Assembly: GCA_029262415.1 (NCBI GenBank)
Contig: JAJCZL010000038.1
Coordinates: forward strand, 70,137 to 134,136
Length of the DNA stretch: 64,000 bases
Direction of reading: 5' to 3'
Origin: Deltaproteobacteria bacterium
Lineage (GTDB): Bacteria; Desulfobacterota; Binatia; UBA1149; JAJCZL01
The notes under the pieces are model-generated. The model ran no database searches, was not told where the DNA came from, and saw nothing but the letters and a program-made list of their open reading frames with translations. Within the stretch, counting starts at the first letter, position 1. The number at the start of each line of letters is the position of its first letter. Below, piece after piece: positions 1 to 64,000 of this stretch. Made by a program: the position numbers and the translations under genes.

Positions 1-1
1 G

Positions 2-70
2 CTTGCGCACTACAAGAGCGTGACCGAGGACGTTCGCGCCCTGTACGAAAAGACCTTCAAGGTCGGGTGA
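2..70 (+). CDS. C-terminal tail of an unidentified protein (partial)
   Basis: The second reading frame is open from the left edge to a TGA at 68-70 and encodes about 22 residues ending in YEKTFKVG. The tail is too short to assign a family. It lies 50 bases upstream of the aminotransferase on the same strand, so the two could share a transcript. A small CCGGT/ACCGG hairpin at 90-102 sits between them. Confidence 0.5.
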   Translation, partial: LAHYKSVTEDVRALYEKTFKVG

Positions 71-120
71 CGCGGCGCGTGTTTTTGACCCGGTAACACC
101 GGCCGTGTACTTCAGTTGAG

Positions 121-1035
121 ATGGAAAAGGCCGAGAGCATATGGATGGACGGCAGGCTCGTCGCTTGGGACGACGCTAAAGTCCACGTCCTTACTCATAC
201 CCTCCACTACGGTCTTGGGGCTTTTGAGGGAATCCGTTGCTATCTGTGCGACGACGGCAGGTCCGCGGTGTTCCGCTTGGGCGAACACGTACGCCGCCTG
301 GCCCAATCTATGCACATTCTCGGCCTCGAAAGCCCCTACAGCGAACGGCAGATCTCCGATGCGTGTGTTGAGACCGTTCGCGCCAACAAGCTGAAAGAGT
401 GTTACATCCGCCCGCTTCTCTACCTAGCCGAGGGTGAGATGGGCCTTGCTGCGACGACCAACCCGGTGCGTCTGAGCGTTGCCGCGTGGCCGTGGGGCTC
501 TTACCTCGGGCAAGAAGGGCTCACCAACGGGATTCGCGTCAGGACCTCATCGTTTCAGCGCTTTCACATCAATACTTTGATGACTAAGGCGAAAGCGGTT
601 GGACATTACGTCAATTCGATCTTGGCGAGCCTTGAGGCGCGCAGCGGTGGGTACGACGAATCGTTGATGCTCGACGTTGACGGTTACGCGGCGGAAGGCT
701 GCGGCGAAAACCTGTTCATCGTGCGCGACGGTGTGGTCAAGACCCCTCCTATCGCGACCGTGCTCGAAGGCATCACGCGCGCGACCGCGATCCGGCTTCT
801 CGAAGATGCGGGGCACGAGGTCGTCGAGGAGCGCTTTACCCGCGACGATATTTATATCGCCGACGAAGCGTTTTTCACCGGCACCGCCGCCGAAATTACG
901 CCGATCCAATCGCTGGATGACCGCCGCATCGGTGGCAAGGGTCCGGGCCCCGTGACCAAGCGTATTCAGGAAGAATATTTCGCCGTCACGAAGGGTAGCC
1001 GTCCGGAGTTTGCCGAGTGGCTGACATACATCTGA
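121..1035 (+). CDS. ilvE: Branched-chain amino acid aminotransferase
   Basis: This fold-type IV PLP enzyme transfers the amino group between glutamate and branched-chain 2-oxo acids in Leu/Ile/Val metabolism; it is cytoplasmic. It has 304 residues, the usual family length. The N-terminal stretch HVLTHTLHYGLGAFEGIRCY (about 22-41) is the family signature. The Schiff-base lysine is Lys158 in KAVGHYVNS. The C-terminal half has EGCGENLF and FFTGTAAEITPI, which form the phosphate and carboxylate sites. ATG 121 fits the family N-terminus, but the upstream bases (cagttgag) make only a weak ribosome site. A D-amino-acid transaminase or aminodeoxychorismate lyase is less likely given the length and the FEGIR motif. 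Confidence 0.93.
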   Translation: MEKAESIWMDGRLVAWDDAKVHVLTHTLHYGLGAFEGIRCYLCDDGRSAVFRLGEHVRRLAQSMHILGLESPYSERQISDACVETVRANKLKECYIRPLLYLAEGEMGLAATTNPVRLSVAAWPWGSYLGQEGLTNGIRVRTSSFQRFHINTLMTKAKAVGHYVNSILASLEARSGGYDESLMLDVDGYAAEGCGENLFIVRDGVVKTPPIATVLEGITRATAIRLLEDAGHEVVEERFTRDDIYIADEAFFTGTAAEITPIQSLDDRRIGGKGPGPVTKRIQEEYFAVTKGSRPEFAEWLTYI

Positions 1036-1075
1036 ACGTGAACGCGACCGTCTGTCCGCTCCGGGTCGTGTCCGC

Positions 1076-1840
1076 ATGAGCGCGACCGGCTGGCGCAGAG
1101 CTGGGTCGGCTCCGGGTGGCCGCGGCTTCGGGCTCGGCCCGGCGGGCCCGGTGCCGCCGATGGTCAAGGCGCTCATCGCCGTAAACTTCGCAGTGTATGT
1201 GGTCCAGGCGTTCGGCGGGCGGTTCGCGCTAATCTCGAACTTCGCCCTGATCCCCGCGTTGGTCGCACGCGGGGAAGTCTGGCGGCTGTTCACCTACCAG
1301 TTTCTCCACGGCGGGGTCTGGCACCTGGCCATAAACATGTTGATGTTGTGGATGTTCGGGTCCGAACTTGAACAGCGCTGGGGCCAGCGCTTCTTTCTGA
1401 AGTACTATTTCCTTTGTGCGATCGGTGGTGGCGCGGTGTTCACGGCCGCAATGTATCTGTTCGGCGACCCGACCGTTATCAGCGTCGGGGCCTCGGGAGG
1501 CATCTACGGAATCTTGATGGCCTACGGGATGTGGTTTCCGAACCGCGAGGTCCTTATCTGGCTGTTGTTTCCGGTCAAGGTGAAGTACCTGGTGATCTTT
1601 CTGATCGCGATCGAGTTCGTCCAGTCGATCGAGGCTTCGGGCGGTGGTATCGCACACGCCGCGCACTTTGGCGGAATGGCGATCGGCTATGCTTACCTGC
1701 GTTGGTGGGGGGCAAGCGGCCTGGGTGTACCGCAATTACCGACCTGGAGTTCGCTCAAGCGTTCGTACTACAAATGGAAGTTCCGGCGGCTTCAGAAGAA
1801 ACGTCTCGGCGGTGGAGATAACGGGATCACCTACCATTAG
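1076..1840 (+). CDS. Rhomboid-family intramembrane serine protease
   Basis: This polytopic inner-membrane protein should cleave substrate transmembrane helices within the bilayer. The rhomboid core spans about residues 30-210 of 254. It contains HGGVWHLAINMLMLW in the L1-TM2 region, the nucleophile motif GASGGIYG (Ser140), and the catalytic histidine in HAAHFGG (His197). A Gly-rich N-terminal tail of about 28 residues precedes TM1. The C-terminus (about 225-254) is strongly basic and probably cytoplasmic. It follows ilvE by 40 bases on the same strand, and the next gene starts 10 bases after its stop, so it is likely in an operon. The natural substrate cannot be read from the sequence. Confidence 0.9.
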   Translation: MSATGWRRAGSAPGGRGFGLGPAGPVPPMVKALIAVNFAVYVVQAFGGRFALISNFALIPALVARGEVWRLFTYQFLHGGVWHLAINMLMLWMFGSELEQRWGQRFFLKYYFLCAIGGGAVFTAAMYLFGDPTVISVGASGGIYGILMAYGMWFPNREVLIWLLFPVKVKYLVIFLIAIEFVQSIEASGGGIAHAAHFGGMAIGYAYLRWWGASGLGVPQLPTWSSLKRSYYKWKFRRLQKKRLGGGDNGITYH

Positions 1841-1850
1841 GAGACCTTTT

Positions 1851-2639
1851 GTGGGGAACGTCTCATTTACAACTTCCACTTTTGAGGGGGCTCGGGGCCA
1901 CCAGATCCTATTGGGCCGCTGGTCGCCGGACTCCCAGGCTAGGGCTGCCTTGGTTTTGGTCCACGGCCTCGGCGAGCACGCCTTCCGCTACGACCATGTC
2001 GCAAGGGCTCTGGCCGGTATCGGAGTCGACGTGTATGCACCCGATCAGCAGGGGCATGGGCACTCAGGCGGAACCCAAGGCACCGTCGAGAAGTTCTCGG
2101 ACTTTCTCGACGACGTGGAGACGATTGTGCGCATGGCGCGTGGCGATCACCCCGGCAAGCGGCTGTTTCTACTCGGCCATTCAATGGGCGGCCTGATCGC
2201 CACGGCATATGTGCTGGAGAAACAAGAGAAGCCCGACCGGCTCATCCTGTCAGGACCGGCGATTGTACCGATTATCGAACCGGGTGACCGCACCATTGAC
2301 GCGACCAAGTTGTCTCGCGATCCCGAACAACAGCATCTGTACCTGACCGACCCGTTGGTGTTACGCGAGCGGGTCAAGGAAGACCTGTACTTCAAGCTCG
2401 CCGACGGTATTTCGCTGCTACCCGGCCGCACGGGCGAGATCACAATGCCGGTGTTGCTCCTTCACGGCACCGACGATCCGCTCTGTAGTGCGCAGGGGGC
2501 AGAGTCGTATGTGCGCGGATCGGGGAGCGACGATGTCACCGTAAAGCTCTACCCTGAGGGGAGGCACGAGAGTTTCAATGAGATCAACCGTGAGGAAGTC
2601 ATCGCGGATCTGCTAGGCTGGGTTGAGGCGCGCATCTAG
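1851..2639 (+). CDS. Alpha/beta hydrolase, lysophospholipase / monoacylglycerol lipase type
   Basis: This is a serine hydrolase of the Hydrolase_4 (monoglyceride lipase) family, expected to cleave ester bonds of acylglycerols or lysophospholipids. It has 262 residues. The oxyanion motif is HGLGEH (38-43), the nucleophile elbow is GHSMGG (Ser111), the acid is in LLLHGTDDPL and the histidine is in EGRHESFNE. The open frame continues upstream inside the rhomboid gene. GTG 1851 is chosen because a clear AGGAGA ribosome site lies 7 bases upstream and the N-terminus then matches the family. It sits 10 bases after the rhomboid gene and just before the sulfotransferase. Confidence 0.88.
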   Translation: MGNVSFTTSTFEGARGHQILLGRWSPDSQARAALVLVHGLGEHAFRYDHVARALAGIGVDVYAPDQQGHGHSGGTQGTVEKFSDFLDDVETIVRMARGDHPGKRLFLLGHSMGGLIATAYVLEKQEKPDRLILSGPAIVPIIEPGDRTIDATKLSRDPEQQHLYLTDPLVLRERVKEDLYFKLADGISLLPGRTGEITMPVLLLHGTDDPLCSAQGAESYVRGSGSDDVTVKLYPEGRHESFNEINREEVIADLLGWVEARI

Positions 2640-2655
2640 CGAGGTCGGAAAAGGG

Positions 2656-3666
2656 ATGAAAGAAAAAGTCACGTTTGTCGTCGGGTCGCCGCGGTCCGGC
2701 TCCACGATGCTCGCGCGTATGATTGGGTCACACTCGAAGATCTACGGACGCCCCGAGCCGCACTTGCTGACTCCGCTAGCTCACCTCGGATACTACGACA
2801 ACGTAGAGAAGGCCCCGTACGATCACATCCTCGCCGCCGAGTCGGTACGCGCGTTCGTCGAAGACCTCCCCGGTGGAGAACAAGACTATATCGATGCGTG
2901 CCGGGCCTATACCGATACGCTTTACGGCCGAATGCTGTCGAGCGCCCCCGGAAAGGAACTGTTTCTCGACAAGACGCCGGCGTACAGTTTGGTGCTGGAT
3001 TTCATCGCAAGGATATATCCTCACGCGAAGTACACGGTTCTTACGCGCCACCCCCTTGCGGTATTCAGCTCGTTCGCTGAATCATTTTTTGCCGGCGATT
3101 GGCAAGCCGCACACGACTACAACCCCATCGTCGAGCGTTACGTGCCTGCGCTCGCGAAGTTCATACGTGAGAAGAAAGCTCCTTGCTATCATGTGGTATA
3201 CGAGAAGCTCGTCGCCGATCCCGAGCCGATGCTGAAAGAGATTTTCGGCTTCATGGGCCTGGAGCATGAGTCGGAAGCCGTGAACTATGGAGAACACAAG
3301 CACGTAGAGAAGGGTCTCGGTGATCCGATCGGCGTGGCCAAGCACAGCCGGCCTTCAACTGAGTCGATTCATAAGTGGACAGCCGAGATCGCCAACGATC
3401 CCGCGCGCATGGCTCTTTGCAAACAAATGATCCAGCGTGTGGACCCGGCGGATCTTGCGATTTGGGGCCATCCGCTCGAAACCATCTGGCAGCCGCTTGA
3501 AGAACTGGACGGTGGCACGGCGAAGCCCAAGAAGAAAGTGTTCGATCGCTATACGATGCAGCGAAAAGCGATTGTCGCCGTGCGCAAGCGTGTCGGACGC
3601 AGCCCACGGCTACGCAAACTATTGACCACCGTGCGTCTTGGCGCCGACGTGTTGCTGCGCGATTAG
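2656..3666 (+). CDS. PAPS-dependent sulfotransferase family protein
   Basis: This predicted sulfotransferase would move sulfate from PAPS to a hydroxyl or amine of a small molecule, lipid or glycan. The 5'-phosphosulfate-binding loop is at the extreme N-terminus as GSPRSGST (10-17), and LTRHPLAVFSSF resembles the 3'-phosphate-binding segment. It has 336 residues and a basic C-terminus. ATG 2656 is preferred over ATG 2623 because it avoids overlapping the hydrolase gene and places the P-loop near residue 10, as is usual. It closes the ilvE-side operon and converges on the LysR gene 12 bases away. A second unrelated-looking sulfotransferase lies at 54042-55064, and ATP sulfurylase lies at 35741-37003. 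The substrate is unknown. Confidence 0.85.
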   Translation: MKEKVTFVVGSPRSGSTMLARMIGSHSKIYGRPEPHLLTPLAHLGYYDNVEKAPYDHILAAESVRAFVEDLPGGEQDYIDACRAYTDTLYGRMLSSAPGKELFLDKTPAYSLVLDFIARIYPHAKYTVLTRHPLAVFSSFAESFFAGDWQAAHDYNPIVERYVPALAKFIREKKAPCYHVVYEKLVADPEPMLKEIFGFMGLEHESEAVNYGEHKHVEKGLGDPIGVAKHSRPSTESIHKWTAEIANDPARMALCKQMIQRVDPADLAIWGHPLETIWQPLEELDGGTAKPKKKVFDRYTMQRKAIVAVRKRVGRSPRLRKLLTTVRLGADVLLRD

Positions 3667-3678
3667 CGGTCGGCGGGT

Positions 3679-4575
3679 TCAGTCGATCAGTGCGGGAAAC
3701 AGCGTCTTACACACGCCGATGAAACCCTTCTGCGATGCCGTAGGCGTTTCGTTGGCGCGACGAATCAAGCCCCAGGTGCGGTACAGCCCGCCCGGTGCGA
3801 GAGGCCGCATTACCAGCTTGCCCGAGTCTGCGTGATCGCGCATGACCCAGCCCGCGACGGCTGATACTCCGAGCCCCGCTTCAACCATCCGCTTGACCGC
3901 TTCAAGGTCGTTGATCTCCATAGTGATCGGCGGCATGACGCCGCCTTCGAGCAAGAACCGCTCGAGTAACTTAAACGTGTGGCTCTCACGGTCGTAGCCG
4001 ATCAGCCGTTGGCCTGAGAAGTCGCGGGCACGTACGCGTTCTAACGAATCCCAAGCGTGGCCGGCCGGTGCGATTGCGAAAAGTTCGTCGCGTCCGAGTT
4101 CCGTGGCCGTCAGCCCAGCCAGCTCTATCGGGAGCGGCGTAAGGCCGATGTCGACCGAACCTTCCCGCGTGTGGCGGACTATTTCTTCGGAGAAGCCGGA
4201 GATCACTTTGATCTCGATCTTGCCGAAGCGGGCGGTGAACTCTTCGAGCAGGCGAGGGAGGATGTGCTGGCAGACGGCGCCTCCGGCGCCGATCGCGACA
4301 CGGCCGCGGCCCATAGCTTCGAAGTCGGAGACGACGGCATGCGCCTCTTCGGCCTTGCCGAGGATCTGCTTGGCGTAGGGCAACAGCACGTTGCCCGCCT
4401 GTGTGAGCGTCACCTTGCGGGCGTGCCGGGTGAACAAGGCCGTCCCGAACGAGTCCTCGAGAGACCTAATCTGCTGACTGACCGCCGACTGGCTGATCCG
4501 CAGCCGCTTGCCGGCCGCGGTAAAGCTGCCGGCGTCGACGACGGCGACGAAGGTTCTCAAAGAGGTGAGGTCCAT
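3679..4575 (-). CDS. LysR-family transcriptional regulator
   Basis: This 298-residue regulator has an N-terminal winged helix-turn-helix (about 3-62, with GSFTAAGKRLRISQSAVSQQ as recognition region) and a two-lobed periplasmic-binding-like effector domain (about 90-295). LysR proteins usually control the divergent neighbour, here the ammonium transporter whose start is 249 bases away. That makes a nitrogen-related role plausible, but the effector cannot be read from sequence. ATG 4575 gives a standard LysR N-terminus, although its ribosome site is weak. Its 3' end converges on the sulfotransferase gene. Confidence 0.92.
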   Translation of the reverse strand: MDLTSLRTFVAVVDAGSFTAAGKRLRISQSAVSQQIRSLEDSFGTALFTRHARKVTLTQAGNVLLPYAKQILGKAEEAHAVVSDFEAMGRGRVAIGAGGAVCQHILPRLLEEFTARFGKIEIKVISGFSEEIVRHTREGSVDIGLTPLPIELAGLTATELGRDELFAIAPAGHAWDSLERVRARDFSGQRLIGYDRESHTFKLLERFLLEGGVMPPITMEINDLEAVKRMVEAGLGVSAVAGWVMRDHADSGKLVMRPLAPGGLYRTWGLIRRANETPTASQKGFIGVCKTLFPALID

Positions 4576-4712
4576 AGCTGGGGTTGGTCTTATCGGATTT
4601 CCTTATGGGTGTCTACGGTTTGGCTTTGGTGCCTCTCGGATAGGCACTCGTGGCGACCGGTTTAGCACCCAATCGAAAGGACTATATCACTGAGTAGTAT
4701 GGGTTCTTAGTT

Positions 4713-4736
4713 AAAACCCCGATTGAGAAGGGTTTT
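4713..4736. promoter_or_regulatory. Perfect 7-bp inverted repeat in the LysR/amt intergenic region
   Basis: AAAACCC (4713-4719) and GGGTTTT (4730-4736) flank a 10-base spacer. An interrupted dyad in a divergent LysR promoter region is a candidate operator. It lies about 20 bases upstream of the sigma-54-like element. It could alternatively be a small hairpin in a longer transcript. Confidence 0.4.
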
Positions 4737-4754
4737 GGTTAGCCACCCCCCAGT

Positions 4755-4770
4755 TGGCATCGTTCTGGCT
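4755..4770 (+). promoter_or_regulatory. Candidate sigma-54 (RpoN) promoter of the ammonium transporter
   Basis: TGGCATcgttcTGGCT keeps the invariant GG and GC with the correct 10-base spacing of the -24/-12 consensus TGGCAC-N5-TTGCW. It differs at two positions. The predicted start would fall near 4782, leaving a leader of about 40 bases before the ATG. Sigma-54 control of ammonium transporters is well established in Proteobacteria. Confidence 0.5.
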
Positions 4771-4824
4771 AATGGGAAGGTCAGAATGGATTTTGATTCA
4801 TTATTTCTTCAGGGAGGACAGGAA

Positions 4825-6150
4825 ATGCCCAATAAATTCTTAAGACAGGCCGCGACCGCACTTCTGGTGCTTGTCGTCGCCACCCCGGCCTTGGCCGACG
4901 AGGGAGTGTCGGCGGAAATGTTCACGGTGAACAACCTGTGGATGATGATTGCGACCGCGCTGGTATTCATCATGCATCTTGGTTTTGCGACGCTCGAGTC
5001 GGGGCTGACACGAGCTAAGAACACCACGAACATTCTTTTCAAGAACACGTTCATCGTCAGCATCGGTCTGATAACCTACGCATTCGCCGGTTTTAACCTG
5101 ATGTATCCGGGTGACTTTAACGGGTACTTCGGCTTCGCGGGCTTCTTTGTAACCACCGACGCTGCGGGCGTGACCTCGGCCTACAACGAAGGCTACACCT
5201 ACTGGACCGACTTCTTGTTCCAGGCGATGTTCGCTGCCACCTGCGCGACGATTGTGTCGGGCGCGGTCGCAGAACGGGTCAAGCTCGCCTCGTTCATGAT
5301 CTTCGCGACGATCTTCGTCGGGTTCACCTATCCGTGGCTCGGTTCGTGGAAATGGGGCGGCGGCTGGCTCGACGCCATGGGTTTCTACGACTTCGCCGGG
5401 TCTACACTCGTACACTCGGTTGGCGGGTGGGGTGCCCTTGCAGGCGCACTCTTACTTGGACCGCGCATGGGCAAGTACACAAAAGACGGCCGCATGACGC
5501 CGATCCCGGGCAGCAACATGCCGATGGCGACTATCGGTGTATTCTTACTGTGGCTGGGGTGGTTTGGGTTTAACGGCGGTTCGGTGCTGAGTGCCGATCC
5601 GGCATTGGTTTCGCTGACCTTGGTTACGACCTCGTTGGCCGCGGCCGCGGGCGCGCTTGGTGCGATGTTCACCTCTTGGGCAATCGCGAAGAAGCCCGAC
5701 CTTTCGATGACGCTGAACGGGATCCTTGCCGGCTTGGTGGGAATCACCGCCGGTGCAGATCAGATGGCCATGTGGTCTTCTCTGGCGATCGGCGCGATTG
5801 CAGGCGTGATCGTTGTCTTTGCCGTAATGTTCTTCGATCGCATACACATCGACGATCCCGTCGGCGCGGTCTCAGTGCATTTAGTGTGCGGTATCTGGGG
5901 AACCTTAGCTGTCGGGATCTTCGGTGAGATGGCCGGCATCGGTCAACTCTGGATCCAATTCGTCGGCGTGCTCGCCTACGGAGCGGTCGCGTTCGGTTCC
6001 GCACTCGCGATTTTTGGCTTGCTGAAAATGACGATCGGGCTCCGCGTAACACCGGAAGAAGAGTTCGAAGGGCTCGACCTTGCCGAACACGGCATGCACG
6101 CCTACCCCGACTTCGCCGGCGTCTCGGCGGGTTCGATGGGCTCAAAATGA
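4825..6150 (+). CDS. amt: Ammonium transporter of the Amt/Mep/Rh family
   Basis: This inner-membrane ammonium channel has 441 residues. A cleavable signal peptide is predicted at residues 1-24 (ending PALA), followed by about eleven membrane helices. The twin-histidine pore is seen as STLVHSVGGWGALAG and VSVHLVCGIWGTLAVG. The C-terminal tail after LRVTPEEEFEGLDLAEHG is the part that contacts PII proteins in the family. ATG 4825 is chosen over the upstream in-frame ATGs because GGGAGG lies 7 bases before it and the signal peptide then begins at residue 1. No glnK/PII gene is adjacent, unlike many amt operons. It is divergent from a LysR gene and ends at a strong terminator. Confidence 0.95.
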   Translation: MPNKFLRQAATALLVLVVATPALADEGVSAEMFTVNNLWMMIATALVFIMHLGFATLESGLTRAKNTTNILFKNTFIVSIGLITYAFAGFNLMYPGDFNGYFGFAGFFVTTDAAGVTSAYNEGYTYWTDFLFQAMFAATCATIVSGAVAERVKLASFMIFATIFVGFTYPWLGSWKWGGGWLDAMGFYDFAGSTLVHSVGGWGALAGALLLGPRMGKYTKDGRMTPIPGSNMPMATIGVFLLWLGWFGFNGGSVLSADPALVSLTLVTTSLAAAAGALGAMFTSWAIAKKPDLSMTLNGILAGLVGITAGADQMAMWSSLAIGAIAGVIVVFAVMFFDRIHIDDPVGAVSVHLVCGIWGTLAVGIFGEMAGIGQLWIQFVGVLAYGAVAFGSALAIFGLLKMTIGLRVTPEEEFEGLDLAEHGMHAYPDFAGVSAGSMGSK

Positions 6151-6254
6151 TCAGTGGCCCTGCCGGGGACGGCAGGTTACCGGAGACACGAGTCGCACAG
6201 GGTCTCCTCCGACCGGAAGAGGTTCCTTCCTGAGTCTTGCCGGTCGGACACCAA

Positions 6255-6290
6255 GGAGCGTCGGCAGGTCGCCTGATCTGTCGACGCTCC
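6255..6290. other. 9-bp inverted repeat downstream of amt
   Basis: GGAGCGTCG (6255-6263) pairs perfectly with CGACGCTCC (6282-6290) across an 18-base loop. It lies between the convergent amt and crotonase genes, just ahead of the stronger terminator. No T-tract follows, so a role in RNA stability is as likely as termination. Confidence 0.4.
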
Positions 6291-6301
6291 GCTAAACTAG
6301 C

Positions 6302-6331
6302 AAGCGCCGGTGGGATGGCCCACCGGCGCTT
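6302..6331. terminator. Bidirectional intrinsic terminator
   Basis: AAGCGCCGGTGGG (6302-6314), a four-base ATGG loop, and CCCACCGGCGCTT (6319-6331) form a perfect 13-bp GC-rich stem flanked by A/T bases. It lies between the convergent amt and crotonase genes and would stop transcription from both. Confidence 0.85.
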
Positions 6332-6346
6332 TTGCGTAGGACGGCG

Positions 6347-7141
6347 TCAGCGCCCTCGGTACTTCGGCTTGCGTTTCTCCAGGAAAGAAGTGATTGCCTC
6401 GGCGAAGTCTTCGGTCTGTTGAGACAAGATGTACTGATCGGTGTCCATGTGCACCAACGGCGTGTTGATGTTTGCGACGGCGTTAACGGTTTGTTTGACC
6501 ATCGACGCTGTAATCGGCGGTATCGACTCGGCAAGTTCCCGCGCCCAACTTTCAGCCTCTGCTGCGGCCTCCGCCCCTGAGCCCGAAACGCGGCGGTTGG
6601 CCAGACCCCACAGCACCGCACGTTCCGCGTCGAGCATGCAGTTTGTGATCAGCAGTTCCTTGGTTCGTGCCGGTCCGAAGTGTGCAACCATCAGCGGCAC
6701 CGTCCTCCAGGTCATCGTCATGCCGCGTAACACCTCCGGCATTCCGAACTGGAGATCGTCTGCCGCGACTCTCAGGTCGCACGCAAGCGCTATGCAGCCG
6801 CCCCCGCCCAGGCAGTAGCCGTGCATCGCGGCGATGGTGGTTTGTGGGAGTTCTTGAATCGCACGCACCATGTCGGGACCGATCTGAAGAAGGCGTCGCC
6901 GCTCACCGATCGCGGCGCCACCGATCTCGCGCATCCCGGTGTCGGTTAAATCGACGCCGACTGAGAAATCTTTGCCTTTGGCGTTGAACACCACAGTGCG
7001 AATCGCGGTATCGGAGCGCAGTTCCAGGCACGTTTGCGTGACCGCCTCGATCAGCGTGCGCGTGAGCGCGTTCCTGCGCTGCGGGCGGGCGAGGGTGATG
7101 ACGACGGTGTGGTTGGACCGGGTGGTTTCGAGCTCTTCCAT
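6347..7141 (-). CDS. Enoyl-CoA hydratase/isomerase (crotonase) family protein
   Basis: This 264-residue cytoplasmic protein has the crotonase fold that stabilises CoA-thioester enolates. Visible motifs are the N-terminal strand VVITLARPQRRNALT, the first oxyanion-hole region KGKDFSVGVDL, and the second, AMHGYCLGGGGCIALACD. FGMPEV carries the glutamate equivalent to Glu164 of rat enoyl-CoA hydratase. The Glu144 position is not glutamate, so true hydratase activity is doubtful; an isomerase, hydrolase or lyase role is possible. The open frame extends upstream to 7267, but ATG 7141 matches the family start and avoids overlapping the divergent moxR gene. Confidence 0.87.
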   Translation of the reverse strand: MEELETTRSNHTVVITLARPQRRNALTRTLIEAVTQTCLELRSDTAIRTVVFNAKGKDFSVGVDLTDTGMREIGGAAIGERRRLLQIGPDMVRAIQELPQTTIAAMHGYCLGGGGCIALACDLRVAADDLQFGMPEVLRGMTMTWRTVPLMVAHFGPARTKELLITNCMLDAERAVLWGLANRRVSGSGAEAAAEAESWARELAESIPPITASMVKQTVNAVANINTPLVHMDTDQYILSQQTEDFAEAITSFLEKRKPKYRGR

Positions 7142-7170
7142 TTGGGGGTGAGTCTCGCCCGTTTGCGAGT

Positions 7171-7199
7171 TTGATGTAAGTGGAACGTTCGCATAAAAA
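7171..7199 (+). promoter_or_regulatory. Candidate sigma-70-type promoter for the moxR operon
   Basis: TTGATG (7171-7176) and TAAAAA (7194-7199) are separated by 17 bases. Each matches four of six consensus positions. The predicted start near 7206 leaves about 24 bases before the moxR ATG, which carries its own GGAGG site at 7219-7223. Confidence 0.4.
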
Positions 7200-7229
7200 T
7201 ACGCGTTTGACCCTACCTGGAGGCATTGC

Positions 7230-8111
7230 ATGTCCGAATCCGAAAACTTCCGGCTGTTCAAGGGCACCGACGGCTACATCGCGTCTGCTCCGCTGATTGA
7301 CACGGTTAACTGTGCCATTGCGTTGCAGAGGCCGCTGCTGATCCGCGGCGAACCGGGAACCGGTAAAACCCTCCTCGCACGCCACATCAGCGAAGGCCTC
7401 GCGATGCCGATGGATTCCTGGCACGTCAAGTCAACGTCGAAGGCTGCCGACGGCCTGTACGTGTACGACACCGTGCAGCGTCTGAACGACAGCCGCTTCG
7501 GCGGCGGCGAAGTCGCCGACATCGGGCGTTATATCAAACTCGGACCCCTGGGCAGGGTGTTCGCGGCCGATACCCGCCATGTGCTTCTCATCGACGAAGT
7601 CGACAAGGCGGACATCGAGTTCCCCAACGACCTCCTTCACGAACTCGATGAGATGCGATTCGTTGTCACCGAGACGGGTAAAGAAGTTGCGGCCAACCAC
7701 CGTCCGGTGGTGATCATAACGTCGAACAACGAGAAAGAGCTGCCCGACGCGTTCTTACGCCGCTGCATCTTCCATTACATCGAATTTCCGGGGCGTGAAC
7801 TCATGCGGCGGATCGTTGACGTCCACCACCCGAATCTCGACGCGGCGCTGCTCGACCAAGTGCTCGTCAAGTTCTATTGGCTGCGCGAGCAGAGCGAGCT
7901 TCGTAAGAAGCCGTCGACATCCGAACTGATCGATTGGATCTCGGCTCTTCTGCGTAGCGGGATATCTTTGGACCAACTCGAGTCGCACATTCCGTTCCTC
8001 GGCGCTCTTCTGAAAAAAGAGCAAGACGTTGATGCTTTGACTCGTTACGACAAGGACATCGGCAACTATCCGAACAAATGGAGCGACCTCGGTCCGCGTT
8101 ACAACCAGTAG
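7230..8111 (+). CDS. MoxR-family AAA+ ATPase
   Basis: MoxR ATPases act as chaperones that insert cofactors or assemble complexes, usually with a VWA-domain partner. Walker A is GEPGTGKT (40-47) and Walker B is IDEVDKAD (121-128). Sensor-type residues appear in VVIITSNNEKELPDAFLRRC. It has 293 residues, normal for the family. A GGAGG ribosome site lies 6 bases before ATG 7230. The VWA gene starts 18 bases downstream, giving the classic MoxR/CoxE-like pair. The client protein is not encoded beside them. Confidence 0.92.
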   Translation: MSESENFRLFKGTDGYIASAPLIDTVNCAIALQRPLLIRGEPGTGKTLLARHISEGLAMPMDSWHVKSTSKAADGLYVYDTVQRLNDSRFGGGEVADIGRYIKLGPLGRVFAADTRHVLLIDEVDKADIEFPNDLLHELDEMRFVVTETGKEVAANHRPVVIITSNNEKELPDAFLRRCIFHYIEFPGRELMRRIVDVHHPNLDAALLDQVLVKFYWLREQSELRKKPSTSELIDWISALLRSGISLDQLESHIPFLGALLKKEQDVDALTRYDKDIGNYPNKWSDLGPRYNQ

Positions 8112-8129
8112 CGGAAAGAGGCGGTAACG

Positions 8130-9323
8130 GTGTTTCTCGATCTGTTCTACGGCTTGCGAGAAGCGCGCGTCAAGGTGGGGACTCAGGAGTGGCTCACGTT
8201 GATGGACGCTCTGGCTAAGGGCCTGCACGGCTCGAGTTTACTGCGTTTCTACAACCTGTCGCGCGCCTGCCTGATCAAGAACGAGAATCATTTTGACGCC
8301 TTCGATCGGGTATTCGCGCGCGTGTTCAAGGGAGTCGAAGGCGAGTTCGAGGTCACCGACGAAGTGCTCGATTGGCTCTCCGACCCTGAGAACTTTCCGC
8401 AACTCAGCAAAGAGGAACTCGAGGCGCTCGAGCGGCTGAGTTCGGACGAGCTGATGCAACGCTTCCTCGAAACCCTGGCGGAGCAAGACGAGCGTCACGA
8501 CGGCGGCAATCGCTGGGTCGGGACGGGCGGGCGGTCGCCGTATGGGCATGGCGGTGTTCACCCCACGGGGATCCGCGTTGGTGGGCCGGGACGCTCGCGC
8601 TCGGCGATGAAAGTAGCAGAAGAACGGCACTTTAAGGACTATCGCACTGACGTCACGCTGGATGTGCGCCAGGTACGTTCAGCCCTCAAGAGGCTGCGTA
8701 ACCTGACGCGTACGGGGCAAGCCACCGAATTGGATTTGGACGAGACCATCGACGAGACGTGCCGAAACGCGGGCGAGATCGAATTAGTGTACCGGCCGCC
8801 GCGCAAGAACAACATCCGCTTGTTACTGTTAATGGACGTTGGCGGGACGATGGATCCGTACTACGAGCCGGTCAGTCGCTTGTTGACGGCGCTTCACGAA
8901 GAACGAGGGCTGCGTTCCTTCGAGGCACTGTACTTTCACAACTGTGTTTACGACGCCGTGTACAAGCGCGGCACGCTGCGAATGCGTGACGCGATACCGA
9001 CCTCGGATATATTCCGAAAGTATGACGAGCGTTGGAAGCTCGTGGTGGTTGGGGATGCTGCGATGCACCCCGCAGAGCTGACCGAGGCGTTCGGCAACAT
9101 CGATCCGCGCCGAACAGGCTCGTGTACCGGAATCGAGTGGCTGCAGAAAGTGGCCGCGCACTTCGAGCGAGCGGTTTGGGTCAATCCCGAACCCGAGACC
9201 TTGTGGGAGCATAGCTACACCAACCGGGTGATTCGCCGTGTGTTCCCTATGTACCACCTGAGCACCGACGGTATCGGAGATGCCGTCAGTGCTCTGATCG
9301 GTCCGAGAAAGATCCCTCTTTAG
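8130..9323 (+). CDS. VWA domain-containing CoxE-like protein
   Basis: This is the presumed partner of the MoxR ATPase, with 397 residues. The N-terminal half (1-220) is helical and charged, with a Gly-rich linker around 125-160. A von Willebrand A fold starts near residue 228 with IRLLLLMDVGGTMD. The metal-site motif is DVGGT rather than the usual DxSxS, although the aspartate (236) is kept. A later aspartate follows in KLVVVGDAAMHP. The start is GTG 8130, 18 bases after moxR. Its stop overlaps by four bases the stop of the convergent secreted-protein gene. The role is assembly or activation of an unknown enzyme or complex, inferred from the pairing. Confidence 0.85.
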   Translation: MFLDLFYGLREARVKVGTQEWLTLMDALAKGLHGSSLLRFYNLSRACLIKNENHFDAFDRVFARVFKGVEGEFEVTDEVLDWLSDPENFPQLSKEELEALERLSSDELMQRFLETLAEQDERHDGGNRWVGTGGRSPYGHGGVHPTGIRVGGPGRSRSAMKVAEERHFKDYRTDVTLDVRQVRSALKRLRNLTRTGQATELDLDETIDETCRNAGEIELVYRPPRKNNIRLLLLMDVGGTMDPYYEPVSRLLTALHEERGLRSFEALYFHNCVYDAVYKRGTLRMRDAIPTSDIFRKYDERWKLVVVGDAAMHPAELTEAFGNIDPRRTGSCTGIEWLQKVAAHFERAVWVNPEPETLWEHSYTNRVIRRVFPMYHLSTDGIGDAVSALIGPRKIPL

Positions 9324-9967
9324 TCGCTCTCATAAAAGACCGTTAGCGTGCCGCCCGCTTGGCGGCGCATGTGGCGCTGCGCGGTGTTCCACGGTATGCC
9401 GTGGCTGTCTTTGACGTGGTGATAGAATCGAAGCCTGGATGGCGTGTGGTAGCCGTGTCCGGGGCAGTAATACCCGTTGTCGTATCCATAACCGGCGTCT
9501 GAGCTGTGCAAGGGGATGCTCAAGCTGATTCCAGCATGGTCGCCATGGCCACCGAAGCTCAAATGTCCACTTAGGTGACCGCCGTTGTACGAGTCGTAAC
9601 CGTATCCTGGGTGTCCACAGGTTGGGCCGTGAAAGTGCCGGTGCCCGTAGTAGCCGCGGTAGTCATGACCATAGTAGCTGGGTGATTGTCTATAGGGCCG
9701 TCGGTGGTTGTATGACGGTCGGGAGTGATGCGTCGGAGGACCGTAGTGCGGCCGGTGATTCGAAGGCCGCCGGTAGCCGGAACCGTAGCCAGGGTGGCCG
9801 CCTGAGCGACTAGGCCCGCGGGAGCGTGCCGGTTGGATGTAGGCCCCTCCCGCCCCGATATGGCTGCTGAGCATCTGTGCCGGCGAGTGCTGCGCAAGCG
9901 CAACGGAGGCCGCAGGCAAACACAACGCGGCACCTGTGGCCACGACCAACAAAGTTGAAGAATTCAT
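9320..9967 (-). CDS. Secreted Gly/His/Tyr/Ser-rich low-complexity protein
   Basis: I do not recognise a family. The 215-residue product begins with a signal peptide (MNSSTLLVVATGAALCLPAASVALA, cut near residue 25). The mature part is dominated by Gly, His, Tyr, Ser and Arg in motifs such as HPGYGYDSY, HDYRGYYGH and HLSFGGHGDH. The last 40 residues (SRLRFYHHVKDSHGIPWN onward) are more normal in composition and may fold. Many histidines suggest metal binding or a structural surface protein; that is inference. ATG 9967 has a near-perfect Shine-Dalgarno (AAGGAGG, 5 bases upstream), so expression is probably strong. Confidence 0.8.
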   Translation of the reverse strand: MNSSTLLVVATGAALCLPAASVALAQHSPAQMLSSHIGAGGAYIQPARSRGPSRSGGHPGYGSGYRRPSNHRPHYGPPTHHSRPSYNHRRPYRQSPSYYGHDYRGYYGHRHFHGPTCGHPGYGYDSYNGGHLSGHLSFGGHGDHAGISLSIPLHSSDAGYGYDNGYYCPGHGYHTPSRLRFYHHVKDSHGIPWNTAQRHMRRQAGGTLTVFYESD

Positions 9968-10454
9968 GATCAACCTCCTTACGGCGTGGCCCCTACGCCA
10001 GGCGCAACCGCGCGCCACGAAACATTAGACGTGCTGTTCTGCGACTTTATTTCCGCCAATCCGCAGCTGCAACGGAGGCCTAGTCGTTGCTGTGAAGCGG
10101 TGCGGCCGGGTCGGATCGGTAGGCCGCGTTAGTTGATGAAAGTCAGTTAGTTCGAAAGCTGAGTTCAACCAGCGCATTGACAACCAATCCGGCGCAACGC
10201 CGGATCGGCTATGTATCGACGTGCGTATTTGTTCATTCTGCAGTGCGTAGCGAGCCTGGAAGGAACTGAGCCAAACTCAAAAACCTGCTGAAATAGTTCG
10301 GCTTTTTGTGCGCATAGGCATCGACAACCGACCCGGTTCCTTCTAGGTTCGAAAAAGTGCAGCAGAGGCTGCACCTAACCAACAGGCCGCGAGAGCGGAT
10401 TCCAGAATCGTCCGAGGGTGTGTCGCTACACGTGAGGCGGCGGGGTTGAGAACG
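9968..10454. other. Divergent intergenic region with two perfect hairpins
   Basis: This 487-base region separates the leftward Gly/His/Tyr-rich gene from the rightward dockerin-type gene and should hold both promoters. I see no convincing gene. Two perfect stem-loops stand out: ATCCGGCG-CAA-CGCCGGAT (10187-10205) and GTGCAGC-AGAG-GCTGCAC (10357-10374). The second is preceded by GAAAAA and lies about 80 bases before the next start codon. Confidence 0.5.
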
Positions 10455-11930
10455 ATGTTGATAGCTGCACCGGGGGTTGCTGAGAGGGTGTATCGCCTGG
10501 CCTTTGGCCTAGTGCTCGCCTGCGCTGTCGTTTCCATTTTTCCTACCGGGGCGTGCGCGTATACCGCAAGGTTGGTTTGGCGTCCGCTCGATGCTGCGGC
10601 CGGCTACATGGTCCACGTTCGCTACGGTAACGGCGGCTTTCAAGCGCCGCTTTTTGTCGGGCGCAAGGACCCCGACGCGGACGGGTTAGTGCGGCTCAGT
10701 GTGCAGGGGGTCGAAAGTGGCGAGCGTACGACATTCGGCGTGCGTGCGTATGACGCCAACGATGTCGCAAGCGAATTTTCTAACCTCATCACACTTACTT
10801 ACGCCGAGGTTGCGGGAATCCTCGACTCAGACGGCGACGGGTTTACCGATGCCCAGGAGGACCTCAACCTCGACGGTGTTGTTGATCCCTGGGAAACCGA
10901 CCCTCACGACGCGAGTTCGGCACTACCCGATGTCTGTGCGGTATCGGCCAACGGGACGGCGTGCGATGATGGTCTCGCCTGCACTTACAGTGACACCTGC
11001 CGGAGAGGGGTGTGCCGAGGGGTCAGGAGCTGCCCGAGGAATCTTGTGTGCAGTTTTGAGGCGCGGGCATGCGTTCAGCCGGGCGGCGACACTGTCTGGA
11101 TTGCGCCCGGCAACGATCCGTCTGCAGTCTTCAGCGGTAGCATGGTCGTTGCCACTGAGTACACGGGCGGCAACGACGACGACCCGGATGCAGACAACAT
11201 TGCGAGCAAGCTTGTCTCGGTGGACAGCACCGTAAGCTCGTTGGATTCGGGCGACGGTAACGACATCGAGTACATGGTCACCATTCCGCAGTCGGCTCTG
11301 TGGTACTTGTGGGGCCGCCTCTACTACCCCGGCATCGGTCAGAGCGCGCCGAACTCATTCTTCGTGCGCGTTGATAAAGGGCAGTCCCTAAAGTTCGGGA
11401 ATAACCGCGATTTCCTTCGTAAGTGGCACTGGGACGGCGACGGTACGATTGAGCGCGGCAGCCCCGTCCCGCTGCTTCTCGGCTACTTGAATAGCGGCAC
11501 GCACATGCTTTTCATAGAAAAGCGCGAAGCGGGATCGAAAGCCCCGCAGCTTGACTTGCTGGCGTTGACGCAAGACCCGTTGTGGATCCCCACCGACGAC
11601 GAGGCGGTTGCCGTGTTTGGCGAGTGTGGAGACGGGCAGGTTGGTCTCGCCGAAGAATGTGACGCCGGTTCGGCCAACGGTGATCCTTCACGGAGTCATT
11701 GTCGCAGCGACTGTTCGCTCCCGCAGGTCTGTGGGGACGCCAACGGGGACGGACGCGTGACGGCGACCGATACCGCCATCGTACAGCGTGCGGCAGTCGG
11801 TATCCCGGTTTCCTGTCCTTATTGGCGCTGCGACGTGAACAGCAATGGTTTGGTCAGCTCAACCGATGCTTTCATGACCCTCGGAGTCTCCGTCGGCCGT
11901 AAGTTCGCGCTTACCTGCGCCGACATCTAG
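10455..11930 (+). CDS. Secreted modular protein with FnIII-like, cysteine-repeat and dockerin-like domains
   Basis: This exported protein has about 491 residues. After a signal peptide (cut near ACA|YTARL) comes a fibronectin-III-like domain (about 35-120) and calcium-loop segments (DSDGDGFTDAQED, about 125-150). A small Cys-rich segment follows, with a central beta-rich region of unknown family (about 210-385). Next is one CGDG-type disulfide repeat (GECGDGQVGLAEECDAG) and a C-terminal dockerin-like pair: CGDANGDGRVTATDTAIV and CDVNSNGLVSSTDAFM. It ends directly after the dockerin, unlike its neighbour. ATG 10455 is chosen over an in-frame TTG at 10446. Its N-terminus and C-terminus both resemble the next gene, suggesting tandem duplication. 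Confidence 0.82.
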   Translation: MLIAAPGVAERVYRLAFGLVLACAVVSIFPTGACAYTARLVWRPLDAAAGYMVHVRYGNGGFQAPLFVGRKDPDADGLVRLSVQGVESGERTTFGVRAYDANDVASEFSNLITLTYAEVAGILDSDGDGFTDAQEDLNLDGVVDPWETDPHDASSALPDVCAVSANGTACDDGLACTYSDTCRRGVCRGVRSCPRNLVCSFEARACVQPGGDTVWIAPGNDPSAVFSGSMVVATEYTGGNDDDPDADNIASKLVSVDSTVSSLDSGDGNDIEYMVTIPQSALWYLWGRLYYPGIGQSAPNSFFVRVDKGQSLKFGNNRDFLRKWHWDGDGTIERGSPVPLLLGYLNSGTHMLFIEKREAGSKAPQLDLLALTQDPLWIPTDDEAVAVFGECGDGQVGLAEECDAGSANGDPSRSHCRSDCSLPQVCGDANGDGRVTATDTAIVQRAAVGIPVSCPYWRCDVNSNGLVSSTDAFMTLGVSVGRKFALTCADI

Positions 11931-12133
11931 ACAGGAATACGCACGCAGTTCCCGGGTACTGACCTCGCAACCCGCGCTCTTTCCACAGCTTCCATGCAGA
12001 GTCTGCGGCGGATGCCACGCGCAACCGTTGCGTCAACTTTTTGCGGTTCGGCGGGTAGCGTCCGCATTGCACGGTGTAGCGCTACGTATTCGTCGGTGGT
12101 GGTGGCTGCGGTGTGTGGAGGGTGGTGACGATT

Positions 12134-12151
12134 CACCAGTGTTTTCAATGA
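12134..12151 (+). promoter_or_regulatory. Shared upstream motif, copy 1
   Basis: CACCAGTGTTTTCAATGA lies 61 bases before the start of the secreted-protein gene at 12213. It matches 17 of 18 bases with a sequence at 28882-28899 upstream of the exopolysaccharide and ebo operons. It may be a regulator site or promoter part; no known consensus is recognised. Confidence 0.35.
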
Positions 12152-12212
12152 GACCAACGGTACACGGCTTCGGCACGTTCGTTGCGTTTAGGACGTCAGA
12201 GGAACGTCCAAA

Positions 12213-13478
12213 ATGCAGCGCTACAACTCGATCGTTCGTCAAATATTTGCCATAACTCCGGCAGCGGTGATTCTCCTTCTTTCAGTGCCGGTTGACGCGC
12301 CGGCTTACGAGGCGACCCTCGCGTGGAGGGACGGCAGTAACCCCAGTATAGTAGGTTACCGGATCTATGTGCGACAAGGCCCGAACTACCAGGGCGTCGT
12401 TCCTACTGATGCTGGGATGCCGGCGTCTGGCCCTGATGGTGTATTCCGCTATCAAGTGAGCGGCGTACCGATGGGCCCCACGAGCTGGTTTAGCGTGAAC
12501 GGGTACACCGTTGAGGGCGTTGAAGCCCGTCAATCAAACGAGCTGACCGTCGATTACGCCACGGCTGCAGTTATCGTCGACACCGACGGCGACGGTCTTG
12601 TGGATGCGGACGAGGACAGAGATCTGGACCTTGCCGTCGGTGCCGGTGAGAGTGATCCCAACAATCCCGACAGCGACGGTGACGGGCTCACGGATGGTGT
12701 CGAAGTTGAGGTGACGGGTACCGATCCTCTGGTCGGCGATTCGGACGGCGATGGGTACACCGATGGGCAAGAGAATGCGGCCGGGACCGATCCGAACGAT
12801 GCTTCGTCAAATTCCGGAGTGGTCTCGGATCCGGTGTGTGGCAACGGTGTGTTGGAGGGCGGTGAGGAGTGTGACGACGCTGCGGCTAACAGCGACGCCG
12901 ACGTCGAAGCGTGCCGACTCGACTGCCGTTGGCACGTCGAGTGCGGCGACGCGACTGAGGATCGTATCCTAACCGCGACCGACGCTTTCGAAATCTTGCG
13001 TGGGGCGGTTGAGCTGGCCGCTTGCCCGCTCAGTAACTGTGACACCGACGGCGACGGCGATATCTCTCCAACCGACGGTCTCCGTGTCGTGCGCGCAGCT
13101 GTGGGGCAGCAGGTCGAGCTGCAGTGTGGGTTGGTGGTAACACTGGTGTTGCAGGACACGGTCAGTGCGGGAAGAACCGAGGCGGTGGTTGACTATACCA
13201 ACACCGGCTCGACCTTCTTTGGTGTCGCCGATGCCGTCGAGTGCGACAGTCTGCTCGGCGCAGGCGTCGAGGTGTCATTCTATAACGATATCACCAGCGG
13301 AGCACTCGTCATGTCGCTGATTGCCGAACAGGCGATCGAGGGCGGCGTCGAGCTGGCAAACTGCCGATTCTTCAGTCGCGACACCGCGCCGGCGCCCGAA
13401 GACTTCGGCGTTGAGGTGGTTGATCACCCGGGTGCGGGCCTTGGAGAGGCGGCACCGCTGGTGTGGTTGTACTACTGA
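12213..13478 (+). CDS. Secreted modular protein with FnIII-like, TSP3-type, cysteine-repeat and dockerin-like domains
   Basis: The product has 421 residues. A signal peptide (about 1-30, ending APA) is followed by an FnIII-like domain beginning YEATLAWRDGS. Thrombospondin-3-like calcium loops come next (DTDGDGLVDADED, DSDGDGLTDGVE, DSDGDGYTDGQE, about 125-190). One CGNG disulfide repeat (about 208-240) precedes a dockerin-like pair (CGDATEDRILTATDAFEIL and CDTDGDGDISPTDGLRVV). A C-terminal beta-rich domain of about 115 residues has a Cys-x-Ser-Leu and a later Cys-x-Phe, and the same domain ends the protein at 55394-58324. It is probably calcium-stabilised and surface-located; the function is unknown. 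A GAGGAA ribosome site precedes ATG 12213. Confidence 0.84.
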   Translation: MQRYNSIVRQIFAITPAAVILLLSVPVDAPAYEATLAWRDGSNPSIVGYRIYVRQGPNYQGVVPTDAGMPASGPDGVFRYQVSGVPMGPTSWFSVNGYTVEGVEARQSNELTVDYATAAVIVDTDGDGLVDADEDRDLDLAVGAGESDPNNPDSDGDGLTDGVEVEVTGTDPLVGDSDGDGYTDGQENAAGTDPNDASSNSGVVSDPVCGNGVLEGGEECDDAAANSDADVEACRLDCRWHVECGDATEDRILTATDAFEILRGAVELAACPLSNCDTDGDGDISPTDGLRVVRAAVGQQVELQCGLVVTLVLQDTVSAGRTEAVVDYTNTGSTFFGVADAVECDSLLGAGVEVSFYNDITSGALVMSLIAEQAIEGGVELANCRFFSRDTAPAPEDFGVEVVDHPGAGLGEAAPLVWLYY

Positions 13479-13483
13479 GCCCA

Positions 13484-14614
13484 TCAGGGCTTAGCGGAAA
13501 GGTCACGCTGCAATACCGCAACGATTCGTTCGGCGGCGTGGCCGTCGCCGAACGGATTGCTGGTTGCCGCCATCCTCGCGTAGGCCGCCTTGTCGCGAAG
13601 CAACCGTTCTGCTCCCTCCACGATTCGCTGGGCCGAAGTGCCGACAAGCAACGCGGTACCGGCTTCGACGCCTTCTTGGCGTTCGGTTGTATCGCGCATG
13701 ACGAGCACCGGCTTGCCGAGTGACGGGGCTTCCTCTTGGATTCCGCCTGAGTCGGTTACCACGAGCGTAGAGCGGTCCATCAGGTCAACCAGTGCGAGGT
13801 AGTCGACCGGTTCGACCAGGTGAACCCTTTCGTGTCCTCCGAGGATATCGCGAACCGGCGCTTGTACGTTGGGGTTGAGGTGAACCGGATAGACCAGCTC
13901 TATGTCGGGATTGCGATCGGCCAGCGATCGCAGCGCGCGGCATAGATCTTCGAAGGGTTCGCCGAAACTCTCGCGGCGATGCGCCGTGACCAGAATCATC
14001 CTCAGGTTGTCGTCAAGCTTGCAGGGAAAGCTGCGCGCGCGTCCGCGTCGCTCAGACACTGTCCACTCCAGGGCGTCGACGACCGGGTTGCCGGTCAGTT
14101 CGATCGCTTCGGGTGCAACCCGCTCGTTGAGCAATGCTTCGCGCGCTCGCTCGGTGGGAGCGAAGTGCCAATCGGCGACCAATGTCGTCATCTGTCGATT
14201 GATTTCTTCGGGGAACGGCGAGTGCTTCTGGTAGGTGCGCAGCCCGGCCTCGATGTGGCCGACGCGCACGCCGCCCAGGAAAGCCGCCAGCGCGGCTGCA
14301 AACGCACTGGTGGTGTCACCTTGCACGAGTACCGCGTCCGGCTGCTCTTCTTCTAGGACCGCAGGCAGCCGGTCGAGCACGCGTGCCGCGATCTGCGAGA
14401 GCGTTTGTCCGGCCGTCATGATGTCGAGTTGGCGGTGAACCTCGATCTGGAAGAACTCGAGCACCTGGTCGAGCATCTCGCGGTGCTGGTTGGTGATGCA
14501 GACCCTAGCCTCGAGGCCGTTGCCGGGACGCTCCAGCTCACGAATGACCGGCGCGAACTTGATCGCCTCGGGGCGAGTACCGAACACGCACAAAACCTTC
14601 TTGCTTTCTCCCAT
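13484..14614 (-). CDS. wecB: UDP-N-acetylglucosamine 2-epimerase (non-hydrolysing)
   Basis: This cytoplasmic enzyme interconverts UDP-GlcNAc and UDP-ManNAc, or a related 2,3-diacetamido uronate as in WbpI. It has 376 residues, the same as E. coli WecB. Motifs include CVFGTRPEAIKFAPV at the N-terminus, VQGDTTSAFAAALAAF, HIEAGLRTYQKHSPFPEEINRQ, TAHRRESFGEPF and VVTDSGGIQEEAPSLGKPVL. ATG 14614 is chosen over the upstream 14653 because the family begins right before the VFGTRPE strand. It is the last gene of the long exopolysaccharide operon and ends 5 bases from a convergent gene. Confidence 0.93.
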   Translation of the reverse strand: MGESKKVLCVFGTRPEAIKFAPVIRELERPGNGLEARVCITNQHREMLDQVLEFFQIEVHRQLDIMTAGQTLSQIAARVLDRLPAVLEEEQPDAVLVQGDTTSAFAAALAAFLGGVRVGHIEAGLRTYQKHSPFPEEINRQMTTLVADWHFAPTERAREALLNERVAPEAIELTGNPVVDALEWTVSERRGRARSFPCKLDDNLRMILVTAHRRESFGEPFEDLCRALRSLADRNPDIELVYPVHLNPNVQAPVRDILGGHERVHLVEPVDYLALVDLMDRSTLVVTDSGGIQEEAPSLGKPVLVMRDTTERQEGVEAGTALLVGTSAQRIVEGAERLLRDKAAYARMAATSNPFGDGHAAERIVAVLQRDLSAKP

Positions 14615-14705
14615 GGTCAGGGAAGATACCGGAACGCGGCGCACAGCCAACATAGGCTTTGCGTGGCGCGTTGCCCAAACGCGGCTCCCACAACTAGGCC
14701 CGCCC

Positions 14706-15602
14706 TCAGGCGGCTCGGTCGACGGCTGCGCGGTAGGTCGTGGCGTCGCGTGCTGCCGCGATCTGCGTGAAGATCTCGCGTAGTAGCGCGGTCTTGTCCT
14801 CGAGCGGAAGTTTCATGCCCGGATGTCGATCCATTCTCTGATCGACGCCTTCGTCGCTAAGTGCGAGCAGGTCGGCGGCGTGAAGTTCGTAGCCCAGCGG
14901 CTCGTTACGCTTGAGTACCGACCGCAGTGCGCGCATGAACACCGGCTTCGGCGTGAGGTAGGCCAGCGTGTGGTAGGTCGGGAACCTTAGCCAGCGCGTG
15001 ACGGCAACTGGGAACTCAGTCAGTCCGCTACCCGCGCCGGTCAGCTTGTACGGGGTACGTTTCGAGAACGCGTGTGCGAACAGATCCATCGAGAAGATCG
15101 AACCCATTCCTTCGCTGCGGTGGTAGGCGGACAAGCGACTGGCGATCAAAGCTGGCGTCGGAAATACCGAGGCGTCGTAGCTGTAACCTGCGCCGGCGAT
15201 CTGCTTGAGTACGCGGTCATTAATGTCCCATGCCGGTGCGCGGAACCCGGCGATTTCGCTGCCGCTGGCTTCGCTGAGCGCGGCCTTTGACCCCGCGACT
15301 TCCAGGTTGAGCGCGTTTTCGGCGAGGGAGCTGAAAGGCTGCGGGTGCGTCATCGAGTGGCTTGCGATCTCGTGCCCAGCCGCGACCATTTCGCGGAGCA
15401 GGGTGCGTTGGTCGTGGGCGTCGCGAGCGATGGTAAAGAACACGCACGGGAGGCCGCACTCGGAGAGCAGTTCGAGCAGTCGTGGGACCGCGGTCCGATA
15501 TATGACATCGCAAGGCGGCAGATCCTCGATGCCGTAGCCCTGCAGATGCCGGTCTACGGTATCGAGATCGCAACTGATGACCGCAAAGGGCCGCGTCCTC
15601 AC
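14706..15602 (-). CDS. Polysaccharide deacetylase (NodB domain)
   Basis: This 298-residue protein belongs to carbohydrate esterase family 4, which removes N- or O-acetyl groups from sugars. The metal site is visible as CDLDTVD (motif 1) and HEIASHSMTHP (motif 2), and GFRAPAWDIND is motif 3. No signal peptide is seen, so it acts in the cytoplasm or on lipid-linked intermediates. It is similar to deacetylases found in exosortase-linked polysaccharide loci. The GTG start at 15602 overlaps the stop of the aminotransferase gene as GTGA, indicating translational coupling. It is one of three NodB proteins in this window. Confidence 0.87.
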   Translation of the reverse strand: MRTRPFAVISCDLDTVDRHLQGYGIEDLPPCDVIYRTAVPRLLELLSECGLPCVFFTIARDAHDQRTLLREMVAAGHEIASHSMTHPQPFSSLAENALNLEVAGSKAALSEASGSEIAGFRAPAWDINDRVLKQIAGAGYSYDASVFPTPALIASRLSAYHRSEGMGSIFSMDLFAHAFSKRTPYKLTGAGSGLTEFPVAVTRWLRFPTYHTLAYLTPKPVFMRALRSVLKRNEPLGYELHAADLLALSDEGVDQRMDRHPGMKLPLEDKTALLREIFTQIAAARDATTYRAAVDRAA

Positions 15603-16846
15603 CCGGCAGCCTCCGAGCCGGCGCCGCTTAGGCCGGCACCGCGCGAACTCAGCTGTTCGGTTACCTCACGCACGGCGCCGGCGATAAAGCCGACGTGCTC
15701 GTCGGTGTACTGCTCGTTCCACGGCAGCACCACAACGCGGGCGAGACCTTGACGGGTGCCGGGGTACTCGGCCTCGTCGTAAGTGACCTCGTCCAGCCCA
15801 GCCGCCTTGCGTGCCGTATACGGCCAACCGCTTTTGCCGAAGGTGTTGCGTTCGGTGAACAGCTGACACATGAACGCCGGCTTCTGGATGTACCTCGGGG
15901 CGCACCATACGCCGCGTTCCTTTAACGCAGCTCCGAACCCGTCGGCACCGCCGAGGACATTGGGGTCGACGATCAGTGGGTACTTCCAGTACACGTGGGT
16001 CGAGCCAGTAGCCGCCGACGGCAGAGTGAGCCCCGGAAGATCTTCGAGGAGGGAGGTAAACGCCGCAGCCGTCGCTTGTCGTCGCGAGACAACGCCGCGG
16101 AGCTTTGCGAGCTGTGCACGAGCGACCGCGCCTTGAAGTTCGGTCAACCGGTAGTTGAGCGCGAGAAAGTAGTGGTCGGGATTCGGGTCGCCGTAACCCC
16201 AGGCTTTGTCGCTGAACAAACGCATACGGCGGGCGTAGGCTTCGTTGTTGGTCATCACAAAGCCCCCTTCGCCGGTGGTCATGTGCTTGCCTTGCTGGAG
16301 GCTGAAACAACCGATGTCGCCGATGGTGCCGACCAGCCGTCCGTTGCACTCGGAGAGGAACGCCTGGGCGCAGTCTTCGATGACGGGAATTCCGTGGCGG
16401 GCGGCGACTTCTTGGATGCCGGCCATGTCACAAGGATTGCCGAATAGATGGGTGGCGACGATCGCACGTGTCCGCTCGGTTATCCGTTCAGCGACAGACT
16501 CAGGAGTGATATTGAGGGTTACCGGGTCGACGTCGGCGAAGATCGGAATCGCACCTTGATACAGCATCGGTGCGATCGCGCCCATATCGGTAACCGGCGT
16601 ACCGATGATCTCGTCACAAGGCTCGGGATCGATTGCTGCATAGGCGGTGTGACACGCGGCGGTTCCCGAGGAAACCGCACGTACCTCGGCTATGCCGTAG
16701 ATCTCGGCTATCTCTTTCTCGAGAGTGTTGACCTGGGTCCCCTTCGTGCAGTTCAGGGTCCCCGAGTTGATAACTTCTTTGAGGAGCGCGAGTTCCTGAT
16801 CGTCGAAATCGCGTCCGCTCGCATCTGCGTCTGAAGGTAGTTTCAT
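15599..16846 (-). CDS. DegT/DnrJ/EryC1/StrS-family sugar aminotransferase
   Basis: This PLP-dependent enzyme aminates a nucleotide-linked keto sugar, normally with glutamate as donor. It has about 415 residues. The fold-type I signature includes SSGTAACHTAY, VIEDCAQAFLSECNGRLVGTIGDIGCFS and the PLP lysine in LQQGKHMTTGEGG. Next to a Gfo/Idh oxidoreductase and a left-handed beta-helix acyltransferase, it suggests synthesis of an acylated amino sugar. ATG 16846 and GTG 16852 are both in frame after AAGGA; I prefer ATG. It lies 12 bases downstream of the FAD-protein gene in the operon. Confidence 0.9.
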   Translation of the reverse strand: MKLPSDADASGRDFDDQELALLKEVINSGTLNCTKGTQVNTLEKEIAEIYGIAEVRAVSSGTAACHTAYAAIDPEPCDEIIGTPVTDMGAIAPMLYQGAIPIFADVDPVTLNITPESVAERITERTRAIVATHLFGNPCDMAGIQEVAARHGIPVIEDCAQAFLSECNGRLVGTIGDIGCFSLQQGKHMTTGEGGFVMTNNEAYARRMRLFSDKAWGYGDPNPDHYFLALNYRLTELQGAVARAQLAKLRGVVSRRQATAAAFTSLLEDLPGLTLPSAATGSTHVYWKYPLIVDPNVLGGADGFGAALKERGVWCAPRYIQKPAFMCQLFTERNTFGKSGWPYTARKAAGLDEVTYDEAEYPGTRQGLARVVVLPWNEQYTDEHVGFIAGAVREVTEQLSSRGAGLSGAGSEAAG

Positions 16847-16858
16847 ATTCACGGTTCC

Positions 16859-18286
16859 TTACTTGTGTTGAGTTATCACGCTGGTGCGTTCAGGCGCTCC
16901 GATTGCTGCTTCGATCGCGCCTACGGTTTCGCGCGCCAGGGCAATGCTGGTGTTCCACGCGGTAACGCGGGGGTAGGCCTGCGCGGTGGTGCACAGGAAA
17001 AGACGGCTATTTCCAACACGCGGGGCCGGTCGTTTCTCGAGGTACCCGAGCGTCCAGACCGGCTCTACATGTGGTGCACGAAATACCCGGACGTCTTCAA
17101 CGTTACTGCGCGAGAAGTTCGGATAGAGCAGCTCGAGCCCTTCGATGGCCTGGCGTTTGACGGTTTCGTCACTGCGTTTGTAAAGCTCGGTGTCGGCACC
17201 GCAGTAGTTCATCAGATACAAGAGGTGACGTCCGCCTATCCACTCGGGTGGAATCACGTGGGTGGTCTCGACAACACCTTGGAAGTCGAACCCGGAGTCG
17301 ACGACCGCGGTCCAGTAGTGGGTTTCGAGTCGCTTGCGCATGATCACCACGGCGTTTACGCAGCCTTGGTAACGTAGATCCGCTACCGGGAGTTGCCGTG
17401 CGATATCGTTGTTCGCGAGCTTCGCGAGTAGCGGCATCGGAACGGTAGAGATCACCGCTGCGTAGTCCTCGGCCCCGCGATCTGAGACGATTCCCACCTT
17501 GTTTTCACCCGGCTCGAGCGAGGATACCCGAGACTGCAGGCGAATTTCTCCGCCGCCGGCTTCGATGGCGTCGGCCAGCGTATCGGCGAGCCCCCGGTAG
17601 CCTTCACGCAGGTATCCTTTGACCTCTTGGCTGCCGTCCTTCTCGCGGTTGAGGGTGTTCCACACCCAGTACGCCGGTACTTCGTGACGAAGGTCGCCGA
17701 ACTTGGCGGTCAGCAACGGCTCCCAGATTTTTTCGAATACGTTGCGTCCAAACACCTTTGGCAGCCAATCGACGGCGCGTACCTTGTCGAGATCGAGTGC
17801 GTTGCGCTTGATCGTCGTTATGTAGAGTGCGCCGAGGCCTGTGCGGATCCGATCGTGAAACGGCAGGGCACGGAATTTCAGGAGGTCGATAGGGCCGTTG
17901 AAAGGGAACAGCGATCCCTCAACCATGAAGCCCATTCCCGTTTCCTTCCAAATCAAACGGTCGGAGATCTCCAACTCGCCGAGCAAGGCGATGAGATCAT
18001 CGTCGCTGTCGAGCGCGACGTGGTAGTAGCGGTCGAGCGTTACGCCCTGGTGCTCGAAATGCGTTCCCAGTCCTCCGAGTTGCCCGGCGGCTTCGAACAC
18101 CACCGCCCTATAGCCGGACTTCTGCAGGTAATAGGCGGAGGCCAGTCCGGCGATTCCTCCGCCTATTACTGCGACTGTCGCTTGTCCGGCGGCGTCGCTC
18201 GATCTGGCCGGCATCGCGTCTCTCGGCAGGGGCTTGTTTCGGCCACTGAGCGATGAGGTATCTTCTTCGCTTGTAGTGTTCTGCAT
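16859..18286 (-). CDS. FAD-dependent oxidoreductase, amine oxidase / protoporphyrinogen-oxidase-like
   Basis: The 475-residue protein has a Rossmann dinucleotide motif VAVIGGGIAGLASAYYLQKSG near residue 38, then VVFEAAGQLGGLGTHFEHQG, typical of the NAD(P)-binding amine-oxidase superfamily. The C-terminal part (LFLCTTAQAYPRVTAWNTSIALA) closes the FAD site. Related proteins recur in exopolysaccharide and exosortase loci, but their reaction is not established. The first 30 residues are polar and probably disordered. ATG 18286 is preferred to an in-frame TTG at 18301 that overlaps the upstream stop. A UDP-galactopyranose mutase is excluded by its different sequence. Confidence 0.82.
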   Translation of the reverse strand: MQNTTSEEDTSSLSGRNKPLPRDAMPARSSDAAGQATVAVIGGGIAGLASAYYLQKSGYRAVVFEAAGQLGGLGTHFEHQGVTLDRYYHVALDSDDDLIALLGELEISDRLIWKETGMGFMVEGSLFPFNGPIDLLKFRALPFHDRIRTGLGALYITTIKRNALDLDKVRAVDWLPKVFGRNVFEKIWEPLLTAKFGDLRHEVPAYWVWNTLNREKDGSQEVKGYLREGYRGLADTLADAIEAGGGEIRLQSRVSSLEPGENKVGIVSDRGAEDYAAVISTVPMPLLAKLANNDIARQLPVADLRYQGCVNAVVIMRKRLETHYWTAVVDSGFDFQGVVETTHVIPPEWIGGRHLLYLMNYCGADTELYKRSDETVKRQAIEGLELLYPNFSRSNVEDVRVFRAPHVEPVWTLGYLEKRPAPRVGNSRLFLCTTAQAYPRVTAWNTSIALARETVGAIEAAIGAPERTSVITQHK

Positions 18287-18297
18287 CGCCTCGGTCT

Positions 18298-20040
18298 TCA
18301 ATCTGCGTGTGCCGCGGTCTGCCGCTCCGACGCGGTCTTCAGTTCGATCCGGTGGCTATCGTTCGGCGCCAATAGTGGGAGCGGGTAGGAGTTCCCCCCG
18401 TAGCGAACTACCAGTCCTTCGATCGCGTTGCCGCCCCGGTTCGTGACTTCAATACCGCCGCCATCAATTGTTGCATAGACTTCTTCTCGTCGGTGCCACC
18501 AATCGGCGATCTGGTCCTGCGAGGTCAGCCACATGCCGGCGCGCGAGAGCGTCTTTACGACGAAATCCAGGTGCTCGCCGCGTACAAGGGCGTCTTCGTC
18601 GCCGAAGACGCCTCCGTGGACGATCGCGACGTACATACCTTGGGTCGCGCAGATGTAGTCCGCTTTGCGCTTGACTGTGTCGCGTAGGGCTCTGACGCTC
18701 TCGCCGAAGAACAGCGGCTGGATGCAATCGGGAGCCGTCACCGGAAGCTCCAAGCAGCGGCTGGCGCGGACCCTCCCGCCGCTTTCCCCGATCGGCGGAC
18801 GGTAGGGTAAGTTGAGGCGCACACCGGTTCCGAAGCTATGGGTGTTCTCGCGATCGACGTCCGGGAAAGAAGAGTCATAGCTCCAGCCGGTTCGGTCCAG
18901 CGCTTCGATGAGCTCGCGTGATCGGTCTAATCGCGGGCTGCGGTATCCCTTTGGGGCTACGCCGGTCGTCGTTTCTATGGTGTTGCGGGCACGTTCCAGT
19001 TGGGCGTCGAGCGTGTCTGCACCGGTGCGTACCGGGTCGCCCCTGTGGGTAAGACCGTGGCAGCCGATAGTATGCCCACCCACGCGCGTGCGCTCACGGT
19101 CACCCAGCCACGCTGAGGCTGACTCCGCCACGAGGTTGATGGTGGCGGGGTGTCCTGATTTGTCTATCCGATCGAGCAATCGATCGAGACCGTGGGTGTA
19201 TGCGAAACGGCACGGCTCAATATCGTGGGTGATTGACGCGGCCGAGGTGTAGGGCGCCGGCCATTTGGCCAAGCTTGGAACCTCGCCTCCGCAGACCAGG
19301 GCCGCGAGCTGCGCGACGAAGCGGCTGAGCAGCCATCCTGTTGCGTCGCAGGGGTAGACGGATGCGAGCGGACGGATTCGCGCCAAGCGTGCTTGCAGTC
19401 CGGCGTAGGCATGTTCGCGCAAGGGCTTCCTGAGCGCTTCGGGAGCCGCGTAGTAAGCGGCAAAGCCTGCCTTAGACCAAGGCGAAGGGTACGGCCGGTC
19501 GGCACCGGAGTGTGCGGTCTGCGTGACGTAGGACTCGCTGATCAGCGTTGCCAAAGCGGCGCCGGGATCGGCGAGGCACCAGATCGTCCGGCCTTTGCGT
19601 ATGACCAGCGGCGCGGCAAACACCTGCTCGCCGGCGAGCAATTGAAGCGCAGCGAGTTGTTCGCCGACGGCTCCGTCGTGCAGCGAAACCAGTGGTGCCG
19701 AGGGGACGCTCACTGAGCCGATCCCGCAACTGGATCCTACGTCACGAACGTCTTCGGGCCAGAACTGTTGTTGAAGGGGAAGCTGGAAGGACGCGTTGCT
19801 GAGCAACGCCCCGCGTACGCCGAAGCGTGTTTGCGCGAAACGGGTTCCGCCGATGAATACCACTGCGGGTCGGTCTGCGAGCGCACGGATTTCGTCTTCG
19901 TTGAGATCGACTGCCGAGACGAAAAGCGGCCCTCGGGCGTCGTCAAGCGTGGTGACCTTGCGGAAAGCGATACCCTCGCTGCGAAGCGCGGTTTCGAGGC
20001 CGAAGCCCGCGTAGGTATTGCGCGAGAAGAGTTCGATCAC
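18298..20040 (-). CDS. Large polysaccharide deacetylase-like protein with N-terminal extension
   Basis: The product has about 580 residues. An N-terminal region (about 1-240) of alternating alpha/beta type resembles a class I glutamine-amidotransferase-like fold without a recognisable Cys-His site. The NodB domain follows, with ITHDIEPCRFAY as motif 1 and GGHTIGCHGLTHRGDP as motif 2, then GYRSPRLDRS. The C-terminal ~70 residues look like a small beta domain. GTG 20040 is chosen: AGAGG lies 7 bases upstream and the protein then starts on a beta-strand. An ATG at 20124 would overlap the upstream gene by 59 bases and lacks a ribosome site. Polymer-modifying or lipid-intermediate deacetylation is inferred. 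Confidence 0.8.
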   Translation of the reverse strand: MIELFSRNTYAGFGLETALRSEGIAFRKVTTLDDARGPLFVSAVDLNEDEIRALADRPAVVFIGGTRFAQTRFGVRGALLSNASFQLPLQQQFWPEDVRDVGSSCGIGSVSVPSAPLVSLHDGAVGEQLAALQLLAGEQVFAAPLVIRKGRTIWCLADPGAALATLISESYVTQTAHSGADRPYPSPWSKAGFAAYYAAPEALRKPLREHAYAGLQARLARIRPLASVYPCDATGWLLSRFVAQLAALVCGGEVPSLAKWPAPYTSAASITHDIEPCRFAYTHGLDRLLDRIDKSGHPATINLVAESASAWLGDRERTRVGGHTIGCHGLTHRGDPVRTGADTLDAQLERARNTIETTTGVAPKGYRSPRLDRSRELIEALDRTGWSYDSSFPDVDRENTHSFGTGVRLNLPYRPPIGESGGRVRASRCLELPVTAPDCIQPLFFGESVRALRDTVKRKADYICATQGMYVAIVHGGVFGDEDALVRGEHLDFVVKTLSRAGMWLTSQDQIADWWHRREEVYATIDGGGIEVTNRGGNAIEGLVVRYGGNSYPLPLLAPNDSHRIELKTASERQTAAHAD

Positions 20041-20065
20041 AGCGGGCCTCTTCGCCGCAACCGGC

Positions 20066-20716
20066 TCAGGCGACCTCGAGAAGGCCGCCGCTCGCGAGGG
20101 GGCGATAGTTGCGGCTACAGACATTGCATTCGGATCCGGCCGCAGTGTCAGCGCCGATGTTCAGGGGGTTGCCGCAGACACAAACCCAACCGTGGACCCG
20201 CGCTGGGTTACCGTGTACGAGCGCGTGCGCGGCGACCGGCTTTGTTACCACAGACCCCATCCCGATCATTGCGTAGCGTCCAATCTCGATACCCGGGCCG
20301 ATAGTAGCGGCGGCACCGATTGTTGCGCCGCTGCGGACCACGGTTGCGAGAGTTTCTTCGTTCGGTTCAGAGGGGGCAGGCGACATGGTGCGATGATCGA
20401 ACGCGCGTGGGAACCTGTCGTTGGTAAACGTCACCCCGGCGCTCACCATGACGTTCTCCTCGATCGTGACCGCGGTACAGATGTATACGGAAGCATTGAT
20501 CTTTACACCGTCGCCGATCTCGACGCCGTACGCGATGTAGCTTTTCCCGCCGATGATGCAGTCGCGTCCGATTCTGCAGGGCGCACGGACGTGGGCGTTG
20601 TCCCAGATCGAGGTTCCGCTACCGATCTCGGCGCCCTCCTCGACTATAGCGGTGGGATGAATTCGTGCCGGGGGTCGGCTGGGGGCTTCAGGGGGCGCGG
20701 TGCGCTCGCTCTTCAC
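20066..20716 (-). CDS. Left-handed beta-helix N-acyltransferase (WbpD-like)
   Basis: The 216-residue protein is built of hexapeptide repeats (IHPTAIVEEGAEIGSGTSIWDNAHVR and onward), the fold of nucleotide-sugar N-acetyltransferases such as WbpD/WlbB. The segment VTFTNDRFPRAFD is typical of that subfamily. The C-terminus adds a zinc-ribbon-like VCVCGNPLN...CNVC pair, a feature seen in some relatives. GTG 20716 overlaps the stop of the Gfo/Idh gene as GTGA, so the two are translationally coupled. Together with the oxidoreductase and the DegT aminotransferase it fits a 3-acetamido-sugar pathway. The acyl donor is probably acetyl-CoA (family knowledge). Confidence 0.88.
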   Translation of the reverse strand: MKSERTAPPEAPSRPPARIHPTAIVEEGAEIGSGTSIWDNAHVRAPCRIGRDCIIGGKSYIAYGVEIGDGVKINASVYICTAVTIEENVMVSAGVTFTNDRFPRAFDHRTMSPAPSEPNEETLATVVRSGATIGAAATIGPGIEIGRYAMIGMGSVVTKPVAAHALVHGNPARVHGWVCVCGNPLNIGADTAAGSECNVCSRNYRPLASGGLLEVA

Positions 20717-21738
20717 GCACGCTTCCTCTCCGTACGTGCGCCTGCAGCCTTCTCGGCGAAGTCTTTGACATCGACGCGTTCCCACGAATCGGTGTCTATC
20801 GACCTGTAAGCGGCTTCGACCGCCGCGACGGTGCGCAGCGCGTCCACTGAGCTGATCCAGGGAGTCCCACCGTCGGTGACCAAATTGCCGAGTGCGCGGT
20901 ACATGTTGCGGTGCGACTCGAACTTGTTGTAGCGGTTGCCGGGCAACTCTTGCCAGTCGTCGTTTCCCTTCTTAAATCGCGCGTGTTGCCAGCCGATCGC
21001 GATGATACCTTCGGAGCCCTGCACGGTCAGATAAGAATCGCGGCCGGTAAAGTAGCTCCAGCTAAGTTCAATAGTTCCGACGACGTTGTTCGCCGCTTGA
21101 ACTTGGATCAAAGCGGAGTCTTCGACGTCCATGTCTTGAACCTTGCGCATCTCGGCTGCGCGTACACGCGAGATCGAACCAAACAAGAACGACACAATGT
21201 CGAACGCGTGACAACCGTTGTCGATCACGACTCCGCCGCCGGAGACTCCTTTGTTCGCGTTCCAACGTGAGGCCATCGTCGGTACGTTGCTGCAGAAACT
21301 GATACTGAATGACAACGGGGTGCCGATCATGCCGTCCGCGATGAGCTTGCGGGCATCGATCAAGTCGTCGACGTGGCGGAACTTGGTTGCGAGGACCAGA
21401 TGCCGCTTGGCGCTTCCCGCTGCGCGCATCATCCGGAGGGCCTCCTGCGTGGTCTTCGCGAGTGGCTTTTCGCACAGGACATGTGCGCCTGCAGACAGGC
21501 AGGCAGCGGTGAGCTCCGGGTGTACGTGGGGCGGGCTGGCGATGGTGACTACATCGAGCGACGAACTTTCGAGCATCTGCTCGGGTGTTTCGAAGGCTGC
21601 GATGCTGTTTTCAGTTGCATGCGCACGTGCTGCCGGCGACGGGTCGCTGACTGCCACGACTTGCGCCGTTGCTTCCTGATCCAGGGCTTTCAGGTGAACC
21701 GAACCAGCTCCACCCAATCCAATAATTCCAACTCTCAC
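20713..21738 (-). CDS. Gfo/Idh/MocA-family NAD(P)-dependent sugar oxidoreductase
   Basis: The 341-residue protein starts with a Rossmann motif (GIIGLGGAGSVHLKAL). It carries the family's CEKPLAKTTQEA segment with the catalytic lysine and GGGVVIDNGCHAFDIVSF with the histidine. In the WbpB/WlbA subfamily such enzymes oxidise C3 of a UDP-sugar acid before amination. The downstream acyltransferase is coupled to it. GTG 21738 is the only good start, with GGAGA about 9 bases upstream. Assignment to the diacetamido-uronate pathway rests on neighbours rather than on diagnostic residues. Confidence 0.9.
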   Translation of the reverse strand: MRVGIIGLGGAGSVHLKALDQEATAQVVAVSDPSPAARAHATENSIAAFETPEQMLESSSLDVVTIASPPHVHPELTAACLSAGAHVLCEKPLAKTTQEALRMMRAAGSAKRHLVLATKFRHVDDLIDARKLIADGMIGTPLSFSISFCSNVPTMASRWNANKGVSGGGVVIDNGCHAFDIVSFLFGSISRVRAAEMRKVQDMDVEDSALIQVQAANNVVGTIELSWSYFTGRDSYLTVQGSEGIIAIGWQHARFKKGNDDWQELPGNRYNKFESHRNMYRALGNLVTDGGTPWISSVDALRTVAAVEAAYRSIDTDSWERVDVKDFAEKAAGARTERKRA

Positions 21739-21787
21739 TGCATTTGTCTCCAGTACTTCAGGTGTATTTTTACGCGATCAGAGCCGT

Positions 21788-22534
21788 TCACCCCGTCACC
21801 GTTGCCACTGTCCTGCGTACGTAGCGCGTGCTGATCAATACCGCGGTCAACGTCAGCAGGCTCAGGTGCGCGACGATCGCGTCGCCGATTTTCAGCTTGG
21901 ATTCGCCGTAAACGCGTTTTTCCAAAGGGATCGGTACCTCGCCGACCTTCGAACCGGCAAGCATCGCGCGCAGCATCATTTCCGCGACAGCGGCGAAACC
22001 GCTCGCATGAAAGTTGAGGCCGCGGATGGTCTCGCGGCGGTAGGCACGGAACAGGCAAGTAAATGTGTAGACGTCTTGTCCGATCAGTCGTTTGTAGATC
22101 GACGAGACCATGCGGCTGAGTTGGAGACGGATTTTGCCGCCCTCGGCCTGGGCGCTGTCCGGATGCCATGCTGAAGCCGTTACAATCTCGTTTCCATCGT
22201 CGAGCTTGGCCACGAGTTCGGGCAAGCGCTCGGGGGGGTAGGTGCAGTCGCTGTCAATCGTGCAGATGACCGGCGAGTGTGCGTTCTCGAAACCGGTGCG
22301 CAGTGCAGCTCCAAGTCCAAGGTTCTCCGCGTGCCGGACCACTTTGACCCAGTCGCGGTCGCGCGTGGCTGTCAAAAGCATCGTGAATGTCTCATCGGAG
22401 CTGCCGTCGTCGACGAATAGGAACGACCAATCCGGCACCGTCTTGTGAAACTTGTCGAGACGGTCGAGAAGCGGGGTCAGTCCGGCCTCTTCGTTGTAGC
22501 ACGGGACGATGACTGTGACGGGTGAAGCTTGCAT
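21788..22534 (-). CDS. Glycosyltransferase family 2
   Basis: The 248-residue protein has the GT-A fold. VTVIVPCYNEEAGL opens the domain, FLFVDDGSSDET binds the nucleotide and CTIDSDCTYPPE holds the metal-binding region. The C-terminus has hydrophobic stretches (HLSLLTLTAVLIS), as in dolichyl-phosphate mannose synthase-like enzymes that load polyprenyl phosphate. It probably adds a sugar to the lipid-linked repeat unit. ATG 22534 has AAAGGA 5 bases upstream. It follows the initiating transferase by 9 bases. Confidence 0.9.
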   Translation of the reverse strand: MQASPVTVIVPCYNEEAGLTPLLDRLDKFHKTVPDWSFLFVDDGSSDETFTMLLTATRDRDWVKVVRHAENLGLGAALRTGFENAHSPVICTIDSDCTYPPERLPELVAKLDDGNEIVTASAWHPDSAQAEGGKIRLQLSRMVSSIYKRLIGQDVYTFTCLFRAYRRETIRGLNFHASGFAAVAEMMLRAMLAGSKVGEVPIPLEKRVYGESKLKIGDAIVAHLSLLTLTAVLISTRYVRRTVATVTG

Positions 22535-22543
22535 CGATGTCCT

Positions 22544-23971
22544 TTAGGCGGCTCCGTGACCACTGAGAACCGCAGGGATTGTCTTAAGCAAGATCTTCAT
22601 ATCGAGAGTTAGCGACCAGTGATCGATGTACTCCATGTCTGACTTAATCCACTCATCGAAGGTCGGTTCGCGGCCCTGCGACTGCCACAAACAGGTGATG
22701 CCCGGCTTGACGCTAAAGCGGCGTTTGTGCCACCGCACGTCGATACGGTCGACATCCCGAATCGGGAGTGGTCGCGGTCCCACAAGGCTCATTTCGCCCT
22801 TCAATACGTTGTATAGCTGCGGCAGTTCGTCGATGCTGGTGGTGCGCAACCAGGCGCCGAGTTTGGTGACGCGCGGGTCTTCCTTGATCTTGAAGATCGG
22901 GCCCTGCGCCTCGTTGCGATCCTCTAGATCGGCTTGAAGCGCTTCGGCGTCGGGCACCATGGTTCGGAACTTCCACGTCCGGAAGCGGCGACGGTTGTAA
23001 CCGACACGTTCCTGGCTGTAGAAGGCCGGGCCTTCGGAATCACGTTTGACCGCGATCGCGACGATCAGGAAGAACGGCGAGAGAAGCACCAACCCGACTA
23101 CGCTGGCCACGACGTCCACGGCGCGTTTGACCATCAGCTTAGGGGTCTCGGGGGGTCCGCTGAAGATGGTGATGACCGGCTTGCCACCGAGTTCGTCGAC
23201 AACGGCGCGTCCCCAGGCCAGATCGGCGACGCGTGCGAGAACCCGCACCATGATGCCCTGCTCCTCACATAGCGATATGACCGGCCAAATTAACGCTTGC
23301 GAGCTGTCGAGCGGTAACGCGACGAAGACCTCGTCGACCGGGTGAGCCTCAAACAACTCGCTCAAACGGGCGGTCAAGCGATCGCCCAGGCCGCTGTCAG
23401 GCTCGGTGAGCTTGCGCTCATCGACCTCGAGCACTTCGAGTACGCGGTAGCCGAGATCGTTGCGGCGCGCGAGACTCGAGGACATTCCGAGCGCTTTGGA
23501 TCCGTCGCCGATTACGATGACGTTGCGGATGTTGTGCCCGCGCTGCCGTAGCTGTCGGGCGACGGCACGTAGGAAGCGGCGCTCGAATGCCAACGCCGCG
23601 AAAGAGAAGGTCCCGAAAGCGGTCAAGAACGGCGACGTAACGTATTCGAAGTCGAAGGCCAGGTCTGCCGGGACGAGCGGGGCGACCGCGACCAAAACGG
23701 CGATACCGAGGTCGCGCCACTCTCTGCTGGCGGGAGAAAGCCGGTAGGAGCGGTACAATCCGAAGACCCGCAGGATGAAATGCCACGATGCGATGTAGGT
23801 AGCCACGAACAACACATTCTCGATCGTGACCCGCATCTGCAGAACAGAGAGGACCGGTTCTCTGCCGAGAGGGTCTGCGGTTATCGCCAGGGCGAGGATC
23901 ATGGCCACCGTTACGACCACGAGGTCGGCGACCGTAATGAGCGTCATGAGCGCTTTTCGTTTTGGTGTCAT
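22544..23971 (-). CDS. Polyprenyl-phosphate sugar-1-phosphate transferase (WbaP/WcaJ type)
   Basis: This is the initiating enzyme of exopolysaccharide repeat-unit synthesis. It puts a hexose- or acetamidohexose-1-phosphate on undecaprenyl phosphate at the inner membrane. It has 475 residues: several N-terminal membrane helices, a central CoA-binding-like domain ([13 protein letters not shown], about 145-270), and the C-terminal bacterial-sugar-transferase domain. The latter shows [51 protein letters not shown] and [17 protein letters not shown] 23971 is chosen because the longer frame would overlap the upstream gene. Confidence 0.93.
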
Positions 23972-23990
23972 CGGCGCTTTAGGGACCTTT

Positions 23991-24845
23991 TCAACCCGCG
24001 AGTTGTCGCATCCATGCGGGCAGTTCATCGCGGGTCCCGTTTGCGACAATCCCGAGGATATTGCAGTGCACCGAGCGCGCGCGTTCGACGGCGGCGCGTA
24101 GGTCTTCGTGGGTAGTCATGTGCGGTTCGATAACCAATATAACTCCGTCGGTTCCTCGCCCGACGAGTGCCGCATCGACGTTGTGCCCCAAGGCCGGTCC
24201 GTGAATGATCAGCAGATCGCAGGCCGATTCCGCAGCTTCGATCCAGCCCGTCAGTTCGGCCGGTAGAGTGCCGGCGTTCAGCCGGAAGCTGATGGGATCT
24301 GCCATTTTCTGGGCTTCGGGATCCAGCGATGCGCTGTTGGTGAGGAAACGCGTGTGTTCGCCGATTACGTAGCGGCCGTCGCTGAATCTCAGTCGCGCGC
24401 TGAAGGTTTGCAACTCGTGCCGGTTGGCCTCCGTCGCGAGGCCGGCGATGACGTCTTCGACTGCCTCACGGCCCGAGCAAGGGGCGACGACGATGCTGCG
24501 CAGGCCGCTGTCGACGGCGATGGCGCGAAGGTTGTCGAACGCCCGCGCGAAGGACTCCTTGCGCGCCTGGGTCTGGCCGGCCGATCGTCGGGGCGGCTCG
24601 GGCAGGACCTCCGGCTGAGATCCGCGGTCGTGGCTCTCGACTGTGGGAGACGCTGTACTAGCCCCCTCGACAGCTTGATCCGTGGCGTATGCAGGTCGGA
24701 CCTCTGTAGCAGAGCGGCGGGCGCGCGTTCTACGTTGGCTGCCGGCACTGTTATCGGGCCCAGCGACGGGTTTGGAGCCTGCGTTCAAATCGGAGTCCGG
24801 GTGCTCTTCTTCGACGCGATTCAGGATACGGAAGTATTCACTCAT
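23991..24845 (-). CDS. BY-kinase/CpsD-like protein with degenerate nucleotide-binding motifs
   Basis: Position and fold pattern match the CpsD/Wzc tyrosine autokinase that partners Wzz and export proteins. The 284-residue protein has a disordered Pro/Ser/Arg-rich region (about 20-100) and then the P-loop domain. The expected Walker A is replaced by APCSGREAVED (121-131), with no GKS/T. The expected Walker A'/B aspartate is histidine in CDLLIIHGPALG (209-220). A tyrosine-rich C-terminal tail is also missing. It may be a non-catalytic regulator of chain length. ATG 24845 overlaps the upstream ATPase stop by 8 bases, consistent with coupling. Confidence 0.75.
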   Translation of the reverse strand: MSEYFRILNRVEEEHPDSDLNAGSKPVAGPDNSAGSQRRTRARRSATEVRPAYATDQAVEGASTASPTVESHDRGSQPEVLPEPPRRSAGQTQARKESFARAFDNLRAIAVDSGLRSIVVAPCSGREAVEDVIAGLATEANRHELQTFSARLRFSDGRYVIGEHTRFLTNSASLDPEAQKMADPISFRLNAGTLPAELTGWIEAAESACDLLIIHGPALGHNVDAALVGRGTDGVILVIEPHMTTHEDLRAAVERARSVHCNILGIVANGTRDELPAWMRQLAG

Positions 24846-26451
24846 CGTTGCCGCCCTCGGTGTTCCGGTCACTAGCCGTCAGATCGGGAAACTTGAAACG
24901 ATCACCCGCGACGATGAGGTCCGGGTTCTCTATTTGTGGGTTCGCCGTGCGAACCGTCTTGAGGATCTCCGGTGAGTAGTCGCCGTAGATGGCGACTGCC
25001 AACTCGATCAAAGTCGCTCCCTGCGCGACTGTGACGAGACTTTCCGAGGTCCGACCCGAATTCGCTGTGGAAACCTCAACGACACCCGCGGTGTTTACGG
25101 CTTGCTTCAATGGGGCATTCACTGGGACTGTCGCGGTAGCGACGATTTCCGGCGCAGGTGGCGGCGGCGTTGCCGGCTTCTCCGTTGCTATGCTGTTGCG
25201 TTGACGGATCGCCGCGATGCGATGTTCATCCGCGGTCGGCGTAAGCGGGGAGTTGACTGCGTCGGTTGGCAGTGCGGTCGCTTGCGCAATCTCTGCTATC
25301 GAGTCGGCGGGCGCAGCCGCGGTTATCGCCACCTCGAGGGCTGCAGAGGCGGCCGTTGGGTGTGAGCTCGGGGGATCGCTTGTCTGTCCAAGTGAAGCGA
25401 CGGCCGGCTGGGCTGCAGGTATGACGGTATCGATCGCAGCGTCGCTGTTAAGGGTGGTGCGCGGCACTGCTATCTCGTCTCTGCGGGCGGACCCAGCGTC
25501 TCCGAAATTCGACAGGTAAAACAGCGCTCCGACGATCCCCACGAGCAGCCCGCCGAGCGCCCAGGCAAGCCCGGAGGCGGCGGACGAATCGACGAGTCTT
25601 GCGCCCCCGGAGCGCGACGGGAAAAAACCTCTGTCTAACTTCACAAGACCGGTGCCCGAGCGTTCGCGCATTGCGGTCACGACCAGGGCTTTGTCGATTT
25701 CTGCGAGATCGCGACCGTACGCGTACAGCATCGCGTTGTGGCACAACACGTTGATCCGGCGCGGGATTCCCAGGGATCGTTTGGCGATCAGATTCAGAGC
25801 GCCGGTTGTAAAGACCTGACTGGTACCGCCTACAGAGGACAGGCGGTGTTCGATATAGGCGAGCGTCTCTTGCTTGCCGAGAGGATTCACGTGGGTACGC
25901 ACTGCGACCCGTTCTGCGACCTGACGAAGCGATGGCTTGCGGAGCTTCGCATCGAGTTCCGGCTGGCCGACTAAGACGATTTGCAGCAGCTTGCGCTTGT
26001 AGGTCTCGTAGTTCGAGAGCAGCCGAAGCTCCTCGAAGGCGTCGTCTGAAAGGTTCTGTGCCTCGTCCACGATCAGTGCGGCGGTGTGCCCTTGACGATC
26101 ACAGTCCAAGAGGAAGTCGTTGAGTTCTTCGAGCAAGTCCAGGCGCGTGGTGCCGTCGGCTCTGCGTCCGAAGTCTTTGAGCGCGCTGCGCAGCAGGCCG
26201 TCGAATGAAAGTTTGGTGTTGGAGACGTAGGCGGTACGGATGCGCGGTCCGAGGCTGCTGAGTAGCGTGTAGAGCAGTGTGGTCTTGCCGGTTCCAACTT
26301 CGCCGACCATCGCAATCAGGCCGCGGCGCTCAAGGAGCCCGAGCTTCAGCGCGGCCAACGCCTCGGTGTGGATCTCGCTCTTATAGAGAAAAGCGGGGTC
26401 CGGCGTGAGCGAGAAAGGCTCGCTGCTCAGTTGGAAGTGTTCGAGGTACAT
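24838..26451 (-). CDS. ExeA/GspA-like membrane ATPase with C-terminal LysM-like domain
   Basis: The 537-residue protein has an N-terminal AAA ATPase domain (1-270): MYLEHFQLSSEPFSLTPDP start, Walker A GEVGTGKTT (50-58), Walker B LIVDEAQNLS and GQPELD sensor-like segment. This architecture is typical of the ATPase in exosortase-type exopolysaccharide loci. A transmembrane helix (about 293-313, LAWALGGLLVGIVGALFYL) leads to a long Pro/Ala-rich periplasmic stretch. A C-terminal segment (LVTVAQGATLIELAVAIYG...NPDLIVAGDRFKFP) resembles LysM and may bind peptidoglycan. It may position the export complex at the wall. Confidence 0.85.
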   Translation of the reverse strand: MYLEHFQLSSEPFSLTPDPAFLYKSEIHTEALAALKLGLLERRGLIAMVGEVGTGKTTLLYTLLSSLGPRIRTAYVSNTKLSFDGLLRSALKDFGRRADGTTRLDLLEELNDFLLDCDRQGHTAALIVDEAQNLSDDAFEELRLLSNYETYKRKLLQIVLVGQPELDAKLRKPSLRQVAERVAVRTHVNPLGKQETLAYIEHRLSSVGGTSQVFTTGALNLIAKRSLGIPRRINVLCHNAMLYAYGRDLAEIDKALVVTAMRERSGTGLVKLDRGFFPSRSGGARLVDSSAASGLAWALGGLLVGIVGALFYLSNFGDAGSARRDEIAVPRTTLNSDAAIDTVIPAAQPAVASLGQTSDPPSSHPTAASAALEVAITAAAPADSIAEIAQATALPTDAVNSPLTPTADEHRIAAIRQRNSIATEKPATPPPPAPEIVATATVPVNAPLKQAVNTAGVVEVSTANSGRTSESLVTVAQGATLIELAVAIYGDYSPEILKTVRTANPQIENPDLIVAGDRFKFPDLTASDRNTEGGNDE

Positions 26452-26468
26452 CCTTGATTCGCTCTCGC

Positions 26469-27935
26469 TTAGGAAGGAATCTCCCCGATCACCGCGATGC
26501 CGGTGGCTCGCGCGGCTTCGTTCGCACTTTTTACGGTTGGGTCGAGTCGGTCCATCAGGTAGGCAAGCGCCAAGCCTGCGAGCAGGCTGAATAGAGTACC
26601 GACTGCGATGCCGAGCGCGGCGCTGGAGCGCAGTGGGGTGGTGGGAACCGTTGCCGGTTCGGCCACCGCGAGGTTCAAGATCTTTGACTCGTCCAGTGCG
26701 TTGCTAAAGCGGACTTCTTCGAGCTTGCGCACGTACGTAGTGTACGACTCTTTCGCTGAGGCAACGTTCTTCTCCAGTTGCTCCCTTTCTGCGCTCAGGC
26801 TGTCGAGTTTCCCGACCAGGCCGCGGTACTTTTCCAATTGGGCGGTCAGATCGGCTACGCGGGCTTGCAGCGCGGCTTTCTGCGTGCGCGCCGCCACCAG
26901 GCTCAGCGCCACTTGGTCTTGGACTGGCAGAGCGTTGGGAATGATGGTGCTGGTGCCGTCGGGATTGACGATGTGGCGGAGCTGGGAGATCTGACGGTCG
27001 ATATCGCGGATCACGGTGCTCGTCGGCGCGTATTGGCCGAGCAGTTGGGTCTTTTGGATCTCCAGGTCCAACATCCGCTGCTGAATCATCGCGGTTGCCT
27101 GATCTACGCCGCCGAATGCCTGCTGGCCGGATTGGCCGGCAAGAAAATCGGCAGTCGCGCGCACTTCGGCGAGTCCCGTCCTCGCGGTTGCGAGCTCCGC
27201 CTCGATGCTGGCGATTCGCGCACGAAGATCGCCTTCGTTCTGCGTCAGGATCTCGGTGCCTGCGCGCTCACGGAATCTTGCCAACGCAGCGTTGTGTTCG
27301 GCGAGATCGGCGGCGGCAAGGTCTTTTTGGCGGTGGAAGAACTCTTCGGTGCTGTCGCTGTTGCTGCGCTTGGCGTTGAGTCCCATGTGGGCGTCGAGCA
27401 GCTCGTTGACCATTGTCGCTGCCCACTTGGGATTGGCGGACTGGAACGAGACGGTGATCAGGCTCGACCTCGGTACAGGCAAAACCGATATTCTGGCGGC
27501 GATGCCGTTGATGATCCGATCGCGGCGGGTGGCTGCTTCGATGCCGTGATAGCGGCGGTAAATCATATGCGGGATATCGAAAGGCAGCGAGACGATGTCG
27601 CTGACGGTCCAGCCGGGTTCTCTAACGCCGATGTTCGGATAAGCGTCGAGCACGGTGCGTACCAGCTCCGGCGACTTCAAGAGTGCGACTTCGGAGTTCA
27701 CCGCGGATTCGCTGGAGCGCGTGACAAAAGGACGTGTTGCAGCATCCGGCGACGCGGCAACGCTTGCGCGCTTCTCGAGAACCATCACTTTCGCAACGGC
27801 GCGGTATACGGGTGGCTTTAGGAGCGCCATTCCGAGGCTGGCGATAGCGCCGATCAGTGTAACGGCCAGAATCAAGCGGCGTCGCCGCACGACCGTGGCG
27901 AGGAGTTCTTTCCATACCAGAGTTGCGTCGTTCAT
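26469..27935 (-). CDS. Wzz/GumC-type polysaccharide co-polymerase
   Basis: The 488-residue inner-membrane protein controls chain length and links synthesis to export. It has an N-terminal membrane helix (about 20-40), the Wzz domain (PPVYRAVAKVMVLEK), a long periplasmic coiled-coil region (about 180-400, with QQRMLDLEIQKTQLLGQ and SLSAEREQLEKNVASAKE), and a C-terminal helix (LGIAVGTLFSLLAGLALAYL). The cytoplasmic kinase domain of Wzc is absent; the separate degenerate kinase gene lies two genes downstream. ATG 27935 begins 2 bases after the wza stop. Confidence 0.9.
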   Translation of the reverse strand: MNDATLVWKELLATVVRRRRLILAVTLIGAIASLGMALLKPPVYRAVAKVMVLEKRASVAASPDAATRPFVTRSSESAVNSEVALLKSPELVRTVLDAYPNIGVREPGWTVSDIVSLPFDIPHMIYRRYHGIEAATRRDRIINGIAARISVLPVPRSSLITVSFQSANPKWAATMVNELLDAHMGLNAKRSNSDSTEEFFHRQKDLAAADLAEHNAALARFRERAGTEILTQNEGDLRARIASIEAELATARTGLAEVRATADFLAGQSGQQAFGGVDQATAMIQQRMLDLEIQKTQLLGQYAPTSTVIRDIDRQISQLRHIVNPDGTSTIIPNALPVQDQVALSLVAARTQKAALQARVADLTAQLEKYRGLVGKLDSLSAEREQLEKNVASAKESYTTYVRKLEEVRFSNALDESKILNLAVAEPATVPTTPLRSSAALGIAVGTLFSLLAGLALAYLMDRLDPTVKSANEAARATGIAVIGEIPS

Positions 27936-27937
27936 CT

Positions 27938-28639
27938 TTATCGCCCGATTGCTATGCCCGGATTGATCGGCAAGAGATCCCGGATGTACTGCTGAACCCA
28001 GACATTGGCATCGCCGATCGCAGAGCGAGGGACCCAAACCACGTCGTAAGGGGCAAGGTAAACGTCCTCGCCCAAATCGCTGCCGTCCTGCACACGTTTC
28101 AAATTCACTTTGCGGGAGACGACTTGGCCATCGGTGCTACGACGAACCACAATGACGGTTCCGCGGTGCGCAGTGGTAAGGAATCCGCCGGCTTCTTGGA
28201 TCGCTTGGTAGAGCGTGATCTGGCCGGTCATCGGCACCATACCCTGAGAGCCGACTTCACCGCCGACGTAGACCTTGTGGCCGGCGAACTGCTGGACGAT
28301 GACGGCAACATCCGGTGTCGCCAACTCGCCGGTGAAGCGTCGAGTAAGATCCTCGTCGAGCTCTTTTGGCGAGCGTCCGGCAGCACGGACTTCGTCAACA
28401 AACGGAAGTGAGATCATGCCATCGGGGCGGATCACTACGTCTTGATCGAGTTCAGGGTTGCGGTAGAAGCGGATCGATAGGGAATCGCCGGGCTGGAGGC
28501 TGTAGGGCTGGAGCTCCGCGGGCACGGATGCGCTGCGGAACAGCGCGCTATCACCGGTATTGGGTAGGTGCTCAGTACTCGCCGAACAGGCCGCTATCGA
28601 GATCGCCACCACCACCGCCACAGTTGTAATCGTCTTCAT
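27938..28639 (-). CDS. Polysaccharide export outer-membrane lipoprotein (Wza type)
   Basis: The 233-residue protein starts with a lipoprotein signal (hydrophobic core, then IAAC with the lipidated Cys near residue 18). A Poly_export domain follows (YSLQPGDSLSIRFYRNPELDQDVVIRPDG, LPFVDEVRAAGRSP), then an SLBB-like domain (VYVGGEVGSQGMVPM, LYQAIQEAGGF). Family members form the outer-membrane exit channel. It is the first gene of the leftward 13-gene operon. ATG 28639 is preferred over 28660 because the lipobox then falls at the usual distance. Confidence 0.92.
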   Translation of the reverse strand: MKTITTVAVVVAISIAACSASTEHLPNTGDSALFRSASVPAELQPYSLQPGDSLSIRFYRNPELDQDVVIRPDGMISLPFVDEVRAAGRSPKELDEDLTRRFTGELATPDVAVIVQQFAGHKVYVGGEVGSQGMVPMTGQITLYQAIQEAGGFLTTAHRGTVIVVRRSTDGQVVSRKVNLKRVQDGSDLGEDVYLAPYDVVWVPRSAIGDANVWVQQYIRDLLPINPGIAIGR

Positions 28640-28881
28640 TGGTCCGTATTCCTTCGACAAATCTATTTTCGCCTGAGTTCGCGTTCAGCCGTCGAACCTT
28701 ATCTAACGTCCAGCGTTCAGACCACTGGTTACGCGCCTTCCCGCATACTAGCCACAGTGCGTGGTAGCATGGCGGGCAGAGTTCCGGTGGCCTTCACTAC
28801 GCAGGCACAGGCCAGGCTCGCCGGCTCTGGTCGTGAGGTGAGCGTCTGACGCACTGCTCACCAGGGATTTCTCGCACAACC

Positions 28882-28899
28882 CACCAGTGTTTACAATGA
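28882..28899 (+). promoter_or_regulatory. Shared upstream motif, copy 2
   Basis: CACCAGTGTTTACAATGA differs at one base from the copy at 12134-12151. It lies between the divergent wza and eboA genes. The two copies sit upstream of different operons, and flanking bases are unrelated, so common regulation is more likely than recent duplication. Confidence 0.35.
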
Positions 28900-28963
28900 C
28901 TAGCATGTTCGTTTTTTGTGCGGAACTTCACTTGACACGACGCGACGTAAACTCCGCTAAGAC

Positions 28964-29007
28964 ACCCGATAGGGTAGCACCTCGAAAGAGGGGGGAAATG
29001 GATTTCC
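28964..29007 (+). other. Three consecutive small hairpins in the eboA leader
   Basis: ACCC-GATA-GGGT (28964-28975), CCTC-GAAA-GAGG (28980-28991, a GNRA loop) and GGAAA-TGGA-TTTCC (28994-29007) follow each other within 44 bases. They could fold into a compact leader RNA. No known riboswitch consensus is recognised. Short tetraloop hairpins do occur by chance. Confidence 0.25.
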
Positions 29008-29116
29008 AAAGGGTGAACGCGACTCGTCAGTATGATGCCGGTCGAGCAGGAAATCGTGCAATCATACACGAATCGCCTCTGCGCCGCAGGGGCTGCCGTG
29101 AGGGGGGCATGCGAAT

Positions 29117-29794
29117 TTGAATGACGAGCTGGAAACCATGATCGCTTCGGCCCTTGCGCCGACCGACGCCGAGTGGCTGCGCGGGGCTGCTGACGAGTTG
29201 CGAACAGGGGATGCGTCTCGGGCGTTATTTGCATTTTTCGCAGGCGCGGGGCGCCGCGCCCGCAGCCTGGCGCCCGAGGCGGTCGGCAAAGCCGCCGCGA
29301 TGCTCGAATCTATGGGCGGCGGCTCGGCGGTCAGCTGGACGCCGGCCGACGTAGTTCGTGCGGTTTTGCTGCTAGCGGTAATTCCCAGGCTGGCAGTAGG
29401 CACTGCCGCTGATTTGTCACGCGAGCTATTTTTGCGCGGGGACAACGCCGAACGCTGCGCACTCATGCGCGGTCTAGGGCTTTGGGACGCCATCGCTGCT
29501 GCCCAGGTACCGGTTGCAGTGGAGGCGTGCCGAACCAACGTCAAGGACGTGTTTGCGGCGATCGCGTGCGATAACCCCTACCCGGCCAGGTACTTCTCGG
29601 AGGCCCAGTTCAACCAGATGGTGCTTAAAGCGCTTCTTCTTGGGCTCGGCCTGGCCCGCGTCGAAGGCCTAGGCAGACGGCGCAACCCCGAGTTAACCCG
29701 GATGGTGAGCGCTTATGCGAACGAACGCCGACACGCCGGGCGTGCGCTGCCCGCCGACATCGATTTGGCCATCGGGCCCCCGGAGACCTCATGA
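29117..29794 (+). CDS. eboA: EboA domain-containing protein
   Basis: This is the first gene of the ebo (eustigmatophyte/bacterial operon) set. The 225-residue, mostly helical protein has the family hallmark around residues 143-180 (CRTNVKDVFAAIACDNPYPA then FSEAQFNQMVLKALLLGLGL). No signal peptide is seen. Its biochemical role is unknown; in cyanobacteria the ebo genes are linked to moving the scytonemin monomer to the periplasm. The in-frame start is TTG 29117 after a G-rich AGGGGGG site; ATG 29138 is an alternative. Its stop overlaps the eboB start as ATGA. Confidence 0.88.
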   Translation: MNDELETMIASALAPTDAEWLRGAADELRTGDASRALFAFFAGAGRRARSLAPEAVGKAAAMLESMGGGSAVSWTPADVVRAVLLLAVIPRLAVGTAADLSRELFLRGDNAERCALMRGLGLWDAIAAAQVPVAVEACRTNVKDVFAAIACDNPYPARYFSEAQFNQMVLKALLLGLGLARVEGLGRRRNPELTRMVSAYANERRHAGRALPADIDLAIGPPETS

Positions 29795-30675
29795 AGCTTC
29801 TTGACCCGCACATCCACATGTCCTCTCGCACCACCGACGATTATCGCAACATGGCCGAAGCCGGCGTCGTTTGTGTGGTCGAGCCGGCCTTCTGGCTCGG
29901 CCAGCCGCGGACTCACGCGGGCAGCTTCGAGGATTATTTCCTGTCGCTGGTTGGCTGGGAGAGGTTCCGTGCCAGCCAGTTCGGCATCCGCCACCTGTGT
30001 ACGATAGGGCTGAACCCAAAAGAGGCGAACAACGAATCGCTGGCCCAGGACGTGATCGACATGCTGCCGCGTTATCTCGAGAAGGAGGGCGTTGTTGCGG
30101 TCGGTGAGATCGGCTTCGACGATATGACCCCTGTTGAGGAGCGTCGCTTCGGCGAGCAGATCGAACTCGCCCGGCGGCACGGTCTGCCGATCCTCGTGCA
30201 CACCCCACACCGAGATAAGCTGCGCGGTACCGAACGTACCATCGCGCTGGTCAGAGAGTGCGGATTCACGCCCGAACTCACGCTCATCGATCACAACACC
30301 GAAGAGACGCTACCGTTAACGCTGGATGCCGGGTGTTGGGCGGGGCATTCGATGTACCCGGAGACCAAGATGGATGAGACGCGAATGGTCGCACTGGTCA
30401 AGAGATACGGGAGTGAAAGAATCCTGATCAACTCGGCTGCCGACTGGGGTTTCAGCGACCCTCTCAAGGTTCCGAAAACCGCCCGGGCGATGCGCGACGG
30501 CGGTATACCGGAGGCGGATATTGAGGCGGTCGTATGGCATAACCCGGTGGCGTTTTTCGCGAGCAGTGGCCGGATCGATGCTTCGGAGTTCGAGGAGCCG
30601 GTGCGCGTTGATCAACGTGAACTCTGGGAAGGCAACTCCGTGCTGCGCGGACAAGAACCAGCGGTCGAGCGATAG
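29791..30675 (+). CDS. eboB: TatD-family metal-dependent hydrolase, EboB
   Basis: The 294-residue protein is an amidohydrolase-superfamily TIM barrel. Metal ligands are visible as DPHIHM at the N-terminus, GEIGFDDM (Glu), LVHTPHR, LIDHNTEE and SAADWGFSD. It is a distinct branch from the TatD DNases, and its substrate in the ebo pathway is unknown. ATG 29791 overlaps eboA by four bases, so the genes are co-translated. The eboF gene follows after 5 bases. Confidence 0.9.
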   Translation: MKLLDPHIHMSSRTTDDYRNMAEAGVVCVVEPAFWLGQPRTHAGSFEDYFLSLVGWERFRASQFGIRHLCTIGLNPKEANNESLAQDVIDMLPRYLEKEGVVAVGEIGFDDMTPVEERRFGEQIELARRHGLPILVHTPHRDKLRGTERTIALVRECGFTPELTLIDHNTEETLPLTLDAGCWAGHSMYPETKMDETRMVALVKRYGSERILINSAADWGFSDPLKVPKTARAMRDGGIPEADIEAVVWHNPVAFFASSGRIDASEFEEPVRVDQRELWEGNSVLRGQEPAVER

Positions 30676-30680
30676 CGGCT

Positions 30681-32054
30681 TTGCGGCGAACAGTTGTTTT
30701 AAACGTTGTGGGTCTCACGCCCTCCCTGCTTGGTAAGTACGCCCCGAACCTCAGCGCTTTTTCCGAGCGCGGTGCCCTGCGTCCGCTGCGGCCCGTTACC
30801 CCCGCGCTGACGTGTAGCGTGCAGTCGACGTTCACGACCGGCCTGCCGCCGAGCGGTCACGGATGTGTCGGCAACGGTTGGTATTTTCGCGATCTGTCCG
30901 AGGTTTGGTTTTGGCGGCAGTCCAACAAGCTTGTCGCTGGTGAGAAGCTCTGGGACGCCGCGCGAAAACGCGATCCCGAGTTCACGTGCGCGAAGATGTT
31001 TTGGTGGTACAACATGTACGCCGACGTCGACTATAGCGTAACACCGCGTCCGATGTATCCGGCCGACGGCCGTAAGATTCCCGACGTGTATGCGTCGCCC
31101 GAAGCGCTGCGCGCCGAACTGACCGAGAAGTTTGGCGCGTTTCCGTTGTTCAGCTTTTGGGGGCCCGGAGCCGACATTGTCTCGACAAAGTGGGTCGCGG
31201 ACGCGTCGATGCACGTCTACCGCACGCGCAAGCCTACCTTGTCACTCGTGTACCTCCCGCATCTCGACTACTGCCTACAAAAGTACGGACCCGATGCCCC
31301 GGCGATTGGTGAGGAGGTGCGCCGTGTCGATGCCTTGTGCGGTGAGATCATTGAAGAAGTAGCGCGTGACGGAGGCGTCGTTGTCGTTCTCTCTGAGTAT
31401 GGCATCGTCCCCGTCACCGGCCCTGTACACATCAATCGACGCTTGCGCGAGGCCGGGCTTGTCGCCGTCCGCGACGAAATGGGCCACGAACTTCTCGACC
31501 CCGGTGCATCGCAAGCGTTTGCGCTCGCTGACCACCAAATCGCCCACGTATACGTGCGAAACCCCGGGCATATAGGACAGGTCCGCGAGATTCTCAGCGG
31601 GCTCGACGGAGTAGACGATGTCCTCGACGAAGAGGGCAAGCGTGCATACGGGATCGACCATCCGCGTTCAGGTGAACTTGTCGCGTTGGCAAAGCCCGAC
31701 CGTTGGTTCAGCTACTACTACTGGCTGGACGACGCGCGGGCGCCGGACTTCGCGCGCACCGTAGAGATCCACAGGAAGCCCGGGTACGATCCTGTGGAAT
31801 TGTTTATTGACCCGTCGATTAGGTTTCCCAAGCTCGCGGTCGCGTGGCGCTTGGCGAAGAAACTGGCGGGGATGCGCACGCTCATGGACGTCATCCCGTT
31901 AGACGCATCGCTGGTCAAAGGCTCCCACGGACGCGTCGGCGATGATCCGGAACGCGGGCCGTTGTTCATGACCTCGGTGCCTTCTACGGTCGGTGCGGGT
32001 GTGGTACCCGCCGAGGACGTCAAAGAGTTGATCCTCAAGCACGTGTTCGGCTGA
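30681..32054 (+). CDS. eboF: Alkaline-phosphatase-superfamily (nucleotide pyrophosphatase-like) protein, EboF
   Basis: The 457-residue protein belongs to the type I phosphodiesterase/nucleotide pyrophosphatase fold. Family blocks include PVTPALTCSVQSTFTTGLPPSGHGCVGNGWYFRD, ARKRDPEFTCAKMFWWYNMY, TPRPMYPADGRK and LPHLDYCLQKYGPD. Some metal-site residues of classic enzymes are changed: the first Asp-Gly is VVGL and the SDHG motif is SEYG. It therefore may not hydrolyse phosphodiesters. The start is TTG 30681, without a strong ribosome site. It ends 6 bases before the stop of convergent eboC. Confidence 0.87.
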   Translation: MRRTVVLNVVGLTPSLLGKYAPNLSAFSERGALRPLRPVTPALTCSVQSTFTTGLPPSGHGCVGNGWYFRDLSEVWFWRQSNKLVAGEKLWDAARKRDPEFTCAKMFWWYNMYADVDYSVTPRPMYPADGRKIPDVYASPEALRAELTEKFGAFPLFSFWGPGADIVSTKWVADASMHVYRTRKPTLSLVYLPHLDYCLQKYGPDAPAIGEEVRRVDALCGEIIEEVARDGGVVVVLSEYGIVPVTGPVHINRRLREAGLVAVRDEMGHELLDPGASQAFALADHQIAHVYVRNPGHIGQVREILSGLDGVDDVLDEEGKRAYGIDHPRSGELVALAKPDRWFSYYYWLDDARAPDFARTVEIHRKPGYDPVELFIDPSIRFPKLAVAWRLAKKLAGMRTLMDVIPLDASLVKGSHGRVGDDPERGPLFMTSVPSTVGAGVVPAEDVKELILKHVFG

Positions 32055-32060
32055 GCTACG

Positions 32061-32993
32061 TCAGGTTCCGCGGACGAAACGCTGCAAGGCGAGAGTGAGC
32101 GGACACAACGCGGCGGTCGCCATAGCGAGGCCGGGTCGGCCGGTCAGCGCGATCGAACAGGCGTCGAGCAGAGCGATCGCCGCGACGAAAACCGCGATCG
32201 ACGCCCCCACTGATGGCTTACCCTGGCTGAGAAGTCGCCGCGTGGTCATGACCGTGACCGCGGCGAAACAGGCGACGAGTCCCCACACCGGAACAATGTA
32301 ACCAAAGTCGGGCGGCGGCGCAGTAGGGGCTGGAGCTGTTGCGGCAGGTATAGACCCCAGTGCGCCGGATGCTGCAGCCGCGAACCACAGTGGTGCAACG
32401 CCGAGGCAGACCAGCGGCCACGACGCCATCGGTCGCGGTGCGTCCTCCATTTTGGCCGCGTATGTCAGGCCGATCAGATAGAAGAAAAGCAGCGCCGCTC
32501 CGGTGGCAACCGTAGGGTTAATCGCGCCCACGACCGCGCATGACGCGGTGACGTAGAGCATCACCCTGCACAGACCCATCACCACGGGACCGGTCGGGTT
32601 CTTTTTATGACTGAAGTCGTACAGGACGATCAGCGCGGCGAGCGCTCCCGCGGCGAACAACGTCGGCCGTACGTTCGCATAAGGCCTTGCGGCCAGCGCC
32701 GCAACCGCGGCCGCGGCCGCAAGCAGCGCAAACCCAGCCGAGCGAACCGTAACGGCGCCGGCTGCCCCGCTCGGGATCGGCCGCTCGGGCCGCGTCGCCG
32801 CGTCTGAGTCTCTGTCGAAGTAGTCGTTGAGAAACATGCCGCCGGTGTAGAAGAGCGAACCGGCGACGCAGAGCAACAACACGGTCGCGAGCCTTGGCTC
32901 CACCCCGGCGAGAACGATGCCGGCGATCACGTTGCTCCACACCGTAGGTAGGTTGGATACTCGCCCAAGTTCGAGTGCGGTGCGAAGTGTCAT
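32061..32993 (-). CDS. eboC: UbiA-family prenyltransferase, EboC
   Basis: The 310-residue integral membrane protein should transfer a prenyl group to an acceptor made by the other Ebo enzymes. The first Asp-rich motif is NDYFDRDSDAATRPERPIPSG and the second is YDFSHKKN, with about eight or nine hydrophobic helices between and after. ATG 32993 is chosen because it overlaps the eboE stop as ATGA and starts the family's MTLRTALELGRVSNLPTVWSN. The upstream open frame is not coding. It is the last gene of the leftward half of the ebo cluster. Confidence 0.91.
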   Translation of the reverse strand: MTLRTALELGRVSNLPTVWSNVIAGIVLAGVEPRLATVLLLCVAGSLFYTGGMFLNDYFDRDSDAATRPERPIPSGAAGAVTVRSAGFALLAAAAAVAALAARPYANVRPTLFAAGALAALIVLYDFSHKKNPTGPVVMGLCRVMLYVTASCAVVGAINPTVATGAALLFFYLIGLTYAAKMEDAPRPMASWPLVCLGVAPLWFAAAASGALGSIPAATAPAPTAPPPDFGYIVPVWGLVACFAAVTVMTTRRLLSQGKPSVGASIAVFVAAIALLDACSIALTGRPGLAMATAALCPLTLALQRFVRGT

Positions 32994-34183
32994 GACGCCA
33001 ACTGTTTGCACGCCCAATCGATTTCGCGAACGACGGCGCCGACGACACCCTCGTTGCGGTACTGCTCGGGCAGCAGCTCCCAGGTGTAGGTCTCGATCTC
33101 CAAGTGCTGTGTAATGGGGGTGTCGCGTTGGATTGCAAGGAACGAGCGGAGAAAGTCCTGAGTACTCGCAAACGCTCCGAGCCGCCGGCGAAAGATCGGG
33201 ACGTGGAAATGAACGCGCCATTCTTCAGACGGATCCGACCCTGCGGTCGCGTGCAGGGCAGCGGGGATATCGTCGAACCTCGATAGTTTGCCGCCGCGTC
33301 GCTTGACTACCTGGTGCAAGTAGACGTCGTCGGCAAACGCGGCGAGTTGCTCGCGGGCATCACCAGGGAAACAGAGGCCGGTGCTGATCTGGACCTTGGC
33401 GATTCGGATTCCTGCGCGCTGCAAGCGATGCACAGCCTCTGCGGGGTCTTCGAACTCGACGGCGGCGTGGCAGGTATCCAGGCAAACCCCCAGATGGTTG
33501 CGCAACCGCTGTTCGGCCTCGTCCCCGCGCAGACCCGTATCGTTGGAAAAACGCGCAACGGCACGCCTCGAAAGCAGAGTCGCTTCGAAGTAGGCCGCGG
33601 CATCCGTAGTTGTCTCGAGCATACACGCCGGCTCGGGCTCGAGCGCGGTTACAATCTCGCGGCCGGTCTGCTGCGCGATCTTGTACAAGGTCGCCGCGTG
33701 CGCGAGCAGACCGTCGGCCGCTTCGGTTGCTTCGGGCTTCCCCGGTACGCGCGAGCGAAACCCGCCGGGAACAGTACTCACGCTGCCGTAGTCAACGTCT
33801 TCGGGCAAGAGCCTTGCGAGTAGCATGGCGGCGGCGTTGGAGTAGGCCACCCGCTCGGGCATCCGCCAATCGGGCAAGTAGACGTTCTCTTTGACCGGCG
33901 CGCCGTGGAATCGGCCGTACGGAAACGCGTTGATCGTAAACACGTAGATGCCCTGGTCTGAAAAGAAGCGCTGCAGTTCCTCGACCGCTTGGGGACGCGA
34001 GAGTTCTTCGACCGCGCAACCGGAGAGTCGTAGGCCGATGCCGAACGGACTTCGCGGCGCGACCTGCTGCTTGACCGCGACGCAGAAGTTTTGCAGGTTC
34101 GCGCGTACCTCGGTCCAGGTCTCGCCGGGGTGGATGTTGCTGCAGTAGCAGAGATGGACGGGCGGGCCGGTGCCGATTCTCAT
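32990..34183 (-). CDS. eboE: Xylose-isomerase-like TIM-barrel protein, EboE
   Basis: The 397-residue protein has the AP-endonuclease-2 / sugar phosphate isomerase barrel. It begins PVHLCYCSNIHPGETW, a block shared by EboE proteins. Likely metal-binding positions are in ALEPEPACMLE, GVCLDTCHAAVEFEDP, AKVQISTGL and VHFHVPIF. The substrate is unknown, but neighbours suggest it reshapes the product of the cyclase-like EboD. Both ends overlap neighbours as ATGA (eboD upstream, eboC downstream), so the three genes are tightly coupled. Confidence 0.89.
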   Translation of the reverse strand: MRIGTGPPVHLCYCSNIHPGETWTEVRANLQNFCVAVKQQVAPRSPFGIGLRLSGCAVEELSRPQAVEELQRFFSDQGIYVFTINAFPYGRFHGAPVKENVYLPDWRMPERVAYSNAAAMLLARLLPEDVDYGSVSTVPGGFRSRVPGKPEATEAADGLLAHAATLYKIAQQTGREIVTALEPEPACMLETTTDAAAYFEATLLSRRAVARFSNDTGLRGDEAEQRLRNHLGVCLDTCHAAVEFEDPAEAVHRLQRAGIRIAKVQISTGLCFPGDAREQLAAFADDVYLHQVVKRRGGKLSRFDDIPAALHATAGSDPSEEWRVHFHVPIFRRRLGAFASTQDFLRSFLAIQRDTPITQHLEIETYTWELLPEQYRNEGVVGAVVREIDWACKQLAS

Positions 34184-35433
34184 CGCTTCGACTGGCTATG
34201 CGCCGACCGGCTACGCGCCTCCAGCCAGTCAATGCATTTTGCAGCAAGGTGGCGATCGATCTCGTCGATCTCGACGGACTCGCCGATTCCGCTGAGCATG
34301 GTCACGCTCAGGTTGCCGCCGAGATGCTCGCGGAACTCTTCAATCCCATCGAGGACGGCGAGCTCGTCGCCGCAACGCGAGGCTTGCGAACGCGTGTTTA
34401 AGCCATCGTGCCAGACCGGTAAGCCCACGGCCTGAAGGAGTGCAACCACGCGGTCGGTTGAGGCGCCGTTGAGAAGGCCGATCTCTTCCGAGTAGCGCGT
34501 ATCCAACGCGACACCGACCGCGACGGCCTCGGCGTGACGAAGCGTGTGCCCGCTCAGCGCTTCGAGCTTGTGCGCTGCCCAGTGGCCGAAGTCGAGCGGT
34601 CGGGCGCTGCCCATCTCGAAGGGGTCTCCTCCGGTCGCGATATGCTCTAGATGGAGCTCGGCGCTGCGCCTTATCATGCTCGACATGGCGTCTCGCTCGA
34701 ACACGGCGAGCTTTGCTGCGTCGCGTTCGAGTGCCTCGAAAAATGCGGCATCGCGGATGAGAGCGACCTTTACTGCCTCCGATATTCCCGCGGTGCGCTC
34801 GCGCGCGGGTAGGGTTTCGATGAACGCGAAGTCATTGATGACTGCGGTGGGTGGCGCAAACGCACCGAGAAAGTTTTTTATCCCGAAAGCGTTGACGCCG
34901 CACTTGACCCCTACCCCTGAATCGTTTTGTGACGCGACCGTCGTCGGCACACGTACCACGCGGATTCCTCTGTGTGCGATTGCCGCCGCATACCCTGCCA
35001 TGTCCTGAAGCGCACCACCGCCGACGATCACGAAATAGCTGTGTCGATCAAGTCCGAGGTCGTGGATGCGGCGCAGCAGCCGTCCGAGGTCGGAATGGTC
35101 GTTTTTGACTCGTTCGCCTCCAGTGATCATCTCGATGTTGCCGGCCAACACCAGTCGGTCGGCGTGTCGCTCTACGTAGGTTTCAATATCACATCCTAAG
35201 CCCGGCCGATTCGAGAGGACGCCGGCGTCGACGACGAAGAGCAGCTTGGCCGGCCGGCCTCCCGCGGTAGGTTCGACCGCGTCGGCGAGCGCCGCGTTGT
35301 CGGGGTCGAATACGTCGCGGGTAAAGATCACGTCGTAGGCGAAAGAGACTGAAAATTCTTGGCGCGAACGGCCGGTGTCGGACGGGTGCGAGAACGCGCT
35401 GTCAGGTATCGCTGTGATGCCCTTGTGGGTCAT
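34180..35433 (-). CDS. eboD: 3-dehydroquinate-synthase-like sugar phosphate cyclase, EboD
   Basis: The 417-residue protein belongs to the sugar phosphate cyclase superfamily (DHQ synthase, EEVS, DOIS). NAD binding is shown by VGGGALQDMAGYAA, and VPTTVASQNDSGVGVKCGVN replaces the PTTLLAQVDASVGGKTGVN of true DHQ synthases. Metal ligands are ISEAVK (Glu), FGHWAAHKLE (His) and LRHAEAVAVG (His). It should cyclise a sugar phosphate, perhaps sedoheptulose 7-phosphate; that is inference. It is unlikely to be the shikimate enzyme because of the motif changes and the ebo context. ATG 35433 starts the leftward ebo operon. Confidence 0.89.
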   Translation of the reverse strand: MTHKGITAIPDSAFSHPSDTGRSRQEFSVSFAYDVIFTRDVFDPDNAALADAVEPTAGGRPAKLLFVVDAGVLSNRPGLGCDIETYVERHADRLVLAGNIEMITGGERVKNDHSDLGRLLRRIHDLGLDRHSYFVIVGGGALQDMAGYAAAIAHRGIRVVRVPTTVASQNDSGVGVKCGVNAFGIKNFLGAFAPPTAVINDFAFIETLPARERTAGISEAVKVALIRDAAFFEALERDAAKLAVFERDAMSSMIRRSAELHLEHIATGGDPFEMGSARPLDFGHWAAHKLEALSGHTLRHAEAVAVGVALDTRYSEEIGLLNGASTDRVVALLQAVGLPVWHDGLNTRSQASRCGDELAVLDGIEEFREHLGGNLSVTMLSGIGESVEIDEIDRHLAAKCIDWLEARSRSAHSQSKR

Positions 35434-35740
35434 GCGTTTCCTCGATTTTCGGCAGTGACCCCTTTATCGACGAAACAGGGGCGGACGGAAGTCGTTTCGA
35501 ATCCGGACATAGTTGCCATTGTCCCATGCCCTTTTGACCGGCTGCAACCTCGCGTTTGTTCGGATCGCCTCCTCAATGGGGGAGGCGGTCGTAAAAGCGG
35601 GTTCTTAGACAAGTTGGATCTCTTCGGGTATAGCTCCCAGGTTGTCCTGTCCATAGTCGCCCGCCTGGCCGGCCCCTGCGGTCCGGACCCGGGCCGCTGC
35701 CGGGTCGACCTAAAGAAAGATTCAGCTCCAAAGGAGATTC
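35434..35740. other. Divergent intergenic region between eboD and sat
   Basis: The 307-base region should hold promoters for eboD (leftward) and sat (rightward). A stem of ten pairs including one G-U, GATCGCCTCC (35563-35572) with GGAGGCGGTC (35581-35590), has an 8-base loop and could be a leader hairpin of sat. A perfect palindrome GGTCCGGACC lies at 35680-35689. A strong AAGGAG site precedes sat. No gene is seen. Confidence 0.5.
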
Positions 35741-37003
35741 ATGAGCGAACTGATTCCTGTCCATGGCGGTCTTGACCGTCCCGTATCCCGAACTGTAGCC
35801 GCCGACGAGGCCGCCGACTTCATGGCCCGCGCCGCTGGTTTGAAGAAAGTTCCTGTCTCCGACGCCGACCTTTCCACGGTTTACCGCTTCGCGGACGGCA
35901 CTCTGAGTCCGCTTGTCGGGCCTATGGATCGCGAGACCTACGATCGTGTTCTCGATGAAAGTGTCATCGAGAACAACGGTGCGCTGTATGCATGGACGAT
36001 TCCCCTGTCCTTGCCTGTCAGCGCCGAGATCGCCGCTTCGATCAAGCCGGGTGAAGAGGTAGCACTGGTCGCATCGGGGGGCACCCCGGTAGCGATCCTC
36101 GAGCTCAGCGACGTGTTCGAGTTCGACAAGCCCCGTTACATCAAAGCCGTTTACGGCACCGAGCGTACCGACCACCCGGGTGCCGACATGGTGCTCGAGG
36201 GCGACGCGGGCATGACTCATCTCATCGGCGGCTCGCTACGGGCTTTGCCGCAGATCGTGAAGCCGGAGTTGCAGCGTTACGTGCTGCGTCCTGAGCAGAT
36301 CCGTAAGCTTTTGGCCGAGCGCGGATGGGACCGTGTCGTTGCGTTCCAAACCCGTAATCCGCTTCACCGTGCCCACGAGTACGCACTCATCTACGGACTC
36401 GAATCTCTTCTCCGCGCGGGGCACAACGCCGGCGCGTGCCTCAACCCACTGATCGGCGAGACCAAGGGCGACGACGTCAATGCTGCGATTCGCATGAAGA
36501 CCTATGAGACGCTGATCGAATCGCGTGAGATGGGGCAGGGCGACAGTGACCCTGAGCTCTGGGCAAAGGTTGGCGGTTCGGTTCCCGACCGGGTTATGCT
36601 TCTCGGGCTCGACATCAAGATGTTCTACGGCGGCCCTAAAGAGGCGGTCATGCACGGTATTTATCGGCAGAACTGCGGGTTTACCGATATCGTCATCGGC
36701 CGCAAACACGCCGACGCCCCGTTCGCCGACGGCACCGCCATATGGGGCGATTTCGACGCCCAAGAGATCTTCGAGAACCTCGGCGGCGACCTCCGGATCA
36801 CACCTGTCAAAGTGGGCTTTGCCGCTTACTACGAGTCGATGGGCCGCGTGGATTTGATGGAAAACCATAAAGAGGAAAAACCCGTGTTCATCTCGGGTAA
36901 AGAGGTGCGCGCGAACTTGCTGAAGGGCGAAGCTGTAGACCCACGCATCATGCGAGAGAGCACTTCGCGGATTCTGGCGGACGCGATGTCGGGCCGGGGC
37001 TGA
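35741..37003 (+). CDS. sat: Sulfate adenylyltransferase (ATP sulfurylase)
   Basis: The 420-residue homo-oligomeric type of enzyme makes adenosine 5'-phosphosulfate from ATP and sulfate, or runs in reverse. An N-terminal PUA-like domain (1-180) is followed by the catalytic domain with [11 protein letters not shown] (203-213) and [12 protein letters not shown] (classic GRDHAG). This is the Sat type, not the CysDN type. No APS kinase is fused or adjacent, so PAPS for the two sulfotransferases would need a kinase elsewhere. AAGGAG lies about 6 bases before ATG 35741. The next small gene overlaps its stop as TGATG. Confidence 0.94.
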
Positions 37004-37248
37004 TGATACCGCTCGGTCGTAGCGAGATCGCGCAGCTGCGCGGGGCGCTCGCCGAGGGCAAAGCCGCAGGTGCGATCGACGACGCGCTTCTTGCGCGTCT
37101 CCTCGACCACGCCGATTTCGCGCTTGCCTGTTCGGCTGTCTTGGCGCGCCTCCAAGAGTTGGACGTCGAGCCCTACGGCGATTCGGCGCGGATGCAGAAG
37201 GCCATCGTCGACGAAATCAATCGGCTCTGGAATTCCTACCTAGTCTAA
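37003..37248 (+). CDS. Small uncharacterised protein coupled to sat
   Basis: I do not recognise this 81-residue protein. It is predicted helical, acidic and soluble, with a leucine/alanine-rich middle (ARLLDHADFALACSAVLARL) and no signal peptide or cysteine pair. Its ATG shares one base with the sat stop (TGATG), so it is probably translated by reinitiation and made in proportion to ATP sulfurylase. A subunit or regulator of sulfate activation is a guess from position only. Its stop codon lies in the stem of the terminator. Confidence 0.7.
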   Translation: MIPLGRSEIAQLRGALAEGKAAGAIDDALLARLLDHADFALACSAVLARLQELDVEPYGDSARMQKAIVDEINRLWNSYLV

Positions 37249-37277
37249 GGCCGGCGAACTACAGTTCGCCGGCCTTA
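37246..37277. terminator. Bidirectional intrinsic terminator
   Basis: TAAGGCCGGCGAACT (37246-37260) and AGTTCGCCGGCCTTA (37263-37277) are perfect reverse complements, giving a GC-rich stem with a tight loop. It lies between the small sat-linked gene and the convergent giant gene and can serve both. Confidence 0.85.
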
Positions 37278-37284
37278 ATTCCCT

Positions 37285-40200
37285 TTACGGAACCGGTTGG
37301 AACGTTGCGGTCAGCGTGAAGGCGGTAGTACCTGCGCCTACGTCGTGTGCCCCGGCTCCCGCATCCGACCAGCCCACAAACTCATAGGTAGTCGCGCCGA
37401 CCGTTTGAGGAGACGGCGCGGAGACCGTGTTGTTCGAGTTCGCGATCACCGTTGCGTACAACGGTGTCGCTGCGCTTTCGGCGTTTATGCCGAGCTCGAG
37501 GCCGGGCGGAGATGTTTGCAAGGTGATGGTCACCGGCTGGGGCGAAACGAACACGCTTTCGGTGTCTTGTAATCCGCCGGAGTCAGTTACGGTAAGGCGG
37601 ATCTCGAGGATAGACGGGTATTCGTGGTCCGGAGCCGGTAGGCTTGCCGACGACACCCCGACAAACTGGTTGAGGAAGTGGATGTGGCAGTCTGAGGGGC
37701 AGTGGTGGAGGATAATGTCCCACACCATTGCGCTATCGGGCAGCGATCCGTCTTGGGTGTCAATGGCGGTACCTGAGAAAGCCACGCTCGAGCCGGCTCC
37801 CCAATTGTTGCCGCTTTGGAGGCTGATCGTGGCCGTAGGTGGGGTATTGCCGACGCTGATAGCGATGGTGTCGGTATCTGTTCCGCCGTTGCCGTCATCG
37901 GCCTCGAGTGTGACTACGTACGAGCCCGGCTGCGTATAATTGAACGCGGGGCTCACGGTCGTCGCATCGTTCAGTTGCCCGTCGCCGTCGAGATCCCATC
38001 GGTAACTGAGGGTGTCGCCAGGATCGCCGTCGGTAGAACTTGACGCGTCAAAGTTCACTGTCAGCGGGGCCGCCCCGTTGGTCTTGTCTGACCAGGCTAC
38101 TGCGACCGGAGGCTGGTTGCCCGGGAAATACTGGATGCGACGTAACTCACCACCAACGATGTCCACGTAGAACAGGTCGCCTTGCGGTCCGATCTGGAGA
38201 TCGACCGGCGTTTGCGCACCGGCGGAGAACGTCGCCCGTGTGGCGGGATCGGGATTGCCGTCGGTTCCGGTCTTCATCGACCATATGCAGTCTCGTGAGT
38301 AGTCCGCGAAGAACAGGGCTCCGTTGAACTCTGGCGGGTAGCCGCCTCCTTGGTAGAAGGCCACGCCCGTGGTCGCCGAGCTACCGGTTCCGCACTTCTC
38401 GCCCGGCTCGACCTGTTCAAAGTGACTGTACGTATAGAACGGGCCGGTCACGGGTGCGATGGTATCGCCGTAGAGGTTCTCGCAAATATCGAGGTTCAAT
38501 ACATCGTAGCCCTGCATGGGGGCCGGGCCCTCGTAGCACGGCCAGCCAAAGTTCGGCGGCACCGGACCAGTGGTGTCGTTGATCCTGTTGATCTCTTCCC
38601 ATTTGCCCCAGCCGACGTCGCTGATGAATACTTCTCGGGTTCCACTGCGGGCGGTCATGCGGACCGGGTTGCGCAGACCGAAAGCAATGATCGCGTCGTC
38701 GTCGGCAACGGCTCCGCCGACCAGTGGGTTATCAGGCATCGGCGCCGCGGTGATCGGGTCGATACGGATTACGGTCCCACTGTATGAGGTCGGGTCGCCG
38801 GAAGTCCGCAGGTCCTGTGCGCGCAGGGCACCGCCTTCGGCATCCGGAGGGCTGAGAAGCGCTCCCACGCCACCAGGCGGATCTCCGCAAGGATTGACGT
38901 CGGGGAAGCCGGCCTGTCCCCAGTCGCTGAAGGTGAAACTGGCACCATCGCCGCCGCTGGCCAGCAGTGCGCCGCTGTCGTCGAAGCCCAGAGCTCCGAT
39001 GGAGTGGCTCGGGAACTGTTGGCACCAGTCTTCGACCATGATGATTTCGGGTCCGAACGCGTTGTTGCCCAACGCCTCAAAACGCGAGACGCGGCCGGCG
39101 ACCACACAGCCGTCTTGTGCTCCACCCGGAGGTGAAGGGCAGGTGTCGACATCACCACCCACGGTTCCCCAGACCGGCGGCGTGCCTCCAGGAGGCGCGT
39201 CCAGCGTGTACATGACGTAGAGGTATGGGGTGGTCGGGAAGTTCGGGTGCAGCTCCAAGCCCACCAGGCCGCGGTCCCAGTAGTTATGGACGCTGGTTCG
39301 CAAGTCGACGAATATCTCGGGGGAGGTATCGTTGAGGTCGTCGAATACCTTTACTATTCCGCGCTTCTCCGCGATGAACACGCGTCCGTCGGACACGAAA
39401 CGAACCGATGTAGGTTGTACCAGTCCGGTTATCACCGCGGTGTCGAGGAAGCCGGCCGGAGTGCTCAGCCCAACCGGAACCGCGCAGCCGAGCGTGCAGT
39501 TGGCGGTGCCGGGAGGTTCGCACTCTTCGCCGGTGTCGACGACGTTGTCGCCGCAATAGGCCGGGACACAGCTGGTGCGACACGAATCGGCGGCCCCGTC
39601 GTTGTTAAGTACGCCGTCGTCACAGCCCTCGAAACCGCTGAAGATGGAACCGTCTCCGCAGGATGCCGCGACGCAGGTGCTCAGGCACGCGTCGTTGTCC
39701 GAGGTGTTGGCGTCGTCGCAATCCTCGACCCCGGTTTCGACGAAGCCGTCCCCACACGATGCGGCCGTGCAATCGTCGATACACGCGTCAAGGTTGTCGG
39801 TGTTAGCGTCGTCGCACTCCTCAGGGCCGTCGGTCACTCCGTCGCCGCAGGCCGGGAACGAACAATCGCCGCGGCAGGCATCCGGCTGCGTATCGCTATT
39901 CAGGGCGCCTGCATCGCACTCTTCGCCGCTGTCGACAGTGTCATCGCCGCAGATCGGAAGCGCGCAGCTGGTTCGGCAGGCATCAGGCGCTGTATCGCTG
40001 TTCGACGCGCCGTTGTCACACTGTTCGCTTGCGGTGAGGTTGAGCGTCCCATCCCCGCAGGTCACCACCGAACAGTCAACGTCGCATGTCGCAGACTCAC
40101 CGCCGTCGTCACAGTCCTCGCCAGCGGCAGCGTTGGTTATTGCATCGCCACATACCGCCACCGTGCAGTCAGTGTTACAGGTCGCCGATTCGCCGGCGTC

Positions 40201-43200
40201 GTCACAGGCTTCAGCGGAAACCGCGTTTACCAGACCGTCTCCACAGACGGCGGGGGTGCAGTCGGCGTCGCAAGTGCTGGAGAACCCTCCATCATCGCAC
40301 TGCTCTCCGGCGGTAACGACGGCGTTGCCGCAGGCGGTAGTGGTGCAGTTGTTGTCACATCCATCTCCGCTGGTAATGTTGCCGTCGTCGCAAACCTCGG
40401 GGGGCGCCACGATGGCGTCGCCGCACCCGGTCGGGGTGCACGTGGACTCGCAGCCATCGCCGTCTGTGGTATTTCCGTCATCGCAAGCCTCGCCCAGAGT
40501 CCGGATAGCGTTGCCGCATCCGGTCGGCGTGCAATTGGCGTCGCAGCCGTCACCGCTGTTCAGGTTGCCGTCGTCACAGCTCTCACCGACGCTCACGAGC
40601 GCATTACCACAGGCGGTGAACGTGCAGTTGGTGTCGCACCCGTCGCCTTCGATAGCGTTTGCGTCGTCGCAGGCCTCGCCGGACGTCGCATTGAGCGTGC
40701 CGTCTCCGCACAAGGCTGGAGTGCAGTTCAGGTCGCAAGTTGACGATTCACCGCCGTCGTCGCAGGACTCACCCGAAGTGATGACCCCGTTACCGCAAGC
40801 GGTGACGGTGCAGTTCGAGTCACACCCGTCGTCATCGACCAAGTTTGCGTCGTCGCATTGTTCGCCGGCGGTGGCGATTCCGTTAGCACACCCGGTCGGT
40901 TTGCAGTTCGAGTCGCAGCCATCTCCGTCGACGGTGTTGTTGTCGTCACAGGTCTCACCGGATGACGGGTTGGTTTGGCCGTCGCCGCACACCGCGGCTG
41001 TGCAGTCGGCGTTGCAGGCCGCGCTTTCGCCTGCGGCGTCGCACTCTTCGCCTGCGGCGGCGTTGGTCTTGGCATCACCGCAAACGCTGAACGTACAATC
41101 GTCGTTGCACGTCGTGCTTTCTCCGGCGTCATCGCATTCTTCGTTGCCGTTGTTGACGAGTCCGTCCCCGCACAGTTCCTCAAGGCAGGTAGGGCCGCAG
41201 CCGTCCCCGGCCAGAGTGTTGCCGTCTTCGCATTGTTCGTCGGATGTGAAGATAGCATCACCGCAGACATGCGAGATTCCGTAAATGAGGAGCTCGGCGA
41301 TCGACGTGAAGTCGTGCGCACCACCTGGTTGGCCGGCGATCCTGATGCCGTCGCCTTCGACGGCATCGAAGTCGAAGACGTAGGTATTGTAGTTCACACC
41401 GTCGTTGATTGCCGGGTACAAGGGGGTGGACGCGAACCCGGTGACGGCGTTCCATGTCCCGTTTTGCAGGATCTCGACAGTGATTGTTTCAAACCAGCCG
41501 CCGTCCGAATAGTGCTTGCCCTCTTGGAAGATCACTTGGCGGAAGGTCTGCGATGACAGGTACTGGTATCCCATCCATTCAAACGATGACGCAACCGCGC
41601 CATCGAACGTGTCGTATTGGCGGTTGCCCTGAGTGGATCCCGCAGGCGGCATATCACCGTCGCGGATCACCTCGGGGTCTTTATTCCCGCCGCCTGTCGG
41701 GGTTGGAACCGATACGATTATCGTCCCGAGCTGGGTAATGTCGTCGGGTGCACGGTCGGCACAGGTGTCGTCGCAAACCGCAGTGCCGGGCGGGTCGCAC
41801 TGCTCTCCGTCGTTGACGATCCCGTCATTGCAGAATTCGATTACACAGGTGCCGTTACAGCCATCACCGGCAGCGGTGTTGGCGTCGTCGCACTCTTCGC
41901 CCGCCGCGCCATTAAGGACGCCGTCGCCGCACAGCGGGAAACTGCAGTCGGTATCGCATGCAGCAGTGGCACCGCCGCCGTCGCACTGTTCCCCAGCCGC
42001 TGCGTTGAGAACCAGATCGCCGCAAACGACTTGCGTGCAGTCGGTGTCGCAATTCGAGGTTTCGCCACCGTCGTCGCACTGCTCGCCTTGGGTGAGGATC
42101 CCGTTCCCGCAAGCCGTGGCTGTACAATTTGAATCGCACCCGTCGTCGTCGGTGAGGTTGCCGTCGTCGCAGGCCTCGCCGACGGTCACTACCCCGTTAC
42201 CGCATGAGGTCGCCGTGCAGTTCGAGTCGCAGCCGTCATCGTCGGTGGTGTTGGCGTCGTCACACTCCTCGTTCGGGGCGGTGACGCCGTTACCGCAGGC
42301 GCTCGGGGTGCAGTTTGCGTCGCAACCGTCGCCGCTGGCCGCGTTTCCGTCGTCGCATTGTTCGCCTGCATCGATGGCGCCGTTTCCGCAAAGGGTTGTA
42401 GAACAGGTGGCACTGCAGGTGTCGCCGCCGATGAGGTTTCCGTCGTCGCACTCTTCGCCAAAGGTGATGATGCCGTTTCCACACGCCGTGGGCGTGCAGT
42501 TTGCATCGCAGCCGTCGCCGCTGGCCGTGTTGGTGTCGTCACACACCTCGGGGGGCGTAACGAACGAGTCGCCGCACAAAGGCGCGCGTGCGGCGCAGTT
42601 TGCGGCGCACGTCGCGGTGTTGGGCGGCTCGCAAGTCTCGCCGATGACGGTGTTGACAGTGCCGTCGCCGCAGCTGGGCGGCGTGCAGTCACTGTCGCAG
42701 GTGGCGGAGACGCCTGCGGTGTCGCATTGTTCGCCGGCCGTTGCGTTGTGGTTGCCGTCGCCGCATTGAACCGACGTGCAGTCATCGTCGCACGTGGCGC
42801 TTTCACCGCCGCTGTCGCAGGCCTCGGCAGCGCTTGCGTTAACGAACCCATCGCCGCAGATCGAGAAGGTGCAGTCGGGGTCGCAGGCCGACGACTCACC
42901 GATGCTGTCGCAGTCTTCGCCGTTGTTCGCGATGCCGTCGCCGCAGAACTCGACTGTGCACGCCGAACTACAGCCGTCTCCGTCGAAGTTATTACCGTCG
43001 TCGCAGCCTTCGGGCGAGGTAGAGATTCCGTCGCCGCAGACATGGGCGTAACCGAAGACCTCGAGTTCGGCGGTAGAGATGAAGTCGGCAAAGCCGCCGG
43101 GGTCACCGTATATCCGGATGGCGTCGCCCTCTATGGGATCGAAGTCGAATGTGTAGGTTTCAAAGTTGACACCGTCATTGAACGCTGGGTACGGCGGTGT

Positions 43201-46200
43201 TTCGGTCAAGCCTGTGACGATTTCCCACACGCCGCTTCTGAGCACCTGCACGGTCACAGCATCGAACCAACCACCGCTGCCGAAGTGCTTTCCTTCCTGC
43301 CAGACGACTCGAGTGAAAGTCGCTGGTCCGCCGTACGCGTACCCGATCCAGTCGTCGGCAGCGGGCGTGTTACCGTCATAAGAATCAAACTGTCTGGACG
43401 AGCTGTTGTTTCCGACCGGCGGTTTGTCGCCGTCTCGGATAATCTCGATATTCTTGCTTCCGCCGCCGGTGGGGAAGGGCACGCGTGCGATGGAGCTGCC
43501 GAGTTGGGTGAGATTCTCCAACGCACGGACCGTGCAACTGGACGAACATGTAGGCGTGCCTGGCGGTTCGCACCCTTCTGTCCCGTTGACGATGCCGTCT
43601 CCGCAACTTTCGGTCGCGCAGGCGGCCGAGCAGCCATCATCGTTCGCGGTATTGCCGTCGTCGCATGCTTCGCCGGCCGTTGAGTTGAGGCTTCCGTCGC
43701 CGCAGACCGCCGCCGTGCAGTCTAGGTCGCAGACGGCCGATTCTCCGCCGTCGTCGCAAGTCTCACCGGCCGCGCTGTTCAGTGTGCCGTCGCCGCAAAC
43801 CGCCGGAGTGCAGTCAGTGTCGCACGAGGCTGACTGACCGGCAGTGTCACAGCTCTCACCGGCAGTGACGTTGGTTACACCGTCGCCGCAGACCGCCGCC
43901 GTGCAGTCTAGGTCGCAGACGGCCGATTCTCCACTGTCGTCGCAGGTCTCTCCGGCTGCGCTGTTTTGCGTGCCGTCCCCGCAGCCGGCAATCGTGCAAT
44001 CGGTATCGCAAGATGCGCTCTCGCCTCCCGTATCGCAAGTCTCGCCCGCAGCGGTGTTGGTAAGGCCGTCGCCACACGCAGCGAAGGTGCAGTCGACGTC
44101 ACAAGTCACAGACTGCCCGGCGGTGTCGCACTGTTCCGAGCCGTCAAGTTGACCGTTTCCGCATAGGGTTAGCGTGCAGGTCGAAGTGCACGCGTCCCCG
44201 TTGTTGATGTTGCCGTCGTCGCATTCTTCGCCGGCGGAAACAATGCCGTTTCCGCACGTGGTTACGGAGCAGTTCGAATCACAACCGTCGCCGTCGATCG
44301 TATTGCTGTCGTCGCAAGCCTCACCGGCAGCGGTGTTGAGCGTTCCATCTCCGCAAGCGGGGAGGGTGCAATCGCCGTCGCATGCGGCGGTTTGCGCACC
44401 CGAGTCGCAGGCCTCGCCCGCAGCCGGATTGAATATCCCGTCGCCGCACACAGGCGCAGTGCAGTCAGTGTCGCACGAGGCCGAGGCGCCGCCGGAGTCA
44501 CACACTTCGCCCGCAGTCGGGTTGAAGGTGCCGTCGCCGCAGGCAGCCGGAGTACAGTCGCTGTCGCAGGTGATCGACTCTCCGGCATCGTCGCACTGCT
44601 CGCCGGTGGTCACGATACCGTTCCCGCATACCGTGATGCTGCAGTCGGAGTCACAGCCGTCACCGTCGGCAAGATTGCCGTCGTCACACGCTTCGCCGGC
44701 GGTGGCCACGCTGTTGCCACACGCCGTGAAGGTGCAGTTGGTGTCGCAGCCGTCGCCCTCGATCGCGTTGCCGTCATCGCATTGCTCGGATGCGCTATTG
44801 ACGATACTGTCGCCGCAGACTTCGGTCGTACAGCCCGCGCTACACCCGTCGCCGCCCACGCTGTTGCCGTCGTCACATTCCTCTGCCGAACTCAGGACGC
44901 CGTCGCCGCAATATTCGCTGAATCCGTAGACCAGGAGTTCACCGACAGAGATGAAATCGTTGAACCCGCCGGGATCGCCGAAAAGCCGGATCGCCTGGCC
45001 GGCGATAGGCTGAAATTCGAATGCGTAGCTCTCAAACGTGACGCCGTCGTTGAAGCCCGGGTAGGTGGGTGTGTCGGTGAGGCCGGAAACGTTGACCCAG
45101 GCACCGTTCTGCCTGACCTGCACAGTGAGCGCGTCGAACCAACCACCGCCGGAGAAGTGGCGACCCTCTTGGAAAAATAGGCTTGCGAACAGGCGCGTGC
45201 TCGGGAAGTCGTAGCCTATCCAATCGTCTGCAGCTGCACTGCTTCCATCGTAGGTGTCGTATTGCCGCCGGGAAGTATTGGTTCCGATCGGTGGGATGTC
45301 ACCATCGCGGATAATCTCGATGTTGTGGTTTCCGCCACCGGTCGGTGCGGTGACGCGTGCAATAACGATCGCCTCCTGCGTCATGTCGATCGGTAGCACC
45401 AGTTGGCAGCCGGCGTCGCAATAGGTGGTGCCGGGAGGGTCGCATTGCTCGCCGTTGTTGACGATTCCGTCGCCGCAGGTCTCGACAGCGCAACTCGGGC
45501 CGCAACCGTCGTCGGATGTCGTGTTCCCGTCGTCGCATGCCTCACCGGCCGCAGAATTCAACGTGGCGTCCCCGCAGATGGGAGAGGTGCAGTCGGGGTC
45601 ACACGTGGCGCTGGTGCCCCCGTCGTCGCATTCTTCTCCAGCCGTCTGGTTTACGTTTGCATCGCCGCACGCGGCAGCAGAGCAATCGCTGTCGCAGGCC
45701 GCGCTTTCGCCGCTGTCATCACAAAACTCGGGCGCTGTCACGATTCCGTTACCACAGGCGGTCGGTGTGCAATTGGAGTCACACCCGTCGCCGCTGGCGC
45801 CGTTACCGTCATCGCAAGCTTCGGGCGTTGTCAGGATCCCGTTACCGCAGGCGGTCGGGGTACAGTTGGAATCGCAGCCGTCACCATCTGCGCCATTGCC
45901 GTCATCGCAGGTCTCGGGCGTTGTCACGATCCCGTTACCGCAGCCGGTCGGGGTACAATTGAAGTCGCACCCGTCGCCGTTCGCGACATTGCCGTCGTCG
46001 CAGGCCTCGCCGGCGTCAAGGTTGCCGTTGCCACACGCCGTGATGGTGCACGCCGAGCTGCAAGCATCGTTTTCGTCTAGGTTACCGTCATCACACTCTT
46101 CGCCGGCGGTGACGATGGTGTTGCCGCAAGCGGTAGGCGTACAGTTAGAGTCGCACCCGTCGCCATCGACCGTATTGGTGTCGTCACAAAGCTCGGGCGG

Positions 46201-47280
46201 CGTGACGAATGTGTCGCCGCACAGGGGAGCACGTGTACCGCAGTTCGAGTCGCAGGTTGCCGTCAATGGAGGCTCACACTGCTCACCACGGGTTTGGTTG
46301 AGGACGCCGTCGCCGCAGCCCGCGACAGTGCAGTCGATATCGCAGCCGAAAGTTTCGCCGCCCGCGTCGCACTGTTCGCCGGCGCTGTTGTTCGTCGTTC
46401 CGTCCCCGCACGTAACCCCGGTGCAGTCGGCGTCGCAGGTCGGCGACTCGCCTGCATCGTCGCATTCTTCGCCGGCGGCCACGTTAGTCACAGCGTCGCC
46501 GCAAGCGGGGACTGTGCAGTCGGTATCGCAGGCGGCTGACTGACCGCCGTCATCGCAAGCCTCGCCGGCGCTCGGGTTGAGTTTCGCATCGCCGCAAACG
46601 GCGAAGGTGCAGTCGGTGTTGCAGGCGGCTGACTCGCCGGCATCATCGCATTGCTCGCTGCCGGGATTGACGACGCCGTCTCCGCACACGTGTTGAACGC
46701 CGAACACGCGTAGTTCGCCGACGGAGGTAAACTCGTTCGCGCCGCCTGGGGTGCCGAAAATGCGGATACCGTCGGCAACAACTGGGTCGAAGTCGAGCGT
46801 GTAGGTTTGAAAACTCACGCCGTCGTTGAGGCCGGGGTACGGGGGGGTATCTACGAGTCCGGCCGCATCGCCCCACACACCGCCGACGCGCACCTGTACC
46901 TTCAGGTCCAAGAACCAGCCGCCGTCGCTAAAGTGACGCCCTTCCTGGAACACCATTTGGGTGAAGGTGATTGGTGCCGCGAAGGTGTAGCCGTACCAAT
47001 CGTCCGCAGCTTGGTTACTGCCGTCCCAGGAATCGTACTGTCGGCTGGATTGGGTGTTTCCGACCGGTGGTGTATCGCCGTCACGAATGACTTCGATATC
47101 CTTATTTCCACCCCCACGAGGCGCCGTCACCTTTACAATCGGGGCACCGGCGGCCGTGAGATCGACGGAACTCTGTGCCCATGTCCGCCCGGGGGCGGCA
47201 ATAAGTGCCGCGAGCAGCAAAATACTGGTAGCCGGCAGCGCGTATCTATAGGGAGGACGTTTGTCGCAGAAATGCATCAT
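37285..47280 (-). CDS. Giant secreted disulfide-rich protein with discoidin-like modules, PQQ dehydrogenase-like propeller and PKD domain
   Basis: The uninterrupted frame encodes about 3,331 residues. A signal peptide (1-35, ending TWA) is followed by four F5/8-type-C (discoidin)-like modules, each opening with a PxGGGxKxxEVIRDGD pattern; these lie near 46.7-47.16, 44.9-45.4, 43.0-43.5 and 41.3-41.7 kb. After them come blocks of 14, 15, 14 and 19 CGDG-type repeats, about 62 in all, each ~30 residues with four Cys. A PQQ-dependent sugar dehydrogenase-like propeller (about 38.1-39.5 kb; GLVGLELHPNF, FGLRNPVRM, ISDVGWGKWEEIN) then precedes a PKD domain and a C-terminal beta domain. It is probably a surface or matrix protein that binds carbohydrate. 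ATG 47280 (MMHF) is chosen over GTG 47313; the exact start is uncertain. Confidence 0.88.
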   Translation of the reverse strand: MMHFCDKRPPYRYALPATSILLLAALIAAPGRTWAQSSVDLTAAGAPIVKVTAPRGGGNKDIEVIRDGDTPPVGNTQSSRQYDSWDGSNQAADDWYGYTFAAPITFTQMVFQEGRHFSDGGWFLDLKVQVRVGGVWGDAAGLVDTPPYPGLNDGVSFQTYTLDFDPVVADGIRIFGTPGGANEFTSVGELRVFGVQHVCGDGVVNPGSEQCDDAGESAACNTDCTFAVCGDAKLNPSAGEACDDGGQSAACDTDCTVPACGDAVTNVAAGEECDDAGESPTCDADCTGVTCGDGTTNNSAGEQCDAGGETFGCDIDCTVAGCGDGVLNQTRGEQCEPPLTATCDSNCGTRAPLCGDTFVTPPELCDDTNTVDGDGCDSNCTPTACGNTIVTAGEECDDGNLDENDACSSACTITACGNGNLDAGEACDDGNVANGDGCDFNCTPTGCGNGIVTTPETCDDGNGADGDGCDSNCTPTACGNGILTTPEACDDGNGASGDGCDSNCTPTACGNGIVTAPEFCDDSGESAACDSDCSAAACGDANVNQTAGEECDDGGTSATCDPDCTSPICGDATLNSAAGEACDDGNTTSDDGCGPSCAVETCGDGIVNNGEQCDPPGTTYCDAGCQLVLPIDMTQEAIVIARVTAPTGGGNHNIEIIRDGDIPPIGTNTSRRQYDTYDGSSAAADDWIGYDFPSTRLFASLFFQEGRHFSGGGWFDALTVQVRQNGAWVNVSGLTDTPTYPGFNDGVTFESYAFEFQPIAGQAIRLFGDPGGFNDFISVGELLVYGFSEYCGDGVLSSAEECDDGNSVGGDGCSAGCTTEVCGDSIVNSASEQCDDGNAIEGDGCDTNCTFTACGNSVATAGEACDDGNLADGDGCDSDCSITVCGNGIVTTGEQCDDAGESITCDSDCTPAACGDGTFNPTAGEVCDSGGASASCDTDCTAPVCGDGIFNPAAGEACDSGAQTAACDGDCTLPACGDGTLNTAAGEACDDSNTIDGDGCDSNCSVTTCGNGIVSAGEECDDGNINNGDACTSTCTLTLCGNGQLDGSEQCDTAGQSVTCDVDCTFAACGDGLTNTAAGETCDTGGESASCDTDCTIAGCGDGTQNSAAGETCDDSGESAVCDLDCTAAVCGDGVTNVTAGESCDTAGQSASCDTDCTPAVCGDGTLNSAAGETCDDGGESAVCDLDCTAAVCGDGSLNSTAGEACDDGNTANDDGCSAACATESCGDGIVNGTEGCEPPGTPTCSSSCTVRALENLTQLGSSIARVPFPTGGGSKNIEIIRDGDKPPVGNNSSSRQFDSYDGNTPAADDWIGYAYGGPATFTRVVWQEGKHFGSGGWFDAVTVQVLRSGVWEIVTGLTETPPYPAFNDGVNFETYTFDFDPIEGDAIRIYGDPGGFADFISTAELEVFGYAHVCGDGISTSPEGCDDGNNFDGDGCSSACTVEFCGDGIANNGEDCDSIGESSACDPDCTFSICGDGFVNASAAEACDSGGESATCDDDCTSVQCGDGNHNATAGEQCDTAGVSATCDSDCTPPSCGDGTVNTVIGETCEPPNTATCAANCAARAPLCGDSFVTPPEVCDDTNTASGDGCDANCTPTACGNGIITFGEECDDGNLIGGDTCSATCSTTLCGNGAIDAGEQCDDGNAASGDGCDANCTPSACGNGVTAPNEECDDANTTDDDGCDSNCTATSCGNGVVTVGEACDDGNLTDDDGCDSNCTATACGNGILTQGEQCDDGGETSNCDTDCTQVVCGDLVLNAAAGEQCDGGGATAACDTDCSFPLCGDGVLNGAAGEECDDANTAAGDGCNGTCVIEFCNDGIVNDGEQCDPPGTAVCDDTCADRAPDDITQLGTIIVSVPTPTGGGNKDPEVIRDGDMPPAGSTQGNRQYDTFDGAVASSFEWMGYQYLSSQTFRQVIFQEGKHYSDGGWFETITVEILQNGTWNAVTGFASTPLYPAINDGVNYNTYVFDFDAVEGDGIRIAGQPGGAHDFTSIAELLIYGISHVCGDAIFTSDEQCEDGNTLAGDGCGPTCLEELCGDGLVNNGNEECDDAGESTTCNDDCTFSVCGDAKTNAAAGEECDAAGESAACNADCTAAVCGDGQTNPSSGETCDDNNTVDGDGCDSNCKPTGCANGIATAGEQCDDANLVDDDGCDSNCTVTACGNGVITSGESCDDGGESSTCDLNCTPALCGDGTLNATSGEACDDANAIEGDGCDTNCTFTACGNALVSVGESCDDGNLNSGDGCDANCTPTGCGNAIRTLGEACDDGNTTDGDGCESTCTPTGCGDAIVAPPEVCDDGNITSGDGCDNNCTTTACGNAVVTAGEQCDDGGFSSTCDADCTPAVCGDGLVNAVSAEACDDAGESATCNTDCTVAVCGDAITNAAAGEDCDDGGESATCDVDCSVVTCGDGTLNLTASEQCDNGASNSDTAPDACRTSCALPICGDDTVDSGEECDAGALNSDTQPDACRGDCSFPACGDGVTDGPEECDDANTDNLDACIDDCTAASCGDGFVETGVEDCDDANTSDNDACLSTCVAASCGDGSIFSGFEGCDDGVLNNDGAADSCRTSCVPAYCGDNVVDTGEECEPPGTANCTLGCAVPVGLSTPAGFLDTAVITGLVQPTSVRFVSDGRVFIAEKRGIVKVFDDLNDTSPEIFVDLRTSVHNYWDRGLVGLELHPNFPTTPYLYVMYTLDAPPGGTPPVWGTVGGDVDTCPSPPGGAQDGCVVAGRVSRFEALGNNAFGPEIIMVEDWCQQFPSHSIGALGFDDSGALLASGGDGASFTFSDWGQAGFPDVNPCGDPPGGVGALLSPPDAEGGALRAQDLRTSGDPTSYSGTVIRIDPITAAPMPDNPLVGGAVADDDAIIAFGLRNPVRMTARSGTREVFISDVGWGKWEEINRINDTTGPVPPNFGWPCYEGPAPMQGYDVLNLDICENLYGDTIAPVTGPFYTYSHFEQVEPGEKCGTGSSATTGVAFYQGGGYPPEFNGALFFADYSRDCIWSMKTGTDGNPDPATRATFSAGAQTPVDLQIGPQGDLFYVDIVGGELRRIQYFPGNQPPVAVAWSDKTNGAAPLTVNFDASSSTDGDPGDTLSYRWDLDGDGQLNDATTVSPAFNYTQPGSYVVTLEADDGNGGTDTDTIAISVGNTPPTATISLQSGNNWGAGSSVAFSGTAIDTQDGSLPDSAMVWDIILHHCPSDCHIHFLNQFVGVSSASLPAPDHEYPSILEIRLTVTDSGGLQDTESVFVSPQPVTITLQTSPPGLELGINAESAATPLYATVIANSNNTVSAPSPQTVGATTYEFVGWSDAGAGAHDVGAGTTAFTLTATFQPVP
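39500..46690 (-). repeat. Array of ~62 coding cysteine repeats in four blocks
   Basis: Read on the minus strand, the repeats follow C-G-[DN]-x6-12-[EQ]-x-C-D-x8-12-C-x3-C with a spacing of about 85-95 bases. They belong to the Myxococcus cysteine-rich / DUF4215 type. Two subtypes alternate: a short form with GESxxCDxDC and a calcium-loop-like form with DGNxxDGDGCDxxC. Discoidin-like modules at about 45.4-44.9, 43.5-43.0 and 41.7-41.3 kb interrupt the array. Confidence 0.9.
43694..43932. repeat. 53-bp exact direct repeat pair inside the giant gene
   Basis: The segments 43694-43746 and 43880-43932 are identical over 53 bases and start 186 bases (62 codons) apart. Both encode the repeat core GESAVCDLDCTAAVCGDG. 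Identity at synonymous sites points to a recent two-repeat duplication or gene conversion, while most other repeats have diverged. Confidence 0.85.
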
Positions 47281-47544
47281 CACTGTCGCAGTGGCTATCC
47301 TTGGGCAGAGCACAGCGCAGGGCCGGGGCGCCCTCGGCTGTCACAGGTTTCCCGGGGGCCGGTACTCCCTATGTCCGAAATCGCACAATACTCCTGTTTA
47401 GAACACTAATAGTCAATGAACTCGAATGTCGAGACGGTTATTTGCAGCGGTACGAAAACGGACGAATTTATCCCCCTGGGGTAGTGTATGCCTGCTCAAA
47501 TGGGGGGGCGGTGTTCGCTGAAGCGTCCCTTGCGTGTGTCGAGA

Positions 47545-48822
47545 TCAATTTCGGCACGCTCCCGCCAAGTCGATCAACACCTGGTCGGGACGCATGAGTT
47601 CGGGAATCCTCTTGAAGTCGGGATCTTTGGTTCCGATGACAAGGACATCGCTTCGTTCCACCATCTCCTCGATTGTCGCGAGCAAAAGCTTGGCGATGTG
47701 CGGTATGTGCGAGCTCATGTAGCTCTGGTTGGCCCCGACTAAGTCGGGCGGCGAGACGTTGCGGTCGTAGACTGCGACTTCCAAGCCTTTGCCTATCAGG
47801 GTTTCGACGATTTCAACGAGCGGCGATTCTCGCAGATCGTCGGTACCCGCTTTGAAAGCCACGCCGAACATCCCTATCCGTTTTGGCGCGTGTTCGAGAA
47901 TCCGTGCGATGCTCATGTCGCGATGCGCCCTGTTGCTGTCCAACGTCGCGGAAAGTAGTGGAACGTTCAAGCCGTTGGAACGGCCGAAATGCACGAGCGC
48001 GCGTGTGTCCTTGGGCAAGCACGAACCTCCGAACGGTGTTCCGGGTTTCATGTAGGCGGGCGAGATGTTCAGCTTCTTGTCTAAACAGACGAGTCGCATG
48101 ACCTCGTGTGTGTCGATCCCGGCATGGTCTCCGACCCTCGAAAGCTCGTTAGCGAAGGCAACCTTGACAGCGTGGAACGCGTTGTTCGCGTACTTGACCA
48201 GACCAGCGGTTTTCAAGTCACTGAAGACGAAGTCGGCGTCAAGGAACCCGTACATTTCCCTAAGCGGCGCTTCGGTCTTCTTGTCGTCGCAACCGAACAG
48301 CGTGAACTCGGGCTTGTAGAAATCTTCGATCGCGGTGCCTTCGCGGAGGAACTCGGGGTTCACCGCGAGGCCGAAGCCGTCGCCGACGCGGCATCCCGCA
48401 CCTTTTTCGAGTCGGGGAATCACCTCGCCGATGACGATTGTCGGCAGTACCGTGCTTCGCAGTACCATCACCGGGTAGTCTGTCCGTCCTGCGAACGCTT
48501 TGCCGATCTGCTCGCTGACACGTCTGAGCGCGGTCGTCGATACCGCGCCGCTCGACTCGCTGGGGGTACCGACGCAGACCATCGTGATCTGCGCGTCGCT
48601 CAGAGCGCCGGCACCGTCGGTCGTTGCCGTAAGGCGGCCCGCGGCGTGTGCTTCTTTGACCATGGCACTCAAACCGGGCTCAAGAATCGGGCTAACCCCT
48701 TGATTCAAAGCGTCAATCTTAACTTCGCTGATATCGACGCCGACGACGTCGTGACCCTCACGCGCCAATACGGCAGCGGTTACACAGCCGACGTATCCCA
48801 TTCCGATCACAGCAATCTTCAT
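47545..48822 (-). CDS. algD: GDP-mannose 6-dehydrogenase-like nucleotide-sugar dehydrogenase
   Basis: The 425-residue enzyme oxidises a nucleotide sugar to the uronic acid with two NAD. The Rossmann start is KIAVIGMGYVGCVTAAVLA, and the catalytic cysteine is Cys268 in FGGSCLPKDTRAL. The C-terminal GVAFKAGTDDLRESPLVEIVETLIGKG and the overall sequence match AlgD (GDP-mannose type) better than UDP-glucose dehydrogenases. No alginate polymerase genes accompany it, so the mannuronate probably enters another polymer. It is the last gene of the second polysaccharide operon. A UDP-sugar substrate cannot be ruled out. Confidence 0.85.
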   Translation of the reverse strand: MKIAVIGMGYVGCVTAAVLAREGHDVVGVDISEVKIDALNQGVSPILEPGLSAMVKEAHAAGRLTATTDGAGALSDAQITMVCVGTPSESSGAVSTTALRRVSEQIGKAFAGRTDYPVMVLRSTVLPTIVIGEVIPRLEKGAGCRVGDGFGLAVNPEFLREGTAIEDFYKPEFTLFGCDDKKTEAPLREMYGFLDADFVFSDLKTAGLVKYANNAFHAVKVAFANELSRVGDHAGIDTHEVMRLVCLDKKLNISPAYMKPGTPFGGSCLPKDTRALVHFGRSNGLNVPLLSATLDSNRAHRDMSIARILEHAPKRIGMFGVAFKAGTDDLRESPLVEIVETLIGKGLEVAVYDRNVSPPDLVGANQSYMSSHIPHIAKLLLATIEEMVERSDVLVIGTKDPDFKRIPELMRPDQVLIDLAGACRN

Positions 48823-48848
48823 TCCGATGCTCCTGTCCTCGCGTGCTC

Positions 48849-49862
48849 TTAGCTACGAGGTGTTCCCGTCTGCAGGCCATCGTTCGCAGCGACGTCGTCG
48901 GCTCCGAGTGTGTCCTTGAGCGCTTCTATCCTATGCGCGTACAACGTGCGGCGTTCCTTACGGTACTCTTTCATCTCGGCGCTGAGCGACGCTTCGTCCT
49001 TTAACGCTTGCACGATACCCGTGGAGATCCCTTCGGGCGTGTTCTTCACGTGTACGGTTCCCCTCGCGAAGGTCTCGTGGAGGATTTGCCAATCCGAAGT
49101 CACCAACGGTTTTTCCATCGCCACCGCTTCGTAACCGCCCCGTTGCATTGTGTGGTCGTGGGTCGTCAATACCACTACGGCGTCGGCGGCTTTGAGTAAT
49201 CCGGCGTAGGCCTGCTCGGAGACGAAGCCGGTGAAGCTCAAGTTCGCGGGTGCCCGTTCGACGAGGCCCTGGGGCGCGTTGTTCAGGTTACCGGTGACGA
49301 AAAACGAAACATCCGGAAGTCGTTTCGCTGCCGCGAGCACCTCTTCTACCGGCTCATCGACAGAGAAGGTGTTGACGACCACGACACGTTGTCCCTTGCA
49401 CGGCTCGGGTGCTTCGGCTTCGCAGAAAGCGACCGGTACGTCGCCGATCACCACGGTGACGGCACCCCACGATTCGCAAATCTCCTTGAGATGATCGTTG
49501 GTTACGATAACCGTGTCGGCAGCAGCGAACATTCGGCGCGTCAACGGCAGCAACCAAGTCCATCGTTTGTGAGCGAAAATTCCGGTGTGGGCATCGATGA
49601 CGATCTTCGCCCGGTTCCAACGTGCCCACAGGTATACGGGGATAGCTGCGAAAATAGGCGGCACCGCGACGAAGACGACCGCCGGACGCTCGGCCCGCAG
49701 CGTCCGCAGCGAGGCAAACGTTTGCAAAACGTACTTCGCCGGTGCGTGCAGAGGGTTCTTGAACTCGAAGTAGTGAATCAGGTGGGAAGAACCGCCCAAA
49801 GTCGCGGCGATCGTGTCGCTGCGACGGCAGTAGGGATACCATGTGATGAAGGTTGATTTCAT
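48849..49862 (-). CDS. Glycosyltransferase family 4
   Basis: The 337-residue protein has a GT-B fold. The N-terminal domain includes VFVAVPPIFAAIPVYLWARWNRAKIVIDAHTG, and the C-terminal donor domain has VVVVNTFSVDEPVEEVLAAAKRLP and QRGGYEAVAMEKPLVTSD, where the glutamate would sit near the nucleotide. It is likely cytoplasmic or membrane-associated and adds a sugar to the lipid-linked repeat unit. ATG 49862 is chosen because it matches the fold start; the frame extends to 49901 inside the next gene. It follows the lyase-like gene by 10 bases. Confidence 0.85.
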   Translation of the reverse strand: MKSTFITWYPYCRRSDTIAATLGGSSHLIHYFEFKNPLHAPAKYVLQTFASLRTLRAERPAVVFVAVPPIFAAIPVYLWARWNRAKIVIDAHTGIFAHKRWTWLLPLTRRMFAAADTVIVTNDHLKEICESWGAVTVVIGDVPVAFCEAEAPEPCKGQRVVVVNTFSVDEPVEEVLAAAKRLPDVSFFVTGNLNNAPQGLVERAPANLSFTGFVSEQAYAGLLKAADAVVVLTTHDHTMQRGGYEAVAMEKPLVTSDWQILHETFARGTVHVKNTPEGISTGIVQALKDEASLSAEMKEYRKERRTLYAHRIEALKDTLGADDVAANDGLQTGTPRS

Positions 49863-49872
49863 TGCTATCCGG

Positions 49873-52137
49873 TCAGACCTGCACGATGCCGAAGTGTTCA
49901 CTGAGACTCCCTTTCGAGCCCGCGACAGACCTTCGATCGTGCGACAGGTAGATCTCGAAGGTTTGCCCAGCTGCGTCCTGTACCATTGCTGCCGGAGCCG
50001 TCGTGTCTTGGTCCGAAGTTGTAGCCGTGGCAGCGTTCTGGACCTGCAGGTGCCGCACGCCTTCGCCTAGAGCCAGATTGGCCAAAAGCGTGATGCGCAG
50101 CGCCGGGAGCACCGCCGTCTCTTTCCACGTCGCGGCCGCTGATGTGGTGAGGTCTCCGTATACTTCCGAGTATGGGGTCAACTCGATCAGCGGGCACTCG
50201 GTCCCATGGCTGCGGTGCGCGATGTCATCCGCGCGCAGATGGGCCCGGCCCGAACGTGAAAACCACGCGCCTGGTGGTTCAGCGCCGGTTCGAACGTCGC
50301 ACTCCGGTGGTGCGTGGAGCCTGCGTGCGAAACTCGCCTCGCCGCATCCCTCAAGCCAATCGATCAGCAGCCATCCCCCGGCCACAGCAAGAACTCCGCG
50401 CCGGTGTATTACCGCCGGTCGTAGTCTTTGGTAGCCGTTGTGCCACGCTTCGACGTAATCGAAAGTGTCCTCGAAAGCCGCGCACGCCATCTCACAGCGC
50501 GGGATATTCAGCCATTTGAAGGGGTCGAAGGCATCGGCCTGGTCCATACCACCGACTTCGATGGTATTGTGAGTGCGCGTTGAGCGGAATGTATTACGTC
50601 GACCGTCCGCATCGTAGTACGCATACGTGCCACTGTCACTGAGGATGCGCGAGCCGCCGGTTTCGACCAGGACTGCCAGCATATCGGCGTGGCCGTGTGT
50701 CGCGTGGGGCATCAGGCCGAGAGGTCCGCAGTCAAAAATCAGACGCGCACCATCGACGTCGGCTCTGTCACGGAGAATCGCGTACCCTCCGCCTGCCATC
50801 GTCGAGCGCGGGCTTTGACTTGTGCGGGCTTTTTGCGGCACGACGGCTTCGCCAACGCCGCCGGCGGCGAGCCAAACCGCGCTCTCGTAAAGCGCTCCCG
50901 ACCTGGCCGCGGTGGGGCGTCCTTCGGAGACTGACTCGCCCAAGGCGACCGCTTCTTCGAAGTTCCAAAAGTCGTCGGTAAAGAAAGGGATACCGCGTGC
51001 GCCGTCGGTATCGCCGATCTGGGGCACGGTGCCCTGGGTCCCGAGCCACACCGATGTTGCGTGGACCATCTTTTTGGTACGTTTGTCGAGTCCGGGCGGC
51101 ACGGCGACACCGGAGTTCTTAGCGCAGGCGAGAACTTGCAGGGCAAAGTCGGATACGAAGCGCTGGTAGCTCGTCGACTGCTCACGATCCCAACCGTCTT
51201 CGTCTACTTGACGGACGAACTCACGGTCGAGCACTTCGAGTGCGCGTGCGGTCATGGATTCTGAATCGGGCCACTCCGGCACGAACATCGATACTACCGC
51301 CAAGGCAGCGGCTTCACCGATCAGGTGGTTGGTCGGGTCGGTATAGACCGACAGGTTCGTGGCCAGATGATCCCGGTGCAGCCGCAGGCAAGCCAGCCAG
51401 CGTTTGAGCGCGTGCTCTTCTATCTCGTGGAAGGGCAGCAGTATCTGCAACGTCCATACCCATGCGAGCGTGCGCATCGCAACTTCAAGGTTACTCGACC
51501 AATTGACACCAAGCGGGTGGGGGTTGGCGTCGATCCAGCGTGTAACGGTGTCTGCGCACACGATACCGTACCTCGGGTCGTTCTCGTACGCGCAGGCTGC
51601 CGCGAGAACCGCCAGGTATTGCATCCGGTTCACTTCCCAAACCAATTTCACATCGGCCTGGACACGGCGCACGGCATCGGCGTCGTCCATGACGGTTGCC
51701 GGCCACAGCGGTCCGAGATCGGGGTCGGCGTGCCAGTCGAAGTCGGCGTCACACGGTCGGAACCGTTTGCCCAACAGGTGGCAACCCGACTCGATCATGG
51801 CATCGGCGGCGGCAACGGTTCTACGGACGTTTCCGCTGCAAAATTGGCGGCTGAACTTTGCTGCTCGCCTAGCCGCAGCCGGGCTGAAAAAACCGCGTAC
51901 CGGTGCTCGCTTCAGCAGATACTCTTGAGTACCGGTGCGCAACGCTAGCGGCGACAGAGCGTCGACTGCGGCGCTGTCGAGCGCGGAGATTGTTTCTCCC
52001 GCAGAAGAAGCTTGCCGCCGTTTGCGCGCGAGTTTCTCAACCCGGTGAGACACTTCGGCTGGTGACATCGAAAACAGGCGTCCGATCAGCCTGAGGCGTT
52101 TTTGCAGCGCGGGCTGTTTGTACCAAACGATCGGCAT
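49873..52137 (-). CDS. Heparinase II/III-family polysaccharide lyase-like protein
   Basis: The product has about 754 residues. An N-terminal alpha/alpha-toroid region (about 100-400, with YTDPTNHLIGEAAALAVVSMF) is followed by a beta-sandwich with PHATHGHADMLAVLVETGGSRILSDSGTYAYY, the hallmark of the family. Such lyases cleave uronate-containing, often sulfated, polysaccharides by beta-elimination. In exopolysaccharide operons the homologue may trim or edit the nascent polymer. No signal peptide is apparent. ATG 52137 is chosen; an in-frame TTG at 52161 would add eight residues. Substrate is unknown. Confidence 0.83.
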   Translation of the reverse strand: MPIVWYKQPALQKRLRLIGRLFSMSPAEVSHRVEKLARKRRQASSAGETISALDSAAVDALSPLALRTGTQEYLLKRAPVRGFFSPAAARRAAKFSRQFCSGNVRRTVAAADAMIESGCHLLGKRFRPCDADFDWHADPDLGPLWPATVMDDADAVRRVQADVKLVWEVNRMQYLAVLAAACAYENDPRYGIVCADTVTRWIDANPHPLGVNWSSNLEVAMRTLAWVWTLQILLPFHEIEEHALKRWLACLRLHRDHLATNLSVYTDPTNHLIGEAAALAVVSMFVPEWPDSESMTARALEVLDREFVRQVDEDGWDREQSTSYQRFVSDFALQVLACAKNSGVAVPPGLDKRTKKMVHATSVWLGTQGTVPQIGDTDGARGIPFFTDDFWNFEEAVALGESVSEGRPTAARSGALYESAVWLAAGGVGEAVVPQKARTSQSPRSTMAGGGYAILRDRADVDGARLIFDCGPLGLMPHATHGHADMLAVLVETGGSRILSDSGTYAYYDADGRRNTFRSTRTHNTIEVGGMDQADAFDPFKWLNIPRCEMACAAFEDTFDYVEAWHNGYQRLRPAVIHRRGVLAVAGGWLLIDWLEGCGEASFARRLHAPPECDVRTGAEPPGAWFSRSGRAHLRADDIAHRSHGTECPLIELTPYSEVYGDLTTSAAATWKETAVLPALRITLLANLALGEGVRHLQVQNAATATTSDQDTTAPAAMVQDAAGQTFEIYLSHDRRSVAGSKGSLSEHFGIVQV

Positions 52138-52333
52138 CTGCTGTGTCGGTGTATCGTTCAAACTCTGACCATCTGACGGGCTGTGCCCGCCGGCAGGGCT
52201 GCGGGTCCATACCGGTGCCTCCCGACAAGCCGGCCTCTTCTATCATGGCACGGAAAAGTCCTGGATTCCGGGCGAGATGCAGGTCTCGATATGAGGACGA
52301 AAGTCCAGAGAACACTACGATTTATCGAGGGCT

Positions 52334-53230
52334 TCAAAGCGACCCGGCATCGCCGGGGTCGCGACTGGCCTGGAGGCGCCACAATGTCGCGTCAACCGCC
52401 CGCCAACCGTCCAGCCCGCCGCGTACCGAGGAGCGAAAAACCCAGCCTGGATCTCCCGCCTCCACCTTGATCCGCGGTAGCTCAATGGCGTCCATGCCGG
52501 TGCGTACGGCGCCGTGCTGCGAGGTGAAGCCGAGCAGGTAACCGACCTGGCTGAGCATCTCTCCGGTACCGTTGCTGTAGTCGGCACGGGTGCCGAACGG
52601 GTAGGCGAACGCGTTGATCTCGGATCCGGTTCGCTCCTGCAATGTTTCTCGGGAACGCGTCGCCTCATCGCGCGCTTCAGCCGGCGCTATCCTGGCCATC
52701 GAGCGGTGCGACCAGGCGTGAGAGCCGATGTTTATCCCTTCAGCGGGGAGCGAACGAATCTCTTCCCAGGTCATGTAGCGCTCGTCGGTGTCGTATTCCC
52801 GGGCCGCGTCGGCAGCGCCGGGTTGCTCAACGAAACCAGGACTCACAAATGCCACTGCCGGAACGCCGTACTTTGCGAGTACCGGTAGGGCATGGGTGTA
52901 GGTGCTCGCGTAGCCGTCATCGATGGTGACGACGACACGGTTGCGGTCGTTGCTCGACGCACCGGTTGTGAAGGCGAGCAGTTCATCGAGCGAAGCGGCC
53001 GCGTTTTTCGACGCGATCCATGCGATTTGGTCTTCGAATACCTCGGGTGCTAGGCAGAACGGATCACGGTGTTCATGTCCGAACCGATGGTAGGTCAAGA
53101 CGCGGATGCTTGCTGAAGCCGAACTCTCGCCGAGTCCGATAGTTGCGGTGTACGGCATGGATCCCGCGGCGAGCAGGCCGCGCGCGGTTTTTTTCGCCAG
53201 CCATCGTAGCGTTCCTGCCGAGCCACTCAC
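52334..53230 (-). CDS. Polysaccharide deacetylase (NodB domain)
   Basis: The 298-residue protein is a CE4 esterase. Motif 1 is TIDDGYAST, motif 2 is GSHAWSHRSM and motif 3 is FAYPFGTRADYSN. An N-terminal hydrophobic/basic stretch (about 1-30) may be a membrane anchor. It differs from the two deacetylases in the first operon, which suggests a separate step. GTG 53230 overlaps the stop of the WecG-type gene as GTGA. A gap of about 200 bases follows before the lyase-like gene, in which I see no gene. Confidence 0.87.
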   Translation of the reverse strand: MSGSAGTLRWLAKKTARGLLAAGSMPYTATIGLGESSASASIRVLTYHRFGHEHRDPFCLAPEVFEDQIAWIASKNAAASLDELLAFTTGASSNDRNRVVVTIDDGYASTYTHALPVLAKYGVPAVAFVSPGFVEQPGAADAAREYDTDERYMTWEEIRSLPAEGINIGSHAWSHRSMARIAPAEARDEATRSRETLQERTGSEINAFAYPFGTRADYSNGTGEMLSQVGYLLGFTSQHGAVRTGMDAIELPRIKVEAGDPGWVFRSSVRGGLDGWRAVDATLWRLQASRDPGDAGSL

Positions 53231-54045
53231 CGTCCGCCGGCCTCGTCACCAAGGGGCGGCTTCTTGGTGAACAAACTGTCGGCGATACAGCGCGCAACGA
53301 ACCTCGGGTTGCCGAGGATGTAGCGGCGCCACTTCTGTCCGGGTTGTTGCAGCAGGATCTGGAGCCATTCAAGGCCGAGTTTTCGCACCCACCAATGTGC
53401 ACGTTTGAGGTTGCCGGCCCAGTGATCGATCAGCCCCCCGATCCCCACGCATACTGGTACGCAAAGCGTCGCGGCATGGTTGTGGATCCAAGTTTCTTGG
53501 ATGGGGTTGCCCATGGCGACCAAAAGCATGTCCGGCGCTGCTTCGTTGATGCGAGCGACGGCGCCGGCACTGGTGTTCTCGTCAAGATAGCCGTGTTGGC
53601 AACCCTTGATACAGATCCCCGGAAAGTCTGCACGCAGTCTTTCTACGGCCCGCTCGGCGACACCCTCGGCGCCGCCCAGCAGGTAGTAGGAACGGCCGGC
53701 GTCGAGCTGCGCGGCGATAAATTCGGGAATTAGATCGGTTCCGACCAGGTTGTCTACCATTCGCACGCCTTTCATTCGTGCTCCGAGCCGCACCCCCGAC
53801 CCGTCGCCGAACACCGCCGAGGACTCGTTCAGACGGAGTCGAAAGCCAGGGTCTTCGTATGCGAGGTTGAGTGTGTGGGCGTTGACGATCGAAATGGTGT
53901 GTGTGGTGCGCGGTTTGTTCGCAATCCACGCGTCCATCGCAGCAATCGCCTGTGATCTAGTGATGTTGGTGATTTTTACCCCCAACACCTCGACGACCGG
54001 CCCGAGCGCCCCGCCTGCGCTGCAGACCTTTCCTGCTTCGATCAT
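53227..54045 (-). CDS. WecG/TagA/CpsF-family glycosyltransferase
   Basis: The 272-residue protein belongs to the GT26 family, which adds N-acetylmannosamine, its uronate or glucose to a polyprenyl-linked acceptor at the membrane. Motifs are ISIVNAHTLNLAYEDP, VFGDGSGVRL, YYLLGGAEGVAE, VAMGNPIQETWIHNH and GIGGLIDHWAGNLKRAHWWVRKLGLEWL. With wecB in the first operon a ManNAc-derived residue is plausible. ATG 54045 overlaps the sulfotransferase stop as ATGA. Confidence 0.92.
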   Translation of the reverse strand: MIEAGKVCSAGGALGPVVEVLGVKITNITRSQAIAAMDAWIANKPRTTHTISIVNAHTLNLAYEDPGFRLRLNESSAVFGDGSGVRLGARMKGVRMVDNLVGTDLIPEFIAAQLDAGRSYYLLGGAEGVAERAVERLRADFPGICIKGCQHGYLDENTSAGAVARINEAAPDMLLVAMGNPIQETWIHNHAATLCVPVCVGIGGLIDHWAGNLKRAHWWVRKLGLEWLQILLQQPGQKWRRYILGNPRFVARCIADSLFTKKPPLGDEAGGR

Positions 54046-55064
54046 CGGCGAGCCTGCGCTTGATAACGCTGGACGGTTTCTTCTATGCGCGTGAACTCAG
54101 CGGCCGGCAAGCGGACCTGGTCGGAGTTGTGCAATCCTTGAACCGTCGCTCTCAAGCCCGGTTCTTGGACGTCCGCGGCCAAAACGTCGCGCGCGATCTC
54201 GCGAATCGGCGTAGCAGGATCAGCGCAGAACTCCTCGTAAGCACAGATTCTGAAACGCTTCTCTCCGAGTTTGTCCTGTTGTCGTCGCGCACATTCAGAG
54301 TGGTAGACAACCTGCGCGCAAACCTCTTCGATTGGGTCGTTAGTTTGGTAGCTTGGCGGCGCCGGGACACCGTAGGCGGCGGCGCGTGTTCCTTGGATGT
54401 CCTCGCGCGCTTTCAGGATAGACTGCACGTTGAACGACGGCTTGCGCATCACGTAAACGAAGTGTGCCGTCGGCAGCGCAGCGCAAACAGCCTCAGCGCA
54501 CGTTGCGAGTGCGTTGTTCTTGTTCAGCGTGGGCTTGCCGGTGAAGTTCTCGAGGGCCGCGAAAAACTTGCGCATCTGTACTGCCTGTTGGTCTTCGAAC
54601 CAGACCGGAACTGCGTAGCGGTCGTCGGGCCACCACCGATCCCAAATGTGGAGACCATCGTTGGCCCCGGCCAGCCCGGAGGTCCGTCCGTAGTAGCTGG
54701 TGAGCTCGCGCGCCGGTGTGCGCAAATAGCTTCCCAGCCGACGGTTGGCTGTGATCGGTGAGTGTGGGAAGAGCTGCGTGAGGTTGTTCAGATGTCCTAC
54801 CGACAGCGCCTGGATCAGGGACTGTGAGACCACTGTGGTACCGCTGCGGGGAGGGCCGGCGACGAGCAGGATTGGCTGTTGCGGCTCGTGGGCCCCCTCT
54901 AGGAGGTCGCGTTCGGCTCGGGCTGCGAGCAGATCCAGAGGCCGGGTCAGCGCCGAAACGGCGGTTAGCGCCATCGAGAAGTAGGCCTCCCGGCTGCCGG
55001 ATCGCAAAAGCCGTGCCGCTAACCCGAACGGGTCTCGGAAATTAGGAGAGATCATATGTGTCAT
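54042..55064 (-). CDS. Sulfotransferase family protein
   Basis: The 340-residue protein has the PAPS-binding loop LLVAGPPRSGTTVVSQSL near residue 70 and a 3'-phosphate-like segment FVYVMRKPSFNVQSILKA. It should transfer sulfate from PAPS, and as first gene of the second polysaccharide operon it may sulfate the polymer or its lipid intermediate. It is not close in sequence to the one at 2656-3666. The frame runs upstream to 55226, but ATG 55064 is the first sensible start. ATG 55055 is nearly as good; neither has a clear ribosome site. Confidence 0.85.
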   Translation of the reverse strand: MTHMISPNFRDPFGLAARLLRSGSREAYFSMALTAVSALTRPLDLLAARAERDLLEGAHEPQQPILLVAGPPRSGTTVVSQSLIQALSVGHLNNLTQLFPHSPITANRRLGSYLRTPARELTSYYGRTSGLAGANDGLHIWDRWWPDDRYAVPVWFEDQQAVQMRKFFAALENFTGKPTLNKNNALATCAEAVCAALPTAHFVYVMRKPSFNVQSILKAREDIQGTRAAAYGVPAPPSYQTNDPIEEVCAQVVYHSECARRQQDKLGEKRFRICAYEEFCADPATPIREIARDVLAADVQEPGLRATVQGLHNSDQVRLPAAEFTRIEETVQRYQAQARR

Positions 55065-55393
55065 GAATTCAGTATGTTGCGTCGCCACGGAGATTATACA
55101 GGCTGACGCAACGCAACGAAGCCTGGCAACCACCAAAAAATCGCCCCAATCGAGGGGGTAGGTATGGACGCGCCGCCGATCTTGGTAGCAGCCGAGCGTG
55201 TCGAGGTGTGTAAATTTTATGCACAAAGACTCATGCTAAACATCTCGAAGCCTGGACAGATAGTTGAATCTATGGGAGGTTTCTACCTTGACGCTGGAGT
55301 GTTCGGATATGAACGTGGGGCCGGGTTCCCAGCATATCTAGGCAAGGGGGTAGCCAGCAGTTCGCCGTTTCCTATCGCGAGAACTTATCAAGT
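55065..55393. other. AT-richer divergent promoter region
   Basis: The 329-base region separates the leftward second polysaccharide operon from the rightward secreted PQQ protein. It is visibly richer in A/T (for example TGTAAATTTTATGCAC near 55210), which fits promoters. I see no gene, strong hairpin or recognisable operator. Confidence 0.5.
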
Positions 55394-58324
55394 ATGTCCA
55401 CCGTCCGCATTCCTGCCGTTCTCTCCGTGTTGCTCGTCGCGCTCGCGGCGCTTCTGATCCGCTCACCGGCGTCGGTCCCTGCGCAGGCAGAGGAAGAGCT
55501 GACTCAAGTCGGAACTCCGATCGCCAAGGTGACGGCACCCACCGGAGGTGGCAGCAAGAACATCGAAACGATCCGTGACGGCGTGCGCCCTGTGGTCGGC
55601 TCGACCAGCTCATTGCTTCAATACGACACCTTTGACGGTGGGAGTAACGCGCTCGACGACTGGATCGGTTACAGCTTTGCGAACCAACATACATTCACGC
55701 GGATGGAGTTCCAGGAGGGGCGTCATTTTTTGGATTCCGGTGGCTGGTTCGTTTCTTTGACGGTGCAGGTTCGCAACGGTGGGGTGTGGCAAGACGTCAG
55801 CGGCTTGGTTTCGCTGCCGGCCTATCCAGGAGTCAACGATGGCGTCAATTTTGAGTCTTACTCACTGACCTTCGCTCCGATGACCGGTGACGGAATCCGC
55901 CTGTACGGTGCACCCGGCGGGCCCAGCGGCTTCATCTCGGTTGCCGAACTCGGCGTTTTCGGCATGACCGGCAGTTGCGGCGACGGCATCGTCAGTCCAG
56001 GTGAGCAGTGCGACGCAGGCGGACAGTCTTCGTCCTGCGACAGTGACTGTACATTCGCCGTCTGCGGAGACGGTACGTTGAACCCGACAGCTGGGGAGGC
56101 GTGCGACGACGGCAACGCCGTCGATGGCGACGGCTGCGATTCCGACTGTGCACCGACCGGCTGCGGCGACGGCGTTGCGGTGTTCCCCGAGGAATGCGAC
56201 GACGCCAACAGCATTAACGGCGATGGCTGCTCGTTTGCATGTCTTTTGGAAGACGAGCGTGGCTTGTGCGCCGGCGTAAGCTCCGGCCCAGCAACGAGCT
56301 TGAACGCAGTGCTGGTCGCCAGTGGGCTCGGGCGCGCCCTCGATATTCAGGCCCCTCCGCTGGATCCCCATAGGCTTTTCGTCGCTACCCAGACCGGAGA
56401 AATCCGCCTGATTAAGAACGGAACGCTCCTTCCACAGCCGTTTTTGGATGTCTCCAGCCTCACAACCTGCTGCGGTGAGCGCGGTTTGCTTGGGCTGGCA
56501 TTCCATCCCGACTACGAGAACAACCGTCGTTTCTTCGTTCACTATACCAATCCCTCCGGTAACAATGTGATCGCACGCTACGATCGCAGCGTCGGCGACC
56601 CCGATGTGGCTGATTTCGGATCGGGGGTGGTGCTCTTTACAGTCACCCAGCCGGGCGCAAATCACCAAGGTGGCCAACTCGCGTTCGGCCCCGATGGTTA
56701 CCTCTATACTGCGATCGGAGACGGCGGGGGTGGAAGCGCGGGCCGCGGTGCTGCGCAGGCTGACGACAGCCTGCTCGGCAAGGTTTTGCGTATCGACGTT
56801 GACGTCGACGCGCCGCCTTACTACGCCGTGCCGCCGGACAATCCGGGTACCGCCGGAGCACCGCTCGGGCTCATTTGGGGCCGCGGGCTCCGCAATCCTT
56901 GGCGCTTCAGTTTCGACCGCGCCAACGGCGACCTCTACATCGCTGACGTCGGCGAGGTCGATTGGGAAGAGATCAACTACGAACCGGCCGCCAGCATCGG
57001 TGCAAATAACTTCGGCTGGCCGATCTGGGACGGTGACAGCAACTGTTTCCAGCCGATAGCGCCTGCTGACTGCGACTCGACCGCCGGCTACGAGATGCCT
57101 TTGTACGCCTACGACCACTCATTCGGCTGTTCGGTAACCGGCGGTTATGTGTACCGGGGCTGTGCGATGCCGAGCCAGAACGGGCGCTACTTCTTCGGAG
57201 ATTACTGCTCCGCCCGCGTGTTCAGTTTCGTGGCCAACGGGCAGACCCCGTCCAGCGTTAGCGAACACACCGCCGCGCTTGCTCCGGGTGGGGGTATCTC
57301 AATTGCGCAGATCTCGGCTTTTGGCCAGGACGCGCGCGGCGAGATCTACATTGCCGATCTGGGCGGAGAGGTATTCAGGATCGTCCCGGCGGCTGGAGTA
57401 TGCGGCGACGGAATTCAGCAAACAGGTGAACAATGCGACGACGCTGGACAAAGCGTCACTTGCGACGCCGATTGCACCTTCGCCGTCTGTGGGGATGGTT
57501 CGTTGAACACCGCTGCGGGGGAGAGCTGTGACGACGGCAACGGCACCAGTGGCGACGGCTGCGATGCTAACTGCACGCCGACCGGTTGCGGCAATGCTAT
57601 CGTCACGTTAGGCGAGTCGTGCGACACCGGTGGCGAGTCGGCATCGTGTGATGCCGACTGTTCTGCTGCGGTTTGCGGTGACGGAACCCTAAACTTGTCG
57701 GCCGGCGAACTATGTGATGACGGTAACACCCTGAACGGTGACGGGTGTTCGTCGCAGTGTGTCCCCGAGGTCTCGCCGACCGTTTGCGGCGATGCGAACT
57801 CGGACGACCGGGTTACCGCCTCCGACGGTCTGATCATCCTCAAGAATTCGGTCGGCCAGTCGGTGGCATGTCCCGATTTTCTCTGCGACGCGGACGGTAA
57901 TGGCTTGGTCAGCGCGAGCGATGCGAACATCGTTCTCCAGACATCCGTCGGGCTCGGGCCGCCGTTGAACTGTCCCGCGATGCCGGGGATTCTCTTTTCC
58001 CTAGAGTCTGGAGAGAGGCTCGGAGCGCTGCAGGTTTCGGTCGACTATGCGACGGCTCCCGGCGATTTCGACGGTACGGGTGGCGGGGTGCTGTGTCAGT
58101 CATTGATCAGTGGGGCTACCGCAAGCTTCAACAAGGCGCCTGGTCGTTTCTTGAACGCGAGCATCGCGTCGGTAACGGGATTCCAAGGACCCAAGAGCTT
58201 GTTCTACTGCGACTTCACGGCCGCCGGTTCTCTGGCACCGTCACAGTTCGTGGTCGCGGTAGTTGACGCGGTGGACATCGCAGACCGGCCGGTTGCACCG
58301 TTCATAACGGTGCGCGTGCCATAA
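55394..58324 (+). CDS. Secreted discoidin-like / cysteine-repeat / PQQ sugar dehydrogenase-like / dockerin-like protein
   Basis: The 976-residue protein is a short relative of the giant one. In order: signal peptide (1-33), one discoidin-like module (about 35-200, AKVTAPTGGGSKNIETIRDG), three CGDG repeats, a PQQ-dependent sugar dehydrogenase-like propeller (about 300-675), four more CGDG repeats, a dockerin-like pair and a C-terminal beta domain. The propeller shows CGERGLLGLAFHPDY, GANHQGGQLAFGPDGYLY, GRGLRNPWRFSFD and ADVGEVDWEEINYEP, with the active-site histidine present. The dockerin-like pair is CGDANSDDRVTASDG and CDADGNGLVSASDAN. The last domain is shared with 12213-13478. It could oxidise aldoses at the surface if PQQ is available. 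Confidence 0.88.
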   Translation: MSTVRIPAVLSVLLVALAALLIRSPASVPAQAEEELTQVGTPIAKVTAPTGGGSKNIETIRDGVRPVVGSTSSLLQYDTFDGGSNALDDWIGYSFANQHTFTRMEFQEGRHFLDSGGWFVSLTVQVRNGGVWQDVSGLVSLPAYPGVNDGVNFESYSLTFAPMTGDGIRLYGAPGGPSGFISVAELGVFGMTGSCGDGIVSPGEQCDAGGQSSSCDSDCTFAVCGDGTLNPTAGEACDDGNAVDGDGCDSDCAPTGCGDGVAVFPEECDDANSINGDGCSFACLLEDERGLCAGVSSGPATSLNAVLVASGLGRALDIQAPPLDPHRLFVATQTGEIRLIKNGTLLPQPFLDVSSLTTCCGERGLLGLAFHPDYENNRRFFVHYTNPSGNNVIARYDRSVGDPDVADFGSGVVLFTVTQPGANHQGGQLAFGPDGYLYTAIGDGGGGSAGRGAAQADDSLLGKVLRIDVDVDAPPYYAVPPDNPGTAGAPLGLIWGRGLRNPWRFSFDRANGDLYIADVGEVDWEEINYEPAASIGANNFGWPIWDGDSNCFQPIAPADCDSTAGYEMPLYAYDHSFGCSVTGGYVYRGCAMPSQNGRYFFGDYCSARVFSFVANGQTPSSVSEHTAALAPGGGISIAQISAFGQDARGEIYIADLGGEVFRIVPAAGVCGDGIQQTGEQCDDAGQSVTCDADCTFAVCGDGSLNTAAGESCDDGNGTSGDGCDANCTPTGCGNAIVTLGESCDTGGESASCDADCSAAVCGDGTLNLSAGELCDDGNTLNGDGCSSQCVPEVSPTVCGDANSDDRVTASDGLIILKNSVGQSVACPDFLCDADGNGLVSASDANIVLQTSVGLGPPLNCPAMPGILFSLESGERLGALQVSVDYATAPGDFDGTGGGVLCQSLISGATASFNKAPGRFLNASIASVTGFQGPKSLFYCDFTAAGSLAPSQFVVAVVDAVDIADRPVAPFITVRVP

Positions 58325-58381
58325 GGCAGGGCACGGTCGATTCCTACGCTGGATTGTCCCTGGGCTTGCTAGGCTTAGCGG

Positions 58382-59155
58382 GTGATTTACGTCGATTCCC
58401 TCGTCAAGCACTACGGCGAAGTGACCGCGGTGCAAAAACTCAGTTTCAGCGTTGAAGCGGGGCAGATCCTCGGCTTAGTTGGTCCTAACGGCGCGGGCAA
58501 GACGACCACCCTGCGTATGATCGCGGGCGTGCACACGCCCAGCCATGGGGCGGTTACGATCTCGGGCTACGATCTGGCCGAGCGGCCCTTGGACGCTAAG
58601 AAACACCTTGCGTTGGTCCCCGACCAGCCCGAGCTGTTCGCCAGTCTTACGATTTGGGAACACCTGGAACTTTCGGCGCGGCTGTACGAAGTCTACAAGT
58701 GGCAACCTGCCGCGGCCGCGCTGCTCGAAGAACTCGAACTTACCGACAAACGCGACAACATTGTTGCGGAACTTTCGCGGGGCATGAGACAGAAAGTCAT
58801 GCTCGCCTGTGCGCTCCTACACGAACCGGGGGCTCTGCTGTTAGACGAGCCTCTCGTCGGACTCGACCCGCGCGGCATGCGTACACTATTCGCCGCTGTT
58901 AAGCGCCGGGCCGACGACGGGGCGGCAGTGATCCTCAGCAGCCACCTGCTCGGCCAAGTCGAGCAACTCTGTACGTGCTTCCTGATTCTCCGAAACGGTG
59001 AGCTTTTGCTGCACGGCACCAAAGCTGAAATCGCCGAGCAACTGGCGCGGCGCGAAGATGGTGTGTCCCTGGAGCAGTTGTTCTTCGACGCGACCGAAGG
59101 CGGCGTCGAAGCGGACACCGAGCGGCGAAGCGAACAAGCGGCATCATCAGCATAG
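58382..59155 (+). CDS. ABC transporter ATP-binding protein (ABC-2 type)
   Basis: The 257-residue ATPase has Walker A GPNGAGKTTT, signature ELSRGMRQK (an LSxGM variant), Walker B ALLLDEPLVGLDP and the switch histidine in SSHLL. It resembles the NatA/CcmA-type exporters of drugs, lipids or polysaccharides. GTG 58382 is the start. The permease gene begins 5 bases after its stop, so they form one exporter. The substrate is not readable. Confidence 0.92.
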   Translation: MIYVDSLVKHYGEVTAVQKLSFSVEAGQILGLVGPNGAGKTTTLRMIAGVHTPSHGAVTISGYDLAERPLDAKKHLALVPDQPELFASLTIWEHLELSARLYEVYKWQPAAAALLEELELTDKRDNIVAELSRGMRQKVMLACALLHEPGALLLDEPLVGLDPRGMRTLFAAVKRRADDGAAVILSSHLLGQVEQLCTCFLILRNGELLLHGTKAEIAEQLARREDGVSLEQLFFDATEGGVEADTERRSEQAASSA

Positions 59156-59160
59156 ACGAC

Positions 59161-60747
59161 GTGCATCCAGCGCTTTTTCATTTGTTCCGTGTCGAATCGA
59201 TGGCGATGGCACGGCTGGCGTGGCGCAAGCTGCCGACCAGAGGTGGTTTGCTCGCTGTAGGCGCCGGTCTGCTACTGGTGGTCGGGGTTCCTTACGCTGC
59301 CTACCTTTCGGTGACCAAAGAGGGCAACTTCGCAACTACTATCACGCTGATGCGGTCGTACGCCGCCGAAGCGTTCTTTGTGTTTGTGATGCTCGGAGCG
59401 ATTGCTCCACGCGGACTGTACTACCGGCCCGCCGAACTGGCGCTGCTCTTCCCTGCACCGATTCCGCGCCGGCAACTGGTTCTTTACAACATCGTGTGGC
59501 GGGCACGTATGTCGGTGCTTTCTGCTTTGTGGCTGGCGATGCTCGGTGTCATGGGCGGCACTCCGGTGTTGGTCGCGCTCGCCGGCTACACGCTGATCTT
59601 GCTCCTCTTACAGGTCTCCTCGCAATGTTTCGCGGTCGTCCGCGCTCGTCTCGCTGAGCGGCCGCGGGCCGCGTACGGCATCAAGGTTGGAGTGGCTTCG
59701 GTGCTGGCGATTGCTGCGCTGCTCGGCGGGCTTGGCGGTCTGCTGTCGCGGCTTGCATGGACGACCAGGCCTGCCCTTGAAATACTTTCAGCCGATAGCT
59801 TGATTGACGCTTTCCCGTGGATAGCGATCGCGGGGGGGACGGTTGCGGCGCTCGTTGTCGCCACGTGCTGGATGGACGGGGCTTACCACGAGACAGCGCT
59901 TGCCCGTAGTCTTGATCGCAGTCGGCGCAAAAAACGCCGTGGAGGCGGCTCCTACGGGCCAGGGGCACGCTTCGCCACTCTCAAGATTCCCAGCTTTCCG
60001 TATCTGCGCGGGGCCGGCCCGATTGCTTGGCGTCAATGTACCGAGCTGCTGCGCAATCCCCGACGAATCGTGCTGGTGTTGGCGGTTGTCGCCGCTGCCG
60101 CGTTCGGGGCGATGCTACTCGTACAGTTGGAGGCAGGTAACGACCTGACCACGATCACCGGACCGATGCGTGCTTGGGTAGTGATCTTTGTTCTTTGCAT
60201 TGCTCCGCTGCTGAGCGGTGACAGTCTCGGTTACGATTTTCGGCGCGATCTCGACCGAATGGCGACTCTCAAGTCGCTACCTGTCGCTCCTGCGGTGTTA
60301 TCCGCCGGTCAGATTGCGCCCGCGACTATGTTTGTAACCACGGTACAGGCGCTGGGGATTTGTGGTGTTGCCGTGTTCACCGACTCGATCGACTACGCCA
60401 CTGTGCTTGCGACGCTGGCAGTCCTTATTCCGATGAACTGGTGTGTGATCGCTGCGGAGAACACGCTCTTTCTCGTCGCGCCATATCGCACTGTAGTTGA
60501 CGACCCGGGAGATATGACTTTTGCCGGCAGACTCGCGCTGGCGACGACGCTGAAGATGGTCTCTCTGTTCACCTTGGCACTGCTCGCGATCGCGGTCGGT
60601 CTCGGGGCTTTGCATCTGACCCACGGGTCTCCAGGTGCGAGTGTCGCGGCTCTCTCGATGGTGCTCTTCGTCGCGTGTGTTCCCGCTACCAGAACTGCGG
60701 GCTGGGCGTTTCGCCGCTTCGATACCGGACGCGACGTTCCAGTCTAA
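59161..60747 (+). CDS. ABC transporter permease (putative ABC exporter, ABC-2 type)
   Basis: The 528-residue protein has about twelve hydrophobic segments arranged in two halves, with a basic cytoplasmic loop near 250-270 (RSLDRSRRKKRRGGGSYG). RGLYYRPAELALLFPAPIPRRQLVLYN and YDFRRDLDRMATLKSLPVAPAVL are the blocks that face the ATPase in this family of putative ABC exporters. GTG 59161 follows the ATPase gene by 5 bases. No substrate-binding protein is nearby, which fits export rather than uptake. Confidence 0.88.
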   Translation: MHPALFHLFRVESMAMARLAWRKLPTRGGLLAVGAGLLLVVGVPYAAYLSVTKEGNFATTITLMRSYAAEAFFVFVMLGAIAPRGLYYRPAELALLFPAPIPRRQLVLYNIVWRARMSVLSALWLAMLGVMGGTPVLVALAGYTLILLLLQVSSQCFAVVRARLAERPRAAYGIKVGVASVLAIAALLGGLGGLLSRLAWTTRPALEILSADSLIDAFPWIAIAGGTVAALVVATCWMDGAYHETALARSLDRSRRKKRRGGGSYGPGARFATLKIPSFPYLRGAGPIAWRQCTELLRNPRRIVLVLAVVAAAAFGAMLLVQLEAGNDLTTITGPMRAWVVIFVLCIAPLLSGDSLGYDFRRDLDRMATLKSLPVAPAVLSAGQIAPATMFVTTVQALGICGVAVFTDSIDYATVLATLAVLIPMNWCVIAAENTLFLVAPYRTVVDDPGDMTFAGRLALATTLKMVSLFTLALLAIAVGLGALHLTHGSPGASVAALSMVLFVACVPATRTAGWAFRRFDTGRDVPV

Positions 60748-60836
60748 CCGCGCCGGGCCGGCGCTGGGGTCTAACCGTGCCGGGCATGACCGACACCTCC
60801 CGATCAGCTAGACTGCTGGGGGTGGAGGAGGTTGAT

Positions 60837-61109
60837 GTGGAAGAGGTTAGAAGCGCTTTCCTCGTGCGGGCCCTGCTTTGCACGATCGCAATTCCAGTGT
60901 CGCTTGCTTGGTTGGTGCTCATCGGTTGGACGCTCGAAGCTGCGCGGCATGTCGACGTCGGCGTGCTGGCGCGTGGGGTCGGCGGGGCTACCGGCCACGA
61001 AGTTGACGCTATCGCGGCAGCGATCATGATTTTGGGGCCGCTGGCTGCAACGTGGGCGACGCTACTGCGACTCGACGGCTACGTCGCCACAAAAAAGGGA
61101 GAGGCCTGA
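60837..61109 (+). CDS. Small two-helix membrane protein of unknown function
   Basis: I do not recognise a family. The ~90-residue product has a membrane helix (LLCTIAIPVSLAWLVLIGW) and a second hydrophobic segment (AIAAAIMILGPLAATWATLL), and ends in a basic tail. GTG 60837 is preferred because a full GGAGGAGG site lies 5 bases upstream; ATG 60786 in the same frame would add 17 residues. It is 89 bases after the ABC permease and could be an accessory subunit. Confidence 0.6.
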   Translation: MEEVRSAFLVRALLCTIAIPVSLAWLVLIGWTLEAARHVDVGVLARGVGGATGHEVDAIAAAIMILGPLAATWATLLRLDGYVATKKGEA

Positions 61110-61178
61110 AGCCACTCCCCTTCTTATGTTCCGCTGTCGGTGCCGGTCAGCACGGCGCCGCGACTCGCGCATGCACTC

Positions 61179-63395
61179 CTATGGCAGGTTGTTGAATTCA
61201 TGCCGGCTGAGGAACCAGCCGTGGCGCACTTTCCGCCAAGGCGCCGTGATCGATGCCCCGTCGTTGCCGATAACCACGTGTGTTGTCATCTCGGCAACGG
61301 TCGCCGCGGAGAAGTCTCCAAATGCACGTAGGCGGAACGCATACTTGTTGGCGTTCGGCTTGTATTTGATCACCAGGTAGTAGATTCCGTCGCGGAATCC
61401 GCGGCCCCGACGTGCGCCGCGGTCGCGGAACTTAAACTTTTTGCCTTTCGGGTGTGCCTGGATGTCAGACCCGCGCACAAAGCCCGTGTACACGATGCCT
61501 GATGCATTGGTGATCTGCACCTGGAATCCGTCGATGCCGGGCTCTACAGTTGTCTGTGGGATGAACTGTGCGTGCATCTGGAAGGCGTCGAGCGAGACGT
61601 CGTCATCGTAGAAGCGGATTCTTGCCGGATCCGACTGCGGTTTCTCGCAAGCTGTGACCGGTAAGCAATCAGCACCGCAGGTCGTGGCTCCAACCGGGCA
61701 GTCGATGAGGTCAGCACAATCGACTAACCCGTCGTTGTCATCGTCGGTCATGTTGTTGCAGATCTCAACGTCACCGGGATCGCAGGTTTCTTCCGGGCGG
61801 TTTACGAGGCCGTCACCGCAGAACGCGCAGCGGCAGCCGTGTGCGCCCGACGATTCGAGACAGTTGGCGGGGCACGCGGTGTCGTCGACCCCGTCGCACT
61901 CCTCGTTGCTTTCTCTTACGTCGTTACCGCAGACCGCGCACTGACATTCGGTTGCAGTGCCGACCGGTTGGCAAGCACCGGGGCAGGCCGTAGCATCGAC
62001 GCCGTCGCATTGCTCTGAAGCCTGATTGACCACGCCGTCGCCGCAAGCCGCACACCTACACTCGTTGGCACCTCCGGCGGTTTGGCAGGCTCCGGGGCAG
62101 GCGGCGTCATCGGCACCGTCGCACTGCTCGTCGCCCGCGGTTACGCCGTCGCCGCAAACCGGGCAGCCGCACATGTTGTCGCACTGGCCGGGGCAAGCCG
62201 CATCGGCTGTCCCATCGCAGACCTCTCCCTGCTCGATCGTGTCGTTGCCGCATACGGAGCACGAGCAATCGGTCTGGCATGCGCCCGCCGTGCACTGGCC
62301 GTCATCGGTACCGTCGCACTGCTCGTTGCCTTCGCGGACGTTGTCGCCGCAGAGCGGGCAGCTGCAATCGGATTGGCACTCGCCGGGGCACGAGCTATCG
62401 GCGCTACCGTCACAGCTCTCGGTGCCGTTGACGACGCCGTCGCCGCAAACCGGGCTACATGTGCAATCGATTTCACATCCGCCGAGACACGTTCCAGTCT
62501 GTGCTCCGTCGCAGATCTCGCTGCCGTTGATCACATCGTCGCCGCAGACCGGGCTACATGTGCAATCGGGTTCACAGCTGCCTAGGCAGGATCCGGCGTC
62601 GGTCCCGTCGCACTGCTCGTTGCCTTCGATCTGGTCGTTGCCGCATACACCACCGGCCGGGCCGAAGGCGAAGTCGTTGGGGACGGCGCAGTTTTCGGAA
62701 CGTAGGAGAGGTAAGTACTTGCCGGTTTCGAGGGCGTTGTCGGGGCGCTCCTCGCAGGTGAAGGTACCGTCCAGGTTGCCGAGTACTTGGCCCTCAGGGA
62801 AGGGGCCGTCCGCGGCATCGCAAAAGTCAGCGTCGAGGTTTCCGTCAAGCGGGCGAACCCCTTCGATCGGTGTTATCAACTCGTCGCAGTCAGGCGGAAG
62901 AGTTGTCTGGTCGACTGTGATCTCGCAAGCCCAGGGGGCCGGGCTCTGCGCACAGCCGTCTCCCGCACCATTGATCAGCCAAGGGTTAAAAAGATAGCGG
63001 CCTTTGACGTCGTTCGGATCAAGCGGGTCGTATGCGAGCAGTGGCCCGCAAAGGTTGTAGAAATTGCCGAGACCGCCGACCTCTGCAGTAGTGGTCTGGC
63101 CGGTGATTGTCGTCCGGTCTAGGCACTGAACGCCGTTACGGTCGCGGCAGACCATGCGAACCGTGACCCCGTCGATGCCCGTCTCGCCGAGTGTGGGCTC
63201 GTAGATTCCGTTGCGGTTGGTGTCGCAGAACACTAGGTCGCCGGTAAATGTGGCCCACCCGATCGAGGGGGTGCCGAAGATTAGAGCTGTGCACGCGCCA
63301 GCAGCGACAAAAATGCCACGCAGCATCGTCGGGTTGCGGGCACAAGAACGAATCGTGGTTGCACTCTTTTGGAGTTCTCTGGTTCTCATTCGCAT
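61179..63395 (-). CDS. Secreted protein with SdrD-B-like domain and nine six-cysteine repeats
   Basis: The product has about 738 residues. After a signal sequence (hydrophobic IFVAAGACTALIFG) comes a domain resembling SdrD B / prealbumin-like folds (TFTGDLVFCDTNRNGIYEPT, about 50-120). A region of unknown family follows, then eight full CG-type repeats of a six-Cys variant (CGDxxxxGxEQCDGTxxxxCxGxCxxDCxC) and a ninth altered one (about 255-590). The C-terminal ~150 residues form a beta domain ending in SLDAFQMHAQFIP...WRKVRHG. ATG 63395 is the likeliest start; ATGs at 63389 and 63326 are possible and the long frame to 63602 is not used. It is probably a surface or matrix protein. Confidence 0.82.
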   Translation of the reverse strand: MRMRTRELQKSATTIRSCARNPTMLRGIFVAAGACTALIFGTPSIGWATFTGDLVFCDTNRNGIYEPTLGETGIDGVTVRMVCRDRNGVQCLDRTTITGQTTTAEVGGLGNFYNLCGPLLAYDPLDPNDVKGRYLFNPWLINGAGDGCAQSPAPWACEITVDQTTLPPDCDELITPIEGVRPLDGNLDADFCDAADGPFPEGQVLGNLDGTFTCEERPDNALETGKYLPLLRSENCAVPNDFAFGPAGGVCGNDQIEGNEQCDGTDAGSCLGSCEPDCTCSPVCGDDVINGSEICDGAQTGTCLGGCEIDCTCSPVCGDGVVNGTESCDGSADSSCPGECQSDCSCPLCGDNVREGNEQCDGTDDGQCTAGACQTDCSCSVCGNDTIEQGEVCDGTADAACPGQCDNMCGCPVCGDGVTAGDEQCDGADDAACPGACQTAGGANECRCAACGDGVVNQASEQCDGVDATACPGACQPVGTATECQCAVCGNDVRESNEECDGVDDTACPANCLESSGAHGCRCAFCGDGLVNRPEETCDPGDVEICNNMTDDDNDGLVDCADLIDCPVGATTCGADCLPVTACEKPQSDPARIRFYDDDVSLDAFQMHAQFIPQTTVEPGIDGFQVQITNASGIVYTGFVRGSDIQAHPKGKKFKFRDRGARRGRGFRDGIYYLVIKYKPNANKYAFRLRAFGDFSAATVAEMTTHVVIGNDGASITAPWRKVRHGWFLSRHEFNNLP

Positions 63396-63719
63396 ACTCA
63401 CGTTAGCCCTTGTAAAACTGGCGTTTGTGCTCCACCTTTCATCCCAGGCGTAGGCCAAGGAGCGGCAGCCGAGGGCTGGCGCCCCGCCGGCGTCATGCCG
63501 CCACCTTCGGCCGCGCGCGACTCTCGAGCCCTCTGCTGATTCGAGCCTAGCTAGCCTAACTCGGCGGGTCCACACAATACAAGGCATGCCGGCGTTTTCC
63601 ATTCGTGATTTCCGGGGCTTCCCCCATTCGGGTCAGGACTGCGCGCGCGCGTCTACGGTGTCAGTTAAGGTGGTGCACGTAACGACACCTGCGTGCAGGT
63701 GGAGCCGCGGGAGGAGTAT
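63396..63719. other. Divergent intergenic region at the right end
   Basis: The 324-base region lies between the leftward cysteine-repeat gene and the rightward GT87-like gene. I see no gene. TTGTAAAACTGGCG near 63410 loosely resembles the reverse complement of the shared 18-base motif. A run of GCGCGCGCG lies around 63642. Confidence 0.4.
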
Positions 63720-64000
63720 GTGGGCGAGGCGCTGAAAACCGGGCTAACCATTGGAGTCCTTGCGATAGCCGCCGCCGCGCTTTTGTCGATGAGCCGGTAC
63801 GGCATCGGGTTCGCGCCACGGGTACGCGCAGGCCTGCGCATCTTGCTTCTTGCCGGTGCGACGGGTCTCGGGTTGCTGATGGTTGCCGGACACGTTGGTA
63901 ACGTTCGCCATCCACGGCCCTGGGATTTCCCCCCTCTTTACATCGCGGCCAAAGCCGCGGCACGGGGCGATTCTATGTATGCGCCGGAGTCGCTGCGTGC
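63720..64000 (+). CDS. GT87 / DUF2029-like membrane glycosyltransferase (partial, runs off the edge)
   Basis: From GTG 63720 the frame is open to the end of the window, giving about 93 residues. Two hydrophobic helices (TIGVLAIAAAALLS and ILLLAGATGLGLLMVAG) are followed by WDFPPLYIAAKAAARGDSMYAPESL. That pattern (Asp-Phe, then a Gly-Asp-x-x-Tyr loop) marks the first extracytoplasmic loop of polyprenol-phosphate-sugar-dependent mannosyltransferases (GT87). A GGGAGGAG site lies just upstream; an in-frame GTG at 63699 is possible. A role in glycan or glycolipid assembly fits the region. Confidence 0.7.
   Translation, partial: MGEALKTGLTIGVLAIAAAALLSMSRYGIGFAPRVRAGLRILLLAGATGLGLLMVAGHVGNVRHPRPWDFPPLYIAAKAAARGDSMYAPESLR

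Follow-up and report, generated by a model that had tools for sequence, protein, structure and literature searches.

What does a tyrosine-kinase-like protein do in a polysaccharide export operon when its nucleotide-binding motifs have been lost? This question is raised by a gene in the 64,000-nucleotide stretch of DNA analysed here (the window), which forms part of contig C38 in a draft genome of 3.9 Mb and 83 contigs. As the first-pass annotation had it, the gene is intact, with exactly the boundaries given in Table 1. Its product comprises an N-terminal helix (MSEYFRILNRVE; residues 1–14), a low-complexity linker (residues ~15–88) and a BY-kinase fold devoid of the usual motifs (residues ~89–284), the BY-kinase-like region thus corresponding to the C-terminal ~190 residues. 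It is encoded together with an outer-membrane polysaccharide export protein (OPX), a polysaccharide co-polymerase (PCP) of 485 residues, in which Pfam recognized only Wzz and weak GNVR matches, an ExeA-type AAA ATPase and an initiating sugar-phosphate transferase (PGT). The frame listed for the PGT opens at a TTG; by comparison with locus L003, the ATG of MTPKRK, just past the pseudokinase stop codon, is the likely start.

Table 1. Operon genes around the pseudokinase-like gene (window coordinates).
Feature	Position	Strand	Remarks
Pseudokinase-like BY protein, 284 aa	23991..24845	-	intact ORF, ATG start
ExeA-type AAA ATPase	24838..26451	-	TIGR03015-like, under cut-off; GEVGTGKT present; weak LysM-like C-terminal match
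PCP, Wzz/GNVR, without kinase domain	26469..27926	-	C-terminus DPTVKSANEAARATGIAVIGEIPS
OPX, outer-membrane polysaccharide export protein	27938..28660	-	Poly_export 6.8e-20, SLBB
PGT, initiating sugar-phosphate transferase	22544..24049	-	Bac_transf 7.3e-67; TIGR03025 above cut-off
GT2 glycosyltransferase, next operon gene	21788..22534	-	

A Pfam search with the window protein returned nothing above cut-off. Among NCBIfam models, TIGR01007 (polysaccharide biosynthesis tyrosine autokinase) matched it with E=5.1e-8, at a score below the model cut-off, and also matched all 13 members of the family to which the window protein belongs (class A; see below). When a profile of these 13 members was compared with PDB sequences, the top 15 matches were all BY kinases, ahead of any other protein (CapAB, 3.9e-7; Wzc, 1.7e-5; also Etk, VpsO and BceF). 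An AlphaFold2 model, built from three sequences (mean pLDDT 65.1, pTM 0.59), was of low confidence for residues 1–91 (almost all below 50), while the core from residue 111 onwards mostly reached pLDDT values of 76–89, with one dip to 52 at residues 171–180. The best Foldseek matches of this model were Wzc, BceF, CapAB, VpsO and Etk, and DALI-like Z scores were 15.4–13.4 for BY kinases versus 11.5 for the best non-BY protein. By sequence comparison, the homology to BY kinases is beyond chance, and the predicted fold is the one expected of a BY pseudokinase of the EcpK/HfsB type.

To place the motif positions, we aligned 87 distinct kinase-like domains from the fetched loci, comprising 34 fused kinases (GKT in 34/34), nine stand-alone proteins with GK[ST], 30 stand-alone proteins with a replaced lysine (class B), one transitional protein (T) and the 13 class A members. 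The labels "intact stand-alone" and class B are defined by the lysine itself. As all intact stand-alone loci and some of the class B ones were taken from 20 hand-picked regions, the ratio of the two groups is no census. In agreement with the first-pass annotation, the Walker A slot of the window protein (VVAPCSGREAVEDV; APCSGREAVED) contains no P-loop, and the catalytic lysine is found in none of the 13 class A members. The sequence IIHGPA, which had been taken for the next motif, is present (residues 213–218), but it aligns with Walker B; the A' slot reads QTFSARLRF. Throughout class A, a P-loop is missing from the Walker A slot, the A' slot contains AE, AT or AR, the Walker B aspartate is replaced by E, T or H, and the stretch from A' to B spans 51–66 residues, compared to 80–91 in fused kinases. 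The tyrosine cluster is likewise missing, as had been noted: the only tyrosines of the window protein are Y4, Y53 and Y159, leaving none in the last 60 residues, where class A proteins in general have zero or one.

The octamer interface of BY kinases is built from two halves, an EX2RX2R motif in helix α2 and the tyrosine cluster (as described in PMC3795738). EX2RX2R, read as E..R..R, occurs in 33 of the 34 fused kinases and in 0/13 class A proteins in either of two alignment registers; in the alternative register, the last arginine is kept in 13/13, with D, E or G in place of the middle basic one. With both EX2RX2R and the tyrosine tail lost, class A lacks both halves of the interface. Loss of EX2RX2R is not unique to class A, as the full motif occurs in only 1/30 class B proteins and 2/9 intact stand-alone kinases. 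The window protein thus has none of the features of an active BY kinase of the CpsD/Wzc kind, i.e. Walker A lysine, A' DxD, Walker B aspartate, tyrosine cluster and EX2RX2R, and motifs and tyrosine tail are missing group-wide (13/13), as in a BY pseudokinase.

Class A was found in 13 of 148 genomes of the class (E below 1e-27), always with an intact frame. The window protein shares 28–43% identity with the 12 other members; its nearest relative is 43–44% identical. Residues M1, S2, Y4 and L8 at the start and P276 and W278 at the end are invariant. For seven close pairs from three genera, a set that consists of relatives of the window protein, dN/dS was 0.21–0.36 over the full length and 0.11–0.29 over the last 190 codons; the relatives are under purifying selection. 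One further class A-like copy, left out of the 13 on account of its shortened frame (G082; L025/L066), lies near a class A-type PCP (L066:7873-8406, G082:C3); its open frame encodes only 178 residues and is possibly frameshifted or misassembled. Sequencing error or decay as the origin of the missing motifs was considered and rejected, because the 13 relatives are alike, their frames are intact and dN/dS is below 0.4; the situation that would have spoken for an error, relatives with intact motifs, did not occur.

Outside these genomes, a contig scan of further genomes with the window protein alone found no relatives, and a scan with the family alignment found only two loci from metagenome-assembled genomes (L042, Candidatus Binatia; L043, Deltaproteobacteria). 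A plasmid search with the window protein gave six weak matches, all six labelled kinase or polysaccharide biosynthesis, and one with a lysine-less paralogue (P0004) gave 287 records. Our literature search on tyrosine kinases in Candidatus Binatia found no paper in the library used.

A tree of 65 domains, calculated with the motif columns removed and including 12 of the 34 fused kinases and all other domains, is the one grouping that does not depend on the lysine. Class A (support 100/99), class A plus the transitional protein (98/94) and class B (97/95) each fell on one branch. A, T and B together reached only 90/67, so that the catalytic lysine may have been lost once across the three groups. 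The transitional protein (L058:843-1571, G071:C18; L058/L027) has a class A-like start, MSDYFHALNR, and a GEGCT sequence without the lysine, and has kept DAD and the Walker B aspartate. The genome that carries the window also encodes a second stand-alone BY-kinase relative (L073:7343-8200, G000:C42), with GEGAST, in which the lysine is lost, and DLN in place of DxD; it belongs to the 30-member clade.

Around class A genes, the order OPX-PCP-ATPase-pseudokinase-PGT was found wherever the contig reaches, often followed by the GT2 gene. Counting the window, the PGT gene lies downstream in 13/13 loci and the ATPase gene directly upstream in 12/13; OPX and PCP genes are present in 11/13, the two remaining contigs ending early on that side. 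In the window, the ATPase stop and the pseudokinase ATG overlap by 8 bp; of the 11 other loci, ten show a corresponding overlap of 4 or 8 bp and one, L046, a 12-bp gap. The earlier placement of the ATPase two genes upstream was therefore mistaken. The Wzz-like protein without a kinase domain was correctly recognized as part of an export operon, but it is this PCP, rather than the ATPase, that is encoded two genes upstream. A kinase-less PCP-2 in the same operon is also what would be expected next to a pseudokinase of the EcpK/HfsB type.

In the class A loci compared, the window and nine further distinct ones (all but L050), the PCP ends at or just past a β1-like strand, in a segment resembling DPxVKSAAEAxxxTGLPILAEI. 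This segment resembles the one that precedes the kinase domain (α1-β1) in the fused kinase of the same genome (DVERSLRLPVLGTVP). CapA has been described to form an αA-βA motif with its C-terminus on CapB (PMC3795738), and a comparable arrangement on EcpK has been modelled for the EpsV tail (PMC12004946). The sequence of the PCP tail is therefore suggestive of pseudokinase binding, and the tail would complete the pseudokinase fold.

BY pseudokinases have been defined in PMC12004946, where EcpK of Myxococcus xanthus is described as having neither Walker motifs nor a tyrosine tail, as interacting with EpsV and as being important for EPS. The same paper presents HfsB of Caulobacter as similar to EcpK and as important for the stability of HfsA. 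We likened the window family to EcpK and HfsB by this published description, not by sequence, and the window protein agrees with every part of it that is open to sequence or model comparison. Like EcpK (PMC12004946), it stands alone, has a BY-kinase fold and lacks both the Walker A, A' and B consensus and C-terminal tyrosines; its presumed partner is a PCP-2 that has a short cytoplasmic C-terminus and no kinase domain, and the shortened A'-B stretch recalls the several BY-kinase domain elements that EcpK is reported to lack. HfsB and HfsA of C. crescentus likewise combine, according to the same source, a stand-alone pseudokinase with a kinase-less PCP-2 in one polysaccharide pathway. In contrast to the window operon, which unites the gene with those for PCP, OPX, ATPase and PGT, epsV and ecpK are placed in two clusters with 18 genes between them, and the basic C-terminal helix described for EcpK is not evident in the window family, which ends P-x-W-x-R (PMC12004946). 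The window family also differs in its conserved N-terminal MSxY helix and long linker. Moreover, as the EX2RX2R half of the interface is lost, an octamer such as that modelled for EcpK may not apply to it. Beyond these precedents, the present analysis contributes a class-wide family whose operon is fixed and whose ring-interface motif is lost, a distinct clade without the lysine, and intact kinases that occupy the operon slot of the pseudokinase.

Based on these results, we suggest, with a good measure of confidence, that the window protein is a stand-alone BY pseudokinase that docks on the tail of the kinase-less PCP, stabilises the PCP and helps it to couple polymerisation to export without ATP or phosphotyrosine. 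The fold homology, the loss of motifs and tyrosine tail, the family-wide conservation, the operon and the purifying selection in relatives are shown by the analysis; from these, we infer binding to the PCP tail, stabilisation and an action independent of phosphorylation. The Rossmann-like fold would have been retained for binding a protein, with the α1-β1 elements, which stand-alone BY kinases do not have, being supplied by the cytoplasmic C-terminal PCP tail. Docking would then stabilise the PCP and help it to link polymerisation with export, requiring neither ATP binding nor tyrosine phosphorylation. The scaffold role raised in the first-pass annotation is in line with this best explanation and with the EcpK/HfsB precedent (as described in PMC12004946), and a structural-partner role, as already proposed for EcpK and HfsB, is most likely also that of the window protein.

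The annotation had alternatively suggested that control may have shifted to the ExeA-type ATPase. In the version considered here, the ATPase would control the PCP, with the pseudokinase as its adaptor. The position of the ATPase gene directly upstream in 12/13 family loci, the overlapping reading frames in the window and 10/11 others and the GKT P-loop in every ATPase read would fit this idea. However, the same ATPase directly precedes intact, tyrosine-tailed stand-alone kinases in four of the nine intact stand-alone loci examined (L110, L111, L113 and L120), and 121 of the 148 genomes encode TIGR03015-like ATPases, the genome at hand having five. The ATPase is thus no marker of kinase loss, and we regard a transfer of control as improbable, although the ATPase may act together with the pseudokinase. 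The four intact kinases of the same class occupy the same slot after the ATPase and have a similar MSxxF/Y start, and in L110, L111 and L120 the PGT gene follows as in the window; they differ in having GKT, DxD and the Walker B aspartate intact and three to six tail tyrosines. L111 even presents the full order OPX-PCP-ATPase-kinase-PGT with an intact kinase, but its PCP shows only distant similarity to that of the window (phmmer 1.1e-9).

We give still less credence to an allosteric partnership between the pseudokinase and an active BY kinase encoded elsewhere in the genome. Such a role has been suggested for inactive CapB1 with CapB2 (PMC3795738), and the genome at hand does encode an intact fused Wzc-like kinase (L005, G000:C58; SEGKT, DCDLRKP, tail YYGYYGYYG). 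Against it, a TIGR01007 search to E 1e-6 revealed no intact BY kinase in 3/13 family-bearing genomes (G009, G142 and G086), an absence that is provisional given their completeness of 87, 96 and 85%; the matches in these genomes, where read, were class A, class B and ParA/Mrp-type GGVGK[ST] P-loop proteins, and the weak L140 and L142 showed no P-loop match. Least credible is a remnant that persists in the operon without a function: the low identity (28–43%) between the window protein and the 12 others of its family and the shortened frame of the further copy in G082 could point to one, but the intact frames in 13/13, dN/dS values of 0.21–0.36 and invariant residues at both ends argue otherwise. 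A more far-reaching reading, which we find doubtful although less so than these three alternatives, would have stand-alone BY kinases of this class decay stepwise, through the 30 lysine-less proteins and L058 to the 13 motif-less ones, into a lineage without catalysis and without either half of the Wzc/CapB octamer interface, whose members would control the PCP as a non-ring clamp, each acting with an AAA ATPase dedicated to it.

How a PCP cycles without tyrosine phosphorylation is the question raised by EcpK and HfsB. Here, a natural series within one class runs from intact stand-alone kinases over relatives without the lysine and the A' acid and a transitional form to motif-less proteins. 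As intact and motif-less proteins share an operon slot, one can ask what changes in the PCP when phosphorylation is lost, and also whether the kinase-like part has to form a ring in the first place.

The annotation had also proposed an alignment with P-loop proteins of exosortase loci. An exosortase label for the present locus is unsupported, as the sole exosortase match of the genome lies on another contig (C12). The window protein weakly matches TIGR03018 (XrtA-associated tyrosine autokinase) and its neighbours resemble XrtA-locus families, but its score of 13.8 bits is far short of the cut-off, 230.65. Two low-molecular-weight phosphatase matches are likewise located on other contigs (C34 and C46). 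The cluster itself contains two polysaccharide deacetylase-like genes (14706-15602 and 18298-20124, minus strand; TIGR03006 below cut-off). Elsewhere in the window, an ORF of 3342 residues (37285-47313, minus strand) contains 24 stretches that match the cysteine-rich acidic repeat TIGR02232.

Follow-up and report, generated by a model that had tools for sequence, protein, structure and literature searches.

Six-bladed propellers of the PF07995 family include soluble glucose dehydrogenase (sGDH) of Acinetobacter and the Asd enzyme YliI, in which Lys377, Arg406, and Arg408 (sGDH numbering) form a cationic clamp on the carboxylates of PQQ. In sGDH, Arg228-Asn229 lies at the quinone oxygens of PQQ. 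The Gly247-Pro248 calcium loop of the PQQ enzymes acts through main-chain carbonyls (PMC6881789). It is known that a fungal AA12 enzyme binds PQQ with a changed clamp (PMC4133262, PMC6881789). Its structure showed that Lys377 and Arg408 are dispensable when other residues substitute for them; Lys377 is lost and another arginine is used for PQQ, while Arg228 and the Arg406 equivalent (Arg621) are kept (PMC6881789). The residues expected of an AA12 PQQ dehydrogenase include Arg273 as well as Arg621. The animal protein HHIP is a secreted decoy whose propeller and EGF repeats bind heparin and Hedgehog (PMC8660895). Dockerin and cohesin proteins are also known outside cellulosomes (PMC9012536 and works cited there).

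In the window (the whole 64,000-nucleotide stretch of DNA analysed here), the ORF at 55394-58324 was present exactly as the earlier note described it. It encodes a GSDH-propeller protein, referred to as A, in which a signal-peptide-like N-terminus, a discoidin domain, three cysteine repeats, the propeller, four cysteine repeats, a dockerin, and a cohesin fold follow one another:

55394..58324, + strand: whole gene of A, 976 aa, ATG start (Pfam, NCBIfam, sequence)
55394..55489, + strand: signal-peptide-like N-terminus, residues 1-32 (sequence reading; AF2 helix 9-20)
55490..55972, + strand: discoidin (F5/8-C-like) domain, residues 33-193 (62% identical to one of the discoidin domains in the giant protein described below)
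55976..56242, + strand: three four-cysteine repeats (DUF4215 / myxo_disulf_rpt), residues 195-283 (Pfam, NCBIfam)
56267..57388, + strand: six-bladed GSDH / HHIP-like propeller, residues 292-665 (Pfam, AF2, Foldseek, tree)
57401..57760, + strand: four four-cysteine repeats, residues 670-789 (NCBIfam, cysteine pattern)
57776..57976, + strand: type-I dockerin, residues 795-861 (calcium-loop motifs DANSDDRVTASD and DADGNGLVSASD; profile matches)
57977..58321, + strand: predicted cohesin-fold beta-sandwich, residues 862-976 (AF2, Foldseek; PF00963 without a match)

The propeller is sandwiched between repeat blocks as had been claimed, with three repeats (residues 195-283) before it and four (670-789) after it. 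Pfam matched GSDH (PF07995) to residues 326-617 (E 5e-35), DUF4215 to three stretches (E 7.8e-21), and the dockerin (E 2.9e-4), and the NCBIfam model myxo_disulf_rpt (TIGR02232) was matched with an E-value of 2e-36. The tandem four-cysteine repeats score well over the curated cut-offs of DUF4215 and TIGR02232, and no mention of DUF4215 was found in the literature searched. The discoidin domain of A, scanned alone with Pfam, gave no match; F5/8-C was matched by Pfam in the giant protein, one discoidin domain of which is 62% identical. Protein A is probably secreted and is disulfide-rich. The same module order, with more repeats, was found in a 1349-aa protein (L042) of a second Candidatus Binatia genome. 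Thus, the architecture is not due to chance; it is real and conserved. The last cysteine repeat of A (57665-57787, residues 758-798) has human pappalysin-1 as a PDB match (E 1e-4) and is a four-cysteine repeat shared with this animal protein. A different cysteine repeat (CGDxxxExxEQCDG...), which neither TIGR02232 nor DUF4215 matches, was observed in an 807-aa secreted-looking protein at 61179-63602 of the window, together with an SdrD_B-like stretch near its N-terminus.

The same window encodes the giant protein, whose propeller belongs to another GSDH clade than that of A:

37285..47313, - strand: giant protein, 3342 aa, with discoidin domains, DUF4215 repeats, a propeller, and PKD (Pfam)
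38122..39468, - strand: propeller of the giant protein, residues 2616-3064 (Pfam, alignment, tree)

The two propellers share 26% identity. As had been noticed, the two proteins combine their modules in different orders, the giant one having F5/8-C, 17 DUF4215 stretches, GSDH (2836-3048), and PKD. The genome (3.9 Mb, 97% complete) has five GSDH proteins, namely A, B, C, the giant protein, and E. Paralogue B (591 aa) consists of an N-terminal dockerin, a Thr-rich linker, one repeat, and the propeller, and paralogue C (726 aa) of repeats and the propeller. A conserved cassette, in which a cysteine repeat leads straight into the propeller, is common to A, B, and C. Protein E (L021 3-5369, G000:C7; 1789 aa, with a frame that begins at a contig end) is the sister of the giant protein and has a discoidin domain, DUF4215, a giant-type propeller, PKD, and cytochrome c domains with four CxxCH motifs. 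The nearest named relatives of the A propeller are in Candidatus Binatia genomes.

Two features had gone unmentioned in the earlier note: the different clades of the two window propellers and the dockerin plus cohesin-fold C-terminus of A. In the dockerin, 12-residue calcium loops at 800-811 and 832-843 are each followed by a helix in the AF2 model, at modest confidence. PF00404 was matched above its cut-off when the dockerin was scanned as a separate domain, and a PDB profile also matched a dockerin. For the dockerin and the C-terminal domain modelled together from an alignment of 16 sequences, the pLDDT was about 95 in the C-terminal domain and 50-70 in the dockerin. In a Foldseek search against the PDB, cohesins or cohesin-dockerin chains made up nearly all of the top 24 matches of the C-terminal domain. 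The best match (E 3.6e-4, prob 1.00) was a cohesin from Archaeoglobus fulgidus that is not part of a cellulosome, with TM-scores of the cohesin matches being moderate (0.43/0.55). The cohesin family PF00963 matched nothing, neither in the genome nor among the 16 aligned domains, and a sequence-profile search with the C-terminus of A gave dockerins and no cohesins. Thus, it is the predicted fold that suggests a cohesin-like domain.

I found 69 matches to the dockerin plus cohesin-like region in the genome, which by coverage correspond to about 58 dockerins and about 18 cohesin-like domains, seven of the latter being in tandem with a dockerin. A 626-aa protein has the scaffoldin-like order of cohesin-like, cohesin-like, dockerin, and cohesin-like. 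Such matches number 15-91 per genome in all 13 examined genomes of the same order, and most other families of the class had none. Pairing between the dockerins and cohesin-like domains of these proteins is predicted. Further proteins of the dockerin/cohesin system were observed at 12213-13478 and 10446-11930 of the window and as L024.

Is the pocket of the propeller that of a PQQ enzyme? The A propeller was aligned with sGDH (a reference sequence identical to PDB 1C9U) and YliI from E. coli K-12, and residue conservation was counted over 80 relatives from many phyla. Full-length A was also modelled with AF2; the model is confident for the propeller only, where the pLDDT is mostly above 90. The alignment points to the following sites:

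56663..56665, + strand: H424, equivalent to the catalytic His144 of sGDH, kept in 77/80 relatives
56891..56896, + strand: R500-N501, equivalent to Arg228-Asn229 of sGDH, kept in 79/80 and 76/80; HHIP lacks the pair
57206..57208, + strand: C605, in place of the PQQ-clamp residue Lys377
57308..57316, + strand: Q639 and S641, in place of the PQQ-clamp residues Arg406 and Arg408

H424 is the histidine of the GANHQGG motif, whose retention had been proposed and is borne out here. In addition, E526 corresponds to the kept Glu253, and G520 to Gly247 of the calcium loop (glycine in 78/80 relatives). The neighbouring Pro248 is E521 in A and glutamine in 72/80 relatives, and E362 stands for Gln76. Thus, a pocket of His, Arg-Asn, Glu, and Gly would be kept in A, as judged from the alignment. 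The cationic PQQ contacts fared otherwise; of the four, only Arg228 (R500) is kept, while Lys377, Arg406, and Arg408 have become Cys, Gln, and Ser. This is general among the relatives: at the three clamp sites, basic residues are absent from 71/80, one is present in 9/80, and two in 0/80. Cysteine is found at the Lys377 site in 60/80 relatives. In contrast, all three basic residues are present in sGDH, YliI, and 3A9G. The arginine of the CSGRIW motif was considered as a substitute for Lys377, but it is missing from paralogues B and C and was therefore discarded. Arg327, Arg466, Arg504, and Arg588 are weak candidates for alternative PQQ contacts, all four being kept in HHIP, a non-enzyme.

Since the pocket is strongly constrained and yet the cationic PQQ clamp is lost, it is as likely as it is not, in my estimation, that A is a dockerin/cohesin-assembled surface protein and that the pocket of its HHIP-clade propeller works on a sugar or polymer outside the cell, with no canonical PQQ involved. 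The pocket would bind, or act on, an extracellular sugar or polysaccharide, the discoidin domain would be the adhesive part, and the cysteine repeats may form a rigid, protease-resistant stalk. Through its dockerin, A would attach to other surface proteins at their cohesin-like domains, and its own cohesin-like domain would accept another dockerin, making A a link in a lineage-specific surface network.

The likeness of the propeller to HHIP raises a rather unlikely alternative: a pure binding module, which merely binds a polymer or a protein and whose pocket residues have a structural role. Among solved structures HHIP comes closest, being the best PDB match by sequence (E 2.8e-26) and occupying ranks 1-16 by fold (Foldseek, PDB), with better E-values than Asd and sGDH. 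The target-normalised TM-score is nevertheless higher for Asd (0.83) than for HHIP (0.66), despite the better E-value of HHIP. In a quick ML tree, with a partial, long-branched HHIP sequence and a careful tree search unfinished, 81 rows (A, B, C, 77 relatives, and HHIP) were split from sGDH, YliI, 2ISM, and 3A9G with a support of 99, and the giant protein and E formed a third group (support 100). Thus, the A propeller appears to be part of a clade that is widespread in bacteria and clusters with animal HHIP, apart from sGDH and Asd. Given the role of HHIP as a heparin- and Hedgehog-binding secreted decoy, a comparable binding role is conceivable for A. In the bacterial clade, however, the two residues of the Arg-Asn pair lost in HHIP are conserved at 95-99%, and this speaks for a functional pocket; because the bacterial members retain the pair, their pocket is evidently under selection for something.

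The gene neighbourhood also bears on this alternative. The gene of A is divergent to a sulfotransferase gene (PF13469) heading a minus-strand run, in which genes for a WecG/TagA-type transferase, a polysaccharide deacetylase, a heparinase II/III-like protein, a glycosyltransferase, and UDP-glucose dehydrogenase are also found. An ATP sulfurylase gene lies at 35741-37000, and chain-length and EPS transferase genes lie at 22.5-28 kb. The sulfotransferase, UDP-glucose dehydrogenase, heparinase-like, deacetylase, and ATP sulfurylase genes fit a sulfated uronic-acid polymer that a binding module could recognise, and the polysaccharide cluster beside A possibly makes a sulfated, uronic-acid-containing exopolymer; for the function of A, this is no more than context. 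On the other hand, paralogues B and C sit in unrelated neighbourhoods, which weakens the exopolysaccharide synteny as an argument. The stretch 13484-55226 was observed to be an exopolysaccharide cluster with an XrtA-type chain-length determinant and ATPase. At 32064-34183, EboE adjoins an EboC/SCO3242-type prenyltransferase, apparently as part of an ebo metabolite-traffic cluster.

It was also assessed whether the genomes could supply PQQ. PQQ could be scavenged; E. coli has YliI and lacks PQQ synthesis. The PqqE family matches generic radical-SAM proteins everywhere at a low score, and only matches above the cut-off were counted. Neither PqqC nor PqqE was found above the cut-off in the 97%-complete genome, whereas both were matched in the genomes of relatives that served as positive controls (G015 and G020). 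PqqC was above the cut-off in 0/31 searchable genomes with propeller relatives, including the carriers of haem fusions, while the controls matched; many of these genomes are metagenome bins, so that single absences are weak and their sum less so. In a sample of 148 genomes of the phylum, PqqC was above the cut-off in only one, which lacks the propeller, and in 0/12 of those with strong propeller matches, a co-occurrence that is statistically weak by itself with PqqC in 1/148. Protein A would be free of PQQ.

These results make it unlikely that A is a surface PQQ sugar dehydrogenase that scavenges PQQ, holds it with a changed clamp as AA12 does, and passes electrons to a separate cytochrome. 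The catalytic-type His, the Arg-Asn pair, and the calcium-loop Gly are kept, AA12 provides a precedent (PMC4133262, PMC6881789), and cytochrome c domains with four CxxCH motifs occur in E. Three relatives from Anaerolineales and Phycisphaerae (L117, L119, and L061) carry an HHIP-clade propeller and cytochrome c-like CxxCH domains in one chain, two of them (L119 and L061) with DUF4215 repeats beside the haem-fused propeller; this suggests that part of the family transfers electrons. Against this, Lys377, Arg406, and Arg408 are all lost in A, and the Arg406 equivalent that AA12 keeps as Arg621 is Gln639 in A. The genome lacks pqqC/E, 31/31 relative-bearing genomes lack pqqC, haem-fusion carriers included, and a sequence scan found no CxxCH motif in A. 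Because AA12 manages without Lys377 and Arg408, the loss of the clamp lowers the chance of PQQ binding rather than ending it, and PQQ may still be bound by a changed clamp. A may have a scavenged-PQQ or other redox role, since haem domains are fused to some relatives. A redox enzyme that holds a different cofactor or a metal where PQQ would sit is more improbable still: the conserved clamp-less pocket, the haem fusions, and the cysteine at the Lys377 site in 60/80 relatives (C605 in A) would suit it, but the fusions are just 3/80 and nothing observed points directly to another cofactor.

The earlier note had proposed a matrix-attached sugar oxidase. The analysis supports a GSDH propeller with a catalytic-type His, carried by a discoidin protein that is secreted, disulfide-rich, and probably retained on the cell surface; it does not support classical PQQ-dependent oxidation, three of the four cationic contacts being lost and PqqC/PqqE missing from the genome. 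As far as can be computed, both PQQ-binding residues and PQQ synthesis are missing, which the earlier note had named as grounds for refutation, and the PQQ sugar-oxidase reading is weakened. What underlies the GSDH enzyme name of A is the fold together with part of the pocket. The preferred reading, a surface-assembled propeller working without canonical PQQ, draws on modules, clade, lost clamp, missing pqqC/E, and dockerin number, all of which are read from sequence. More tentatively, and with considerable doubt, this Binatota order might display HHIP-like propellers on a cryptic dockerin/cohesin network, and these, together with a large bacterial "PQQ sugar dehydrogenase" clade, might use a conserved His/Arg-Asn pocket for chemistry or recognition that does not depend on PQQ. 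Secreted propellers of this multi-phylum clade are named glucose/sorbosone or PQQ sugar dehydrogenases by the family model, yet they lack the clamp and occur in genomes without PQQ synthesis; the name at stake is carried by many genes. The function of a member would show which bacterial activity neighbours animal HHIP. The dockerin/cohesin-like system, if true, would give uncultured bacteria a network for surface assembly to which the standard cohesin model is blind, with no sign of a cellulosome.

How does A compare with the known systems? Like sGDH and Asd, it has a six-bladed propeller with equivalents of His144, Arg228-Asn229, Gly247, and Glu253. In contrast to them, Lys377, Arg406, Arg408, Pro248, and Gln76 are replaced, the clade is separate, pqqC/E are absent from the genome, and the propeller is fused to cysteine repeats, a discoidin domain, a dockerin, and a cohesin fold. 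The fungal AA12 pyranose dehydrogenase (CcPDH) and A share the six-bladed propeller with His and Arg-Asn kept and Lys377 lost, and a cytochrome fusion is found in AA12 itself and, on this side, in some relatives of A. Unlike A, AA12 retains the Arg406 equivalent and adds other residues, and its fold match is far weaker (6JT5, rank 36). HHIP and A have in common the ERGLL motif, Arg327, Arg466, Arg504, and Arg588, and in both the propeller is flanked by cysteine-rich modules, while Arg500-Asn501 of the bacterial clade is His-Asp in HHIP and the accessory domains differ. Proteins with tandem four-cysteine repeats, as in A, are known from DUF4215 and the TIGR02232 myxo disulfide repeat; in A, however, the repeats stand on both sides of a GSDH propeller and are combined with a dockerin system. 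The non-cellulosomal proteins of Archaeoglobus fulgidus (2XDH) and ANME archaea (PMC9012536) likewise have dockerins and a cohesin fold without a cellulosome, and scaffoldin-like proteins with several cohesin-like domains occur in those systems and in this genome. Here, in contrast, the cohesin-like domains escape PF00963, the dockerins have extra cysteines, and both are linked to disulfide repeats and propellers.
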